The notes beneath the pieces are model-generated. The model searched no databases. It was not told where the DNA came from and saw only the letters and a program-made list of their open reading frames with translations. Shown here piece after piece: positions 1 through 48,166 of a DNA stretch of 48,166 nucleotides. The number at the start of each line of letters is the position of its first letter. The first letter of the stretch is position 1. Source of the DNA: an uncultured Balneola sp. (lineage in GTDB: Bacteria; Bacteroidota; Rhodothermia; Balneolales; Balneolaceae). The DNA lies in the NCBI GenBank assembly GCA_913058495.1, contig CAJXQC010000022.1:1-48166 (forward strand), in the 5' to 3' direction. Both the position numbers and the translations under genes were made by a program.

Positions 1-96
1 ATCAGCCTGAGTGTAATGATTGCTCCTTCGGAGCCGTCGATTTCATTACGTTCTTAGCTCGCCAATAATTCTAAAGGTCGGTGTAGTTGGAAGCTT
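1..96 (-). repeat. Dispersed repeat, left inverted copy
   Basis: These 96 bases are the reverse complement of bases 48011-48105, with about five differences including a one-base indel. The element holds a small perfect hairpin (GCTCC at 22-26, loop TTC, GGAGC at 30-34) inside a longer imperfect palindrome. The repeat starts at base 1, so it is probably cut by the window edge. The indel puts the two copies in different reading frames, so conserved coding is unlikely. Confidence 0.85.
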
Positions 97-154
97 ATTC
101 TGAAATCTTAGGAATTATCTAACATCTAAAGGGATGCCCCTCTAAATATAAAAA

Positions 155-481
155 CTACTTATGGTTCTCCGGGTCCAAAAACCTCAAGGTTTCCCAGCGG
201 TACATACCTGAATTGTGTCCATCAGCCCAGGTTATCTGAATAGCATGATTCCCAACCTGTTGAATATCTTTAATATCAATTTTGGAAGGATTTTCAACAA
301 AGAACATCTTAGGTTCAAATTCATTCATATGTGCATGTCCTCCTCTACACATAACACACGGACAGTTTTTTCTAAGCCCAAAAAGTGGGTAAATTGATTT
401 TACTCCATCCGACCATTCTATTTCCAGAACTTGATCATTGTTGCTAACTTCTATACCCGTAGGTTGAACTGAATTTTCCAT
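155..481 (-). CDS. DUF971 domain protein (GBBH-like N-terminal domain)
   Basis: A protein of about 108 residues made almost entirely of the small domain found at the N-terminus of gamma-butyrobetaine hydroxylases and as free-standing DUF971 proteins. Visible features are the IEWSDG start of the fold, the Cys-rich stretch CPCVMCRGGH that in this family can bind a metal, and a closing ITWADGHNSGMYRWETLR segment. Function of stand-alone members is not settled; links to iron-sulfur or Mrp-type proteins are known for some. I chose the ATG at 479-481; a TTG two codons upstream (487) is also in frame. Its start codon lies only 15 bases from that of the divergent gene at 497, so any promoter must lie inside the neighbouring coding region. 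Confidence 0.85.
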   Translation of the reverse strand: MENSVQPTGIEVSNNDQVLEIEWSDGVKSIYPLFGLRKNCPCVMCRGGHAHMNEFEPKMFFVENPSKIDIKDIQQVGNHAIQITWADGHNSGMYRWETLRFLDPENHK

Positions 482-496
482 ACTCAAAATTAAGAA

Positions 497-1183
497 ATGA
501 TCTGGACTATTATTTCAGGAGTTTTAGTTTTATTCGTAAGTATCTGGCTAGGTAATAGACGATTTATCAAGCTCGAACAAATAACATTACGCCGCTTTCT
601 TTTTGCCGGTATTATAGGAATGGTATTGTTTCTGGTACTGAGATATCTAAATAGCTTAGGATATTTTCCTCAGCCTGTCGGTGCAGCCTTCATGACCAAT
701 TGTTATTCTTCGTTCTCGGGATTCTTTCTTGGCGCTGCTTATGCTCAGTATAAAATGAAAAAGGATCTTGGTGATATAGAGTATGTGAACACTGCTTTTA
801 TTTCTGATCTTCTTCCAAATCTTCTAGCACTAACCATTATAATCCTTGGAATTGCACGGACTTCTATCTTCAGTGAACTCCCCATCTCTCCAATTCGAAT
901 GTCATCCGGAATTTCATTGATCGCTGTTGGGATTTATGCGATCACTCTGAAAGTGACACCTGAACTTCGAAAAAAAGGTTTTGTAATACTGGACAGAGAA
1001 ATTCCCTGGAAAGATCTAATTTCGTACAACTGGCATCAGGAGCAAGTAATTGAGCTCGAGTTTAAATACAAAGATCAGATTCGGATCCATCGAAGCGTGG
1101 TTGCTCCTGAAGATGAAAAAGAAGTTGAAAAATTACTGTCTAAAAAAATGATCGAAAAGATGGAGAAAGAAGCTGATAGCTGA
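497..1183 (+). CDS. Hypothetical multi-pass membrane protein
   Basis: I do not recognise a named family with confidence. The first ~155 residues hold about five hydrophobic segments (roughly 2-18, 32-52, 62-84, 105-123 and 131-152). They are followed by a soluble C-terminal part of about 70 residues that contains a REIPWKDLISYNWHQEQ stretch and alternating beta-type residues. That tail resembles small PH-like or DUF5673-type domains found behind membrane segments, but this is only an impression. It ends in charged helix. The stop codon TGA lies inside the (AGCTGAT)8 tandem repeat, so the last residues EADS are encoded by repeat units, which suggests the original C-terminus was trimmed or extended when the repeat arose. 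Confidence 0.7.
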   Translation: MIWTIISGVLVLFVSIWLGNRRFIKLEQITLRRFLFAGIIGMVLFLVLRYLNSLGYFPQPVGAAFMTNCYSSFSGFFLGAAYAQYKMKKDLGDIEYVNTAFISDLLPNLLALTIIILGIARTSIFSELPISPIRMSSGISLIAVGIYAITLKVTPELRKKGFVILDREIPWKDLISYNWHQEQVIELEFKYKDQIRIHRSVVAPEDEKEVEKLLSKKMIEKMEKEADS

Positions 1184-1226
1184 TAGCTGATAGCTGATAG
1201 CTGATAGCTGATAGCTGATAGCTGAT
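1171..1226 (+). repeat. Perfect heptanucleotide tandem repeat (AGCTGAT)8
   Basis: Eight perfect head-to-tail copies of a 7-base unit run from within the last codons of the upstream membrane protein gene into the intergenic spacer. Because 7 is not a multiple of 3 and the unit contains TGA and, at junctions, TAG, every forward frame meets a stop within 21 bases. A two-unit relic of the same unit covers the stop codon of the helicase gene at 6489-6501. Confidence 0.97.
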
Positions 1227-1269
1227 AAAAAATAACTAAATTACATCAAAACAAACTAAACGTAAGAAC

Positions 1270-1758
1270 ATGGCCTCATTCGATATTGTAAATGAAGTAA
1301 ACACTCAGGAAGTAGATAACGCGATCAATAATACGCTGAAAGAAATTGCAACACGCTACGATTTCAGAGGGCTACACACTGAAGTAACTTTTCACAGCAA
1401 AGAAAACAGAATCCATCTTGTAGCAGCAGAGAGCATGAAAATGAAAGCCGTTCAGGAAATGTTAATCAAGAATTTCATTAAAAGAGGCGTCGATTCTAAA
1501 GTGCTGGATTTCGGAACTGAGGAAGGAACATCGCAAGGTCATTTAAAGATGGATGTAACTCTGAAAGAAGGAATTGATAGAGAAACAGCAAAAAAGATCG
1601 TTAAAGAGATCAAAGATTTGAAGATGAAAGTACAACCTCAGATTCAGGACGATCAGGTTCGTGTAAACGGCAAGAAGATCGACGATCTGCAAGCGGTTAT
1701 CCAACATCTGAAAAGCAAAGACATGGGCGTACCACTTCAGTTTACGAATATGAAGTAA
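1270..1758 (+). CDS. yajQ: YajQ family nucleotide-binding protein
   Basis: The whole 162-residue protein matches the YajQ/UPF0234 family in length and sequence: MASFDIVNEVNTQEVDNAIN at the start, ATRYDFRG, KMKAVQEMLIKNFIKRG, and the closing IQHLKSKDMGVPLQFTNMK. YajQ proteins are cytosolic, have two duplicated ferredoxin-like domains and bind nucleotides; in Xanthomonas a member binds cyclic di-GMP and acts with a transcription factor. Whether this protein binds c-di-GMP cannot be told from sequence. It is a single gene, preceded by the heptanucleotide repeat and followed by a convergent hairpin shared with the next gene. Confidence 0.95.
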   Translation: MASFDIVNEVNTQEVDNAINNTLKEIATRYDFRGLHTEVTFHSKENRIHLVAAESMKMKAVQEMLIKNFIKRGVDSKVLDFGTEEGTSQGHLKMDVTLKEGIDRETAKKIVKEIKDLKMKVQPQIQDDQVRVNGKKIDDLQAVIQHLKSKDMGVPLQFTNMK

Positions 1759-1761
1759 GGA

Positions 1762-1836
1762 AATTCAAAATTAAAAATGAAAGATTAAAGATTACCCAAG
1801 TTCTTAATCTTTCATTTTGAATCTTTAATCTTTAAT
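1762..1836. terminator. Bidirectional terminator-like hairpin with 7-bp periodicity
   Basis: Between the convergent yajQ and CoA-binding genes there is a perfect 15-bp stem (1774-1788 pairing with 1804-1818, arms AAAATGAAAGATTAA and its complement) with a 15-base loop. The flanks continue the pattern in heptamers (AATCTTT-like units to the right, GATTAAA-like units to the left), so this hairpin belongs to the 7-bp-periodic family seen elsewhere in the window. It is AT-only in the stem, so termination strength is uncertain. Confidence 0.7.
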
Positions 1837-2257
1837 TCATTCTCTCCAACTCCACCATAATACACTTATTCTTGACGTACGGAATTTGCGATTCTTCAGC
1901 TTTCTGCTCAGCTTCATCTGAAGAAACATCTAATTGAGTCCACACTACGGGATTTTGTCCGGTTTTCTTGTTCCATTCCAGAACTTCTTCAACCACTCCT
2001 GCCGTATGTTCATTAGCTCTGAAGATGTCAACAATGTCTATAGTAGTCTCAGTCGGGATATCGTTCAAAGCATCGTAACACTTTTCTCCCAGAATTTCAT
2101 TTTCTGCAGGATTGACAGGAATTATCGTATAACCTCTCTCCTTCAGAAACTTGGCAATGTAATTGCTAGTTCTATGTTCACTGGCTGAACATCCAACGAT
2201 TGCAATAGTTTTGGATTCATTTAAAACTTCATTGATATCAGGCGTGTTCAGTGACAT
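1832..2257 (-). CDS. CoA-binding domain protein (YccU-like)
   Basis: A 141-residue Rossmann-fold protein of the CoA_binding_2/YccU family. The nucleotide loop is TIAIVGCSASEHRTS near residue 17, followed by the typical YIAKFLKERGYTIIPVNP strand-helix-strand and later TTIDIVDIFR and VVWTQLDV segments. Family members bind CoA or acyl-CoA and are related to the CoA-binding part of succinyl-CoA synthetase, but the physiological role of stand-alone members is unknown. Length is normal for the family. It is convergent with yajQ, and the last codons run into the heptamer-type hairpin. Confidence 0.9.
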   Translation of the reverse strand: MSLNTPDINEVLNESKTIAIVGCSASEHRTSNYIAKFLKERGYTIIPVNPAENEILGEKCYDALNDIPTETTIDIVDIFRANEHTAGVVEEVLEWNKKTGQNPVVWTQLDVSSDEAEQKAEESQIPYVKNKCIMVELERMN

Positions 2258-2349
2258 GGGCTAAGATTTTGGATTTCAAATACTATGTGTTCGATTCCTT
2301 ATCTTTAAGCTCTTAATAATTATTATAATTCCAAAAGAAAGAAAATATT

Positions 2350-2778
2350 TTGTCAACTATTAAAGACGGTAGCACCGTAAAAGTTCATTATACAGGTCAA
2401 CTAAAAGACGGATCTGTATTTGATTCATCCATCCAGAAAGATCCACTAGAATTCACAATGGGACAAGGACAATTGATCCCGGGTTTTGAGAAAGCAATTG
2501 AAGGTTTAGGCGTTGGTGATAAAACAACTGCTGAAATTCCTGCTGCTGAAGCTTATGGAGAGCCAAATCCACAAATGGTTGTGGAAGTAGAAAAAGCTCA
2601 GCTTCCTGAAGACCTTGAGCCTGAAGTTGGTGTTCAACTTCAATTGAACCAACCAGACGGACAAGCAATTCCGGTTCAGATCACTGCTGTAAACGAAGAA
2701 AAAGTTACACTTGATGCTAACCACCCACTTGCAGGACAAGATCTTACCTTCGAAATCGAAGTAGTAGAGATCGCATAA
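2350..2778 (+). CDS. FKBP-type peptidyl-prolyl cis-trans isomerase (SlyD-like)
   Basis: A 142-residue cytosolic FKBP. The FKBP core is seen as VKVHYTGQLKDGSVFDSS and the MGQGQLIPGFEKAIEGLGVGD block. The insert-in-flap domain (residues ~70-120, AYGEPNPQMVVEVEKAQLP to VTLDANHPLAGQDLTFEIEV) marks the SlyD-like two-domain chaperone type. There is no His-rich metal-binding tail, unlike E. coli SlyD. The role is proline isomerisation and holdase activity on folding proteins. The start codon is TTG (2350); the protein sequence begins exactly where family members do, so no better start exists. A strong intrinsic terminator follows 10 bases after the stop. Confidence 0.93.
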   Translation: MSTIKDGSTVKVHYTGQLKDGSVFDSSIQKDPLEFTMGQGQLIPGFEKAIEGLGVGDKTTAEIPAAEAYGEPNPQMVVEVEKAQLPEDLEPEVGVQLQLNQPDGQAIPVQITAVNEEKVTLDANHPLAGQDLTFEIEVVEIA

Positions 2779-2788
2779 TTTCACTCTC

Positions 2789-2822
2789 AAAAAGGCTGTG
2801 AAATAAACTCACAGCCTTTTTT
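2789..2822 (+). terminator. Intrinsic terminator of the FKBP gene
   Basis: A stem GGCTGTGA (2794-2801) pairs with TCACAGCC (2809-2816) around a 7-base loop. An A-tract precedes it and a T6 tract follows, so the hairpin extends to AAAAAGGCTGTGA on the left and TCACAGCCTTTTTT on the right. The A/T flanks make it usable in both directions, but the gene next to it is on the plus strand. Confidence 0.92.
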
Positions 2823-2838
2823 ATATCTTATAATTACT

Positions 2839-3981
2839 ATGGCTGACTTTTCTCAAAAATCTACTATTTCTATAACCTGTCCAAAATTGATGACTCCCTA
2901 TCTTCGGAAAGAAGTTGAAGATCTTGGTTTCAAAGTAGATCACGAACGTCTTGCAGGACTAGAAATCACTGGCTCTTTAAATGATTGCATGAAATTGAAT
3001 CTGTGTTTAGGTACGGCTCACAGAGTTCATTTTTTACTGAAGAAATTTGAAGCTCATAATGCAGATCAACTTCATGAGAAATTAGTAAGTATTCCGTGGG
3101 AAGAATACATCGATCGAAGTGGATATGTGAGTGTCACCTCGTTCATTAAAAACAAAACCATCGACAATACCCAGTTTGCTCAATTGAAAGTTAAAGATGC
3201 TATTGTTGATAGAATCAGACAAGAAACAGGTGCAAGACCTGATTCCGGTTCTGATTTGAATCAAACTGTAGTTTTTCTGTTCTGGAAAAATGAAGAAGCC
3301 ATGGTTTATCTTGATACATCAGGTGAGTCTATTTCACGTCGTGGGTACAGGGTTCAAAATCATACAGCCCCCATGCAGGAAACTTTGGCTGCGACCATTG
3401 TTCAGGCAAGTAAATGGGAACCGGGGCAACATTTTGTAAATCCGATGTGTGGTAGTGGAACTATTGCTATTGAAGCAGCTCTTAAAGCTCTTAATAAACC
3501 CGCAGGACTCCTTCGTCCTAATTACGGCATCAAACATATACTTGGCTTTGATGTGGGCGAATGGAATAGTTTACGTACTGATCTGAAATATCAGGGGAAT
3601 AAAGATTTTGAAGGACGGATTCTTGCTACCGATCATGACCGAAGAGCCATTCAAGCTGCTCAGAAAAATGCAAAGACTGCCGGAGTTGATCACTTAATAG
3701 AATTTAAAGTTTGTGATTTCAGGGAGACAGAAATTCCCTACGGAGATGGAGTTGTGGTCATGAACCCTCCTTACGGAGAGCGCATTGGTCACGATCAGCA
3801 ATTAGAAAGTTTATACACCGCCATTGGTGATTTCTTCAAACAAGACTGCAGTGGGAAATGGGGCTATGTCTTCACCGGAAATTTTGATCTTGCCAAGAAA
3901 GTAGGGTTAAGAACCAATCAAAGAATTGAGCTCTTCAATTCTACCATTGAGTGTAGATTATTGGAATATGAGTTGTATTGA
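2839..3981 (+). CDS. THUMP domain class I SAM-dependent RNA methyltransferase
   Basis: A 380-residue protein with the layout of the RlmL N-terminal half (YcbY/Trm14 family). An N-terminal ferredoxin-like/THUMP RNA-binding region (~1-155) is followed by a Rossmann methyltransferase domain with FVNPMCGSGTIAIEAAL (SAM motif I, ~residues 199-215), LATDHDRRAIQAAQKN and the catalytic NPPYGERIG (N-P-P-Y motif IV, ~310). Family members methylate guanine N2 in 23S rRNA (G2445 in E. coli); target identity here is inferred. The RlmK half found fused in E. coli is absent, as is usual outside gammaproteobacteria. It follows the FKBP terminator, so it is probably transcribed separately. Confidence 0.9.
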   Translation: MADFSQKSTISITCPKLMTPYLRKEVEDLGFKVDHERLAGLEITGSLNDCMKLNLCLGTAHRVHFLLKKFEAHNADQLHEKLVSIPWEEYIDRSGYVSVTSFIKNKTIDNTQFAQLKVKDAIVDRIRQETGARPDSGSDLNQTVVFLFWKNEEAMVYLDTSGESISRRGYRVQNHTAPMQETLAATIVQASKWEPGQHFVNPMCGSGTIAIEAALKALNKPAGLLRPNYGIKHILGFDVGEWNSLRTDLKYQGNKDFEGRILATDHDRRAIQAAQKNAKTAGVDHLIEFKVCDFRETEIPYGDGVVVMNPPYGERIGHDQQLESLYTAIGDFFKQDCSGKWGYVFTGNFDLAKKVGLRTNQRIELFNSTIECRLLEYELY

Positions 3982-4135
3982 TGAATTAGAGCATCTGTTC
4001 GAATCTTAGAGAAGACTTTGATTATCTATGCATGAGAACAGGACTCTTAAATAATTTCAAAATCATTGCCTTATTATGCAGTTCATCATGATAAAATTTT
4101 TGTAAATTTATCTTAGAAATACTCCTGATCTTTAA

Positions 4136-5062
4136 ATGCATATAGCTTCTAAATACATTCAAGCCATTAAGAACGGCGAAGTAGTTGCCTTCCCAACTGA
4201 AACGGTCTACGGGCTTGGTGCAGATGCATGGAATTCTGAAGCGATCGCTAAAGTTTTTGCAACCAAAGGGCGTCCTTCTGATAATCCATTGATCGTGCAT
4301 ATTTCAGACTTTGATCAGGTAAATGATTTTGCATCCGAAATAACCGAAGCTGCTCAACTCCTCATTGAAGAATTCTGGCCTGGCCCTTTAACGCTTGTTT
4401 TTAAAAAGAAATCTGAGGTCTTAGATATAGTAACATCAGGATTAACTACAGTCGCTATCCGCATGCCCTCCAATGAAATAGCTTTGGGTTTTATTTCTAA
4501 AACATGTCCGCTAGTTGCTCCCAGTGCGAATAAATCAGGCGCCCCCAGCCCTACCAAAGCAAGTCATATTAAAGCTGATTTCGGTTCCTCTGTTCTAGTT
4601 ATAGATGGAGGTTCTACTCAGGTTGGTCTTGAATCTACTGTACTTGATATTTCCGGAGATCAACCAATGATATTGCGCCCCGGTGTTATCGGAAAAGATC
4701 AACTGGAAAAAGTCTTGAACCAAAGAGTTCTTATTGATGATAAGAGTTCTGAAAAGCCTAAAAGTCCCGGGCAAAAATATTCACATTACAAGCCCAAAGC
4801 CGATGTAAAATGGCTGGGTTCCGAAGATGAATTTGAGGATACCTCTTCCCTGTTCTTGCTTTTGAATACAGAGATCAAGCAGCAAAACATCATAAATTAT
4901 AGTCAAGACTTTGAAAAATTAGCTCGTGAATTATACGATAGATTTCGTCAGGCTGATATTGATGGCTATCAAAAAGTAATCATAGAACCCTTTGATGAGC
5001 GTTATTCTTCTTCTGTTATTCCCGCATTACTGAACAGAATTAAAAAGGCTACTTCCATTTAA
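4136..5062 (+). CDS. tsaC: L-threonylcarbamoyladenylate synthase (Sua5/TsaC type)
   Basis: A 308-residue enzyme that makes threonylcarbamoyl-AMP from threonine, bicarbonate and ATP for the t6A modification at position 37 of ANN-reading tRNAs. The YrdC fold is clear: VAFPTETVYGLGADA (residues ~16-30), KGRPSDNPLIVHI, VAIRMPSN, and APSANKSGAPSPT. After the linker KSPGQKYSHYKPKA the protein has the ~100-residue C-terminal Sua5 domain, so it is the long Sua5/YwlC form rather than the single-domain TsaC. It stands alone, with 154 bases of spacer upstream and 160 downstream in which I see nothing convincing. Confidence 0.93.
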   Translation: MHIASKYIQAIKNGEVVAFPTETVYGLGADAWNSEAIAKVFATKGRPSDNPLIVHISDFDQVNDFASEITEAAQLLIEEFWPGPLTLVFKKKSEVLDIVTSGLTTVAIRMPSNEIALGFISKTCPLVAPSANKSGAPSPTKASHIKADFGSSVLVIDGGSTQVGLESTVLDISGDQPMILRPGVIGKDQLEKVLNQRVLIDDKSSEKPKSPGQKYSHYKPKADVKWLGSEDEFEDTSSLFLLLNTEIKQQNIINYSQDFEKLARELYDRFRQADIDGYQKVIIEPFDERYSSSVIPALLNRIKKATSI

Positions 5063-5222
5063 TGAATAGCATTTACCGATTTAATTAACCGTATATTACT
5101 CGGACTAAAGTAGTGTATGGGAATAGGGTTGCTAAGGCACATGTATGCTATCTACAATTTAAATTGAGAATTTTTTCTGAGCTCTATCTTCAACTTTCTC
5201 CCCTTCTTTCTTACATATACAT

Positions 5223-6494
5223 ATGAAATTCCGCGATCTTCAAATTATTGAACCTATACAAAAGGCTCTTAAAGAACAGGGCTATGATCAGCCTACACCA
5301 ATTCAGGAACAATCTATACCAATTTTACTTGACGGAAAAGACCTTCTGGGTTGCGCACAAACCGGAACCGGTAAAACAGCTGCTTTCGCAATTCCGATTC
5401 TTCAACATTTATCCGATTCTCTTGAACCTGATAATCCCAGGCGCTCAATAAGATCTCTGGTGATCACTCCAACGAGAGAATTAGCGATTCAAATTGCTGA
5501 CAGTTTTACTACATACGGACAATATACTGACATCAAAAATACCGTTATTTATGGAGGAGTTAAGCAGCAAAAGCAAGTTAAACGGCTTAAAGCAGGTGTT
5601 GACATACTTGTAGCCACTCCCGGAAGATTGCTAGATCTTATGAATCAGGGATTTGTGTCACTAAAGGATGTAGAGTATTTTGTATTGGATGAAGCCGATC
5701 AAATGCTGGATATGGGATTTATTCACGATATCAAGAAAGTAATTGCACAATTACCCAAAAAGCGACAATCGCTGTTCTTTTCTGCAACCATGCCTCCTGC
5801 TATTGTCAGCCTTTCTAAATCCATTCTTGGAAACCCGGAAAGAGTGACCATAACTCCTGAAAAAGCAACCGCAGAAAAAGTAGAACAACATCTTTTTTAT
5901 GTCAGCAATGGAAATAAGATCAAATTGCTGATCAATCTTCTTCAAACAGATCTAATAACTTCTTCTATTGTCTTCTCCAGAACCAAGCATGGAGCGAATA
6001 AGATCGTGAAACAGCTATTAAATGCTGAAATTAGTGCAGAGGCTATTCATGGGAATAAGTCTCAACCTGCCCGACAAAGAGCATTGAGTAACTTTAAAGA
6101 TGGAACTACAAGAATCTTAGTAGCTACGGATATTGCTGCTCGTGGAATTGATGTAGATGATGTCTCTCATGTTATAAACTATCATCTTCCAAATATTCCT
6201 GAAACTTATGTTCATCGCATAGGAAGAACAGGTAGAGCCAATGCCAGTGGAATAGCTCTCTCTTTCTGTGCTGTTGATGAACGACCGTTTTTACGAGATA
6301 TTGAGAAATTAATTAATCAACAAATTGAAGTAATTTCTGAACATCCTTATCCTGATGACTCAGAGGAACCGGCTAAACCTGCATCAAAAGGATCTAACAG
6401 AAGCAGATCAAAGAGCAACGGTAGTAGAAATTCTAGAAGGAAAAACACTAATAGCCGAAATAACCGTAACTCAAGATCACGAAATAGAAGCTGA
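5223..6494 (+). CDS. DEAD-box RNA helicase, RhlE-like
   Basis: A 423-residue ATP-dependent RNA helicase. The motifs run in order: F and Q motif (QPTPIQEQSIP), Walker A AQTGTGKTAAF (~residues 43-53), PTRELAIQ, TPGRLLDL, DEAD in VLDEADQMLDMGF, SAT in FFSATMP, ARGIDVDDVSHVINY and HRIGRTGRA. The core ends at about residue 370; the rest is a basic Ser/Arg/Asn-rich tail that probably contacts RNA non-specifically. No DbpA or CsdA-type RNA-binding domain is present, which fits RhlE. The stop codon is embedded in a two-unit AGCTGAT repeat. YwbE follows after 20 bases and is probably in the same unit. Confidence 0.92.
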   Translation: MKFRDLQIIEPIQKALKEQGYDQPTPIQEQSIPILLDGKDLLGCAQTGTGKTAAFAIPILQHLSDSLEPDNPRRSIRSLVITPTRELAIQIADSFTTYGQYTDIKNTVIYGGVKQQKQVKRLKAGVDILVATPGRLLDLMNQGFVSLKDVEYFVLDEADQMLDMGFIHDIKKVIAQLPKKRQSLFFSATMPPAIVSLSKSILGNPERVTITPEKATAEKVEQHLFYVSNGNKIKLLINLLQTDLITSSIVFSRTKHGANKIVKQLLNAEISAEAIHGNKSQPARQRALSNFKDGTTRILVATDIAARGIDVDDVSHVINYHLPNIPETYVHRIGRTGRANASGIALSFCAVDERPFLRDIEKLINQQIEVISEHPYPDDSEEPAKPASKGSNRSRSKSNGSRNSRRKNTNSRNNRNSRSRNRS

Positions 6495-6514
6495 TAGCTG
6501 AAGACTAAAAAATT

Positions 6515-6709
6515 ATGGACGGAACTCAAAGAAAAGACATTCAAGTAGGTAGCTCAGTCGAAGTAGTTCAGAAACACCACCAACGAAGTGGAGAACTAAC
6601 ATCAGGAGTGGTAAAACGATTGCTTACCAAATCCCCTTCTCATCCACATGGCATTAAAGTGATGCTGGAATCCGGAATTGTGGGTAGAGTTAAGAAGGTG
6701 AATAGCTAA
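6515..6709 (+). CDS. ywbE: YwbE family protein
   Basis: A 64-residue protein that matches the YwbE/DUF2196 family over its full length (RKDIQVGSSVEVVQKHHQRS, LTSGVVKRLLTKSPSHPHGI, LESGIVGRVKKV). The family is small, basic and beta-rich, similar to KOW/SH3-like nucleic-acid binders; its function is not established. It lies 20 bases behind the RhlE-like helicase on the same strand, and this pairing suggests an RNA-related role. Confidence 0.92.
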   Translation: MDGTQRKDIQVGSSVEVVQKHHQRSGELTSGVVKRLLTKSPSHPHGIKVMLESGIVGRVKKVNS

Positions 6710-6908
6710 AATAGAGGCGTTTTAATCTTTTAAAGTTAATCGGAATAAATTTCAAATTCTATTAGACCAAAAAACTTGAAGAAAAAAATCTAGACTTACA
6801 TAAGTGCGATTTTAAATGCAAATGGTTCAAGTTTTATTATTTTAGGATTCTGTTTTCAAATGATATTAGATACTTAAACCCATGAACTCATTAAAATTTT
6901 GAAGTGAA

Positions 6909-7652
6909 ATGGCTAAATTGACTATATGTAAGGACTGTGGTGAAACAATTAGTAAAAAAGCTAAGTCTTGCCCTAAATGTGGAGCACCAAATAAAAACAC
7001 GTCAGGTTGTTCAAAAATTCTGTTAACAATTATACTTTTATTGACCGTCCCTCCTCTAATATTAATTGTTACAGTAAGCTTATCTAACAATGATTCTGGG
7101 TTTACATCCATAGAGGTTTTTAATAAACAGCAATTGAATGTAAGAAATGGTGCTGGAGTTGATTTTAAAGTTATAGGGGTTTTAGATCCAGGTACTTTAG
7201 TTTCTGTAAAAGGTAACACATCTAACGGATGGTATAATATTCGCGTAGATGGTGGTTTTTGGGAAGACTCATACGAGGGTTGGGTAAATAAAAAATACGT
7301 TTACTCTAAATCAGAATTTAATATATGGAAAGCAGATTACGATAAACGCATTTCTGTTGAAAAGGCTATTGCCAATAAAAACGCATGGAAAACCAGCGAT
7401 AATAAATCTATGGCTTATCTAATGTGTGAAGATTGGGTTAAAAATAGACTAAAGTCTCCCTCTTCTGCAGAATTTCCAGGAGTATTTGACGGTAAGCTAG
7501 AGAACATCATTCAGACTAATCAAAGATACTCTATTAGGTCTTATGTAGATTCACAAAACTCATTTGGAGCTATGCTTAGAACCAACTTTCATTGTGTTAC
7601 AACTCAAACCTCAGAGGGTAACTGGGAGTTAAATAGATTGGAAATAGAATAA
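6909..7652 (+). CDS. Zinc-ribbon / transmembrane / SH3b protein
   Basis: A 247-residue orphan. The N-terminus is a zinc ribbon with two CxxC pairs (ICKDCGETISKKAKSCPKCG). A hydrophobic helix spans ~38-59. An extracytoplasmic bacterial SH3 domain follows (~68-135: LNVRNGAGVDFKVIGVLDPG, SNGWYNIRV, GWVNKKYV). The last ~85 residues contain CEDWVKNRLKSPSSAEFP, a motif seen in many phage and mobile-element proteins of unknown function. The topology would put the zinc ribbon in the cytoplasm and the SH3b outside. It is visibly more AT-rich than its neighbours and separated from ywbE by 199 AT-rich bases, which suggests acquisition. Its stop lies 5 bases from that of the convergent peptidase gene. 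Confidence 0.8.
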   Translation: MAKLTICKDCGETISKKAKSCPKCGAPNKNTSGCSKILLTIILLLTVPPLILIVTVSLSNNDSGFTSIEVFNKQQLNVRNGAGVDFKVIGVLDPGTLVSVKGNTSNGWYNIRVDGGFWEDSYEGWVNKKYVYSKSEFNIWKADYDKRISVEKAIANKNAWKTSDNKSMAYLMCEDWVKNRLKSPSSAEFPGVFDGKLENIIQTNQRYSIRSYVDSQNSFGAMLRTNFHCVTTQTSEGNWELNRLEIE

Positions 7653-7657
7653 GACTG

Positions 7658-8740
7658 TCAATCCTCAAAAACTCCAAATGTCTGATCAGGTCGCATTGCT
7701 AAAACTGCTTCAACCATTAAATTGATCAGGTCTTCTACATCATTCACATTGCAAGTTTCTACAGGTGAATGCATATATCTGAGTGGAAGCGAGATCAATG
7801 CACTTGGTATTCCCGTCTGCTGATAAAATATACTATCCGTGTCCGTACCTGTTCTTACACTGGTAGCTTCATGTTGGATATTGATCTTGGCTTCTGAACA
7901 AACTTCTTCCAGGAAATCGACTACCTTCGGGTGGTTAGCCCCTCCGTGTTGAATAGCAGGACCTTTACCCATTTCTACTGTTCCGTGCTGTTTCTGATCA
8001 ATTCCGGGAGTATCAGTCGCATGTGTTACATCAGTTACCAATGCAACATCCGGCATAAACCGGTAACTCATCATTCGTGCACCAAATCCGCCCACTTCTT
8101 CCTGCACAGAATTCAATGCAATTACATTTACTTTAAGATTTTTCTTTCTCTCGCTGATCTTTCGGAGCGCTTCAGCAATAATATATCCACCTATTCTATT
8201 GTCAAGTGCACGTCCTGTTAAAATATCGTCATTCAGATATTCCAGATCCGAGGAATACGTAATCGGATCACCAACTTGTATCAACTCAAGAGCTTCTTCT
8301 TTTGAACTAACCCCGATATCAACGTAGATGTCTTTCCAGGCAGGCTGTTTGCCTCCACCATTTTTAGTGTCCTGCAAATGGATAGCCGTATTTCCCGTTA
8401 CTCCAACTACTCTGCCTCTTTTGTTGTGGATGAATACTTTCTTTGCACGAGCTATAGTAGAATCGCTTCCCCCAAGCTTGTTGATATATACAAACCCCTG
8501 ATCTGAAATATGCTGAACCACCATTCCGATCTCATCACAATGAGCTTCCAGTAAAACCGTGGCTACATCTCCACTAGTATTGATCTTACCGGCAGCTGAA
8601 CCATAAGCATCCGTTACCACTTCATCGGAAAATTGATCTACATAATCTTTCCACACTTTAACTCCTGCTTTTTCAAATCCGGTTGGACTCGGAGTGATGA
8701 GTAGATCTTCTAAAAATTGTTTACTGGAACTGTTAGCCAT
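7658..8740 (-). CDS. M42 family metallopeptidase
   Basis: A 360-residue cytosolic dinuclear metallo-aminopeptidase (deblocking aminopeptidase/CelM/FrvX family), which forms large tetrahedral dodecamers in known members and removes N-terminal residues from peptides. Metal and catalytic residues are all present: H67 and D69 in EAHCDEIG, bridging D180 in ALDNRIGG, the E214-E215 pair in QEEVGGFG, D237 in VTDVTHA and H324 in RYMHSPVE. Length is normal. It is divergent from the thioesterase gene, with a 193-base spacer that is mostly 7-bp-periodic repeat. Confidence 0.95.
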   Translation of the reverse strand: MANSSSKQFLEDLLITPSPTGFEKAGVKVWKDYVDQFSDEVVTDAYGSAAGKINTSGDVATVLLEAHCDEIGMVVQHISDQGFVYINKLGGSDSTIARAKKVFIHNKRGRVVGVTGNTAIHLQDTKNGGGKQPAWKDIYVDIGVSSKEEALELIQVGDPITYSSDLEYLNDDILTGRALDNRIGGYIIAEALRKISERKKNLKVNVIALNSVQEEVGGFGARMMSYRFMPDVALVTDVTHATDTPGIDQKQHGTVEMGKGPAIQHGGANHPKVVDFLEEVCSEAKINIQHEATSVRTGTDTDSIFYQQTGIPSALISLPLRYMHSPVETCNVNDVEDLINLMVEAVLAMRPDQTFGVFED

Positions 8741-8801
8741 GCCTGTATCGTTGTAATTATCTTAAATTATTTAGGCATCGAATATAACGAAAGAAGTATA
8801 C

Positions 8802-8917
8802 AATATTGAATATTCAACAAGGAATAATGAATATTGAACTGCTTATATTTTGATAATTAAATTTTAAAAGAATGAATGATACTTCGATATTCAGTATTCA
8901 ATATTCGATATTCATTG
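8802..8917. repeat. 7-bp-periodic inverted repeat pair
   Basis: Five in-phase heptamers of TTCRATA type occupy 8883-8917 (TTCGATA, TTCAGTA, TTCAATA, TTCGATA, TTCATTG). A degenerate inverted counterpart lies at about 8802-8838, where GGAATAATGAATATTGAA can pair with the right arm. The two arms flank ~45 bases of AT-rich DNA in the divergent spacer between the M42 peptidase and thioesterase genes. Confidence 0.8.
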
Positions 8918-8933
8918 ATTCCTAATTTGAGAC

Positions 8934-9380
8934 ATGATCAAACCTGACTACAATTCCGATTTCTTTTACCACTGGCATGAGCTAACTGTACGATTCAGTG
9001 ATGTAGATTCACTTCAGCATGTCAATAATGCAACATTCAGTACTTATTACGAAGAGTCCCGCTTACGTTTTTTGGGGCAATATTTCGAAATGAGCAAAGA
9101 ATACTACGAAGGACGTTCTTTTGTGATGGTTCGCTCTGAAATTGAATATCTTGGTCAGATCAAATTTCCGGACACCATTTTGATCGGAACCGGCATTCTG
9201 AAAGTTGGAAATTCCAGCTTGGATACCTATCAAGCTATATATAACAAAGAATCTAAAAAACTAATGAGTGTTGCTCAAACTACAGGAGTTTGGTTCGATG
9301 TAAACAAACAAAGACCGGTGAAACTACCTGAAATTCAAAATCTGGAAGCCATGCTCATAAAAACTGATCAAGATGGATAA
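8934..9380 (+). CDS. Acyl-CoA thioesterase (YbgC/FadM-like hotdog fold)
   Basis: A 148-residue 4-hydroxybenzoyl-CoA thioesterase-type hotdog protein. The signature RFSDVDSLQHVNNATF near residues 20-35 carries the catalytic Asp and the HVNN helix start, followed by YYEESRLRFL. It should hydrolyse acyl-CoA thioesters; the chain length cannot be predicted. Its last codons overlap the start of the HD-domain gene by 8 bases, so the two are translationally coupled. Confidence 0.9.
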   Translation: MIKPDYNSDFFYHWHELTVRFSDVDSLQHVNNATFSTYYEESRLRFLGQYFEMSKEYYEGRSFVMVRSEIEYLGQIKFPDTILIGTGILKVGNSSLDTYQAIYNKESKKLMSVAQTTGVWFDVNKQRPVKLPEIQNLEAMLIKTDQDG

Positions 9381-10623
9381 AAGCACCCGGTACAAAATAT
9401 TCAATGATCCGGTCCATGGTTTTATTACTGTTCCAAAAGGAATAATTCTCAGATTAATTGATCACCCATATGTTCAAAGATTGCGCAGAGTTCGTCAGCT
9501 TGGGCTAGGATATCTAGTTTTCCCCGCAGCTGAACATTCCCGTTTTTCTCATGCACTGGGAGCACTTGAACTAGCTAAAAGAGTGTTGAATAATTTACTG
9601 GAAAAAGACACTACCATCACCAAAAAGGAATATGAAGGCACTTTAATTGCGATATTACTTCATGATGTTGGTCACGGGCCTTTATCCCACACTTTAGAAC
9701 ACACTTTGATCAAAGATTTCAATCATGAGCAAATGAGTTTGGCTATCATGAAAGAACTCAATAAGGAATTCGACGGAGAGTTGGATACCGCAATAGCAAT
9801 ATTCACCAATCAGTATAAAAAGAAGTTTCTGCATCAACTCATTTCTTCACAACTTGATCTGGACAGATTGGATTATCTGAGCAGAGACAGTTTCTTTACC
9901 GGTGTTTCGGAAGGACGTATTGGTATAAACAGGATTCTGAAAACGATGCGTGTCCACAAAGGAAACATTGTAATAGAGAAAAAAGGAATCTATGCGATTG
10001 AGAATTACATCATAGCCCGAAGATTGATGTATATGCAGGTTTATTTACACAAAACCGTGCTAAGTGCTGATGCTTTAATAAGATCTGTATTTAAAAGAAT
10101 CCGGGATTTGTTAGATTCAGGTTACGAATTAGATTTTGCTTCGGATAGTCTGCGATACTTTATGCAAGATCAGCCTTCTGCTAAAAAACAGATCACCGGA
10201 AAGATGATCAAAGCATACACCTCTCTCGATGACTATGACATCTACCTGAATATAAAGTTCTGGACTCAAAGCAATGATAAGATCCTCGCTGAACTCTGTA
10301 ATCGCTTTTTGAACCGAAGCTTATTCAGAACCACTTTCTTTGATAACACACCCTCTGAAAAAGATCATGAGGAAATAAAAAGACAGACTAAGCTGAGTTT
10401 AAAAAAGCTGGGTTTACCACATGATGATGAGTCTGCTTCATATTTCTACAGTTTTGATCAAAGCTATTCTGAGGCTTATAAATATCAGAATGAGAGTATT
10501 TGGATTTTAGAAAACGAAAACGCTGTGGAATTTTCCAAAGCTGCAGATACTAAGAACATTATTGCTTTAACAGAACCTGTCGTCAAAAACTATTGTGTTC
10601 ACTTAAAACAAGTTAAGATCTAG
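9373..10623 (+). CDS. HD domain phosphohydrolase (SAMHD1/dNTPase-like)
   Basis: A 416-residue HD-superfamily protein of the type related to dNTP triphosphohydrolases and SAMHD1. It opens with IFNDPVHGFITV and VQRLRRVRQLG, then shows the metal site: H60 in HSRFSHALG, H97-D98 in LLHDVGHGPLSHTLEH, and the later D in LDLDRLDYLSRDS. The likely reaction is hydrolysis of a (deoxy)nucleotide, but the substrate of this bacterial subfamily is not established. The gene overlaps the thioesterase gene by 8 bases and converges on the kinase gene with a 21-base gap. Confidence 0.9.
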   Translation: MDKSTRYKIFNDPVHGFITVPKGIILRLIDHPYVQRLRRVRQLGLGYLVFPAAEHSRFSHALGALELAKRVLNNLLEKDTTITKKEYEGTLIAILLHDVGHGPLSHTLEHTLIKDFNHEQMSLAIMKELNKEFDGELDTAIAIFTNQYKKKFLHQLISSQLDLDRLDYLSRDSFFTGVSEGRIGINRILKTMRVHKGNIVIEKKGIYAIENYIIARRLMYMQVYLHKTVLSADALIRSVFKRIRDLLDSGYELDFASDSLRYFMQDQPSAKKQITGKMIKAYTSLDDYDIYLNIKFWTQSNDKILAELCNRFLNRSLFRTTFFDNTPSEKDHEEIKRQTKLSLKKLGLPHDDESASYFYSFDQSYSEAYKYQNESIWILENENAVEFSKAADTKNIIALTEPVVKNYCVHLKQVKI

Positions 10624-10644
10624 ATCAACCTGTCTTGGTTAAAT

Positions 10645-11484
10645 TCAGGAAGTATGAAAATCGACCAATCTTTCAAGTGGTTTACGTACTACTATAGAGA
10701 GATTCATACCTCGTTCGGATAGCACCTCTTCAAGTATTTCCTGATAAACTGAAGCTATTGAGCCTACAAAGCCTATCTCCTTTTCTTTGGATTCTTCGAA
10801 ATAGCCAAGTTGTTTATCCGCAAAAGCTTCAAATCCTTTTCTTACCATATTCTTTATGAACGGATGATCTCTGTAATCACCTAAAATCTTGGAGAAAGAA
10901 GCCACAAATCTGTTGGCCTGAGGTTCTTCGTAGATCTTATGAAGAACACTTTCCAAAGACATATCGCTTGTTTCTTCCAAAGCGTTTCTCAGATCTTCCG
11001 GCATAGTCTTATAGTAATATGCATTCAGAATTCGCTTTCCGAAATAGCCACCACTTCCTTCGTCTCCGAAAACAAATCCAAGTGAGGGAATTGACTTCAC
11101 GATCTTTTCGCCATCATACACACATGAATTAGAGCCTGTTCCCATAATGCATGCAACTCCCTCCTTTTTACCAAAACAAGCAATAGCAGCGCCTAACATA
11201 TCGCTTTCAATATGAATTTCAGATTCAGGAAAATTCTCTCTTATTGCATTCTGAAGTATCGCCTTCCTGGATTCATTCCCACTGCCCGAACCATAGAAAA
11301 AGATCTCGTCTATCTGAGCATTTTTTAAACTGTTTTTAACTCCGTTTTTAATAGCTTCAGAAAGTTGACCGTGTGTCCTGAAATAAGGATTTAAGCCATC
11401 ACTTTTAAAGAATTCTTTACTCTCTTTATTTACTAAAACCCATTCTGTTTTTGTGGAACCGCTGTCAGCTATTAAAATGCTCAT
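10645..11484 (-). CDS. BadF/BadG-type N-acetyl amino sugar kinase (MurK/NagK-like)
   Basis: A 279-residue ASKHA-fold kinase of the BadF/BadG/BcrA/BcrD family. The phosphate-1 loop is ADSGSTKTEWVLV at the very N-terminus; the phosphate-2 region is CIMGTGSNSCVYDG with GFVFGDEGSGGYFG; the adenosine motif is GFVGSIA near residue 240. Members of this size in Bacteroidota-like bacteria phosphorylate N-acetylglucosamine and/or N-acetylmuramic acid (MurK of Clostridium and Tannerella). It is divergent from a NagX/MurT-like membrane protein, and close to two exported glycan enzymes, which supports an amino-sugar substrate. Which sugar it prefers is not visible. Confidence 0.85.
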   Translation of the reverse strand: MSILIADSGSTKTEWVLVNKESKEFFKSDGLNPYFRTHGQLSEAIKNGVKNSLKNAQIDEIFFYGSGSGNESRKAILQNAIRENFPESEIHIESDMLGAAIACFGKKEGVACIMGTGSNSCVYDGEKIVKSIPSLGFVFGDEGSGGYFGKRILNAYYYKTMPEDLRNALEETSDMSLESVLHKIYEEPQANRFVASFSKILGDYRDHPFIKNMVRKGFEAFADKQLGYFEESKEKEIGFVGSIASVYQEILEEVLSERGMNLSIVVRKPLERLVDFHTS

Positions 11485-11584
11485 TTATATTTTTTGTTAA
11501 ATTTTATTGAAGATAGTTAACACATTATTTCATTACCACATTAAGAATAATTTTTAAGTACATTCCGAAAATAATTTAGTTTAT
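11485..11584. promoter_or_regulatory. Divergent promoter region of the kinase and NagX-like genes
   Basis: These 100 bases separate the two start codons and must carry promoters for both directions. The sequence is very AT-rich and I cannot assign boxes or an operator. The shared spacer suggests co-regulation of uptake and phosphorylation. Confidence 0.4.
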
Positions 11585-12745
11585 ATGACCTCAATTAGTG
11601 GTATTTCTTCGGGTAAACGTCTGGTTTCTTTGGATTTTTTCAGAGGAGCTACAGTAGCTGCCATGATACTTGTAAACAATCCGGGATCATGGTCTCATAT
11701 CTATGGACCTTTAAAGCACGCTCCATGGCACGGCTGGACTCCAACTGACCTTATTTTTCCTTTTTTCTTATTCATAGTTGGTGTTTCCATTGTGCTGGCA
11801 TTTACCAAAGCTAAAAATAAAGGAGCTCAGAATTCTGATCTTTTAAAAAAGACATTAATAAGGGCTGCTAAAATATTTGGATTAGGGCTGGCTTTAACGG
11901 CATTTCCATATTTGACATTTTCTCCGGATTTCGGTCTTCATTCAAATCTGATTGATATCAGAATTCCCGGTGTTTTGCAAAGAATTGCTGTTTGTTATGC
12001 TATTGGTAGTGTCTTGTTTCTTTATACCAAACCAAAAACCCAAATGTATACCCTTGCAGGATTATTGATAGGCTATTGGATATTAATGATAGGTATACCT
12101 GTTCCGGGATTCGGAGCCGGAGCCATTGACAATCCCGAAGGCAATCTTGCAGCTTACATTGATCAACTTACTTTATCCGGACATACCTGGAAAGAAAATT
12201 GGGATCCTGAAGGATTGCTAAGCACTCTACCTGCTATAGGAACTACTTTGATAGGAATTTGGACGGGTAGAATATTGATGAACGATCACGAATCTGAAAG
12301 TTCAAGAACACTTCAGTTCTTTATTTGGGGATTTGTTCTAATTATAATTGGATATATCTGGAGCTGGATTTTCCCTATCAATAAAAATATCTGGACCAGT
12401 TCTTATGCTCTTTTCACCGGTGGGCAAGCCATGTGTATCTTCGGTTTATGCTATTGGTATTTGGATGTGAAGGAAAAGCAGAAATTCTCTGATTGGGGAG
12501 TCGCTTTTGGTTTGAATGCTATTACTGTTTTCTTTTTGAGTGGTATAATAGCAAGAGTTTTAGGCATGATAACCTTTACCTATAATGAGGTCACTTATTC
12601 TGTAAAAGGATGGATCTATGAAGTGGTGCTCAAGTCAATTGCTTCGCCAATAAATGCATCTATTTTATATGCTATTATGTGGATACTTCTTTTTTGGGGA
12701 TTAGCTCATTGGATGAGAAAAAAGAATATCATTATCAAAGTATAG
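11585..12745 (+). CDS. DUF5009/HGSNAT-like membrane protein (NagX/MurT-like)
   Basis: A 386-residue inner-membrane protein with about ten hydrophobic segments. The N-terminus RLVSLDFFRGATVAAMILVN, followed by HAPWHGWTPTDLIFPFFLF and VGVSIVL, is the hallmark of the heparan-alpha-glucosaminide N-acetyltransferase/DUF5009/NagX group; the His of APWHGW is the site of acetyl transfer in HGSNAT. In bacteria these proteins are described as N-acetylglucosamine-related transporters (NagX), and the muramic-acid transporter MurT of Tannerella is, from memory, of this type. Divergent placement beside the BadF-type kinase supports import of an amino sugar that is then phosphorylated. Acyl transfer to a surface sugar is the main alternative. 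Confidence 0.82.
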   Translation: MTSISGISSGKRLVSLDFFRGATVAAMILVNNPGSWSHIYGPLKHAPWHGWTPTDLIFPFFLFIVGVSIVLAFTKAKNKGAQNSDLLKKTLIRAAKIFGLGLALTAFPYLTFSPDFGLHSNLIDIRIPGVLQRIAVCYAIGSVLFLYTKPKTQMYTLAGLLIGYWILMIGIPVPGFGAGAIDNPEGNLAAYIDQLTLSGHTWKENWDPEGLLSTLPAIGTTLIGIWTGRILMNDHESESSRTLQFFIWGFVLIIIGYIWSWIFPINKNIWTSSYALFTGGQAMCIFGLCYWYLDVKEKQKFSDWGVAFGLNAITVFFLSGIIARVLGMITFTYNEVTYSVKGWIYEVVLKSIASPINASILYAIMWILLFWGLAHWMRKKNIIIKV

Positions 12746-12784
12746 ATATTGAAAGGACTCTGACAGTAAATTTTCCATTTTTTT

Positions 12785-15217
12785 CTACTTAATCAGAGTC
12801 ATTCTTCTTGTGATGGTTTTTCCTTTAGCACTCAGCTGATAAATATAAATTCCTGATGCCAGGTTAGAACCATTAAAAGGAATATTATGTGTCCCTGAGC
12901 TCATATTCTCATTCAGAAGAGTGGAAACCTCTCTGCCTAACATATCATATACTTTTAAAGTAGTAACTCCGCTTTGAGCCAGACGGAAACTAATGACAGT
13001 TGATGGGTTGAATGGATTCGGGTAATTTTGTTGTAATCTGGTTTCTGAAGGAACATCCGGGTTTTCTTCTATCGAAACGTTTATTTTTTTTGGGTAACTT
13101 AACCTCATATTATCAAAAAAAAGCGAACCGGAATACGTCTCTCCCGTTTGTTGCTCAGATTTTAATTTAATCCCAATACCTGTAATTCTAATGGGGTAAT
13201 AAAAGCTACTGAAGGGATCTGACGCCTGAATATTTTCCATGGAAAGATAATACTCTTCAAAATCTGTATTATCTGCATACCTTTTAAGTCTGATCGTAAA
13301 TTCTTCTCCATTGTTGTCAGTCACAATAGCATCGATCAAGTGTTCTTTTCCATCAGTTAGACCATCAATTAAAATAGTATCTGGAACTCCAAAAACCGGA
13401 ATATCTGTTCTTACATACGCCCATGTACTGGGAGTACCTGCATACGTAAATTGATAATCAATTTTTAAAGCTTTTTCTCCCTCTGTAAACATATTCTCAG
13501 AAGCACTGATCGATGAATTAGCAAGGTCAATATTTTCACCATCTAATGAAAAACCCTCCACACTTTCAAAATTCTCGATTTTCGTTATTCCACTTCCAAT
13601 TTGAACCTCAACTTGAGAAGTGTCTGAGACCCCATCAAAAGTTCCTATAATATTAGTAACTCCCTCCTCAAGCCCTTTAAAAACTCCGTTTTCTATAGTT
13701 CCTACGGCCTCGTTTTCAACTTCCCAACTTACATTCGCATTTGAAACCGATTGAGATATCCCATCACTGTCATACGATTCATTAAAAAAAACTATATCCT
13801 GATTATTATCCGTCACTGCTTGTTCCGGAAATAAATTAAAATTCGTTATTCCTTTGATCTCAACTAATGATGAATCTCTATAGCCGTTATATTCAACAAA
13901 AACATATCCTGTATCAGGGTTTGTACCAGCTTCAAATAAGCCTGTATTAGAAATTTCAGCATCAAAACCCTCGCTAAGGGAAAAAGTAATGTCTTGGCTG
14001 TTTAAATTTACGGGAAAGTAGTTCTCATCAGTTCCTTCTACTTTGTACGTGAAACTTTTATTCCTGTATATTTTTTTAATGGAAGGATCAATATTTAACC
14101 GATGAAGGGTTCCTGTTTTTTGTTTATTGGAAACTAACATCAAAGCATTCGCTACTGATCTCTCGCCTGCTCCATCAGACGGTGAATTGGCAACTTCATT
14201 ATGTACAACTAAAGTGGTTGATCCTCCTCCATCAAGATTCAATGCGTTGTGGGCACCTATCCCGAGCATAAAATCACCTAATTCGGTGAGTGTCATACCT
14301 ACACTGGACGATTGTCTTCCATCAACAGTAACAAAATAAAACTTAGTTGTATCAGCATTAAAACCTAGTGCTGATCGGGGATGTCTTTCCGGCCAATTTC
14401 CTTGATTTACTCCGTTGTTCAGGAATTTAGCACTTCCACCAACGGCTTCTTTTAAAGCATCAGTAGCGGGAGCAACTTTGTGATTGATTACCAATGTATC
14501 ACCTGAAGACACTGAATTTAAAATAATAGCCCCGGCTCCATGTCCTGAAAGTACAAAAGTGGAATCTGTAAGACTCGAATTTCCTTCATTTTCAGACTTA
14601 GAAACTACAACAGTTCTTATCTCCCCGTTAACAACCCAGGGATCAATGGCTTTTAAAGTTAACTCGGTTCCAAAATTATTTGTAGAAGTACCGGATCCAA
14701 AAAAATGATTGTAGAAAATTATTTGATTGCTATTTCTAACTCTATTTACATTGCTGATAGAATTAGTAGTTTCGCCAATTTTCAGAACTCCATCATAACT
14801 GGTAGTATTTATAAACATTTCCGAATTGCTGGAATATCCAAATACTTCTCTGTTGATAGGCTTAGTCAGTATTTCACCATTCAGAACCTGTAAATTTGTT
14901 GGAGTTCCTCCACTATAGAAATCTCCATTTATAGCAGCTATTACTTCATGACCGGGCATAGATTTTCGGGCAGACATAGAGCTTGTTTTCTCATATGCGG
15001 CCAATCTGTCTTGTGCTTTTACAGTTTCTAAACTATAAATACCGTTAGTCAGATCGATCTCAATTACTTCAAGAGTCCACGGAACTGATGAAGCTTTTAC
15101 AGAATAATGAAACGCTCCTTCTCCAATTTGTTTAACATTTACTGTATCGAATTTAACCTGCGAAAAAACTGATGCAGGAATCAATAGAAAAATTGATAAA
15201 CAGAGAAACTTATTCAT
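12785..15217 (-). CDS. T9SS-exported phosphodiester glycosidase (NAGPA domain)
   Basis: An 810-residue secreted enzyme. A signal peptide (FLCLSIFLLIPASVFSQ) is followed by a NAGPA/DUF2233 catalytic domain at ~50-350 with AINGDFYSGGTPTNLQV, RHPRSALGFN, FVTVDGRQ and the diagnostic NALNLDGGGSTTLV. Human NAGPA removes GlcNAc from a mannose-6-phosphate diester; bacterial members cleave sugar-1-phosphodiesters. Behind it are two Ig-like (Big-type) domains (~355-540), a jelly-roll carbohydrate-binding-like domain (~545-715) and a T9SS type A sorting domain (~730-810, LQQNYPNPFNPSTVISFRL). It is co-oriented with the GHL10 gene 55 bases upstream and probably co-transcribed; the two share nearly the same C-terminal domain. 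Confidence 0.92.
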   Translation of the reverse strand: MNKFLCLSIFLLIPASVFSQVKFDTVNVKQIGEGAFHYSVKASSVPWTLEVIEIDLTNGIYSLETVKAQDRLAAYEKTSSMSARKSMPGHEVIAAINGDFYSGGTPTNLQVLNGEILTKPINREVFGYSSNSEMFINTTSYDGVLKIGETTNSISNVNRVRNSNQIIFYNHFFGSGTSTNNFGTELTLKAIDPWVVNGEIRTVVVSKSENEGNSSLTDSTFVLSGHGAGAIILNSVSSGDTLVINHKVAPATDALKEAVGGSAKFLNNGVNQGNWPERHPRSALGFNADTTKFYFVTVDGRQSSSVGMTLTELGDFMLGIGAHNALNLDGGGSTTLVVHNEVANSPSDGAGERSVANALMLVSNKQKTGTLHRLNIDPSIKKIYRNKSFTYKVEGTDENYFPVNLNSQDITFSLSEGFDAEISNTGLFEAGTNPDTGYVFVEYNGYRDSSLVEIKGITNFNLFPEQAVTDNNQDIVFFNESYDSDGISQSVSNANVSWEVENEAVGTIENGVFKGLEEGVTNIIGTFDGVSDTSQVEVQIGSGITKIENFESVEGFSLDGENIDLANSSISASENMFTEGEKALKIDYQFTYAGTPSTWAYVRTDIPVFGVPDTILIDGLTDGKEHLIDAIVTDNNGEEFTIRLKRYADNTDFEEYYLSMENIQASDPFSSFYYPIRITGIGIKLKSEQQTGETYSGSLFFDNMRLSYPKKINVSIEENPDVPSETRLQQNYPNPFNPSTVISFRLAQSGVTTLKVYDMLGREVSTLLNENMSSGTHNIPFNGSNLASGIYIYQLSAKGKTITRRMTLIK

Positions 15218-15272
15218 ATTTAAGAAATAGGAATTTAAGAGGTTTCATTAGCATTAGAACTTACCGTAAAAA

Positions 15273-17285
15273 CTATTTTATCAAAGTCATTCTACGGGTA
15301 ATTGTACTACCTTTTGAATTCAATTGATAAATATAGATACCGGATGAAAGATTAGAACCATTAAAAGAGACATTATGCGTTCCGGAAGTCATATTTTCAT
15401 TCAGCAAAGTTGAAACTTCTCTACCCAGCATATCATATACTTTTAGTGTTGTAAATCCACTTTCTCCTAATCTGAAACTAATCACGGTAGTTGGGTTAAA
15501 AGGATTCGGATAGTTTTGTGACAAATGAAACTGTTTAACCAATTCTGGTTCTTCTTCATTTGATACAACTATTCCTCCCTCTTCAGCAGGTGTAGGATCA
15601 CTTTCTATATTATTTCTACTTGCAGCTGTTACAAAATACCAATACCCGCTTTCTGAAGGTGGAGTAATATCTGTAAAACTGGTATCTCCGGTAACTTCTA
15701 TAAGGTTATAATATTTGGTCATCTCTTCAGATTCGTTTGGAGCTGTTCCGGAATCAACTCTGTAAACTGCATATTTAACCAATGAATCCGTATGACTACT
15801 TGTGACAGATTTACCGATCTGATCTATTGATGACGGACTCCAGGAAATATTAAAAATATACTCAGTCTCCGGATCTCTGGTTACAACCAGATTTTCAGGA
15901 GTGTCAGGTTTAGCCATACTCTTCCATTCCATCACAGGTTGAAGAGCATCATATTTATAAAAGTTATTTCTTAAAGTATCTGCAAAACCCTTTGATGAAA
16001 AACCTGTTAAGTTTTTTTCTCTGAAAAATACACTTCCTTGAATTTTTGGGTTTGCACGGTTGATCCTAACCTGTTTGGGAACCTCACTTGCGGTATAGCT
16101 AGCGTCTCCAGTGTTCGAGTCGCTTCTGTACAATGCATGTCCCGGATAAATATGTCTTTCATTTGCTGCTGCACTGTCTGCCCACCAGGTGGCCAGCGCT
16201 TTATAATCCTGCCCATATGGTCCGAATCTATTTATTCCCCAATACAATTGAGGAGTAATGTAATCAATAGTCCGTTCCTGAAGCCATTCGATTCCATCAC
16301 CGTAAATAACTTCGTAAGCATTCATACCACTTATTCCGTCAGGTGTACCACTTTTCCATATTCCAAACGGGCTGATACCAAATTTTACCCATGGTTTTAC
16401 AATATTCATACTGTCATGTAAAGCTTCTACAAAGATATCAATATTATTTCTTCTCCAATCGTCCTTATCTGTAAAACCCCTTGGATACATCTCAAAAGTT
16501 TTATCATCCAGTGTATCGTTTACAACCAGAGTCTCCCCATCTACAACATAGCTTGATGCCATGTGATTGGGAGGATAGGGATAGAAATAATCATCAAAAT
16601 GAATCCCATCTACATCGTATCTGTTCACCACGTCCATTACAACCTGTACATTGTAATCAATTACTTCAGGCAAACCAGGATTCATAATGGCAATCTTATT
16701 ATTCATCACAAACAGCCATTCAGGATGTGTATTTGCAACATGTTTTTCATCTCTTTGACTGGTGTCAAACTGTTTTCTTTTACCTTTTTCATATTCTTTT
16801 TGAAGAAATGGCTTTAAACTTTCATCTACATCTTCTTCTGTCGCTTTCCCAGGTAAAGCCTTTTGTGTGAAGTCACTTGGTATAGTTCTCATTGCTCTGT
16901 ATGGATTTAGCCATGCGTGCAATTCCATTCCTCGCTTATGAGCTTCTTCAATTGCAAATTCTAAAGGATCCCAGTAAGGGTCCGGAGCTCTTCCTTCCTC
17001 TCCTGTAAGATATTTTGACCATGGTTCGATAGGAGAATCATAAAGTGCATCTCCCTCTGTTCTGATCTGGAAAAAAACTATATTGATTCCCATTTTATCC
17101 AGCTTATTCAATTTGCTGATAAGATCATCTTGTTGAAATCTGACCGGTATTCCACCAGCCTGTGGCCAATCTAAATTTATAACTGTAGCCATCCACGTAC
17201 CTCTGAACTCATATTTAGGTACATTTTCTTGTGAGAATGTCATAGCCGGAGCTAAAATAAAAAAAAGGAAAAATAGCTTTTTCAT
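15273..17285 (-). CDS. T9SS-exported GHL10 family glycoside hydrolase (DUF187)
   Basis: A 670-residue secreted glycosidase. Signal peptide KKLFFLFFILAPAMTFSQ, then a GH10-like (GHL10/DUF187) TIM barrel at ~25-440 with EFRGTWMATVINLDWP, VFFQIRTEGDALY, LHAWLNPYRA and DGIHFDDYFYPYP. A fibronectin type III domain (~465-570) and a T9SS type A sorting domain (~590-670) follow. E. coli DigH, a GHL10 member, cleaves denuded peptidoglycan glycan strands, so peptidoglycan or a related amino-sugar polymer is a reasonable substrate; this is inference. A strong terminator just upstream belongs to the neighbouring unit, so this gene starts its own transcript, probably with the NAGPA gene. Confidence 0.92.
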   Translation of the reverse strand: MKKLFFLFFILAPAMTFSQENVPKYEFRGTWMATVINLDWPQAGGIPVRFQQDDLISKLNKLDKMGINIVFFQIRTEGDALYDSPIEPWSKYLTGEEGRAPDPYWDPLEFAIEEAHKRGMELHAWLNPYRAMRTIPSDFTQKALPGKATEEDVDESLKPFLQKEYEKGKRKQFDTSQRDEKHVANTHPEWLFVMNNKIAIMNPGLPEVIDYNVQVVMDVVNRYDVDGIHFDDYFYPYPPNHMASSYVVDGETLVVNDTLDDKTFEMYPRGFTDKDDWRRNNIDIFVEALHDSMNIVKPWVKFGISPFGIWKSGTPDGISGMNAYEVIYGDGIEWLQERTIDYITPQLYWGINRFGPYGQDYKALATWWADSAAANERHIYPGHALYRSDSNTGDASYTASEVPKQVRINRANPKIQGSVFFREKNLTGFSSKGFADTLRNNFYKYDALQPVMEWKSMAKPDTPENLVVTRDPETEYIFNISWSPSSIDQIGKSVTSSHTDSLVKYAVYRVDSGTAPNESEEMTKYYNLIEVTGDTSFTDITPPSESGYWYFVTAASRNNIESDPTPAEEGGIVVSNEEEPELVKQFHLSQNYPNPFNPTTVISFRLGESGFTTLKVYDMLGREVSTLLNENMTSGTHNVSFNGSNLSSGIYIYQLNSKGSTITRRMTLIK

Positions 17286-17314
17286 AAAACGTTTTGTGCT
17301 CTCTATTAGGGATA

Positions 17315-17342
17315 AAAAAAAGGCAGCACAAGGCTGCCTTTT
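17315..17342 (-). terminator. Intrinsic terminator of the TonB/PorV/T9SS unit
   Basis: A perfect 10-bp stem AAAAGGCAGC (17318-17327) pairs with GCTGCCTTTT (17333-17342) around the loop ACAAG. On the minus strand it is followed by an uninterrupted T8 run. It lies 15 bases after the stop of the T9SS propeller gene, the last gene of the minus-strand unit. Confidence 0.93.
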
Positions 17343-17357
17343 CTATTAAACAATTGC

Positions 17358-18755
17358 TTATTTAATTAAAGTCATACGATTGGTTAAACGTAAACCATTC
17401 GCTTGTAGTGTATAGATATATACGCCAGAAGCTAAATTCGTAGCATCGAAAGTTACAGAATGATCACCTGCATTTTCTCTGTTATTTACTAATGTAGCAA
17501 CTTCTCTACCTGTAATATCATACACTTTCAATGTCACAAGACCAGCCTGATCAATTGAGTAGTTGATATTAGTAGTTGGGTTAAACGGATTAGGATAATT
17601 CTGACCCAATTTAAATCCTTCAGGTATTGTATTCAGGTTGTCTTCATTTGAAGTGTACACCTGAGATGTAGTGAATTTTTGAACATCAAACTCCGTATCT
17701 CCACCACTGAAAACACCTACATACGCTACTGTTCCTTCAGCATCAAAATCGAGTGCTCTTGGACGGCCTGCATCGAATTCGTTTGTGAATTCAGGATTTC
17801 CACCACCGGCAACCCATCTTAAACTATCCAATGGTTCTTCACTGGCAGTACCCAAAGTAGCATAATCAAAAGCATACCAAGTTTGTGGAGTGTATGGTGC
17901 ATCAGGAACATCGTTTAATGAACCAGCACCTACCCATAGATGTTTTGTTCTTGGGTGAATATCAAAACTTTCTGCTCTGATTCCTCTTAACACAGTATCC
18001 GGAGTACCGAAACCACTGAATTCATCAGGCTTTTGATATCTCAATACGTAACCATTGGTATAACCTGCCCACCAAATAGTTTGGCCATCAGCTGAAACTT
18101 GTACATCTCTCGAGAAACTTTGAGTTGTAGTAATAACTACTTCCTCATTTTCAAGATTGCTGTCATACTTGTAAATAGGAGCGTCAGTTCCCACTACACA
18201 TCCAACATAAATATTTCCTTCAGCATCGGTACTTGCTTCACCTAATGAACATCCTGCTGTAGGATCTACCATGGCAAGTCCCTGACCTGTTTGATAATCG
18301 ACCTTATAAAGTCGGTTAAACTGAGAAATAACAATATGTCCATCCATAATGCTGGTTTCAATTCCTCTACCGGAATAACCTTCATACGCTTCACCTGTCC
18401 AAACTCTACCTAAAGTATCATTAGGAGTGGTTCCATCAGCATATTCGATTACTTTTAGAGGTGAGAAACTCGCTGGAGTTCCATTTGCGTTATAAACATA
18501 GATCGCTCTTGTAGTCAGAGTATCAGGATCTCCGTTATCTCCATCTCTATTGGTAATTATAGTTTCAGTAGCTGAAAACGGCTGAATCCATACCTTTCCA
18601 TCCGGATCTACAGCCACACCATGTACTTCAAAAAACAAATCACTGGTATTTGCAGTATCAGGTATAAATGTGTCATCGAATGTCCAATTTTGTGCATTTA
18701 CCAGCATAGGTGCCAGCAAAAAACACAATAGAATAAGTAGTTTGTTGTTTTTCAT
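17358..18755 (-). CDS. T9SS-exported beta-propeller protein
   Basis: A 465-residue secreted protein. Signal peptide LLILLCFLLAPMLVNAQ is followed by a repeated beta-propeller (~25-375; VHGVAVDPDGKVWIQP, STDAEGNIYVGCVVG, VSADGQTIWWAGY, DFDAEGTVAYVGVF) of NHL/SMP-30-like type, then a T9SS type A sorting domain (FKLGQNYPNPFNPTTNINYS to RLTNRMTLIK). No catalytic residues can be assigned; such propellers often bind or display ligands at the surface. It is the last gene of the unit starting with the TonB-dependent receptor, 80 bases behind the TIG lipoprotein, and ends at an intrinsic terminator. Confidence 0.85.
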   Translation of the reverse strand: MKNNKLLILLCFLLAPMLVNAQNWTFDDTFIPDTANTSDLFFEVHGVAVDPDGKVWIQPFSATETIITNRDGDNGDPDTLTTRAIYVYNANGTPASFSPLKVIEYADGTTPNDTLGRVWTGEAYEGYSGRGIETSIMDGHIVISQFNRLYKVDYQTGQGLAMVDPTAGCSLGEASTDAEGNIYVGCVVGTDAPIYKYDSNLENEEVVITTTQSFSRDVQVSADGQTIWWAGYTNGYVLRYQKPDEFSGFGTPDTVLRGIRAESFDIHPRTKHLWVGAGSLNDVPDAPYTPQTWYAFDYATLGTASEEPLDSLRWVAGGGNPEFTNEFDAGRPRALDFDAEGTVAYVGVFSGGDTEFDVQKFTTSQVYTSNEDNLNTIPEGFKLGQNYPNPFNPTTNINYSIDQAGLVTLKVYDITGREVATLVNNRENAGDHSVTFDATNLASGVYIYTLQANGLRLTNRMTLIK

Positions 18756-18835
18756 AGTTCTCCTTTTTGTATCCGTGTTTCTATAAGTTTTATTTATTTG
18801 TTAAGTGTTTAACAGTCTGTACTGTATAGTTTTTT

Positions 18836-20122
18836 CTAATTAAATCCAAAAATACCGGCTCTTGTCCGATCAAACATATCCATAAAATTGAGACTCGCTT
18901 CATCTCCTTCTATAGTTACAACAGCAAATTCATCATCCCTCCATGTAATACTGAAAGTGCCTTCTTTGATCATTCCGGGGTAAAAAGCCTGATGTCGGAG
19001 CGAAGGAAAGACTCTTACAATGCTTGTTTCTCCATCGTTTCCAATCAAAAGCTCACCGTTTGAAGCAAATATGAGAGAGGTTATTAAACCATCATAATTA
19101 GCTCCGAAATCGAAATAAAGTTCTCCCGCGCCTAAATTACCTCCGCCATTGATAGGAAATTTCCAAACCTGCTGACTTCCGTTGATATCACCACCAACAT
19201 ACAATTCATTATTATTTTTGAAATAAGCTACCGCGCTAAACTGGCCTGTAAATGGGAATGTTGTTTCAGCTTTAGTAGAAGCATTAAATCTGTGAATAAG
19301 ATCACTGTCAAAACCTACAGCCCATAAAAAACCATTATCATCAAAAATCATATCGTTGATTTTGAGATCTGCAGATGATGATGCAGACCAAACACTTTCC
19401 CTTTTATCATCTCCGAAAGTCTTAGTGAAAATAGCTCTGATACTCTGTTGTGATAAAAACAAATCATTATTTTGACCTATCTCTAGATCACTATATTCCG
19501 TAAATCTCATTGTACTATCTGTAGGATATGGTCTGGAATCATTTGGATCAGGTCTGGGTTCACCAGGATATTTTACAAGATCTCTTGTTATAGTTCCATC
19601 CGGTGCAATTTTAGTGTACCTGATAACTCCGTTCCGATCTATAATCGTATATACATTATTATCTCCATCAACCCCGACAGGTGTTGTTGGTACAAAACTT
19701 ACATCAGTACCAGGATAAAAGCCCTGAGGTTGTCTTAATGTGTAAGCATAACTTTCGCTTAAAAACTCTGCGTCTCTAACCCCAACTTGAACAGATAAAT
19801 CCGTTCCATGTATAGTACCGGGACGTACAATAAGTTCAGTTGGCGTTGCACTTAAAATAACGCCCGATGAACCACCAAAATTGATCACTACTTCTTCGGG
19901 GTCATCAGAAAAATTTTGACCTGTTACTATTACTGAATCAACTCCTGCAAGATAACTTGGGTCGGGGGATATATTTGTAACTACAGGTCTTTCTGCGGAC
20001 AACTCAAACTCCGGGTCAAAAATACTGTTTCCATCTCCACAATTTGAAAAAATCAGAGCAATACCTGAAAGAATAATAATTCTTGTGTTCAATTCTTTTA
20101 AAGTTTTAAAGTACGTTTTCAT
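18836..20122 (-). CDS. Surface lipoprotein with TIG domain and beta-propeller
   Basis: A 428-residue predicted lipoprotein: the hydrophobic signal IIILSGIALIFSNC places a lipobox Cys at about residue 28. An IPT/TIG Ig-like domain covers ~45-125 (RPVVTNISPDPSYLAG, VIVTGQNFSDDPEEVVINFG), and the rest looks like an NHL-type propeller (GVDGDNNVYTIID, MIFDDNGFLWAVGFDS, LYVGGDINGSQQVW). This layout recalls SusE/F-type or TIG lipoproteins that bind ligand beside a TonB-dependent receptor; the ligand is unknown. Its start codon directly abuts the stop of the PorV-like gene (no spacer), so it is cotranscribed and probably coupled. It has no T9SS sorting domain, consistent with lipid anchoring. Confidence 0.82.
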   Translation of the reverse strand: MKTYFKTLKELNTRIIILSGIALIFSNCGDGNSIFDPEFELSAERPVVTNISPDPSYLAGVDSVIVTGQNFSDDPEEVVINFGGSSGVILSATPTELIVRPGTIHGTDLSVQVGVRDAEFLSESYAYTLRQPQGFYPGTDVSFVPTTPVGVDGDNNVYTIIDRNGVIRYTKIAPDGTITRDLVKYPGEPRPDPNDSRPYPTDSTMRFTEYSDLEIGQNNDLFLSQQSIRAIFTKTFGDDKRESVWSASSSADLKINDMIFDDNGFLWAVGFDSDLIHRFNASTKAETTFPFTGQFSAVAYFKNNNELYVGGDINGSQQVWKFPINGGGNLGAGELYFDFGANYDGLITSLIFASNGELLIGNDGETSIVRVFPSLRHQAFYPGMIKEGTFSITWRDDEFAVVTIEGDEASLNFMDMFDRTRAGIFGFN

Positions 20123-21130
20123 TTAAAATCCAATTTGTGCACTAAATCTGTTAACCTCTCCGAATACTCCGAATTGAGTATAAGAATAGTCGATGCTTAG
20201 ATTTACTTTTTTCAAAGGCTGTATTACACCAAACCCAAATGACAATTTCTCTTCATCTTTAGGAAAGCCATAGCCCCCTCTGAGTATGAACCTGTTCATA
20301 AAAGTATATTCAGTACCTATAAAGATTTGTTCATCATAATCTCGTGGTCTGTTGGTATCGATTGCAACCAAAAGAGAATGTGTTTCAGGATCTATATCGG
20401 CTAAATCCAGAACATTCATTGAAATCCCTATCTTGAATGTAAGCGGTAATTCCTGTTCTTCTTCTGCAAAAGATACTTCCTGTGAAAAATTTCTAAGGGC
20501 AAAAGCAAAATTAAGGCTCTTGAAACCGGTCTTATAAAAAGCTCCAAAATCAAGAACTCCAACTCCTGCAGAATATGATTCCGTTATATAACCTCCGTTA
20601 CCATCAGTATTTACAGGCGCAGAAGTCAAATCTTCATACGCATATTTGAAATTCGCACCTACAGAAAACTTATCCGTAATTGCGTTAGCATAAGAAAGGC
20701 CGATAGTAATGGCTGTAGGATTTACAAGTCCGTTATCGAGATAACCAAGAGGATTGTTAGGATCATTGTCACGTACAGTTGCTATAATATCTCCGTAATC
20801 TACAGATGTTGCATTTAATCCGAACACTCCAATATTTGAATTTCCCGGTTTGTAAATAATAGATGCAGAGTTATGACTAATGTCTGCAATCCACTGTACG
20901 ACACCGGCGGTAACACTAACTTTGTCTTCAACTAAAGCTAAAGTAGCCGGATTGTAAAAAGGACTGTAAGCTCCCATATTTACCGAAGTTACAGCATCTG
21001 ACATTGCCGAAGCTCTTGCTGACGGTGAAACTGATAAAAATTTCATACTCGTCTGAGCCCTTTTGTCCTGAGCATTGAGCAAAGGAGAAGCGAAAAGTAT
21101 TAAAAAAAGTATTGTAGCTATTTTCTTCAT
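20123..21130 (-). CDS. PorV/PorQ family outer-membrane protein
   Basis: A 335-residue FadL-like barrel with signal peptide ATILFLILFASPLLNAQ and the PorV/PorQ hallmark SMKFLSVSPSARASAMSDA followed by YSPFYNPATLAL. It ends with beta strands and a C-terminal Phe (NRFSAQIGF). PorV carries T9SS cargo from the translocon to the attachment complex; PorV-like paralogues are common in Balneolota and may serve particular cargo. Here it sits between a TonB-dependent receptor/surface protein pair and two surface propeller proteins, one of them T9SS cargo, which suggests a dedicated export partner. It lies 14 bases behind the 727-residue gene in the same unit. Confidence 0.9.
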   Translation of the reverse strand: MKKIATILFLILFASPLLNAQDKRAQTSMKFLSVSPSARASAMSDAVTSVNMGAYSPFYNPATLALVEDKVSVTAGVVQWIADISHNSASIIYKPGNSNIGVFGLNATSVDYGDIIATVRDNDPNNPLGYLDNGLVNPTAITIGLSYANAITDKFSVGANFKYAYEDLTSAPVNTDGNGGYITESYSAGVGVLDFGAFYKTGFKSLNFAFALRNFSQEVSFAEEEQELPLTFKIGISMNVLDLADIDPETHSLLVAIDTNRPRDYDEQIFIGTEYTFMNRFILRGGYGFPKDEEKLSFGFGVIQPLKKVNLSIDYSYTQFGVFGEVNRFSAQIGF

Positions 21131-21144
21131 ATTTATAGGAGCCC

Positions 21145-23328
21145 TTAAAGTATAATTACTATTTTACGAATGGCTACTTGTCCAAATTCATCGTCGTTGG
21201 GATCAGTGTTAATGATCCGGGCGATGTAAATACCGCTGGCAACTCTTTGTCTAGAGTCGGTTCTCAGATCCCATGATTCATCTCCACTTCCTCCGGTATG
21301 GTCAATGGAACGAACTCTTTCTCCCAGCTCTGTATATATTTCAATGGTACATTCACCCGGAATTTCATAAAACTGAATACGATCACTTCCATCAGAGTCT
21401 GTAGTGAATAATAAACTGTTATCAGCACTTGCTGAATAAGGATTAGGAACCACACGGATATCACTCATTGATTCCCCTGCTGCTCTTAGTAAGGTGGCAG
21501 GATCATACGATTGTGTATAGTATCTGCTACTTCTTAATTTGGTACCTGTTGGAGTATTACCTGTATTGTCATTATTTGCTGATCCTACACTAACTATATA
21601 ATAATAGTAGTTAAGCCCTCTTATTGGTACATCAAGTTGGAAAGCTCCCGGATTTTCGCTTCTACCTGTTTCGCCATCCAGAACCGATGTCTCTGCCGGG
21701 CTTGCTTCGTATAGTAAACGATATGTACTGTCCACTCTTCCCTGTGCACGGTAAATTTCAAATCCTTCGATGTTTCCTACATCACCTTGATATTCCCAGT
21801 CCAGCTGTATTCCCCCTCCTTTTGATTCCACAAAAAACAGAGCAGGTGGTTCCGGAGCTTGTGGGATAGAATAATCTGAATCGAAATTTCCTACAGCTCT
21901 TTCGAAAGTTTGGAATAGTGAATCTCTTCCTGTAAAAACCCACTCATTCTTGGTCATGCTTAAAGACTGACCATTAGTTTCATATGTAATATCAGAATAT
22001 TGATCTCCACCTGACTCGACTATTTCTTTAAATTGACGTCCTACTCCCTCAGCTATTTCTCTTGTAATTCCGGCAGAAGCTTCAGCAATTACTATTCTTA
22101 CACTTTCACCTGGTGCCAGAGTGTAAGGCCCATAGCCATAGGTATATGCAAATCCACCTAAATTATTACCTTGTTTTGGGTCACCCGTTGGCTGTATAAA
22201 TCCATCATAACCACTGGGTTCAACCTTATAAGCATGGCGTTCACTATCTCTTCCTCTTGTCATCATTGCATACTCAGCAACCATTTTAGTTTCATTGAAC
22301 GCATCATTTTGACTGTAAAGCGGATCATCATTATGCTCTTCCCTCATAGTGAATGGCTGTGCGGGGTCATCAGAATTATCATTTGCAGATGCATCAGCAT
22401 GGAGCGTAACGGTTCCAACAAAGTGGTAAGCCTCTAATCGTCCGGTCGTATCTGCTTCTGTTAAATATCCACCTGATGTATTTGGCACATAGATCGGAGC
22501 GCCAATATTATCATAATTTGCATCCATAAAACCAGGGAAGCGTCCGTGCCATGCAAACTGAGCCCTGAAATCTTCCGGCTCTGCAGGTCTGAGACCGTCT
22601 CCACGACGATCATTCATAGTATTTTGACCCCACCCGGTTGCGTTTCCAATGGTGTGGCGGGAAGCTTTAACAGGGGCCATTCTGTTTAAGAAATAAGGAA
22701 CGAAACCCTCAACTGTTTGATTTGGCAATTCAATATCATCGTCAGCATCTGTATTACCTGTGTTTGTAAAGATATATTCTATCACATGGTAATTATCATG
22801 ATACTCTTGGCTGAATTGCATAGCAGTTCTTTGCACTGTTATTCCCAACAAACTATTTACAGTAGTCACAATTTTACGATCCGCTACCATAGCAGGATCC
22901 ACTTCATCATTGCTGACATCTTTGGCAAAAGACTGTAATCCGTCTACTATCACCTCAGGCGGTGTAAATTTACTTATAGTTTTCATTTCAATTGGGGTAA
23001 ACTCACCAAGCCCTTGCACTCTGGGGCCCACGTGTACCACTCTTTTAGAAAAGGTTGTTCCGTTTTCATCGGTAAAGTTTTCCGCTCCTAACCATAATGC
23101 TTTCATAGCTTGAGCATCCTGACCTAAATATATAGCTGGCCACTGCCAACCACCCTGCTGTTCTTTTATAAATCCTTCTTCAATTTCTGAACCTACACTG
23201 GCATAGAAATTATGAAATGAACCTACCGACAACCATCTGTTCTCAACCTGAGCAAATAAGAACCCGGTACAGGATATTAATACCACTAGAAAAGAAGTCG
23301 TTTTTTTCAATGTTTTCCTAACTGTCAT
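21145..23328 (-). CDS. Secreted surface protein with FN3-like and C-terminal sorting-like domain
   Basis: A 727-residue secreted protein with signal peptide TTSFLVVLISCTGFLFAQ. The first ~510 residues are a large beta-rich region without a family I can name, typical of proteins encoded beside TonB-dependent receptors in Balneolota. A fibronectin type III-like domain lies at ~520-620. The last ~100 residues form a FlgD-Ig/T9SS-like domain (IRVVPNPYSASADN, ECTIEIYTELGERVRSIDH, GIYIARI, VAIRKIVIIL), a divergent sorting domain compared with the QNYPNPFNP types nearby. It lies 17 bases behind the receptor gene and 14 before the PorV gene. I infer it is a surface partner of the receptor. Confidence 0.8.
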   Translation of the reverse strand: MTVRKTLKKTTSFLVVLISCTGFLFAQVENRWLSVGSFHNFYASVGSEIEEGFIKEQQGGWQWPAIYLGQDAQAMKALWLGAENFTDENGTTFSKRVVHVGPRVQGLGEFTPIEMKTISKFTPPEVIVDGLQSFAKDVSNDEVDPAMVADRKIVTTVNSLLGITVQRTAMQFSQEYHDNYHVIEYIFTNTGNTDADDDIELPNQTVEGFVPYFLNRMAPVKASRHTIGNATGWGQNTMNDRRGDGLRPAEPEDFRAQFAWHGRFPGFMDANYDNIGAPIYVPNTSGGYLTEADTTGRLEAYHFVGTVTLHADASANDNSDDPAQPFTMREEHNDDPLYSQNDAFNETKMVAEYAMMTRGRDSERHAYKVEPSGYDGFIQPTGDPKQGNNLGGFAYTYGYGPYTLAPGESVRIVIAEASAGITREIAEGVGRQFKEIVESGGDQYSDITYETNGQSLSMTKNEWVFTGRDSLFQTFERAVGNFDSDYSIPQAPEPPALFFVESKGGGIQLDWEYQGDVGNIEGFEIYRAQGRVDSTYRLLYEASPAETSVLDGETGRSENPGAFQLDVPIRGLNYYYYIVSVGSANNDNTGNTPTGTKLRSSRYYTQSYDPATLLRAAGESMSDIRVVPNPYSASADNSLLFTTDSDGSDRIQFYEIPGECTIEIYTELGERVRSIDHTGGSGDESWDLRTDSRQRVASGIYIARIINTDPNDDEFGQVAIRKIVIIL

Positions 23329-23345
23329 TTAAGCTTAATTCTAAA

Positions 23346-26300
23346 TTAAAATGAAAACCTTACACCAAAGCGAATGGTACGAGGATCCAAAAAGTTAAAA
23401 AATCGTTGGTTTGGCATATTAATGTAAGCCTTTTCGTCTAATACCTGATCTACATAATTGCCATCTGCATCTACAAATGCATTTCCATCCCACTGATAGT
23501 ACTTATTCTCAAGAGAATTGTAATATAATGCTCTGGAATTACCTGAATTCGGAAGCGTTGTATACACTTCGATCGGCACATACTCTATATCACTAGGGCG
23601 ATAATCTCCGGGTTGATCACTTCCCGAAACACGTTGATTTTCCAAACCTATTTCCTCCCAAGTATCAGAAGAAAGATGCAGAGAATTCATGTAATCAAAG
23701 TAGTCATTACCGTCAATTAATCCTGAGTTGAAAATGCTGAAATTTCTTCGGTTAATGACATTACTGACATCAGCAAAGAACCCAATTCGTCCACCACTTT
23801 CAAGATTTACTTCTTTAGCGAATCTTAGACTAGTTCCCCAGAAATCCCTGTTTTGAACATTGTAAAGCACACCGGGAATTGACCCACCACCGGTATAAGT
23901 AAAGTAACTTCCTGATTGCCATGTAACTAAAGGAACTATTTGCCAATCACCAAAAGGATGAGCGCCCATCAATTCAGGACCAAAATCGTTTGGAGTAGTA
24001 AACTGAAGTCTTAATCTTGCAAAAGGTTGAGGAACCGGCTTAAAGACATCATTATCATCCGTCAAACGATCGTAATTACGTTGGTCAAAGGGATTTTCAT
24101 AATTTTCTAAAGTTCCAAACAAACCTGCTGAATAAATACTGTAGGTGTAATTAATTTCTCCTTGAAAGTACTGTCCCCTTTCCTTTCTAAAAGTAAGTTC
24201 CAAACCTCGAACGTCGCCATAAGATAATGGCTGACTTACAGAGTAACTGTTATTATCTCTACTAATATAATCTACCTGAATTGGTTGATCTGACAGATCT
24301 TTATAATAACCACTTACTCTTACAAGGTAATCCTCAAATATATTATGCTCATAACCCACTTCGTAAGCTACTGTTTTGGGTAACTTATTCCTTGGGGAAG
24401 CTACTCTTGTAACAGTATTGGTGAACGGTTCTGTTCTTACTAGATATAAGTTTTCAGGATTCGGTAACTGTACATAATGATCGTAGTTAAAGAATAATTT
24501 ACTTACTTCCGTTATTGGAAAAGAAACTCCCAATCTAGGCTGAAGTACGATCTGAGGATCAACATCAGATACCTTAGCAGTATCTAAAGCAGATGCATTA
24601 CCACTGTCAAATAAATCAGTAAAATTATCGTATTCATACCAAGCAATATTTGGATCAGAGTAAGTTAGTCTCAACCCTGCCCTCGCAATCATTCCTTCAA
24701 ATTCGAGCTTATTTTCTGCAAACAAACCAATTCTGAGTGGCGTAGTATTCCAGGTTGAAAAAGTTCTTCCTGACGGTAGTACTTTATCAAATGAACCATA
24801 ATTAGCCTGACTGTTCTGTCTGATAACTTCAAAACCCGTTTTTAACTGGTTAATTCTGTTAAGCTGGCTTGTCATTTTAAATTTCAAACTCATGTAACCA
24901 AACCTACTGGTATCCCGAGCTGTACTCATCCCAACTCCCATCCTCATTCCGGAAGCCAGACCACTGGAAGTTTCATCAAAGAAACCAAAAGGACCTTCAT
25001 CAAAACCTACACCACCAATCGAGTATACATTTGTAGTGTCCCTGAAATCACCCGGGCTGGTATTGTTTTCTTGATTAGCGGCATAAAATTGAACTTCATA
25101 AAAAGTTTTAGAAGTAAGCTGATGAGAAAATTCTACTCCTAAACGTCTGTTAATTTGTTCAGAAGGAGCCCAATAATCTGATGCGTAAATTCTTGATTCG
25201 ATGAAGCTTACTCTTTCCATATCAGTAGTAATGTCCTGATTTGAATCAAAGAAGTCATTATTCCCGGTTTGACTCTCTGTTGTACCAGTTAATCGGTTAT
25301 AATAACCATCAATAGATAATTTCATACCAGAAGCAATATTACTCGTCACTTTAGCTTGTAAAGTTGTTTGAATTTGTCTGTCTTCTGATAAAGGAACCAG
25401 ATATACATCCTGAGTTCGGCGAAATGAAGTAGAGAACCTTAAATCACCAAAACGCTCACTTATAATTGGAACAGGTCCACCAAATGTAAAATCCAGATCA
25501 TAATCAGGATCGGTAATGCCCATATCTTTTCTGTGTTGATATAGGAAAACCTGCTGAGCTGCACTAGGAGAAAGGTCATTAGTGGGATCGCCATCATTCA
25601 TTAACTGCTGAGAAAAAGCGTTCCAACCTTGAAAACTTGGGTATTCCCTTTGTGTGTATGAATCCCACGCTCCGTTGGATGTTCCTGTCCAAGCAACTTC
25701 ATCATCCATATAAGGTCTCAGCCAGTATGAGTTTGGATCGTTAATTGCCTGTCCAACGTTTTTTTGTTGAGGATGAGTAACCCTGATCAATCCATCGAGA
25801 GTATAGCGGTCTCTTTCCCCTTCTTTAGTTGTAATTGAAATAAGTCCGGATCTCAAATCACCGTATTCAGCGGAAACTCCACCTAGCTGCACATTAATTC
25901 TCTCTATGGAAGTTAAACTCACACCGGTTACAGGACCATTATTCCGGGCAGAACCTAAAGATCCACCACCAAGGTTAAAACCTACCTCGTCAGTTCCACT
26001 ACCTCTTACACTTAATCCTTGCACACCTGCCTGTAACCCAACAGCTTCGGTAACACTTGTAATTGGAAGCGCCTCAAGAGTTCCTTTATTGATATTAGCC
26101 TGACTACCGGCGACATCTCTTTGAACTACTGGTCGCTCTGCTATCACAACAATTTCTTCTCCTTCAAAAGTCTCTTCCCTCATTGTGATGTTGATCTCTG
26201 TAGTCTGATCCAGATTTACTTCCACATTTTCGATGATTAAAGGAGAGAAACCAATAAAGCTTGCTTTAAGAGTGTATGTACCGGGCTCTACGTTCAAAAG

Positions 26301-26483
26301 CTGGTAGAAACCATCGGCTTCAGCAGCAGTCCCCTTTTGGGTAGCCTCTATGACTACAGTAGCTCCTGGCAAAGGCTCTCCTGAAGAATCTTTTACGAAG
26401 CCATTGATCTTTCCTGACTGAGCAAAAATGCTTGAAGAAAATGTTAGTAAGATGAAAAGAAATAGTAGCTGTTTTAAACCCAT
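23346..26483 (-). CDS. TonB-dependent receptor with carboxypeptidase-regulatory-like domain
   Basis: A 1045-residue outer-membrane transporter. Signal peptide LLFLFILLTFSSSIFAQ; CarboxypepD_reg-like Ig domain at ~25-110 (INGFVKDSSGEPLPGATVV, VEPGTYTLKASFIGF); plug domain at ~115-225 (LSVRGSGTDEVGFNLGG, VQLGGVSAEYGDLRSG); then a 22-strand-type barrel ending in RTIRFGVRFSF with terminal Phe. It uses TonB/ExbBD energy to import a ligand across the outer membrane. There is no SusD-like gene next to it, unlike Bacteroidetes Sus loci; the surface protein and TIG lipoprotein downstream may take that role. It is the first gene of a five-gene unit and has a long 5' region. Confidence 0.93.
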   Translation of the reverse strand: MGLKQLLFLFILLTFSSSIFAQSGKINGFVKDSSGEPLPGATVVIEATQKGTAAEADGFYQLLNVEPGTYTLKASFIGFSPLIIENVEVNLDQTTEINITMREETFEGEEIVVIAERPVVQRDVAGSQANINKGTLEALPITSVTEAVGLQAGVQGLSVRGSGTDEVGFNLGGGSLGSARNNGPVTGVSLTSIERINVQLGGVSAEYGDLRSGLISITTKEGERDRYTLDGLIRVTHPQQKNVGQAINDPNSYWLRPYMDDEVAWTGTSNGAWDSYTQREYPSFQGWNAFSQQLMNDGDPTNDLSPSAAQQVFLYQHRKDMGITDPDYDLDFTFGGPVPIISERFGDLRFSTSFRRTQDVYLVPLSEDRQIQTTLQAKVTSNIASGMKLSIDGYYNRLTGTTESQTGNNDFFDSNQDITTDMERVSFIESRIYASDYWAPSEQINRRLGVEFSHQLTSKTFYEVQFYAANQENNTSPGDFRDTTNVYSIGGVGFDEGPFGFFDETSSGLASGMRMGVGMSTARDTSRFGYMSLKFKMTSQLNRINQLKTGFEVIRQNSQANYGSFDKVLPSGRTFSTWNTTPLRIGLFAENKLEFEGMIARAGLRLTYSDPNIAWYEYDNFTDLFDSGNASALDTAKVSDVDPQIVLQPRLGVSFPITEVSKLFFNYDHYVQLPNPENLYLVRTEPFTNTVTRVASPRNKLPKTVAYEVGYEHNIFEDYLVRVSGYYKDLSDQPIQVDYISRDNNSYSVSQPLSYGDVRGLELTFRKERGQYFQGEINYTYSIYSAGLFGTLENYENPFDQRNYDRLTDDNDVFKPVPQPFARLRLQFTTPNDFGPELMGAHPFGDWQIVPLVTWQSGSYFTYTGGGSIPGVLYNVQNRDFWGTSLRFAKEVNLESGGRIGFFADVSNVINRRNFSIFNSGLIDGNDYFDYMNSLHLSSDTWEEIGLENQRVSGSDQPGDYRPSDIEYVPIEVYTTLPNSGNSRALYYNSLENKYYQWDGNAFVDADGNYVDQVLDEKAYINMPNQRFFNFLDPRTIRFGVRFSF

Positions 26484-26794
26484 ATATTTTCAGATTGAAT
26501 AAAAAAAATCTATCCCATGGAAGGGCTTTTTTTTTGTTGTGATAACATTTTAATAAAAAATATTTATTGTTAAAAAAATTTAGTGGTTCAGTAACATCTT
26601 TTGATACTTGCCACCTAATCCTTCATTTAACAAAATTGAGACGCACTTTTTACTCTGCAACCTGTTTTAGCCCTCTTTCAAGTTATTAAAAAGTATATGT
26701 ACATAATAAACACAATGCATTTTCTCTGAGAGTAAGAGCTAGTCTTGTTCGATCAAAATTTCTCTAAAAGTTTGTATAGATCAGAATCCACTTC
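26484..26794 (-). promoter_or_regulatory. Upstream region of the TonB/PorV unit
   Basis: This 311-base AT-rich stretch has no credible gene on either strand. It must hold the promoter of the five-gene unit. Near the start codon, A8 (26501-26508) and T9 (26527-26535) runs can pair and enclose a short CCC/GGG helix, a possible weak leader hairpin. A perfect 10-base palindrome TATGTACATA lies near 26695. I cannot assign promoter boxes. Confidence 0.4.
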
Positions 26795-26822
26795 AAAAAA
26801 AAAGCCCTTAAACATGGGCTTT
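26795..26822 (-). terminator. Intrinsic terminator of the Bax-inhibitor-1 gene
   Basis: The stem AAAGCCC (26801-26807) pairs with GGGCTTT (26816-26822) around an 8-base loop and, read on the minus strand, runs into an uninterrupted T tract. It lies 14 bases after the stop of the Bax-inhibitor-1 gene. Confidence 0.88.
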
Positions 26823-26836
26823 GAATTTGAAACTTT

Positions 26837-27541
26837 CTATCGTCTGTTTCCAAAAATTCTCAACAGAAAAATAAACATATTTATAAAGTCCAGATACAGA
26901 GCTAAAGCTCCCATTACCGCACCCTTTTTACCTTGCTCAGAATCTGCATCTAACTCCAGACTCATATTCTTTATCTTTTGAGTGTCGTAAGCTGTTAATC
27001 CGATAAATATGGCAACACCCGCATAACTAATGATCCAGTATAGCGTGGAGCTTGCCAAGAAAATGTTTACGATAGTGGCAATGATGATCCCAATAAGAGC
27101 CATAAACAAAAACCCACCTATCGAAGTTAGATCTTTCTTTGTGAAATAGCCGTAAGCACTACAAATACCAAAAGTACCGGCCGTAATAAAAAATGTGGAG
27201 GCAATAGAAGCACTTGTGTATACATAAAACAGAACTGAGAGTGTGACTCCGTTCAAAGCAGAATAGAGAATGAATAAAGCCGTGGCAAAGCCTGAACTCA
27301 TAGAATCTATTCTGGACACCATCCACCAAACAAGTCCGAGCTCAATTGCAATCAGTATATAAAACGGCATAGCACTTGATGCGCCGGTAAACATTCCCAT
27401 GAATGCGCCTGAATCTGCAACTCTCATTGCAACAATTCCTGTAATGGTTAATGCCAGTCCCATCCAGACATATACTTTATTGACAAAGCTTGTCTGAATA
27501 CTTTTAATTTCTTCTGCCGTAAGTTGTTGTGCCTGATTCAT
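26837..27541 (-). CDS. Bax inhibitor-1/YccA family membrane protein
   Basis: A 234-residue protein with seven hydrophobic helices. Family features include FVNKVYVWMGLALTITG at the first helix, a central LSVLFYVYTSASIASTFFIT and GYFTKKDLTSIG segment, and the C-terminal GLTAYDTQKIKN with ALALYLDFINMFIFLLRIFG, where the conserved Asp pair of the pH-sensing calcium leak lies. Members such as BsYetJ conduct calcium; E. coli YccA inhibits FtsH. It is a single gene with its own terminator. Confidence 0.93.
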   Translation of the reverse strand: MNQAQQLTAEEIKSIQTSFVNKVYVWMGLALTITGIVAMRVADSGAFMGMFTGASSAMPFYILIAIELGLVWWMVSRIDSMSSGFATALFILYSALNGVTLSVLFYVYTSASIASTFFITAGTFGICSAYGYFTKKDLTSIGGFLFMALIGIIIATIVNIFLASSTLYWIISYAGVAIFIGLTAYDTQKIKNMSLELDADSEQGKKGAVMGALALYLDFINMFIFLLRIFGNRR

Positions 27542-27613
27542 TTTATAAAAGAGGATTTAGTTCTTGATGATATTCCATCAAAATACTAAATCCTTTGTCA
27601 ATTTGATATATGT

Positions 27614-30445
27614 TTAACCGCCGAACCAATAACTAAATTTAATTAAAAATACATTAGCTGGCTCCGGATCAAATAAGCTTCTGAAATCATTAACAAAATT
27701 GAACTCTCCATTTGGGCTAAATCCGTTTCTTTGTTGTTGCCATACCAGAAAGAAAGTAGAACCGGGACTATATTCCCATCTGAATACAGCATTACCTTGC
27801 AAGGCTCTCCTGTTAAAATTTAATCTCCAGCTTTCAATAGTGAATGGATCCTGACCTTGTGCAGGTTCACTAAGATCGCTGTCAGGATCCACAGTTACTG
27901 ATCCATCAGAATTCCTAACAAAAGATCCTTTATCAGTACCATATTCATCAAAGCCAAAGCCGCCTGGGTTATTGAATTCTTTGAAATTTGAAAACTTTCC
28001 TGTTCCTATAAATGGACGAACGTAAGTCTGAAGACTCATTTTTGTGTTAAATGTCCAGTTCAATCTGATTTCTGTTGAAAATTCAGTTTGTTTGATATCA
28101 GAGAACACATATCTCCTCCCAAATGTATTATTGCCATCAATCGCTGATTCAGCATAATTTTGATTAGTAATAAATTGATCCACATCATTTTGGAAACCAA
28201 ACTCAGGTTCAACGGATATCTGAATATAAGTTGTAGGTCTGAAGGACAAATATGCCCAGAAAAAATGGTCATACTCTCCTACTCTGTCCTCTCTGTGAAA
28301 TTGACCTGTTCCTCCGGATATTGTTTTTGAACTGTTTGAATTAATATTGAAATTAAAGTTCCAACTTCCGGGCATTAGAAAAGTAGGTCCACCTCTGGTT
28401 ATTCTGTCTGAAATAGTATCAAAATTTGCGTTAGCGTTGATATTAAAAGACCACAGGTTTTTGAATTGAAAATAACCACCGGCATTATAGCCTCTCGAAA
28501 TCAGATCATTATCGAAATTCCAGGCATGAGTTGTATAACTCCATAAATTAATGAACTGGAAAAAGTCCGGATCATTCTCCTGATATTGAACGCCTGTTGT
28601 TACTGCTCTATAATCTGCTCTGTTTTGAAAACCAATATCATTAGTTTCATATCCTGGTGTAACCATAGACCCGGTAACTGACCATGTCCAGTGTTCCCCG
28701 CTCGCTTTTTGCAAACTCAACTCTGAAGCTAATCCACTCAAACTTGTTTTACTGTTATCCACTGATAGCCCATCTGAATCTACTCGTTGATAGTATCTCT
28801 GAGGCGCATTTTGTGTTCTTGTAATCGCATCAGAAGTACCGAATACAGAACTCAATGAAGCTGTTCCGCTTACAATCCAGGTACGTTCATCCCATCCATG
28901 CTCAAAATCTACTCCCGTAATAAAAGCTGAATTGTGGAGTCTGTTCTCAAAATAAGTTCCCCCTATGTCTCGGTTCATTCCACTAAAAAAACCACCAACT
29001 ACTGTATTTCCTTCATTAAAATCTTGTTTAAGTCGAGAAACCAAAAAATTATTGGACGGCTGAACAACAAAATTTCCTGTTGTATCATAAGATGTATTAT
29101 TCAAGGTATCTATTACAGTCAAACTAAAAGGAGAACTTTCTTCTAATGTCCTGCTATACAGCATTCCTATAGAAGTTCCTTGTTGAGTTTTTCCACTCAA
29201 TTTTGCAGCTCCTAAAATTCTAGACTGTCTGGGAGCATCTGTATATGTTATTGGCACTAAGTTATCGTTATTTGAGTCGTAATACCTACCACCACTAACA
29301 GAAGAATTAAAATCTCCAAAACCACCTTGGGGAGCCCTGCCTATTCTTCTTGAATAAAAAGTATTTGGGTTTCCGAAGTTGTTAAATGTCTTTGTACCCC
29401 CAAATCTGAATATCTCATTTCCTTCTAAGAAAAATGGTCTTCTTTCTGAGAAGAACTGCTCGAATTGAGAAAGGTTTATGGTTGCGGGGTCTACTTCAAC
29501 CTGACCAAAGTCGGGGTTTATAGTAGCTGTCAATGTCAGATCAGAAGTAACACCGTATTTAATATCTCCACCGATATTGGCATCCAACTCGTTTTCATTA
29601 TAGTATGGGTTGTTTGGATTACCGGGCGCTCTTTCTAAAACTGATGATACATAAGGAGTAATTTCCAATCTTCTGGGCTCTTCCAGATCTCTGATACCAT
29701 TTAATCGCCCGAATAAAGAAACACTTCCTGAAGCTGACTGAGAAGTTGGTGCCCAAAAGTTATATTCCTGATGTCTGGCTATTCTTCTTTGAAAGTTAAC
29801 TCCCCAGGACTTTATATCGTCTTTGGAGCTAAATCGTAATTGAGACATTGGAATTCTCATCTCTACTGACCAGCCGCCTTCAACCATTTTTGCTTCGGCT
29901 TCCCAAACTGCATCCCATAATACATCTTCACCTCTGTCATCAAAATAAAGAATATCTTTTTGAACACCTCTCGGGTTCACTGCAAAAGTAAACGCAGTAC
30001 GCTTATCATTATAACTGTCTAAACTCACATACACCCAGTCACTTGTTTCGCTGCCATCTCTTCTGAACAAAGAAGCTATAACAGAATCAGGAGCATTGTC
30101 ATAGGCCATTATGCCTACATATACTTCAGTGTCAGTATATAAGATCCTTGCTTCTGTTTTTTGAGACGGATTACCTCCGTCACGCGGAGATCGCTGCGTA
30201 AAACCTGTGGCTACAGGAGCCGTAGACCAAATTGCCTCATTAAGCACCCCATCTAATTGTATATTTTGTCCAGATATTCTCACCGCTTCCATTGTAGGAT
30301 TTTGGGCGTATCCAAAACGATAATCGATATTATCTTTTTTAAAACTAAAACCTCTTAGTTCTTCTCTTTCTTCAGGTACAGTTTCCTGTGCTTGCACACC
30401 AAAATTCAGGCATAGCAATAGTATGGTAATGGTAAATTTCCGCAT
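27614..30445 (-). CDS. DUF5916 outer-membrane protein with CBM9-like domain
   Basis: A 943-residue secreted protein. A signal peptide (ITILLLCLNFGVQAQ) precedes a CBM9-like domain at ~50-225 (IQLDGVLNEAIWSTAPVATG, YVGIMAYDN, FTFAVNPRGVQKD). The remaining ~700 residues are the DUF5916 part, with FFSERRPFFLEGNEIFRFGG and many amphipathic strands up to a C-terminal NVFLIKFSYWFGG, resembling an outer-membrane barrel. The family is widespread in Bacteroidota and Balneolota and of unknown function; the CBM9-like fold suggests glycan or metal contact. The gene is single, 72 bases upstream of the Bax-inhibitor gene. Confidence 0.88.
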   Translation of the reverse strand: MRKFTITILLLCLNFGVQAQETVPEEREELRGFSFKKDNIDYRFGYAQNPTMEAVRISGQNIQLDGVLNEAIWSTAPVATGFTQRSPRDGGNPSQKTEARILYTDTEVYVGIMAYDNAPDSVIASLFRRDGSETSDWVYVSLDSYNDKRTAFTFAVNPRGVQKDILYFDDRGEDVLWDAVWEAEAKMVEGGWSVEMRIPMSQLRFSSKDDIKSWGVNFQRRIARHQEYNFWAPTSQSASGSVSLFGRLNGIRDLEEPRRLEITPYVSSVLERAPGNPNNPYYNENELDANIGGDIKYGVTSDLTLTATINPDFGQVEVDPATINLSQFEQFFSERRPFFLEGNEIFRFGGTKTFNNFGNPNTFYSRRIGRAPQGGFGDFNSSVSGGRYYDSNNDNLVPITYTDAPRQSRILGAAKLSGKTQQGTSIGMLYSRTLEESSPFSLTVIDTLNNTSYDTTGNFVVQPSNNFLVSRLKQDFNEGNTVVGGFFSGMNRDIGGTYFENRLHNSAFITGVDFEHGWDERTWIVSGTASLSSVFGTSDAITRTQNAPQRYYQRVDSDGLSVDNSKTSLSGLASELSLQKASGEHWTWSVTGSMVTPGYETNDIGFQNRADYRAVTTGVQYQENDPDFFQFINLWSYTTHAWNFDNDLISRGYNAGGYFQFKNLWSFNINANANFDTISDRITRGGPTFLMPGSWNFNFNINSNSSKTISGGTGQFHREDRVGEYDHFFWAYLSFRPTTYIQISVEPEFGFQNDVDQFITNQNYAESAIDGNNTFGRRYVFSDIKQTEFSTEIRLNWTFNTKMSLQTYVRPFIGTGKFSNFKEFNNPGGFGFDEYGTDKGSFVRNSDGSVTVDPDSDLSEPAQGQDPFTIESWRLNFNRRALQGNAVFRWEYSPGSTFFLVWQQQRNGFSPNGEFNFVNDFRSLFDPEPANVFLIKFSYWFGG

Positions 30446-30477
30446 GACAGTAGTGTTTTAAGGCTTTGGTAAGAAAC

Positions 30478-30507
30478 TGCAAATCATTCTCTCCAAACGA
30501 TTTGCAG
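30478..30507 (-). terminator. Possible terminator of the ECF/DUF4097 operon
   Basis: Arms CTGCAAATC (30478-30486) and GATTTGCAG (30499-30507) form a perfect 9-bp stem with a 12-base loop, 60 bases after the stop of the last DUF4097 gene. The T tract on the minus strand is short (TTTCTT), so termination is likely but weaker than at the other terminators here. Confidence 0.6.
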
Positions 30508-30566
30508 TATTATTATTTAACTCTGATAGTTAGACGAGTGTAATTTTAATTCGTTACTCTGGTTTA

Positions 30567-31370
30567 CTAATTTTTACGAATTGAAATATCTCCGTGGAGC
30601 GTTTTGAATAGATATTCCGGACCTCCTCCGTTTACAGTACCGTATACCCATTTATTAATAGATACTTTGTATTGGCCTTTTTTAGACGAGACTTGAGTAT
30701 CCGTAGGGTTCCGCTCGATGTCCATATCAAAATTGGTGTAAACATCTCCCCAGTCTGTTTTCATTTTCGCTGAAAACTTAGCGTTTTCAGGTAATGATAT
30801 CTCTATATCACCATTTACACCTGTAAACGACATTGGAGCATTGGGATCGATCTTTACAAAACTTACTTCGATATCTCCGTTCACACTGTTTACTAATGCC
30901 GAGCCGGATATATCCATCACTTCCACATCACCATTTACAGATTCGATCTCCACTTGCCCTTCCAGACCTCTTACTTCCACGTCGCCGTGTACAGCATTAA
31001 GTTTTAACGAAAAATTTTTGGGAACGTAGACGGTCAGTTCAAGATCATTGTGCTGAGGCTGACTGTTTATTCTAACTACGTTATTATCCTCAGTGATCTC
31101 CAGGCTTAACCCACCTGATGATATTCTCCTTAAACCATTTTTACGATTGTTCCAGTTATCGTCGTCATCTTCACCGTTATATTTTACTATAACATCCTGA
31201 CGATCATGCGTTTGTACAATTATATCGTCAGCATAAACCAGATCGATTCGCAGCATGCCCTTTTGTCCGGGTTTGGATAAAGGGACAGTTATATCATCCT
31301 GAGCCGCCAAAGGATTTGATACAACCAACACAAGCAATGCACTAAATAGGGTAATTATTATTTTTTTCAT
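30567..31370 (-). CDS. DUF4097 family beta-strand repeat protein (second copy)
   Basis: A 267-residue secreted protein (signal ITLFSALLVLVVSNPLAAQ). From ~100 to 200 it has repeated strands of the type VHGDVEVRGL, VNGDVEVMDI, VNGDIEVSFV, VNGDIEISLP spaced ~17-20 residues, the adhesin-like right-handed beta-solenoid of DUF4097. It shares the N-terminal theme and repeat with the upstream gene, so the pair is a tandem duplication. It is the last gene of an operon headed by an ECF sigma factor. Such proteins are found with envelope-stress systems (LiaG-type), but no biochemical role is known. It lies 20 bases behind its paralogue. Confidence 0.85.
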   Translation of the reverse strand: MKKIIITLFSALLVLVVSNPLAAQDDITVPLSKPGQKGMLRIDLVYADDIIVQTHDRQDVIVKYNGEDDDDNWNNRKNGLRRISSGGLSLEITEDNNVVRINSQPQHNDLELTVYVPKNFSLKLNAVHGDVEVRGLEGQVEIESVNGDVEVMDISGSALVNSVNGDIEVSFVKIDPNAPMSFTGVNGDIEISLPENAKFSAKMKTDWGDVYTNFDMDIERNPTDTQVSSKKGQYKVSINKWVYGTVNGGGPEYLFKTLHGDISIRKN

Positions 31371-31390
31371 GATTCTCTTATTTCTTGATT

Positions 31391-32269
31391 TTAGTTTCTT
31401 TTTCGGATGTAGGCACTTCCGTTAACCGTTTCGAATTCCATTTTTGCACCACCGTCTCCAATTTGAATGGGTGTGCTTTTACCGATTCGGTATCTGTTAC
31501 CTTTTCCGTCTTTTTCCTTGTTCAATTGGGCTTTAAGTCGAGTTACTTGTTCAAAATCTGTATAGAGATCACCGTGTAAACTTTCAAAAGTTACTACAGC
31601 GCCTAAATCTTTTGGGGAATAAATTTCCATGCTTCCGTTCACAGTATTAAATCGTGAATCATCTGTCGGACTCTTTGCAAAATATACTTCAATATCTCCA
31701 TTTACAGTATGAGCATTAGTTTTTCCTGCTACTTCTTTTAAAACTACATCTCCGTTTACATTTCCGGCGTCCACACCATTCATCATATTCTCAACGATGA
31801 GTTTTCCTCCGTTTACAGTGGATGCTTTTACCATCATGCTTTCCGGCATCTTTACTTCGATATTGAATTCAAAATGAACCTCGTCGTAATCATCCCATCG
31901 GTTTCGATTCCAGTTCATGGAATGTCTCATTTTCCCATCTCTGAATTTTACTTCAACCCCGGGAGCCTGAACATATACATAAATTTTTCCTTCATGCTCT
32001 TCCTGGCGAAGATAGATCTCATCAATGGTTTTTTGATCCAGCTCTCCTCTTTTCTTTCGGATGGTTTTGGAGCCTGTAATAAGGATCTCATCTCCGTTGT
32101 AACCGCTCACTTTCAAATCACCATTTATATTTTTTATGATAAACCCATCAATAGATGACAAAGCACTTTTCTTTATCTGAATGTCGATGCCTTCAGTTAC
32201 TCTTTTGTTCTGAGCAGTTACCTGAACTGCAATTAATCCAACCAGTAGTATTCCTATGATCTTTTTCAT
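31391..32269 (-). CDS. DUF4097 family beta-strand repeat protein (first copy)
   Basis: A 292-residue secreted protein (signal IIGILLVGLIAVQVTAQ) of the DUF4097 type, with a solenoid of repeated NGD turns: IKNINGDLKVSGYNGDEI, VNGGKLIVENM, VNGDVVLKEV, VNGDIEVYFA, VNGSMEIYSP and VNGSAYIRKRN at the C-terminus. A charged insert (~70-130) separates the first strands from the rest. It lies 13 bases after the anti-sigma gene and is probably a target output or envelope-associated component of the same regulatory operon. The periplasm or outer surface is the expected location; there is no sorting domain. Confidence 0.85.
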   Translation of the reverse strand: MKKIIGILLVGLIAVQVTAQNKRVTEGIDIQIKKSALSSIDGFIIKNINGDLKVSGYNGDEILITGSKTIRKKRGELDQKTIDEIYLRQEEHEGKIYVYVQAPGVEVKFRDGKMRHSMNWNRNRWDDYDEVHFEFNIEVKMPESMMVKASTVNGGKLIVENMMNGVDAGNVNGDVVLKEVAGKTNAHTVNGDIEVYFAKSPTDDSRFNTVNGSMEIYSPKDLGAVVTFESLHGDLYTDFEQVTRLKAQLNKEKDGKGNRYRIGKSTPIQIGDGGAKMEFETVNGSAYIRKRN

Positions 32270-32282
32270 GATTTGTCCTCCC

Positions 32283-33062
32283 TTAAAGCGACGCTATGGT
32301 GCTTTCCAGTTTCTCTTTTACATTGATGTTTAAATTTCTTTCCTGTATCAGGTTTTCAAACTCTGACTTTGAGTTTTGTAATCCCATTTCAACCATGGCA
32401 TCTGCCAGCGCTATAATTACCACATCAGAGTTTTGAGCTCCGATGGCGCTAACCAATCCTTCGCGAACAGTTTCGTCTTCACCCCATTTCTTTAATGTTT
32501 CAATGGATTGAACTCTCACATTCACGCTTTCATCATTGTTGAGTGTGAATAACAAAGCTCGTACAGCTTTTTCATCAGCTATCGGTAATTCTGCACTTAT
32601 ATTCACCGCTCTTAACCGGTCTGTAGTGGATGCACCTTCAAGCATACTAACAATCATCATCTCTCTCATATCCTGCATTTGGTTTGTTAATTCATTGATC
32701 TGCGAATCGTTGCTGCCCAATTGTGCGCCAATAAATCCACCTACTATCAACAGCACAAAAGCATATGCCAATCGAGGCATGGTTAAGGCTGCAAACAATT
32801 CATTAAACTTTTCTGAAATATTAAACTTTGGTTTAGCGGAAGCTTTTTCTTCTTCCAACATTGCATAAAACCTGTTACTCATTTCCGCAGATGGCTCCGG
32901 TGTTGAAACCATCTCAAGCTCGCTGTGTAATTGTTCCATCGCCTTAAAGTCGATCATATCGATCTCTCCGCCGGCAATCAGAGCTTCTACCCTTGCTTTT
33001 TCTTGTTCATCTAATTCGCCGTTTAAATAGTCGGCGATCAGTTCTTCATATTTTTCATTCAT
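32283..33062 (-). CDS. Anti-sigma factor with C-terminal HEAT repeats
   Basis: A protein of about 259 residues directly behind the ECF sigma gene. The N-terminal cytoplasmic part (YEELIADYLNGELDEQEKAR) resembles anti-sigma domains, but lacks the His-Cys-Cys zinc site of classical ZAS proteins. One transmembrane helix (~104-123, YAFVLLIVGGFIGAQLG) leads to a coiled-coil (INELTNQMQDMREMMIVSML) and HEAT-like repeats outside (KAVRALLFTL, VNVRVQSIETLKKWG, DVVIIALADAMVEMG). I infer that it holds the sigma factor at the membrane and that the HEAT part senses something in the periplasm. I chose the ATG at 33060-33062, which overlaps the sigma stop (ATGAATGA) and couples translation; a GTG at 33077 is an in-frame alternative. 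Confidence 0.82.
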   Translation of the reverse strand: MNEKYEELIADYLNGELDEQEKARVEALIAGGEIDMIDFKAMEQLHSELEMVSTPEPSAEMSNRFYAMLEEEKASAKPKFNISEKFNELFAALTMPRLAYAFVLLIVGGFIGAQLGSNDSQINELTNQMQDMREMMIVSMLEGASTTDRLRAVNISAELPIADEKAVRALLFTLNNDESVNVRVQSIETLKKWGEDETVREGLVSAIGAQNSDVVIIALADAMVEMGLQNSKSEFENLIQERNLNINVKEKLESTIASL

Positions 33063-33618
33063 CACTGTATTCCTCACTTAATGTGTGTACAATGTTTTTT
33101 AAATCTTTCATTGCCCTAAAGAATCTTACTTTTACTGCACTTTCGGTCACTCCCTGGATCTCGGCGATCTCTGCGTATTTTAAACCTTCGTATCGGCTTA
33201 AGATCACCACTTCTTTCTTATCTTCATCGAGTTGATCGAGTGCTTGTTCAAGTATCTTCTTTCGTTTTGTTCGCTCATCCATTTCACCAAATTCAGGAGA
33301 GGCACCACCCATTCGATCTTCATCAAGCTCTTCTTTTTCATTATGCTTTTTGTTTTGGCGATAATGATCAATATGCGCATTACGAGCTATGCTGAACATC
33401 CATGTTGTAAATGCCCCTGATCCTGAATAGGTGCTTCGATATTTGAGCATGCGCTCGAACACCGATTGAACAAGATCTTCACTCACATCGGTATGAAACG
33501 TTTTCTTGTAAAAAAAACTGTAAAGCGGTCGATTGTAGCGTTCGAATAAAAGGCCCAGTTTATCCAGGTCTCCATCCTTCACTTTCATCATTAAAGCTTT
33601 ATCTGTAGTTGAGTTCAC
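33055..33618 (-). CDS. ECF-type RNA polymerase sigma factor
   Basis: A 187-residue sigma-70 family factor with region 2 (LFERYNRPLYSFFYKKTF, VSEDLVQSVFERMLKYR, FTTWMFSIARNAHIDHYR) and region 4 (LDQLDEDKKEVVILSRYEGL, YAEIAEIQGVTESAVKVRFF). A short acidic linker (EEELDEDRMGG) joins them. There is no region 1.1 or 3, as in extracytoplasmic-function factors. Translation starts at GTG (33616-33618). The stop overlaps the start of the anti-sigma gene by 8 bases. The operon order sigma, anti-sigma, two DUF4097 genes suggests control of envelope genes including its own operon. Confidence 0.95.
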   Translation of the reverse strand: MNSTTDKALMMKVKDGDLDKLGLLFERYNRPLYSFFYKKTFHTDVSEDLVQSVFERMLKYRSTYSGSGAFTTWMFSIARNAHIDHYRQNKKHNEKEELDEDRMGGASPEFGEMDERTKRKKILEQALDQLDEDKKEVVILSRYEGLKYAEIAEIQGVTESAVKVRFFRAMKDLKNIVHTLSEEYSDE

Positions 33619-33690
33619 TTATTTACCGTCTCAATGCCCGAAGTTTCGTGTTCTGTTAGTTACACTTGGTATTTGGGGAAAGGTTACAAA

Positions 33691-33754
33691 AAGATTTAAG
33701 ATGTAAGACATAAGATATAGGAAAGCCCGTCTTATGTCTTACATCTTAAATCTT
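33691..33754 (-). terminator. 25-bp perfect hairpin with heptamer units, behind the MutS-like gene
   Basis: Left arm 33691-33715 and right arm 33730-33754 are perfect inverted repeats of 25 bases with a 14-base loop. The arms are built from heptamers (TCTTATG, TCTTACA, TCTTAAA on the right). On the minus strand the stem is followed by a short T run. It starts 9 bases after the stop of the MutS-like gene, so it can terminate that transcript. Confidence 0.85.
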
Positions 33755-33762
33755 ACATCTTT

Positions 33763-35577
33763 TCAAACAGGCAACCCTTCCATTCTCATTATTTCTAAAG
33801 CATTGGTACTTGGGCATGGACCTGATTTCAGCTTGTATTCGAAACTCATTTTTCCATCAGCAATAGATTCTACAAAATGCCAGTTGCTCAATGCCTCGAT
33901 TTCAGATTCCAAATCAGCAAGTTCCAGGTCATGTGTAGAAACCATTCCGATTCCATTCTTTCCGGCTACTTCTCTCAGAAAGGCTGCGCTTCCGGCATAA
34001 CGCTCTTTGTTATTTGTTCCTTTATAGATCTCATCCACGAAGAAGAACAATGGCTGATCTTCATCTTTGTTTAGCTCATCTAGTAATTCCCGAAGACGTT
34101 TTACTTCAGCATAGAAATGAGAGAGACCGTCACCCAAAGAATCATTCACATTGATACTGGTAAAGATTCTGTACAAACCTGTATTTAATGATCTAGCATT
34201 TGCAGGAGCTCCAGAATAAGCCAAAACTAAATTGATTCCCACTGTTCTGAGAAATGTACTTTTACCCGCCATATTTGATCCTGTTATCAAAAACAGATCT
34301 TTGCCCGAATGAATTTCGAAATTGTTGGCCACTTTTTGATCTTCGGGAATCAGCGGGTGACCAAGTTCTTCTGCCTTAAACAATGCATTGGTATCTATAT
34401 CGAATGTTGGAAAAGAATAACCATCATTCAGAAGGGCAAAATTAGCCATCGAATTTAAGGCTTCCAGTTCATAGAACTTATCGAGCCATTTAGAGATTTT
34501 TGGTTCAAGCTCCTCTTTCAGATTCTCCAGCTTCATTGCGAAGAATACATTCCATGGAATAAATAAATTCACAATGGGTCCCAATAACTGGTCTTTTTGT
34601 ATTGACGCCGCTACTGAAAACCTTCTTACCTTTTTCAGTATTACAGATGGTTTGATTTCCTCTTCCTGATATACCTTCAGAAAACTTGATATCGACTTGT
34701 TATCACTAGCTTTAAATCGCTCAATATGACTCAGGATATTACTGAAGCTCCCCAATAATTTTTCCATCTGAAAAGCTGCATTGAACAATCCTTTAACTTT
34801 ATCACCTGTAAGTTTTAGCATAAACAAATAGCTTACAAATGAAATCACAAAATATACACTACTAAGTGTACCAATCAGTGCCAAAATTCCCAATGTCATA
34901 TTAGATATCGATAAAACGATCATGATCAAAAGTGGAAGCAAAAATCCTGTTTTCTTTGGAAGTCGCAACCAGTCTAACATTTGCTCCATATTCCAGTCAT
35001 ATCTGTCCGCTTTACTTTTAGTATATAATGCCTCTACTTTCAGTTTATCTCTGAATAATTGTAGTGGAGCTAATTCCTGTATCAATTGCTGTCGCTTTTT
35101 TATTGATTCTACATCTTTGGAATGGCCCAATAACCAAGCCGAAAGCACATTTGAGCTACCTTCGTAGATGGATGTATCCATCAATTGAAACAATGATCTT
35201 TTTCCGATGATGTTCAGATCCTGGGCATAAGGATGGTTTAAATATTTATCTCTGTTTATATCTCTGAAAGGTATTCCATCCCAGTTCAGCTCCAGACGTG
35301 CAATTTGCTCTTCTTTTACCTGCTTTAGAAATCCCAGTTTTTCAATGAATTGCTCAACTTTTTTATGTCTGCCCATCAGATTCAGAAATACGATAACTGC
35401 TGAAATCAAAATCGCTGAATAAACTAAATCGTGTAAACGATCACTTGCCAGAAAAGCGAAAAGTAAAGTCACTAGAAATAGAGTAAGGCGCGTTCCCGAC
35501 AATTTACTGCTCAGCTTAGTATATAACTCAATCTTTCTGTCAATGCGAGCAATATGGTGTTCAAATAATTTCTTCAA
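33763..35577 (-). CDS. Membrane-associated MutS-like ATPase
   Basis: A 604-residue protein with the MutS-family ATPase at its C-terminal third: Walker A ITGSNMAGKSTFLRTVG (~residues 430-446), the NVNDSLGDGLSHFYAEVKRL signature, Walker B FFFVDEIYKGTN (~510-525) and VSTHDLEL. The N-terminal part differs from MutS: two hydrophobic hairpins (~30-85 and ~210-260) predict membrane insertion, and mismatch-recognition and Smr domains are missing. Such MutS-related membrane proteins are frequent in Bacteroidota-like genomes and have no established function. A stand-alone Smr gene lies upstream on the same strand, separated by 237 bases of heptamer repeats. Confidence 0.88.
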   Translation of the reverse strand: MKKLFEHHIARIDRKIELYTKLSSKLSGTRLTLFLVTLLFAFLASDRLHDLVYSAILISAVIVFLNLMGRHKKVEQFIEKLGFLKQVKEEQIARLELNWDGIPFRDINRDKYLNHPYAQDLNIIGKRSLFQLMDTSIYEGSSNVLSAWLLGHSKDVESIKKRQQLIQELAPLQLFRDKLKVEALYTKSKADRYDWNMEQMLDWLRLPKKTGFLLPLLIMIVLSISNMTLGILALIGTLSSVYFVISFVSYLFMLKLTGDKVKGLFNAAFQMEKLLGSFSNILSHIERFKASDNKSISSFLKVYQEEEIKPSVILKKVRRFSVAASIQKDQLLGPIVNLFIPWNVFFAMKLENLKEELEPKISKWLDKFYELEALNSMANFALLNDGYSFPTFDIDTNALFKAEELGHPLIPEDQKVANNFEIHSGKDLFLITGSNMAGKSTFLRTVGINLVLAYSGAPANARSLNTGLYRIFTSINVNDSLGDGLSHFYAEVKRLRELLDELNKDEDQPLFFFVDEIYKGTNNKERYAGSAAFLREVAGKNGIGMVSTHDLELADLESEIEALSNWHFVESIADGKMSFEYKLKSGPCPSTNALEIMRMEGLPV

Positions 35578-35585
35578 AGTTTAGT

Positions 35586-35620
35586 AGATATGAGATTTAA
35601 GACATAAGATTAAAGATAGG
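35586..35620. repeat. Heptamer array, five units (AGANNNN type)
   Basis: Five in-phase 7-base units (AGATATG, AGATTTA, AGACATA, AGATTAA, AGATAGG) lie just upstream of the MutS-like start. Their complement matches units of the larger array at 35701-35819, so the two arrays form an inverted pair around an 80-base spacer. Confidence 0.85.
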
Positions 35621-35700
35621 CTTCACATCTTTAAAAAATAAGTGTAATTGTTTTAAGGAATAGAACATGTCAATCTATATTGCCAAGTCTCATTTTTCAA

Positions 35701-35819
35701 TTTCACATCTCAAGTCTTACGACTTAAATCTTACATCTTACATCTTACATCTTATGTCTTATGTCTTATGTCTTATGTCTTATGTCTTATGTCTTATGTC
35801 TTATGTCTAACATCTCAAA
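35701..35819. repeat. Heptamer array, 17 in-phase units
   Basis: Exactly 119 bases divide into 17 heptamers: variable units first (TTTCACA, TCTCAAG, TCTTACG, ACTTAAA), then TCTTACA three times, TCTTATG eight times (35750-35805), TCTAACA and TCTCAAA. The stop codon of the Smr gene (35815-35817) lies in the last unit. Blocks of identical units inside a diverged array suggest slippage expansion. Reverse-strand units contain TAA or TGA. Confidence 0.95.
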
Positions 35820-36096
35820 TCTTCTTCAGCTCCACCAATGTAGCTCCCCAACTACTTCTGTCATCTGCCAAACGATAGGAAACAACAAACTCATTTTTAT
35901 CCAACAAACTATGAACCGTTCTACGCAACACTCCCTTCCCTTTTCCGTGAATGATCCGAATGGAATAGATCTCTTTCTCTAAACAGGCTTCTATATAATC
36001 CGGTATCAGATCTCCCAACTCTTTAGGACTGAATAGATGTAAGTCTAAAATTCCGTCAATCGGTAGTTCTACTGGTTCAAATTCTTCCAACTTCAA
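35815..36096 (-). CDS. Stand-alone Smr domain protein
   Basis: A 93-residue protein consisting of one Smr domain, the endonuclease module otherwise found at the C-terminus of MutS2. The hallmarks are DLHLFSPKELGDLIPDYIEA (DLH with LxxxE) and IRIIHGKGKGVLRRTVHSLL (HGKGxG), followed by YRLADDRSSWGATLVEL. Smr domains nick DNA or cleave RNA and rescue collided ribosomes in some bacteria. The start codon is TTG (36094-36096), immediately next to a heptamer array; the stop lies inside another array. It is in line with the MutS-like gene downstream, as if a MutS2 had been split. Confidence 0.9.
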   Translation of the reverse strand: MKLEEFEPVELPIDGILDLHLFSPKELGDLIPDYIEACLEKEIYSIRIIHGKGKGVLRRTVHSLLDKNEFVVSYRLADDRSSWGATLVELKKI

Positions 36097-36131
36097 TATT
36101 GGTTATTGGTTATTCGATATTGGTTATTCAG
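36097..36131. repeat. Heptamer array, five units (TATTGGT type)
   Basis: Units TATTGGT, TATTGGT, TATTCGA, TATTGGT, TATTCAG fill the whole spacer between the Dabb and Smr genes. They begin directly at the Smr start codon and contain the Dabb stop codon TAA (36124-36126). Confidence 0.92.
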
Positions 36132-36435
36132 AAATATAGTCTACTACTCTTCGCTCAGTAACTACCTTCTTAATAAACTGCACCACCATCTGATGCTCCG
36201 GGTGAACTGCATACGCATTTAAAGCTTCCGCGTCTTTACAAATCGTTGTCAAAACTACATCACAGATAGCTTCATCATCACCGCTCAAAATATTGATTCC
36301 AACTTCTGCCGAATCCAATTCATCGATTTTTGCAGGTAATCCTTCCAACAGCTCTTTCATGATCTCAGCATTCTCTTGCTTGGTTTTCCCTTCAGCAACC
36401 GGTTTCAGTTTCCACATTACAATGTGTTTTATCAT
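36124..36435 (-). CDS. Dabb family (stress-responsive A/B barrel) protein
   Basis: A 103-residue dimeric alpha+beta barrel protein of the Dabb type: MIKHIVMWKLKP at the start, a central helix KELLEGLPAKIDELDSAEVGIN, and VVLTTICKDAEALNAYAVHP followed by HQMVVQFIKKVV. Members are found in plants and bacteria; some act as small cyclases, most are uncharacterised. It lies 27 bases upstream of the Smr gene and is probably cotranscribed. Its last codons run into a heptamer array. Confidence 0.9.
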   Translation of the reverse strand: MIKHIVMWKLKPVAEGKTKQENAEIMKELLEGLPAKIDELDSAEVGINILSGDDEAICDVVLTTICKDAEALNAYAVHPEHQMVVQFIKKVVTERRVVDYISE

Positions 36436-36444
36436 TTTTATAGT

Positions 36445-36479
36445 AGTTAGACGTTAGATTTAAGATATTAGACTTAAGA
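36445..36479. repeat. Heptamer array, five units (NNTTAGA type)
   Basis: Units AGTTAGA, CGTTAGA, TTTAAGA, TATTAGA, CTTAAGA lie between the unknown gene and the Dabb start and contain the stop codon TAA (36474-36476) of the unknown gene. Confidence 0.88.
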
Positions 36480-37007
36480 TAGTATTGAATGGAGAATATT
36501 TTTACTCAATCCATGTGAATTCTTTGCTTTCCACTCCGGTGATTCAAATTCTATATGCATTGAAATATATTCATCTTCAAATGGGAAATAGCTCATAACG
36601 GTTCCTCTTTTATTTTTGATTGTATTCCCGCTAAACCACAAGAAAGCAGAATTAGGAAATAATGTTTTGATCTTTCTGTGCAGGTTAGATTCTGAGTCTT
36701 GAGATATATGTATATCTTTTCTTTTGGGTGATATTTTATATTCTTTGTTTTCGGTTTCTAAAGAAAAGAGCTTTTCATAGACAACCCTGTTAGTTACAAA
36801 TGGTGGAACAGCTAATTCATCATTAAATACTCCGAAAGCTCCTAAGGATTTGCCTGAGAATTTTAACCACTTGCTATCGAACCAGTTATCAATTTTGATT
36901 AAATATATTGATTGAGGTTTATTCTTCAGAACAATTTTCTCAATAGCCTCTTCAACTCTTGAGATAAACCGCTCATCATCATCAGATTGTTTCTTTAAAA
37001 AAGACAT
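36474..37007 (-). CDS. Hypothetical protein
   Basis: I do not recognise a family. The 177-residue protein is soluble with no signal peptide. It begins with a charged helix (DDDERFISRVEEAIEKIV), then alternating strands (SIYLIKIDNWFDSKWLKFSG, LAVPPFV), and ends with a mixed region (LFPNSAFLWFSG, TVMSYFPFEDEYISMHIEF). The composition is that of an ordinary cytosolic protein, and an intact reading frame of this length with normal neighbours makes it a likely real gene. Its stop codon sits in a heptamer array and its 5' side faces a second array in the divergent spacer before folE. Confidence 0.65.
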   Translation of the reverse strand: MSFLKKQSDDDERFISRVEEAIEKIVLKNKPQSIYLIKIDNWFDSKWLKFSGKSLGAFGVFNDELAVPPFVTNRVVYEKLFSLETENKEYKISPKRKDIHISQDSESNLHRKIKTLFPNSAFLWFSGNTIKNKRGTVMSYFPFEDEYISMHIEFESPEWKAKNSHGLSKNILHSILS

Positions 37008-37023
37008 ACATATTTTAGTTTTT

Positions 37024-37118
37024 CAGAATATCCAACATTCAGTAAGGAATATCCATCCTTAAGTTAGCTCCTGCCAATTGGATATTGAATATTCGATATT
37101 CATTATTGGATATTCGTA
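37024..37118. repeat. Heptamer arrays in inverted pair
   Basis: Right arm: six units ATTGGAT, ATTGAAT, ATTCGAT, ATTCATT, ATTGGAT, ATTCGTA (37077-37118). Left arm: five units in the opposite sense (CAGAATA, TCCAACA, TTCAGTA, AGGAATA, TCCATCC; 37024-37058). They lie in the divergent spacer between the unknown gene and folE. Confidence 0.88.
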
Positions 37119-37203
37119 TTTAATCATCGGAACCCTTAACTTTAAAATTCGGTTTTAAGCAACCTAAACGGCTTAATAATCAATAAAGAAAATCCCTTTA
37201 CAC

Positions 37204-37884
37204 TTGGATAACTTAGACTTAGACAAAATTACCGCTGAAGACCTTGGCGAAGCGCACATTGGTACTTCAGAACTTACTCCGCTCCGTGATGATGCTTTTG
37301 ATCTTTCGGATTCAGAAAAAATCGACATCATTCAGGATCATTTCAAAGAGATCATGCAAACTCTTGGTTTAGATCTCAACGACGACAGCCTTAAAGGAAC
37401 TCCGTATCGGGTTGCTAAAATGTTTGTGAAAGAAATTTTTAACGGACTTGATCCAAAAAATAAGCCTGAAGCCCGCACATTTAGTAATAATTACGATTAC
37501 AACGATATGGTGATGGAGAAGAACATTCAGGTGACTTCTTTCTGTGAACACCATTTTCTTCCGTTTATCGGAAAAGCTCATGTAGCTTATATTGCATCAG
37601 GTAAAGTGATTGGGTTGTCCAAGATCAATCGTCTGGTAGATTATTTTTCACGCAGACCACAGGTTCAGGAACGACTTACTTTGCAAATTGCAGACGCTCT
37701 TTCTGAAGCAATGGAAACCGATGATGTAGCTGTTTTTATCGATAGTAAGCATTTATGTGTATCAACCCGTGGAATTCGTGATGTAAGCAGCAGCACCATT
37801 ACTACCGAATTCAGAGGTGCTTTCAAAGAGGAAGCAACTCAACGTAAATTTATTGACTTCATCAAAACTGACACTGAACTCTAA
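37204..37884 (+). CDS. folE: GTP cyclohydrolase I
   Basis: A 226-residue type I GTP cyclohydrolase that converts GTP to 7,8-dihydroneopterin triphosphate for folate. The zinc ligands are visible as C114 and H117 in SFCEHHFLPFIG and C185 in KHLCVSTRG; VIGLSKINRLVDYFSRRPQV and QERLTLQIADAL are the conserved core. The first ~35 residues form an acidic N-terminal extension. Translation starts at TTG (37204), with no ATG available nearby in frame. cysS begins 5 bases after the stop, so the two are cotranscribed. Confidence 0.95.
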   Translation: MDNLDLDKITAEDLGEAHIGTSELTPLRDDAFDLSDSEKIDIIQDHFKEIMQTLGLDLNDDSLKGTPYRVAKMFVKEIFNGLDPKNKPEARTFSNNYDYNDMVMEKNIQVTSFCEHHFLPFIGKAHVAYIASGKVIGLSKINRLVDYFSRRPQVQERLTLQIADALSEAMETDDVAVFIDSKHLCVSTRGIRDVSSSTITTEFRGAFKEEATQRKFIDFIKTDTEL

Positions 37885-37889
37885 TCGTT

Positions 37890-39344
37890 TTGTCTGAACA
37901 AAAACTACAAGTTTACAATACACTTACCAGAAAAAAAGAAGACTTTGAGCCACTAAACCCTCCGTTTGTGGGGATGTATGTGTGTGGTCCAACCGTTTAT
38001 GGTGATGCCCATCTCGGTCATGCCAAAAGCTATGTTTCTTTTGATCTGGTTTTGCGTTACCTCCGTTATCTCGGTTATAAAGTTCGCTACGTTCAGAATA
38101 TTACAGATGTAGGACATTTAGTTGGCGACGGAGAAGAAGGTGAAGACAAACTTGGTAAGCAAGCTCGTTTAGAGCAAGTCGATCCAATGGAAATCGCTGA
38201 AAAGTACACATACACTTATTTCCGTGATATGGATGCTTTGAATGTCCTCCGCCCCGATATTGCTCCCCGTGCAACCGGACATATTCCCGAGCAAATTGCT
38301 ATGGTTCAGAAACTCATAGAAAAAGGACACGCTTATAATGTAGATGGCAACGTCTATTTTGATGTGCATTCTGATGAAGATTATGGAAAACTCAGTGGCA
38401 GAAAAACTGAAGAAGCTGAGTCCGGTACTCGTGTAGAAACGGCTTCAGACAAAAAGAATCCTGCTGATTTCGCTCTTTGGAAAAAAGCAGAAGATGATCA
38501 CTTAATGAAATGGGATTCTCCGTGGGGAGTTGGTTATCCCGGATGGCATATTGAGTGTTCTGCTATGAGTACCAAATATTTAGGAGAAAGCTTTGATATC
38601 CACGGCGGTGGTTTAGAAAACCAATTTCCACATCATGAATGTGAGATCGCGCAATCAGAATGTGCACATGATACTCAGTTTGTAAAGTACTGGATGCATA
38701 ATAATATGGTTACCCTTGAAGGACAAAAAATGGGTAAGTCATTAGGAAATGCGATCAATCTCCATCAATTTTTTACAGGAGAACACAAGCTTTTAACCAG
38801 AGCGTGGGATTCTCAGGTTATTCGATTTTTCTTGCTTCAAAGTCATTACAGAAGTACAACAGATTTTTCGGAAGATGCATTGGAAGCAGCTGAAACTGGA
38901 CTGAAAAATCTTCATTCAATGATCTCAACTATTGAGAAAGCAGAAAATGGTTCCCGAGAATCGTTCGATATCGAAGGCTTTAAATCAGCTTTTGAGAAAG
39001 TAATGAACGATGATTTTAATTCAGCAAAAGCAATTGCGGTTGTTTTTGAAAAACTGAAAGAGCTCAGAAAATTGATCAACGACCAGAAAACTCCTTCAAA
39101 TATCGAAGAAGTTAAGTCTGTGATCAAAACAGTGGTTGATGATGTACTTGGTATCTGGCCGCAGGAAAACGCCGGAGGTAATGAGGAATTGACCAAAGGA
39201 CTTATGGAACTTCTTATCGAGATCAGAAAAGAAGCCAGAGAAAACAAAAATTTTGCACTCTCGGATAAAGTCCGGGATGACCTGAAAGAGCTTGGCGTAC
39301 AGCTCATGGATGGAAAAGAAGGTACTTCCTTCGAAATTGACTGA
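37890..39344 (+). CDS. cysS: Cysteinyl-tRNA synthetase
   Basis: A 484-residue class I synthetase that charges tRNA-Cys. Visible are zinc ligand C32 in [19 protein letters not shown] with the HIGH-type motif HLGH at 41-44, [15 protein letters not shown] with further zinc ligands (HECE in [10 protein letters not shown]), and the signature [10 protein letters not shown] in place of KMSKS, a common variant. The C-terminal helical bundle (DALRIA/anticodon part) ends in [15 protein letters not shown]. Start is TTG, 5 bases after folE. Its stop overlaps the yidD start by one base (TGATG). Confidence 0.96.
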
Positions 39345-39616
39345 TGAACCTGCTGAAAACCATATTCAGCAAGTTACTCATCGGACTTGTACGTTTTTAT
39401 CAGCTTGCTATTTCTCCGTGGTTAGGAAGTAGTTGCCGATACTCCCCTACTTGTTCTCAGTATATGATTGATGCTGTGAAGGAATGGGGACCATTAAAAG
39501 GATTTTGGCTAGGAATTAAGAGAATTGGCCGGTGTCACCCTTGGGGCGGCGATGGACATGATCCGGTTCCGGAGAATCCAGAAAAACAATACACTGAACT
39601 TAACGAAGACAAATAA
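39344..39616 (+). CDS. yidD: Membrane protein insertion efficiency factor YidD
   Basis: A 90-residue member of the YidD/DUF37 family with the typical [36 protein letters not shown], and [19 protein letters not shown]. It is a membrane-associated amphipathic protein that helps YidC insert proteins. The usual genome neighbours rpmH, rnpA and yidC are absent; here it overlaps cysS by one base, so it is translated by coupling. Its stop codon forms part of the heptamer hairpin that follows. Confidence 0.95.
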
Positions 39617-39661
39617 CTAATAACCATTAACTAAAACAGGTTATTAGTTAATGGTTATTAG
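39614..39661 (+). terminator. 18-bp heptamer hairpin between yidD and hisI
   Basis: Arms 39617-39634 and 39644-39661 are perfect inverted repeats of 18 bases with a 9-base loop. Both are built from heptamers (TAACTAA, TAACCAT, TAACTAA and TTATTAG, TTAATGG, TTATTAG). The yidD stop codon TAA is the first three bases of the first unit. No T tract follows; the stem is AT-rich, so termination is uncertain. Confidence 0.75.
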
Positions 39662-39672
39662 ATTTCTAGACT

Positions 39673-40155
39673 ATGAGTAAAATTACTTTCAAAGAAAGAC
39701 TATCCGTAGAACAAGTAGAAGAAGCCAACGATCTGGCTCCGAAATTTCAGGAAGATGGATTAATTCCTGTAGTAACCACTGATTATACTTCCGGTGAACT
39801 GCTGATGCATGGATACATGAATGAAGAAGCATTCAAGAAGACCATTGAGCTGAGCGAAGCAGTGTATTACAGTCGTAGCAGAGAAACTTTGTGGCACAAA
39901 GGGGCAACTTCCGGTTTGACACAGATCGTTAAAGAAATGAGAATTGACGACGATCAGGATTGTGTTTGGCTACGTGTTGAAGTTCAGGGAAATGGTGCCA
40001 GCTGTCATGTCGGATATCGTTCTTGTTTTTACAGAAGCGTACCAACCGGTGATGCATTCTTTGAAAAAGATGGTGAGTTAGCTTTTGAAGAATCCGAAAA
40101 GGTATTTGATCCTAAGGAAGTTTATGGGGATGCTCCAAATCCAACAAAGCTTTAA
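39673..40155 (+). CDS. hisI: Phosphoribosyl-AMP cyclohydrolase
   Basis: A 160-residue HisI that opens the adenine ring of phosphoribosyl-AMP in histidine biosynthesis. Metal sites: D92, D94, D96 in [11 protein letters not shown], and zinc ligands C97, C111 and C118 in [14 protein letters not shown]. It lacks the HisE (PRA-PH) domain that is fused in many bacteria, so HisE must be encoded elsewhere. No other his genes are in the window. N- and C-terminal extensions of about 25-30 residues are longer than the minimal domain. Confidence 0.95.
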
Positions 40156-40156
40156 A

Positions 40157-40287
40157 ATCTTCCTTCGAAGGGAGACCGATCGAACACTTGTGTGAGATCA
40201 GAGGGATGTTGTGAAGTTTATGAGTTTCTAAACTTCGCAACATCCTCCGTCCGCCAGTCGGCGGACACCTCCTTCAAAGGAGGATTA
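40157..40287. mobile_element. MITE-like compound palindromic element
   Basis: The ~130-bp element has imperfect terminal inverted repeats (AATCTTCCTTCGAAGGGAG at the left, complement of CTCCTTCAAAGGAGGATT at the right) and three internal hairpins: 40204-40220 with 40229-40245 (16 of 17 pairs), 40249-40255 with 40260-40266 (GTCCGCC/GGCGGAC), and 40268-40274 with 40277-40283 (CCTCCTT/AAGGAGG). No coding capacity. Similar TCCGCCAGTCGGCGGA palindromes are, from memory, widely dispersed in marine Bacteroidota-like genomes. Confidence 0.7.
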
Positions 40288-40331
40288 TTCTTTTTCTAAT
40301 TCTTTACACTTCCGTGACAACCCCCTTATTT

Positions 40332-40359
40332 AATGTTCATACATTAATGTCGTAACATT
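40332..40359 (+). promoter_or_regulatory. Tandem operator, two AATGT-N4-ACATT sites
   Basis: Two 14-base dyads lie exactly end to end: AATGTTCATACATT (40332-40345) and AATGTCGTAACATT (40346-40359). The second extends to TTAATGT-CGTA-ACATTAA. They end 18 bases before the ATG of the YHS gene. The arrangement is typical of a site for a dimeric repressor binding twice, overlapping the promoter. No regulator of a known kind is encoded next to it. Confidence 0.65.
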
Positions 40360-40377
40360 AAAATAAATTATACTCTA

Positions 40378-40854
40378 ATGAAATCACTATTATTAACTCT
40401 GATTGCTGTATTTGGGCTATCAACGTTAGGCATTGCTCAGGATATGATGAGTACCAAACATCTGAATGTAGACGATGATGGAATTGCAATTAAAGGCTAT
40501 GACCCGGTAAGCTATTTTATTTCCGAAGAACCCCAGGAAGGCAAAGAAAGTCTTACTTATGAATATGAAGGTGCTACGTATCAATTCGCAAGTCAGGAAA
40601 ACCTGGATACATTTAAAGCTGACCCTGCGAAATACGCCCCTGCTTATGGCGGTTGGTGTGCTTATGCTGTTGGAAACGGGTATACAGCTGATGCTAATCC
40701 AAAGACCTTTAAAATACTGGATGGAAAATTGCTGTTATTCTATAACAAATTCTTCACCAATACTTTAGACAAGTGGAATAAAGATGAAGAGAATCTCAGC
40801 AAGAATGCAGAGCAAAACTGGCCTGAGATCAAAGCTAAGAAACAAGGGAATTGA
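40378..40854 (+). CDS. Secreted YHS domain protein
   Basis: A 158-residue protein with signal peptide LLLTLIAVFGLSTLGIAQ. The YHS core is IAIKGYDPVSYF, TYEYEGATYQFASQENLDTF and ADPAKYAPAYGGWCAYAVG. YHS domains occur in copper P-type ATPases and in periplasmic proteins near metal or oxygen-stress genes; the exported stand-alone type has no firm function. One Cys (GGWCAYAVG) is retained. It is expected to be periplasmic. The tandem operator immediately upstream suggests tight transcriptional control. Its stop abuts a heptamer hairpin. Confidence 0.88.
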   Translation: MKSLLLTLIAVFGLSTLGIAQDMMSTKHLNVDDDGIAIKGYDPVSYFISEEPQEGKESLTYEYEGATYQFASQENLDTFKADPAKYAPAYGGWCAYAVGNGYTADANPKTFKILDGKLLLFYNKFFTNTLDKWNKDEENLSKNAEQNWPEIKAKKQGN

Positions 40855-40902
40855 GTTATTGGTTATTAAGTGATTGAGTATACCAATAACTCAATCACTT
40901 AA
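40853..40902. terminator. Heptamer hairpin between YHS and SRPBCC genes
   Basis: Seven in-phase heptamers (GAGTTAT to TCACTTA). Two alternative stems are possible: 40866-40879 with 40889-40902 (14 bp perfect), or 40853-40862 with 40883-40892 (10 bp perfect), which compete for bases 40889-40892. The region separates two convergent genes, so a bidirectional terminator role is likely. Confidence 0.8.
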
Positions 40903-40916
40903 CCTCCTATCCCTTC

Positions 40917-41417
40917 TCACGCATTAAAAACTCCTTTCAAACTCTCGTCTTTATTTCGAAGATCAATTCCTCCCTCCAGAATTGATTTCAAATTGGTCAT
41001 ATAAAACAACCATCCTTCTCCACAACCTACATACAGGTTTTTCTTCGGGTCTTCTTCTATTGGGATATTATGCTGAGACAGCTCCACCATCACATGCGCA
41101 TCATTGATCTGCGATAGTTTTACTTCCACATCACACTCATCCGTAAACATAAAACGGAAGTAATCTTTGCCATTTAATTCCAGCACTTCTCTTTCCTCAT
41201 ACACAGAATCCGGATAGCCATACCACATCCAGTAAAACATATCTCCGGGTTCGTAATGTTCATCAGCAGGACGTTTACTTCCATCCTTTTTCGTAGCTCC
41301 GGCACTTCTCAGAAACCAACTTTCTAATCCTTCCTGAGTAGTCCACGCATCATTGATCTTTTGCATTGGTGCCTTAACAGCTATTTTCTTTGTAAAGCTT
41401 TTCCATTGATCATTCAT
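40917..41417 (-). CDS. SRPBCC domain protein (AHSA1-like)
   Basis: A 166-residue START-like (SRPBCC) protein of the activator-of-Hsp90 type. The usual elements are visible: ITKKIAVKAPMQKINDAWTT at the first strand and helix, GLESWFLRSAG, PGDMFYWMWYG, VEVKLSQIND and the C-terminal helix GWLFYMTNLKSILEGG. It forms a hydrophobic pocket for a small ligand; the ligand is unknown. It is convergent with the YHS gene and divergent from the DUF1801 gene. Confidence 0.88.
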   Translation of the reverse strand: MNDQWKSFTKKIAVKAPMQKINDAWTTQEGLESWFLRSAGATKKDGSKRPADEHYEPGDMFYWMWYGYPDSVYEEREVLELNGKDYFRFMFTDECDVEVKLSQINDAHVMVELSQHNIPIEEDPKKNLYVGCGEGWLFYMTNLKSILEGGIDLRNKDESLKGVFNA

Positions 41418-41489
41418 GGTAGTAATAAATTGGTGAACAAGTAATTAAGTTGAATCTGTAAATATGTGCAAGTTGTATTATTTTAAATC

Positions 41490-41882
41490 ATGGATTCGAA
41501 AATCAAAGCATATCACGACAAACAGGCTGAGTCAGATAAAAAGATCTGCGACTTACTTTACAAGGAGATCAACAAAACCCTTTCTGAAGCAGAAAATAAG
41601 ATGTGGCATGCACATCCTGTTTGGTTTGTGGATGGAAATCCTATTGTGGGATACAGTAAACTGAAAGACTGCATCCGATTGATGTTCTGGAGCGGCGTGG
41701 GCTTCGAAGAAGATCGACTCAAGCTCGGAACCGGAAAATTCAAAGATGCTTCAATAAGGTATACTGATGTTGATCAGATCAATACTAAAGATCTGAAACG
41801 ATGGCTTGAAAAATCCCGAAAAATTCAGTGGGATTACAAAAACATCGTTAAACGAAAAGGAAAGCTGGAACGACTAAAATAA
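41490..41882 (+). CDS. DUF1801 domain protein
   Basis: A 130-residue cytosolic protein of the DUF1801/YdhG family: NKMWHAHPVWFVDGNPIVGY and the following IRLMFWSGVGF are the family core, and the C-terminus is basic. The fold is related to the frataxin/iron-chaperone-like YdhG type; no enzyme activity is known. It lies 8 bases before the DUF4256 gene on the same strand. The divergent neighbour is an SRPBCC protein, a common companion. Confidence 0.88.
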   Translation: MDSKIKAYHDKQAESDKKICDLLYKEINKTLSEAENKMWHAHPVWFVDGNPIVGYSKLKDCIRLMFWSGVGFEEDRLKLGTGKFKDASIRYTDVDQINTKDLKRWLEKSRKIQWDYKNIVKRKGKLERLK

Positions 41883-41890
41883 GACCCACA

Positions 41891-42454
41891 ATGGCTACTA
41901 AAATAGAATTAAGTTCTGACCAAATGGAAGAGTTGATCAAAACATTGAAAACCCGTTTTGAAGGAAACATGCATCGCCATGAAGGTTATGATTGGGATAA
42001 AATTCAATCCAAACTGGAAGCTGATTCTGATAAACTTTGGTCACTTAATGAAATGGAAATCACCGGCGGAGAACCGGACATTGTTGATCTGGCCGATACT
42101 GATTCAGAATATCTTTATGTGGACTGTTCAACTGAAAGTCCGAAAGGCAGACGAAGTCTATGCTACGATCGCGAAGCACTGGAATTCCGAAAAAAATATC
42201 CTCCCAAAAGTTCTGTGATCGATGTAACTAACGAAATGGGAATCGAGCTTTTGACCGAAGAACAATATTACAAATTACAGTCTTATGGTGAGTTTGATAC
42301 CAAAACTTCCAGCTGGATATCAACTCCTTCCGAGGTAAGAGAACTAGGCGGTGCACTATTTTGTGATCGTCGTTATAATCAAGTCTTTACCTATCACAAT
42401 GGAGCAGATTCATATTATGCAGCAAGAGGGTTTCGGGGATGTTTGAAGGTCTAA
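41891..42454 (+). CDS. DUF4256 domain protein
   Basis: A 187-residue protein that matches the DUF4256 family throughout: MEELIKTLKTRFEGNMHRHE, LWSLNEMEITGGEPDIV, VDCSTESPKGRRSLCYDREA, ELLTEEQYYKLQSYGEFD and the closing LFCDRRYNQVFTYHNGADSY with RGFRG. The family is soluble and of unknown function. It follows the DUF1801 gene after 8 bases and is presumably cotranscribed. The next 166 bases before the TIR gene contain no gene that I can support. Confidence 0.88.
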   Translation: MATKIELSSDQMEELIKTLKTRFEGNMHRHEGYDWDKIQSKLEADSDKLWSLNEMEITGGEPDIVDLADTDSEYLYVDCSTESPKGRRSLCYDREALEFRKKYPPKSSVIDVTNEMGIELLTEEQYYKLQSYGEFDTKTSSWISTPSEVRELGGALFCDRRYNQVFTYHNGADSYYAARGFRGCLKV

Positions 42455-42620
42455 ATGATAAAGGAAAGATCTGTGAGAACGGGGATGCCATTCAGCAAAT
42501 TCCTAAAGAGTCTGCTAACCCAAATACAATGTATTAGAATTAACAATCACTAAAAATTTCTATATATAAAGCTCACAATTTTTATATATTTTGATATAGA
42601 AACATATTTAATAGATACAT

Positions 42621-43487
42621 ATGAAAATATTTATAAGTTGGTCTGGAGATTTGGCTAAAGAAATAGCGGAAATCTTTAAAAAGTGGATTCCTGGAGTTTT
42701 ACAAGCAGCTAAACCATATTATTCTCCTGATGATATAACTAAAGGAACTAGATGGAGTACTGAAATAGCAAAGGAATTGGACGAATCAAAAGTTGGTATT
42801 ATTTGCTTGACAAAAGAAAACTTACAAAGCTCTTGGATAATGTTTGAAGCTGGAGCATTGTCTAAAAATTTAGAGAAATCAAAGGTTTGCCCTCTTTTGT
42901 TTGAAATTGAACCTTCAGATATCATTGGTCCTCTTATTCAATTTCAAGCTGCAAAATTTTCAAAAAAAGAAATGAAAAAGGTTGTTCAAATGATGAATAA
43001 TGAGTTAGACTCTTCCAGTTTATCTAATGATGTACTTGATAACGTTTTTAATATGTGGTGGCCAAAATTAGAAGACGATATTAAAAAAGCTATTGAAAAT
43101 GCAAAAAACGATGATAAAGAAGATCTTAGATCAGATAGAGATCTGTTAGAAGAAATTGTTTCACTTACACGACGGTTGAATATTGATACTAAACGGGGAA
43201 GAAAAAGCAGACCTGATATACATCCTGCAGCAATACATGATATTATCAAAGGTCTCGAAAAAATTGTTTCCTCAAAACCATTAATAGATAGAGAATTAGT
43301 TTCAGAGCTATTTATGGATATTTCTAGACCACTCCGTCATATAATTGGTAGATGTTCCGATTCTTTGAACGGCTCTGAAGCTGAGGAATTTATAGCTAGA
43401 CTTGAAACTCTTGAGTTTGAACTTGAAAAATATCGAGACAAGTTCAAATCCATTACTAGAAAAAATTCTAATGATAAAGAAAGTTAA
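42621..43487 (+). CDS. TIR domain protein with helical C-terminal extension
   Basis: A 288-residue protein with an N-terminal TIR domain (~1-150): KIFISWSGDLAKEIAEIF as strand A/BB-loop start, WIPGVLQAAKPYYSPDDITK, GTRWSTEIAKELDES, and GIICLTKENLQSSWIMFEAGAL, in which E76 is at the place of the catalytic NADase glutamate. The rest (~150-288) is charged and helical, with a coiled-coil-like end. Bacterial TIR proteins degrade or cyclise NAD in antiphage defence, or are virulence factors. No Thoeris ThsA, SIR2, STING or Argonaute partner is next to it. The gene is AT-richer than its neighbours and seems acquired. Confidence 0.88.
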   Translation: MKIFISWSGDLAKEIAEIFKKWIPGVLQAAKPYYSPDDITKGTRWSTEIAKELDESKVGIICLTKENLQSSWIMFEAGALSKNLEKSKVCPLLFEIEPSDIIGPLIQFQAAKFSKKEMKKVVQMMNNELDSSSLSNDVLDNVFNMWWPKLEDDIKKAIENAKNDDKEDLRSDRDLLEEIVSLTRRLNIDTKRGRKSRPDIHPAAIHDIIKGLEKIVSSKPLIDRELVSELFMDISRPLRHIIGRCSDSLNGSEAEEFIARLETLEFELEKYRDKFKSITRKNSNDKES

Positions 43488-43502
43488 TGGAGCTGAAGGA
43501 AT

Positions 43503-44405
43503 TCACTTGCTTATTAGTTTATAAACCTCCCCCGCCAAAACATCCGCAGCTTCCGGACATTCTCTGAACCATAATTCCGGCTCAACTAATTCAACTTCAG
43601 AAACAGCTAACTGATTATCATTATCCCACATTACATCAACTCGTGCATAAGCAGGTAGTGGTTCACAAGCATGTACAACTTTTTCGGCAAAAGTGATCTC
43701 GTCTTCTGTAGCTTCGTAATTATGAACCGTTCCACCAAAATCATCCTGTACTCTGAAGTCTCCGGATTTTGCTTTTTTGAGAATAGCATGCGTAAACTTC
43801 CCTCCCATCACCATAAACGAAACCTCACCTTTTGTGGCAATGTTATACTGGAATGGCTGAAGCATCATATCTTCTTTTGCAATTAGTTCTGCAAAAACTG
43901 CTTCGTGATCAACGATATTACCTGAATTGAGCTTATAAGTATGGCGAGCGGCTCCGGCAACGGTTGGTTTTAAGATCACATCTTCCCAACCTGCTTCGTT
44001 ATATATATCTGAGAGAGTTCTGCTTTCCCCTCGTTTGATATACAACGTTTCTACAATGTTTATCCCTTTTTTCTCCAGATCACGGAGATAATGTTTATCC
44101 ATATTCCAGCGGATGGTAGAAACAGGATTTATCAGTGTAGTTTGAGTTTCAACACGATCCAACCATTGCTGAAATTCTTCAAACCGATCAAAATAATCCC
44201 AGGTTGTTCTGAAAATGGCGCATTTGGTAGAAGTCCAATCGAAATCAGGATCTGCCCAATCTTTACGAATCACTTTTAGATCGTGTTTCTCTAAAGCTTT
44301 TTTGAGCAGTTCCTCTTCCGTTAAAATGTTTTGAATGTAGTCATTCACTTTCTCCGGATTCAAATATCTGGATTCTGTTAAAATGACTACATCAAATTCA
44401 CTCAT
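43503..44405 (-). CDS. ATP-grasp domain protein
   Basis: A 300-residue ATP-grasp enzyme similar in layout to the cycloserine-ligase/RimK-like group. The central region shows KHYLRDLEKKGINIVETLYI, the ATP-binding WEDVILKPTVAGAARHTYKL, MLQPFQYN with KGEVSFMVMGGKFTHAILKK, and the metal-binding DVMWDNDNQLAVSEVELVEP. It probably joins a carboxylate to an amine or thiol nucleophile; substrates are unknown. Its start codon overlaps the stop of the upstream deaD gene (ATGA, 44402-44405), so translation is coupled to the helicase. Confidence 0.9.
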   Translation of the reverse strand: MSEFDVVILTESRYLNPEKVNDYIQNILTEEELLKKALEKHDLKVIRKDWADPDFDWTSTKCAIFRTTWDYFDRFEEFQQWLDRVETQTTLINPVSTIRWNMDKHYLRDLEKKGINIVETLYIKRGESRTLSDIYNEAGWEDVILKPTVAGAARHTYKLNSGNIVDHEAVFAELIAKEDMMLQPFQYNIATKGEVSFMVMGGKFTHAILKKAKSGDFRVQDDFGGTVHNYEATEDEITFAEKVVHACEPLPAYARVDVMWDNDNQLAVSEVELVEPELWFRECPEAADVLAGEVYKLISK

Positions 44406-46180
44406 TTTCTGCTTCTTTTTCGATTACCGCTTTTACGCTTTCCTTTTGGGAAACCGCCATCGTTACTTTTTCTTCTTCCGCCGCCGCTTCTTCCACCACC
44501 ACCGGAATTGCTCTTTTTATCATCCTGAGCACGCTCTACGGCAACATCTCTGCCTTCAAATTTAGCACCGGTTACGCCGTTTGTCAACGCACCTTCATAA
44601 CCGCTTTCAACTTCAAAGAACGAGAAATTATTCTGAAGGTCGATCTTACCGAAATCAGGCTTAGAACCATTTAACTGCTCATTTACCAGTCCCATCAAGC
44701 GAACAGGATTAAGTCCGTCTCGTCTTCCAACATTTATAAAGAAACGCTCATAACCTGCTTCGGTAATTCCGCGATCTCTGCCGCCACTTCTGCCACCACG
44801 ATCATTTCTTCCGCCGCGATCGTTATTTCTGCTTCCTTTTCGATCATTACCGCCCTGAGCATTCAGGTCATTTGAATTAGAATAATAATCCAGAAATTGA
44901 TTGAACTCTACAGACAGGAATTTCTTGATCAACGCTTCACGATCCATATCAGCGAGCTTTTCCATCGCCTGTGGTAAAAACTTCTGCAGTTGATCTTCAT
45001 TCACTTTTGTGTCTTTGATGGTATCGATAAGATCCAGCATACGAATTCCGCAGATCTCTTCACCACTTGGTACTTCTTTTTTGATAAAATCTTTACCGGA
45101 CATCTTTTCCAGGTCGCGAATTCTGCGAGTTTCTCTGGTGTGGATAATAGAAATCGCAATACCTGAGTTACCGGCACGACCTGTTCTTCCACTTCTGTGA
45201 ATATAAACTTCCAGATCGTCAGGTAGATTGTAGTTAATTACGTGCGTTAATTCGTTTACATCCAATCCACGAGCAGCTACATCAGTTGCTACTAATAATT
45301 CAAGTTCTTTTGTCCTGAAACGATTCATCACGTCATCACGCTGAGCCTGTGAAAGATCTCCGTTGAGCAGATCAACGTCATAACCGTCTTTATTCAGTTT
45401 AGCAGCGATTTCGGAAGTCTCACGGCGTGTTCTGCAGAAAATGATCCCATACACATCAGGGTTCATGTCTACAATTCTCTTAAGCGCTTCGAATCTGTTT
45501 TTTGCATGAACCATGTAATAGTGATGCTCAACATTCTTTGCACCGGCATTACGCTCACCAACCTCGATCTCTTCCGGATTGTTCATGTACTTCGCTGACA
45601 TCTTAGCAATTGCTTTCGGCATCGTTGCTGAGAATAAAAGTGTTTGTTTCTCTCTTGGAGTATCAGCCAGAATTGCATCCAAATCATCCTGAAAACCCAT
45701 ATTCAGCATTTCATCAGCTTCATCCAATACAAGTGTTCTTACATTGCGAACATCAAGTTTTTTTCTGTTGATGAGATCCAGCATACGACCGGGAGTTCCG
45801 ATCACTACCTGACAACCGTTATTAAGTGCTTTGATCTGAGTAGAGATATTAGCTCCACCGTAAACTGCTACTGTTTTAACTCCTTTCTGATACTTTGCGA
45901 AATCCTTAAGATCACGAGCGATCTGAATGGCTAATTCACGAGTTGGTGAAAGCACCAAAACCTGAACATTATCAGAATTTGTATCAATTTGATTTAAAGC
46001 AGGAAGTCCGAATGCACCGGTTTTACCTGTTCCTGTTTGCGCTAATGCAATAAGATCACGCTGTGAAGCGAGAATAGTAGGTATTGCTAATTCCTGTACT
46101 TTTGTGGGTTCTGTAAACCCTAGTTTTTCAACTGCGTCGAGCAGTTCTTGTTTTAAACCTAGTTCTTTGAACGTTGGCAT
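44402..46180 (-). CDS. deaD: DEAD-box RNA helicase DeaD/CsdA
   Basis: A 592-residue helicase with all core motifs: Q motif EPTKVQELAIPTI, AQTGTGKTGAFGLP, SPTRELAIQ, GTPGRMLDL, VLDEADEMLNMGF, FSATMPKA, ATDVAARGLDVNELTHVINY and HRSGRTGRAG. After the core come a linker with an RGG-type patch (RGGRNDRGGRSGGRDRG, ~465-485), a DbpA-like RNA-binding domain (~487-560, FINVGRRDGLNPVRLMGLV) and a basic Gly/Ser/Lys tail. It is the cold-shock/ribosome-assembly type. The ATP-grasp gene overlaps its stop by 4 bases. A 336-base spacer lies upstream, room for a long regulated leader. Confidence 0.94.
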   Translation of the reverse strand: MPTFKELGLKQELLDAVEKLGFTEPTKVQELAIPTILASQRDLIALAQTGTGKTGAFGLPALNQIDTNSDNVQVLVLSPTRELAIQIARDLKDFAKYQKGVKTVAVYGGANISTQIKALNNGCQVVIGTPGRMLDLINRKKLDVRNVRTLVLDEADEMLNMGFQDDLDAILADTPREKQTLLFSATMPKAIAKMSAKYMNNPEEIEVGERNAGAKNVEHHYYMVHAKNRFEALKRIVDMNPDVYGIIFCRTRRETSEIAAKLNKDGYDVDLLNGDLSQAQRDDVMNRFRTKELELLVATDVAARGLDVNELTHVINYNLPDDLEVYIHRSGRTGRAGNSGIAISIIHTRETRRIRDLEKMSGKDFIKKEVPSGEEICGIRMLDLIDTIKDTKVNEDQLQKFLPQAMEKLADMDREALIKKFLSVEFNQFLDYYSNSNDLNAQGGNDRKGSRNNDRGGRNDRGGRSGGRDRGITEAGYERFFINVGRRDGLNPVRLMGLVNEQLNGSKPDFGKIDLQNNFSFFEVESGYEGALTNGVTGAKFEGRDVAVERAQDDKKSNSGGGGRSGGGRRKSNDGGFPKGKRKSGNRKRSRK

Positions 46181-46516
46181 ATAATTTTAACCGTTTTTAT
46201 CCCGTTCAAAAACTGTGCTGTGAGTATTCCTGCCCGGGTCATTTTATTATTAGAGGTGAGCTAATGACAAGAGGCAAGCGGGACTGCTTGATTCATAAAA
46301 GCCAGCAATGATCTATAAACCTGAAGGTTGTTACATTTCCAGTCTTATCGCAAACTCACGATTCAGTAAGTTCCCAATATACGGATTAATTATACCAATA
46401 ATGAGATTCCTACTATAATTCTTTTTAATGAAAGATTTACTGATATATGCTCGAGCATTCCTAAAAAATTTTTTATTTTGGCTCCATAAATTTAAACCGG
46501 ATATCAAAAAGTTTAT
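46181..46516. other. Intergenic region between deaD and the LCIB-like gene
   Basis: A 336-base divergent spacer. I see no credible gene. Near 46270-46300 there is a short hairpin (CAAGC/GCTTG) within a relatively GC-rich patch. The length fits a long 5' leader for deaD, as in cold-shock helicases, but no conserved element can be named. Confidence 0.5.
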
Positions 46517-47206
46517 ATGTCTGTTAAAGCACACTATCCCAAAGCCCTTGAAATAAGAGAACTGGAACAGAAGATCACAAGTGAGTTAAATCTTCAAGGG
46601 TTTATCTTATCCAGAACTATTTGGGGAACTTCGATCTGCTCTGATGAAGTAAATAACTCATTCAATATTTTCAGCAGATTATTTGTTGGTCCGGGCCCTT
46701 TCAGATTTGGTGGAATTTCGGGACTACCGTTTACAGGAAAAACAGGCGTTATGGCGTTTGCAAGTCATATTCCGGATAAAGGTGGTGCTTTTATTTTATA
46801 TGGACCACACATCGGCGTTTCAAATGAAGGGAAAACCGGAGAAATCCTTCGCCAAAGACAAGATTCTAACTCTACTTGTTGCGGTTCTCTCATTGCCGGA
46901 TTATCTGCAATTCAAAATCCATCAACTATTGGTGAAGAAACCGCATCTGATTATCAACAAGCTCAGGTTGTTAAGATGCTGAATGCCGAAAGAGATCAAA
47001 TTCTAGGCGCTGACGATCAGGTCAAAGAAGTGACTGAAAAAGCTTATCAGAAAATTCACAACGATCTGAAAGAGCTTATTCATGATTGCAAAGATGCACT
47101 TGTGGGTAAAAAATTATATTTGATGGGCGGAATCGTGATCAACACCAATTGGGACGAAGAAGATTACTTCGATATCAGAAATTCAGAAGTGATCGAACTT
47201 ACCTGA
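46517..47206 (+). CDS. LCIB/theta-type carbonic anhydrase homologue
   Basis: A 229-residue protein that resembles the limiting-CO2-inducible protein B/C family of algae, which has bacterial members and a beta-carbonic-anhydrase-like zinc site. Typical segments are GTSICSDEVNNSF, FGGISGLPFTGKTGVMAFASHIPD, ILYGPHIGVSNEGKTGE and STCCGSLIAG. C41, H84 and C121 or C122 are the likely zinc ligands and D43 the active-site aspartate (Cys-x-Asp as in beta-CAs); the Arg that classical beta-CAs have at the fifth position is Val45 here. There is no signal peptide. The expected reaction is CO2/bicarbonate interconversion; activity varies between family members. It converges with a small membrane protein and overlaps it by 8 bases. 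Confidence 0.78.
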   Translation: MSVKAHYPKALEIRELEQKITSELNLQGFILSRTIWGTSICSDEVNNSFNIFSRLFVGPGPFRFGGISGLPFTGKTGVMAFASHIPDKGGAFILYGPHIGVSNEGKTGEILRQRQDSNSTCCGSLIAGLSAIQNPSTIGEETASDYQQAQVVKMLNAERDQILGADDQVKEVTEKAYQKIHNDLKELIHDCKDALVGKKLYLMGGIVINTNWDEEDYFDIRNSEVIELT

Positions 47207-47531
47207 GAAATCTTTCCCAAGGCGATTTTTTTGTAAAAGCCCCAATGATCGCAAATATCCAAATTATCAAATGAAATACCAGAAAGTATACCCTATTTAT
47301 ACTATCCGGAAAAAATTGAAATACTTGAATTAAAAAAGATATAGTTAGAAAAAAAATAATATAGCCAACAACCAAATTACCAACGAAATTTAGCAATAGT
47401 AACACAGCAGGGTGATATTCTTCATCGAGCTTTTTCTGTTTTTCTTTATCAAGCTCTTGTTTGCGGAGATCTATCTCTATCTCACTTTCAAATTCCTTCT
47501 GCCCTAATTCTCTTTCTATTTTATTTTTCAT
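47199..47531 (-). CDS. Small membrane protein, coiled coil plus two TM helices
   Basis: A protein of about 110 residues with a highly charged N-terminal helix (KNKIERELGQKEFESEIEID to DEEY, probable coiled coil) and two hydrophobic segments (~48-70, VLLLLNFVGNLVVGYIIFFL; ~80-100, YFLVFHLIIWIFAIIGAF), ending in a basic tail. No family is recognised. I chose the ATG at 47529-47531; an upstream in-frame TTG (47564) would place the first residues in a dispersed palindromic repeat. It overlaps the convergent LCIB-like gene by 8 bases at the 3' ends. Confidence 0.65.
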   Translation of the reverse strand: MKNKIERELGQKEFESEIEIDLRKQELDKEKQKKLDEEYHPAVLLLLNFVGNLVVGYIIFFLTISFLIQVFQFFPDSINRVYFLVFHLIIWIFAIIGAFTKKSPWERFLR

Positions 47532-47542
47532 ATTCAGGGTTG

Positions 47543-47592
47543 CCACAAAATCACTGAAGCACAAAAATTTTAGTGATTTTATGTTTTAGTGG
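47543..47592. repeat. GCCACTAA-type dispersed palindrome
   Basis: Arms AAAATCACT (47547-47555) and AGTGATTTT (47572-47580) are perfect, and outer GCCAC/GTGGC arms enclose them. The sequence belongs to the family of palindromes of the type GCCACTAAGACACAAAG...AGTGGC that, from memory, is dispersed in many Bacteroidota and other environmental genomes. Confidence 0.65.
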
Positions 47593-47726
47593 CTGATCTA
47601 TATTGTTTTTATTGCTCATATCCTAAAATAGCAATGTGGACTAACAATAAAAATCCAGTTCATGCTTGTAGATGTATAGCAATCTGTTGACAAAAAATCA
47701 TTTGTTATTACTCTTTTAAAAAGCCA

Positions 47727-47754
47727 GGTCATCCCGAACTTGTTTCGGGATCTT
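47727..47754 (+). repeat. REP-like palindrome, copy 1
   Basis: 28 bases identical to the reverse complement of 47907-47934. Core hairpin ATCCCGAA-CTTGT-TTCGGGAT (47731-47751). This TCATCCCGAACTTGTTTCGG type is, from memory, a frequent intergenic repeat in Bacteroidota-like genomes. Confidence 0.88.
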
Positions 47755-47906
47755 ATGAAAAGGCTTTAATATTTTTCTTGATTCCTGATCTTTTAATGTT
47801 TCATACCAATCCTTTAACACTGGATCATAATTCTTCGAATTAGTATGAAAGTATACATAGCCTTTGTTTAGGATAATTCAGACAGCTTCAAGAACTATTC
47901 CTTACA

Positions 47907-47934
47907 AAGATCCCGAAACAAGTTCGGGATGACC
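47907..47934 (-). repeat. REP-like palindrome, copy 2
   Basis: Exact inverted copy of 47727-47754, 152 bases away. The head-to-head pair encloses an AT-rich segment without a gene, as in REP doublets (BIME-like). Confidence 0.88.
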
Positions 47935-48010
47935 CTGAGTGGCTACAGTTCAAAAAGTGTTGCTAAATTATCTTCGAACACCTACTACTTTAGTCTTGAA
48001 GATTTCAGGA

Positions 48011-48105
48011 AAGCTCCCAACTACACCGACCTTTAGAATTATTGGCGAGAAAGAACGCAATGAAATCGACGGCTCCGCAGGAGCAATCATTACACTCAGG
48101 CTGAT
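48011..48105 (+). repeat. Dispersed repeat, right inverted copy
   Basis: 95 bases that match the reverse complement of bases 1-96 with about five differences. A GCTCC-GCA-GGAGC hairpin (48072-48084) corresponds to the one in the left copy, with a changed loop but intact stem. The last 61 bases of the window continue past the shared part and hold no feature that I can name. Confidence 0.85.
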
Positions 48106-48166
48106 TCGCGAATATGCATCATACGAACGAAGACCTTTTGTAATGATTAGTCGATGTAATGGAGTT

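Follow-up and report, generated by a model that had tools for sequence, protein, structure and literature searches.

A PorV-family gene that lies inside an apparent nutrient-uptake operon of an uncultured Balneola sp. raises the question of whether a carrier of the type IX secretion system (T9SS) can be dedicated to one surface protein of a TonB-dependent transporter. The original prediction for this locus was a five-gene unit without SusD, in which the PorV copy and its presumed cargo are dedicated to each other. The window analysed here, a stretch of 48,166 nucleotides, is contig C22 of a 3.40 Mb genome that is 99% complete. ORF analysis of the window confirmed the predicted layout: five minus-strand ORFs at 17358-26483, separated by gaps of 17, 14, 0 and 80 bases (Table 1). 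The single strong terminator expected after the fifth gene is also present, with a z-score of -5.3 and no equally good structure in 200 shuffles, although a consensus-based scan did not pick it up. The 727-residue product of the second gene is referred to below as S727.

Table 1 Features of the five-gene unit and its neighbours, with positions in the window
Feature	Position	Strand	Basis or remark
TonB-dependent receptor, 1045 aa	23346..26483	minus	Carboxypeptidase-regulatory-like N domain (CarboxypepD_reg), weak Plug match, barrel
S727, 727 aa, proposed to be exported to the surface by the T9SS	21145..23328	minus	Predicted structure, pLDDT 89.6, pTM 0.85
S727 residues 26-490, beta-supersandwich	21859..23253	minus	Fold match to GH94/GH116/GH15-type N-domain
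S727 residues about 491-600, fibronectin type III (Fn3)	21529..21858	minus	3mpc Fn3, E 5e-6
S727 residues 625-727, distinct T9SS-type sorting domain	21148..21456	minus	Tail profile, model
PorV/PorQ-family outer-membrane barrel paralogue, 335 aa, proposed carrier/anchor of S727	20123..21130	minus	NF033709, PDB 6h3i
TIG + NHL-type propeller lipoprotein, 428 aa	18836..20122	minus	TIG family, lipobox Cys28, fold
Propeller protein, 465 aa, ordinary type A T9SS tail at residues 386-458	17358..18755	minus	Por_Secre_tail/TIGR04183
Intrinsic terminator closing the five-gene unit	17308..17345	minus	12-bp stem, -16.1 kcal/mol
GHL10 glycosyl-hydrolase-like T9SS protein, past the terminator, conserved as a sixth partner	15273..17285	minus	39/51 units
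NAGPA (phosphodiester glycosidase) T9SS protein	12785..15217	minus	Linked in a minority, 7/51 units

A Pfam scan of the five proteins gave no match to the SusD family, in line with the prediction; SusD homologues are present on other contigs of the genome. The receptor scored 77.5 bits against the SusC model TIGR04056, for which the cut-off is 368. On both counts a SusC/SusD system was rejected as the class of the unit.

The dedication of a carrier to its cargo presupposes that the PorV copy is not the only one in the genome. The genome holds nine PorV/PorQ-family genes in total, and the canonical members lie on other contigs: PorU (1009 bits, cut-off 420) and canonical PorV (273 bits, cut-off 250) are neighbours on contig C14, PorQ (278 bits, cut-off 220) is on C8, and a PorV2-like gene is on C1. 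The unit PorV matched the PorV/PorQ family model NF033709 over its full length with 191.9 bits, passing the subfamily cut-off of 90, and also matched the PorV structure 6h3i (E 5e-8). It stayed under the cut-offs of the more specific models, namely the PorV equivalog NF033710 (82.3 bits, cut-off 250), PorQ NF033711 (80.9 bits, cut-off 220) and PorV2 NF052325 (38.2 bits, cut-off 325). In a PorV tree, 31 unit PorVs form one group with an SH-aLRT support of 90, and the other paralogues are long branches whose relative order is left aside. By its model scores, the unit PorV is a paralogue, with the canonical PorU-PorV pair and PorQ encoded elsewhere.

The C-terminal tail of S727 comprises about 100 conserved residues, for which the structure model shows a small beta-sandwich with roughly seven strands, and has the pattern PNPY..IEIYTELGE..IDH..GSGD..W..T.SRQ..ASGIYIARI..RKIVIIL. 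It had no match to the type A sorting-domain models TIGR04183 and PF18962, and the sole NCBIfam match of S727 is a weak one to the tail of PorZ. The tail nevertheless retains landmarks of type A, namely PNP, GIY and a basic residue ahead of a hydrophobic C-terminus, and is best classed as a divergent type A-like CTD. The original description of S727 as a sorting-domain protein needs correcting in this respect: its tail falls outside the standard models. When the whole genome was searched with a profile of this special tail, convincing scores were obtained for only three proteins, the training of the profile on S727 tails biasing which other tails are found: S727 itself and one protein each on C29 (1272 aa) and C5 (707 aa). 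The genes of the latter two each lie in a cluster that also encodes a PorV paralogue and a TonB receptor (L023, G000:C29:8500-27500, and L021, G000:C5:41000-60000); the C5 cluster additionally encodes an NHL-type lipoprotein. The same genome encodes 56 ordinary type A tails, and the tail of the propeller protein in the unit passes the type A model with 43.8 bits (cut-off 23).

Special tails and PorV-family genes were then counted in 15 genomes, the present one included. A PorV-family gene is found downstream on the same strand for 62 of 66 special tails, at a distance of no more than 600 bp for 50 tails and at a near-constant 7-8 kb for 11; at least one of the four remaining tails is at a contig edge. 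These tails occur on proteins of varied size, most having about 680-1,400 residues, and since matches to the S727 body are far fewer than special tails in the same genomes, most of them must have other bodies. Only 62 of the 146 PorV-family genes are paired with a special tail, and therefore not every paralogue serves one. Genomes G066, G309 and G236 have between 9 and 11 special tails each, together with 15-17 PorV-family genes, and by these gene counts putative carrier-cargo pairs are amplified in some lineages.

For S727 itself, PorV linkage was seen for 149 copies with the special tail and is missing at four further loci, of which three are at contig edges and one, L088, is on a cut contig. 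At 148 of the 153 special-tail S727 loci, the linked genes include one for a TonB receptor, usually directly upstream. In four S727 copies, namely those of L086, L095 and L191 and the second one of L102, an otherwise normal body ends in an ordinary type A tail, and none of the four is adjoined by a PorV or receptor gene of its own. In a tree of the bodies, the tail has switched three times independently, each time with PorV linkage absent, although significance cannot be reached with three switches (sign test, p 0.25). Two of these orphan genes (L095:7585-9657 and L102:12783-14894, Balneolaceae) adjoin a recA-like gene. The orphan of L102 is about 5 kb away from the full unit, an arrangement that suggests duplication followed by a tail swap.

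Across 47 linked pairs, tail distances and PorV distances correlated with r 0.70; when partners were shuffled within genomes, the mean r was 0.05 and the maximum 0.40, and none of 5000 shuffles reached the observed value. Co-inheritance of linked genes could explain this correlation with no need for contact between the proteins. In the unit, a barrel of a carrier family is encoded beside its presumed cargo, whose tail belongs to a type that is specific for PorV-linked proteins. The predicted dedication of PorV and cargo to each other gains support at the sequence level from a distinct tail that travels with PorV-family genes, and further from the ordinary type A tail that takes its place where PorV linkage is absent.

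S727 gave no Pfam match, and a PDB sequence search returned essentially Fn3 domains only. Structure comparison of the predicted model aligned the body with 9ju0 (Z 18.3, rmsd 3.5 Å over 262 residues), and its fold relatives are the supersandwich N-domains of GH94, GH116 and GH15-type enzymes and of dextran dextrinase. The catalytic (alpha/alpha)6 domain is absent from the model, which contains only the supersandwich, Fn3 and tail, and S727 was for this reason not interpreted as an enzyme.

The two propeller assignments of the original prediction were upheld at the profile level, and that of the lipoprotein also by fold. The lipobox cysteine, Cys28, is invariant in all 35 aligned members of the lipoprotein family. 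The closest solved folds are 3hrp, 3tc9 and 4hw6, all Bacteroides TIG-NHL proteins, of which two bear the title 'auxiliary nutrient binding protein', and the unit lipoprotein has the features of this auxiliary class: a lipobox cysteine, a TIG domain and an NHL-type propeller. This modelled likeness supports the proposed role of the TIG lipoprotein in ligand capture.

Of the 394 genomes sampled from the phylum, 79 encode relatives of the S727 body; these relatives are spread over 49 of 170 genera, and their distribution is patchy even within the genus. They include Balneola, Rhodothermales, Ignavibacteriales, Melioribacteraceae (among them the isolate Stygiobacter electus), Caldithrix and KSB1. 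For the gene-neighbourhood survey, neighbour genes at S727 loci were picked with HMM guidance and not as the longest ORF; the resulting counts of gene order are lower bounds, as antisense ORFs mask some genes in GC-rich loci. The exact order receptor-S727-PorV-TIG-propeller is present at 71 of 159 distinct S727 loci, with median gaps of 12, 9, 13 and 61 bases. All five genes are present within five genes at no fewer than 59 of the 89 adequately flanked loci, and nearly all of the remainder keep at least the receptor and PorV. A side branch has the alternative order PorV-receptor-S727. The gene order is conserved well beyond the genus, in Balneolota, Rhodothermota, Ignavibacteriota, Calditrichota and KSB1. 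With this conservation and the canonical PorV elsewhere in the genome, the original prediction passed both of the checks that could have refuted it. Some Ignavibacteria units (L070, L080, L180, L182, L183, L193-L195 and L269) encode one more protein between S727 and PorV, which is lipoprotein-like and about 200-340 aa long; the one tested had no Pfam match. In the GC-rich loci L061 and L079, long antisense ORFs mask PorV, which tblastn places next to S727, and longest-ORF pickers would overlook PorV in such genomes.

Beyond the terminator, neighbour genes were counted with domain-only profiles free of T9SS tails. A GHL10 gene is on the same strand as the unit in 39 of the 51 five-gene units with full flanks, Pfam confirming it in distant ones, and 12 of the 51 have no GHL10 nearby. 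In 11 genomes, 17 of 30 GHL10 genes lie within 10 kb of a special-tail/PorV pair, where about 1 was expected. Further along the window (10645-12745), a BadF-type ATPase/kinase, possibly an amino-sugar kinase, adjoins an HGSNAT-like membrane acetyltransferase near GHL10 and NAGPA. The original prediction took the adjoining amino-sugar locus as a clue to the substrate; this clue is partly supported by the GHL10 linkage, but NAGPA, the BadF-type kinase and the HGSNAT-like protein are not widely conserved with the unit. GHL10 proteins are not known to be confined to one substrate, and E. coli DigH (YddW) is a member of the family. DigH degrades denuded peptidoglycan strands (PMC12288456). Because of the GHL10 linkage, the DigH precedent and the amino-sugar-type neighbours in the window, an amino-sugar glycan is a plausible substrate; that it is peptidoglycan in particular is doubtful. 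On the other side of the unit, the window encodes a protein of 943 residues (27614-30445) that combines DUF5916 with a CBM9-like domain at its N-terminus; only close relatives share its position beside the unit. It is followed at 30567-33077 by consecutive secreted proteins rich in repeated 'NGDIEV'-type motifs, like putative adhesin families.

Gene content and order, the tie between tail and PorV, PorV paralogy, lipoprotein status and GHL10 linkage can be read from the sequence, and the folds of S727 and of the lipoprotein from the predicted models. Most likely, the unit encodes a TonB-dependent uptake machine that lacks SusD and has S727 as its surface subunit, which would be delivered by type IX secretion and not by the lipoprotein route. 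In the mechanism that we propose, a signal peptide would take S727 over the inner membrane to the T9SS translocon, where the distinct CTD would be gripped by the linked PorV paralogue instead of the general PorV. The paralogue would then retain S727 beside the receptor as a stable outer-membrane anchor, with neither cleavage nor attachment to lipopolysaccharide. These steps, which describe a dedicated S727-PorV pair in an uptake unit, we hold to be reasonably probable. Capture of a glycan may fall jointly to S727 and the TIG-NHL lipoprotein. This ligand would probably be a polymer of amino sugars, for instance denuded peptidoglycan strands that the GHL10 protein encoded nearby has cut, and the receptor would import the fragments. 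The type A-tailed propeller protein would travel on the general PorV and form a separate accessory, either secreted or attached to the surface. As a whole, the best explanation of the locus, held with moderate confidence, is a T9SS-exported glycan-capture protein kept by a PorV paralogue on a SusD-less TonB receptor.

S727 might instead travel on the general PorV like any type A cargo, its paralogue acting as a FadL-like channel or receptor accessory that passes the nutrient or its products. The PorV family is related to FadL, although the match of the unit PorV to the FadL/TodX family PF03349 is weak (17 bits, under the cut-off), and the type A landmarks in the S727 tail would suit the general carrier. 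PorV linkage is tracked by tail type and not by the S727 body, however, since the orphan bodies are type A-tailed, and a PorV paralogue also follows immediately after the genes of other special-tail proteins, of about 1,000-1,300 aa. Such tail-PorV pairing is not expected from a transport role, which weakens this alternative, and we consider it unlikely.

A little less likely still is a paralogue that serves as a dedicated export carrier only, S727 then being released or moved and forming no subunit of the receptor. PorV has been described as a recycled shuttle (PMC12618676, PMC10994853), but the receptor gene accompanies special-tail S727 at nearly every locus, and a one-to-one carrier suggests a lasting complex, as has been argued for type B pairs. 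That the linkage reflects an inherited neighbourhood with no joint function is very improbable: co-inheritance alone can yield the distance correlation, yet the order is tight and nearly gapless across several phyla, presence is patchy within genera, and separate clusters with the same tail-PorV pairing occur in one genome. The reading of S727 as a T9SS-exported subunit held on the receptor by its own PorV paralogue is preferred to all three.

A literature search that reached a minority of subscription journals found no paper on PorV-family genes next to TonB receptors. Type A CTDs are all said to use one PorV, private carriers being ascribed to type B CTDs alone (PMC12618676), and PorV holds the CTD by loops that extend into the translocon (PMC10994853). 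We tentatively suggest, with slightly less than even confidence, that the pairs represent a third class of T9SS cargo in many genomes of Balneolota, Rhodothermota and Ignavibacteriota: up to about 10 private PorV-family carriers per genome, each with its own type A-like tail, would make permanent subunits of TonB transporters and, in this unit, replace SusD. If true, a PorV-family carrier with its own tail, present several times per genome, would widen the rule of one PorV for type A, account for many unassigned 'PorV/PorQ family' genes of these phyla and join protein export to nutrient import in one operon. It would also give, for the TonB receptors of bacteria that have received little study, a concrete alternative to SusD that can be put to the test.

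Several known systems resemble parts of the unit. S727 residues 26-490 share the fold of the supersandwich N-domains of GH94, GH116 and GH15-type enzymes (Z about 18), but with about 10% identity and with an Fn3 domain and T9SS-type tail in place of the (alpha/alpha)6 barrel. Like SusC/SusD systems, the unit has a receptor with an N-terminal extension and a TIG-NHL lipoprotein similar to Bacteroides auxiliary proteins; it differs in a receptor far under the SusC model cut-off and in having no SusD, S727 with its supersandwich body and T9SS-type tail being in the neighbouring place. As is proposed for S727, the PorU-PorV/PorZ-PorQ attachment complex keeps CTD proteins uncleaved at the surface with PorV/PorQ-family barrels, and the one NCBIfam match of S727 is to the PorZ tail. 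S727, in contrast, is not a sortase or lipopolysaccharide-delivery protein and is encoded in an uptake operon, and the canonical PorU, PorV and PorQ are separate genes.

For type B CTDs, cognate PorP/SprF carriers are encoded alongside the cargo and also hold the CTDs at the surface (PMC12618676, PMC9143113). By analogy, the pairs SprB-SprF and PG1035-PorP resemble the unit in placing a surface protein with a distinct tail beside a FadL-family barrel that may act as carrier and anchor, and in both cases several such pairs occur per genome. In the unit, however, the barrel is of the PorV/PorQ family and the tail is type A-like, and whereas type B cargo is a known or predicted adhesin, S727 comes with a TonB receptor instead. 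The evidence from the tails and their linked carriers suggests that, in the phyla that carry the unit, the private-carrier arrangement has evolved within the PorV family too, where it would build surface subunits for TonB receptors.
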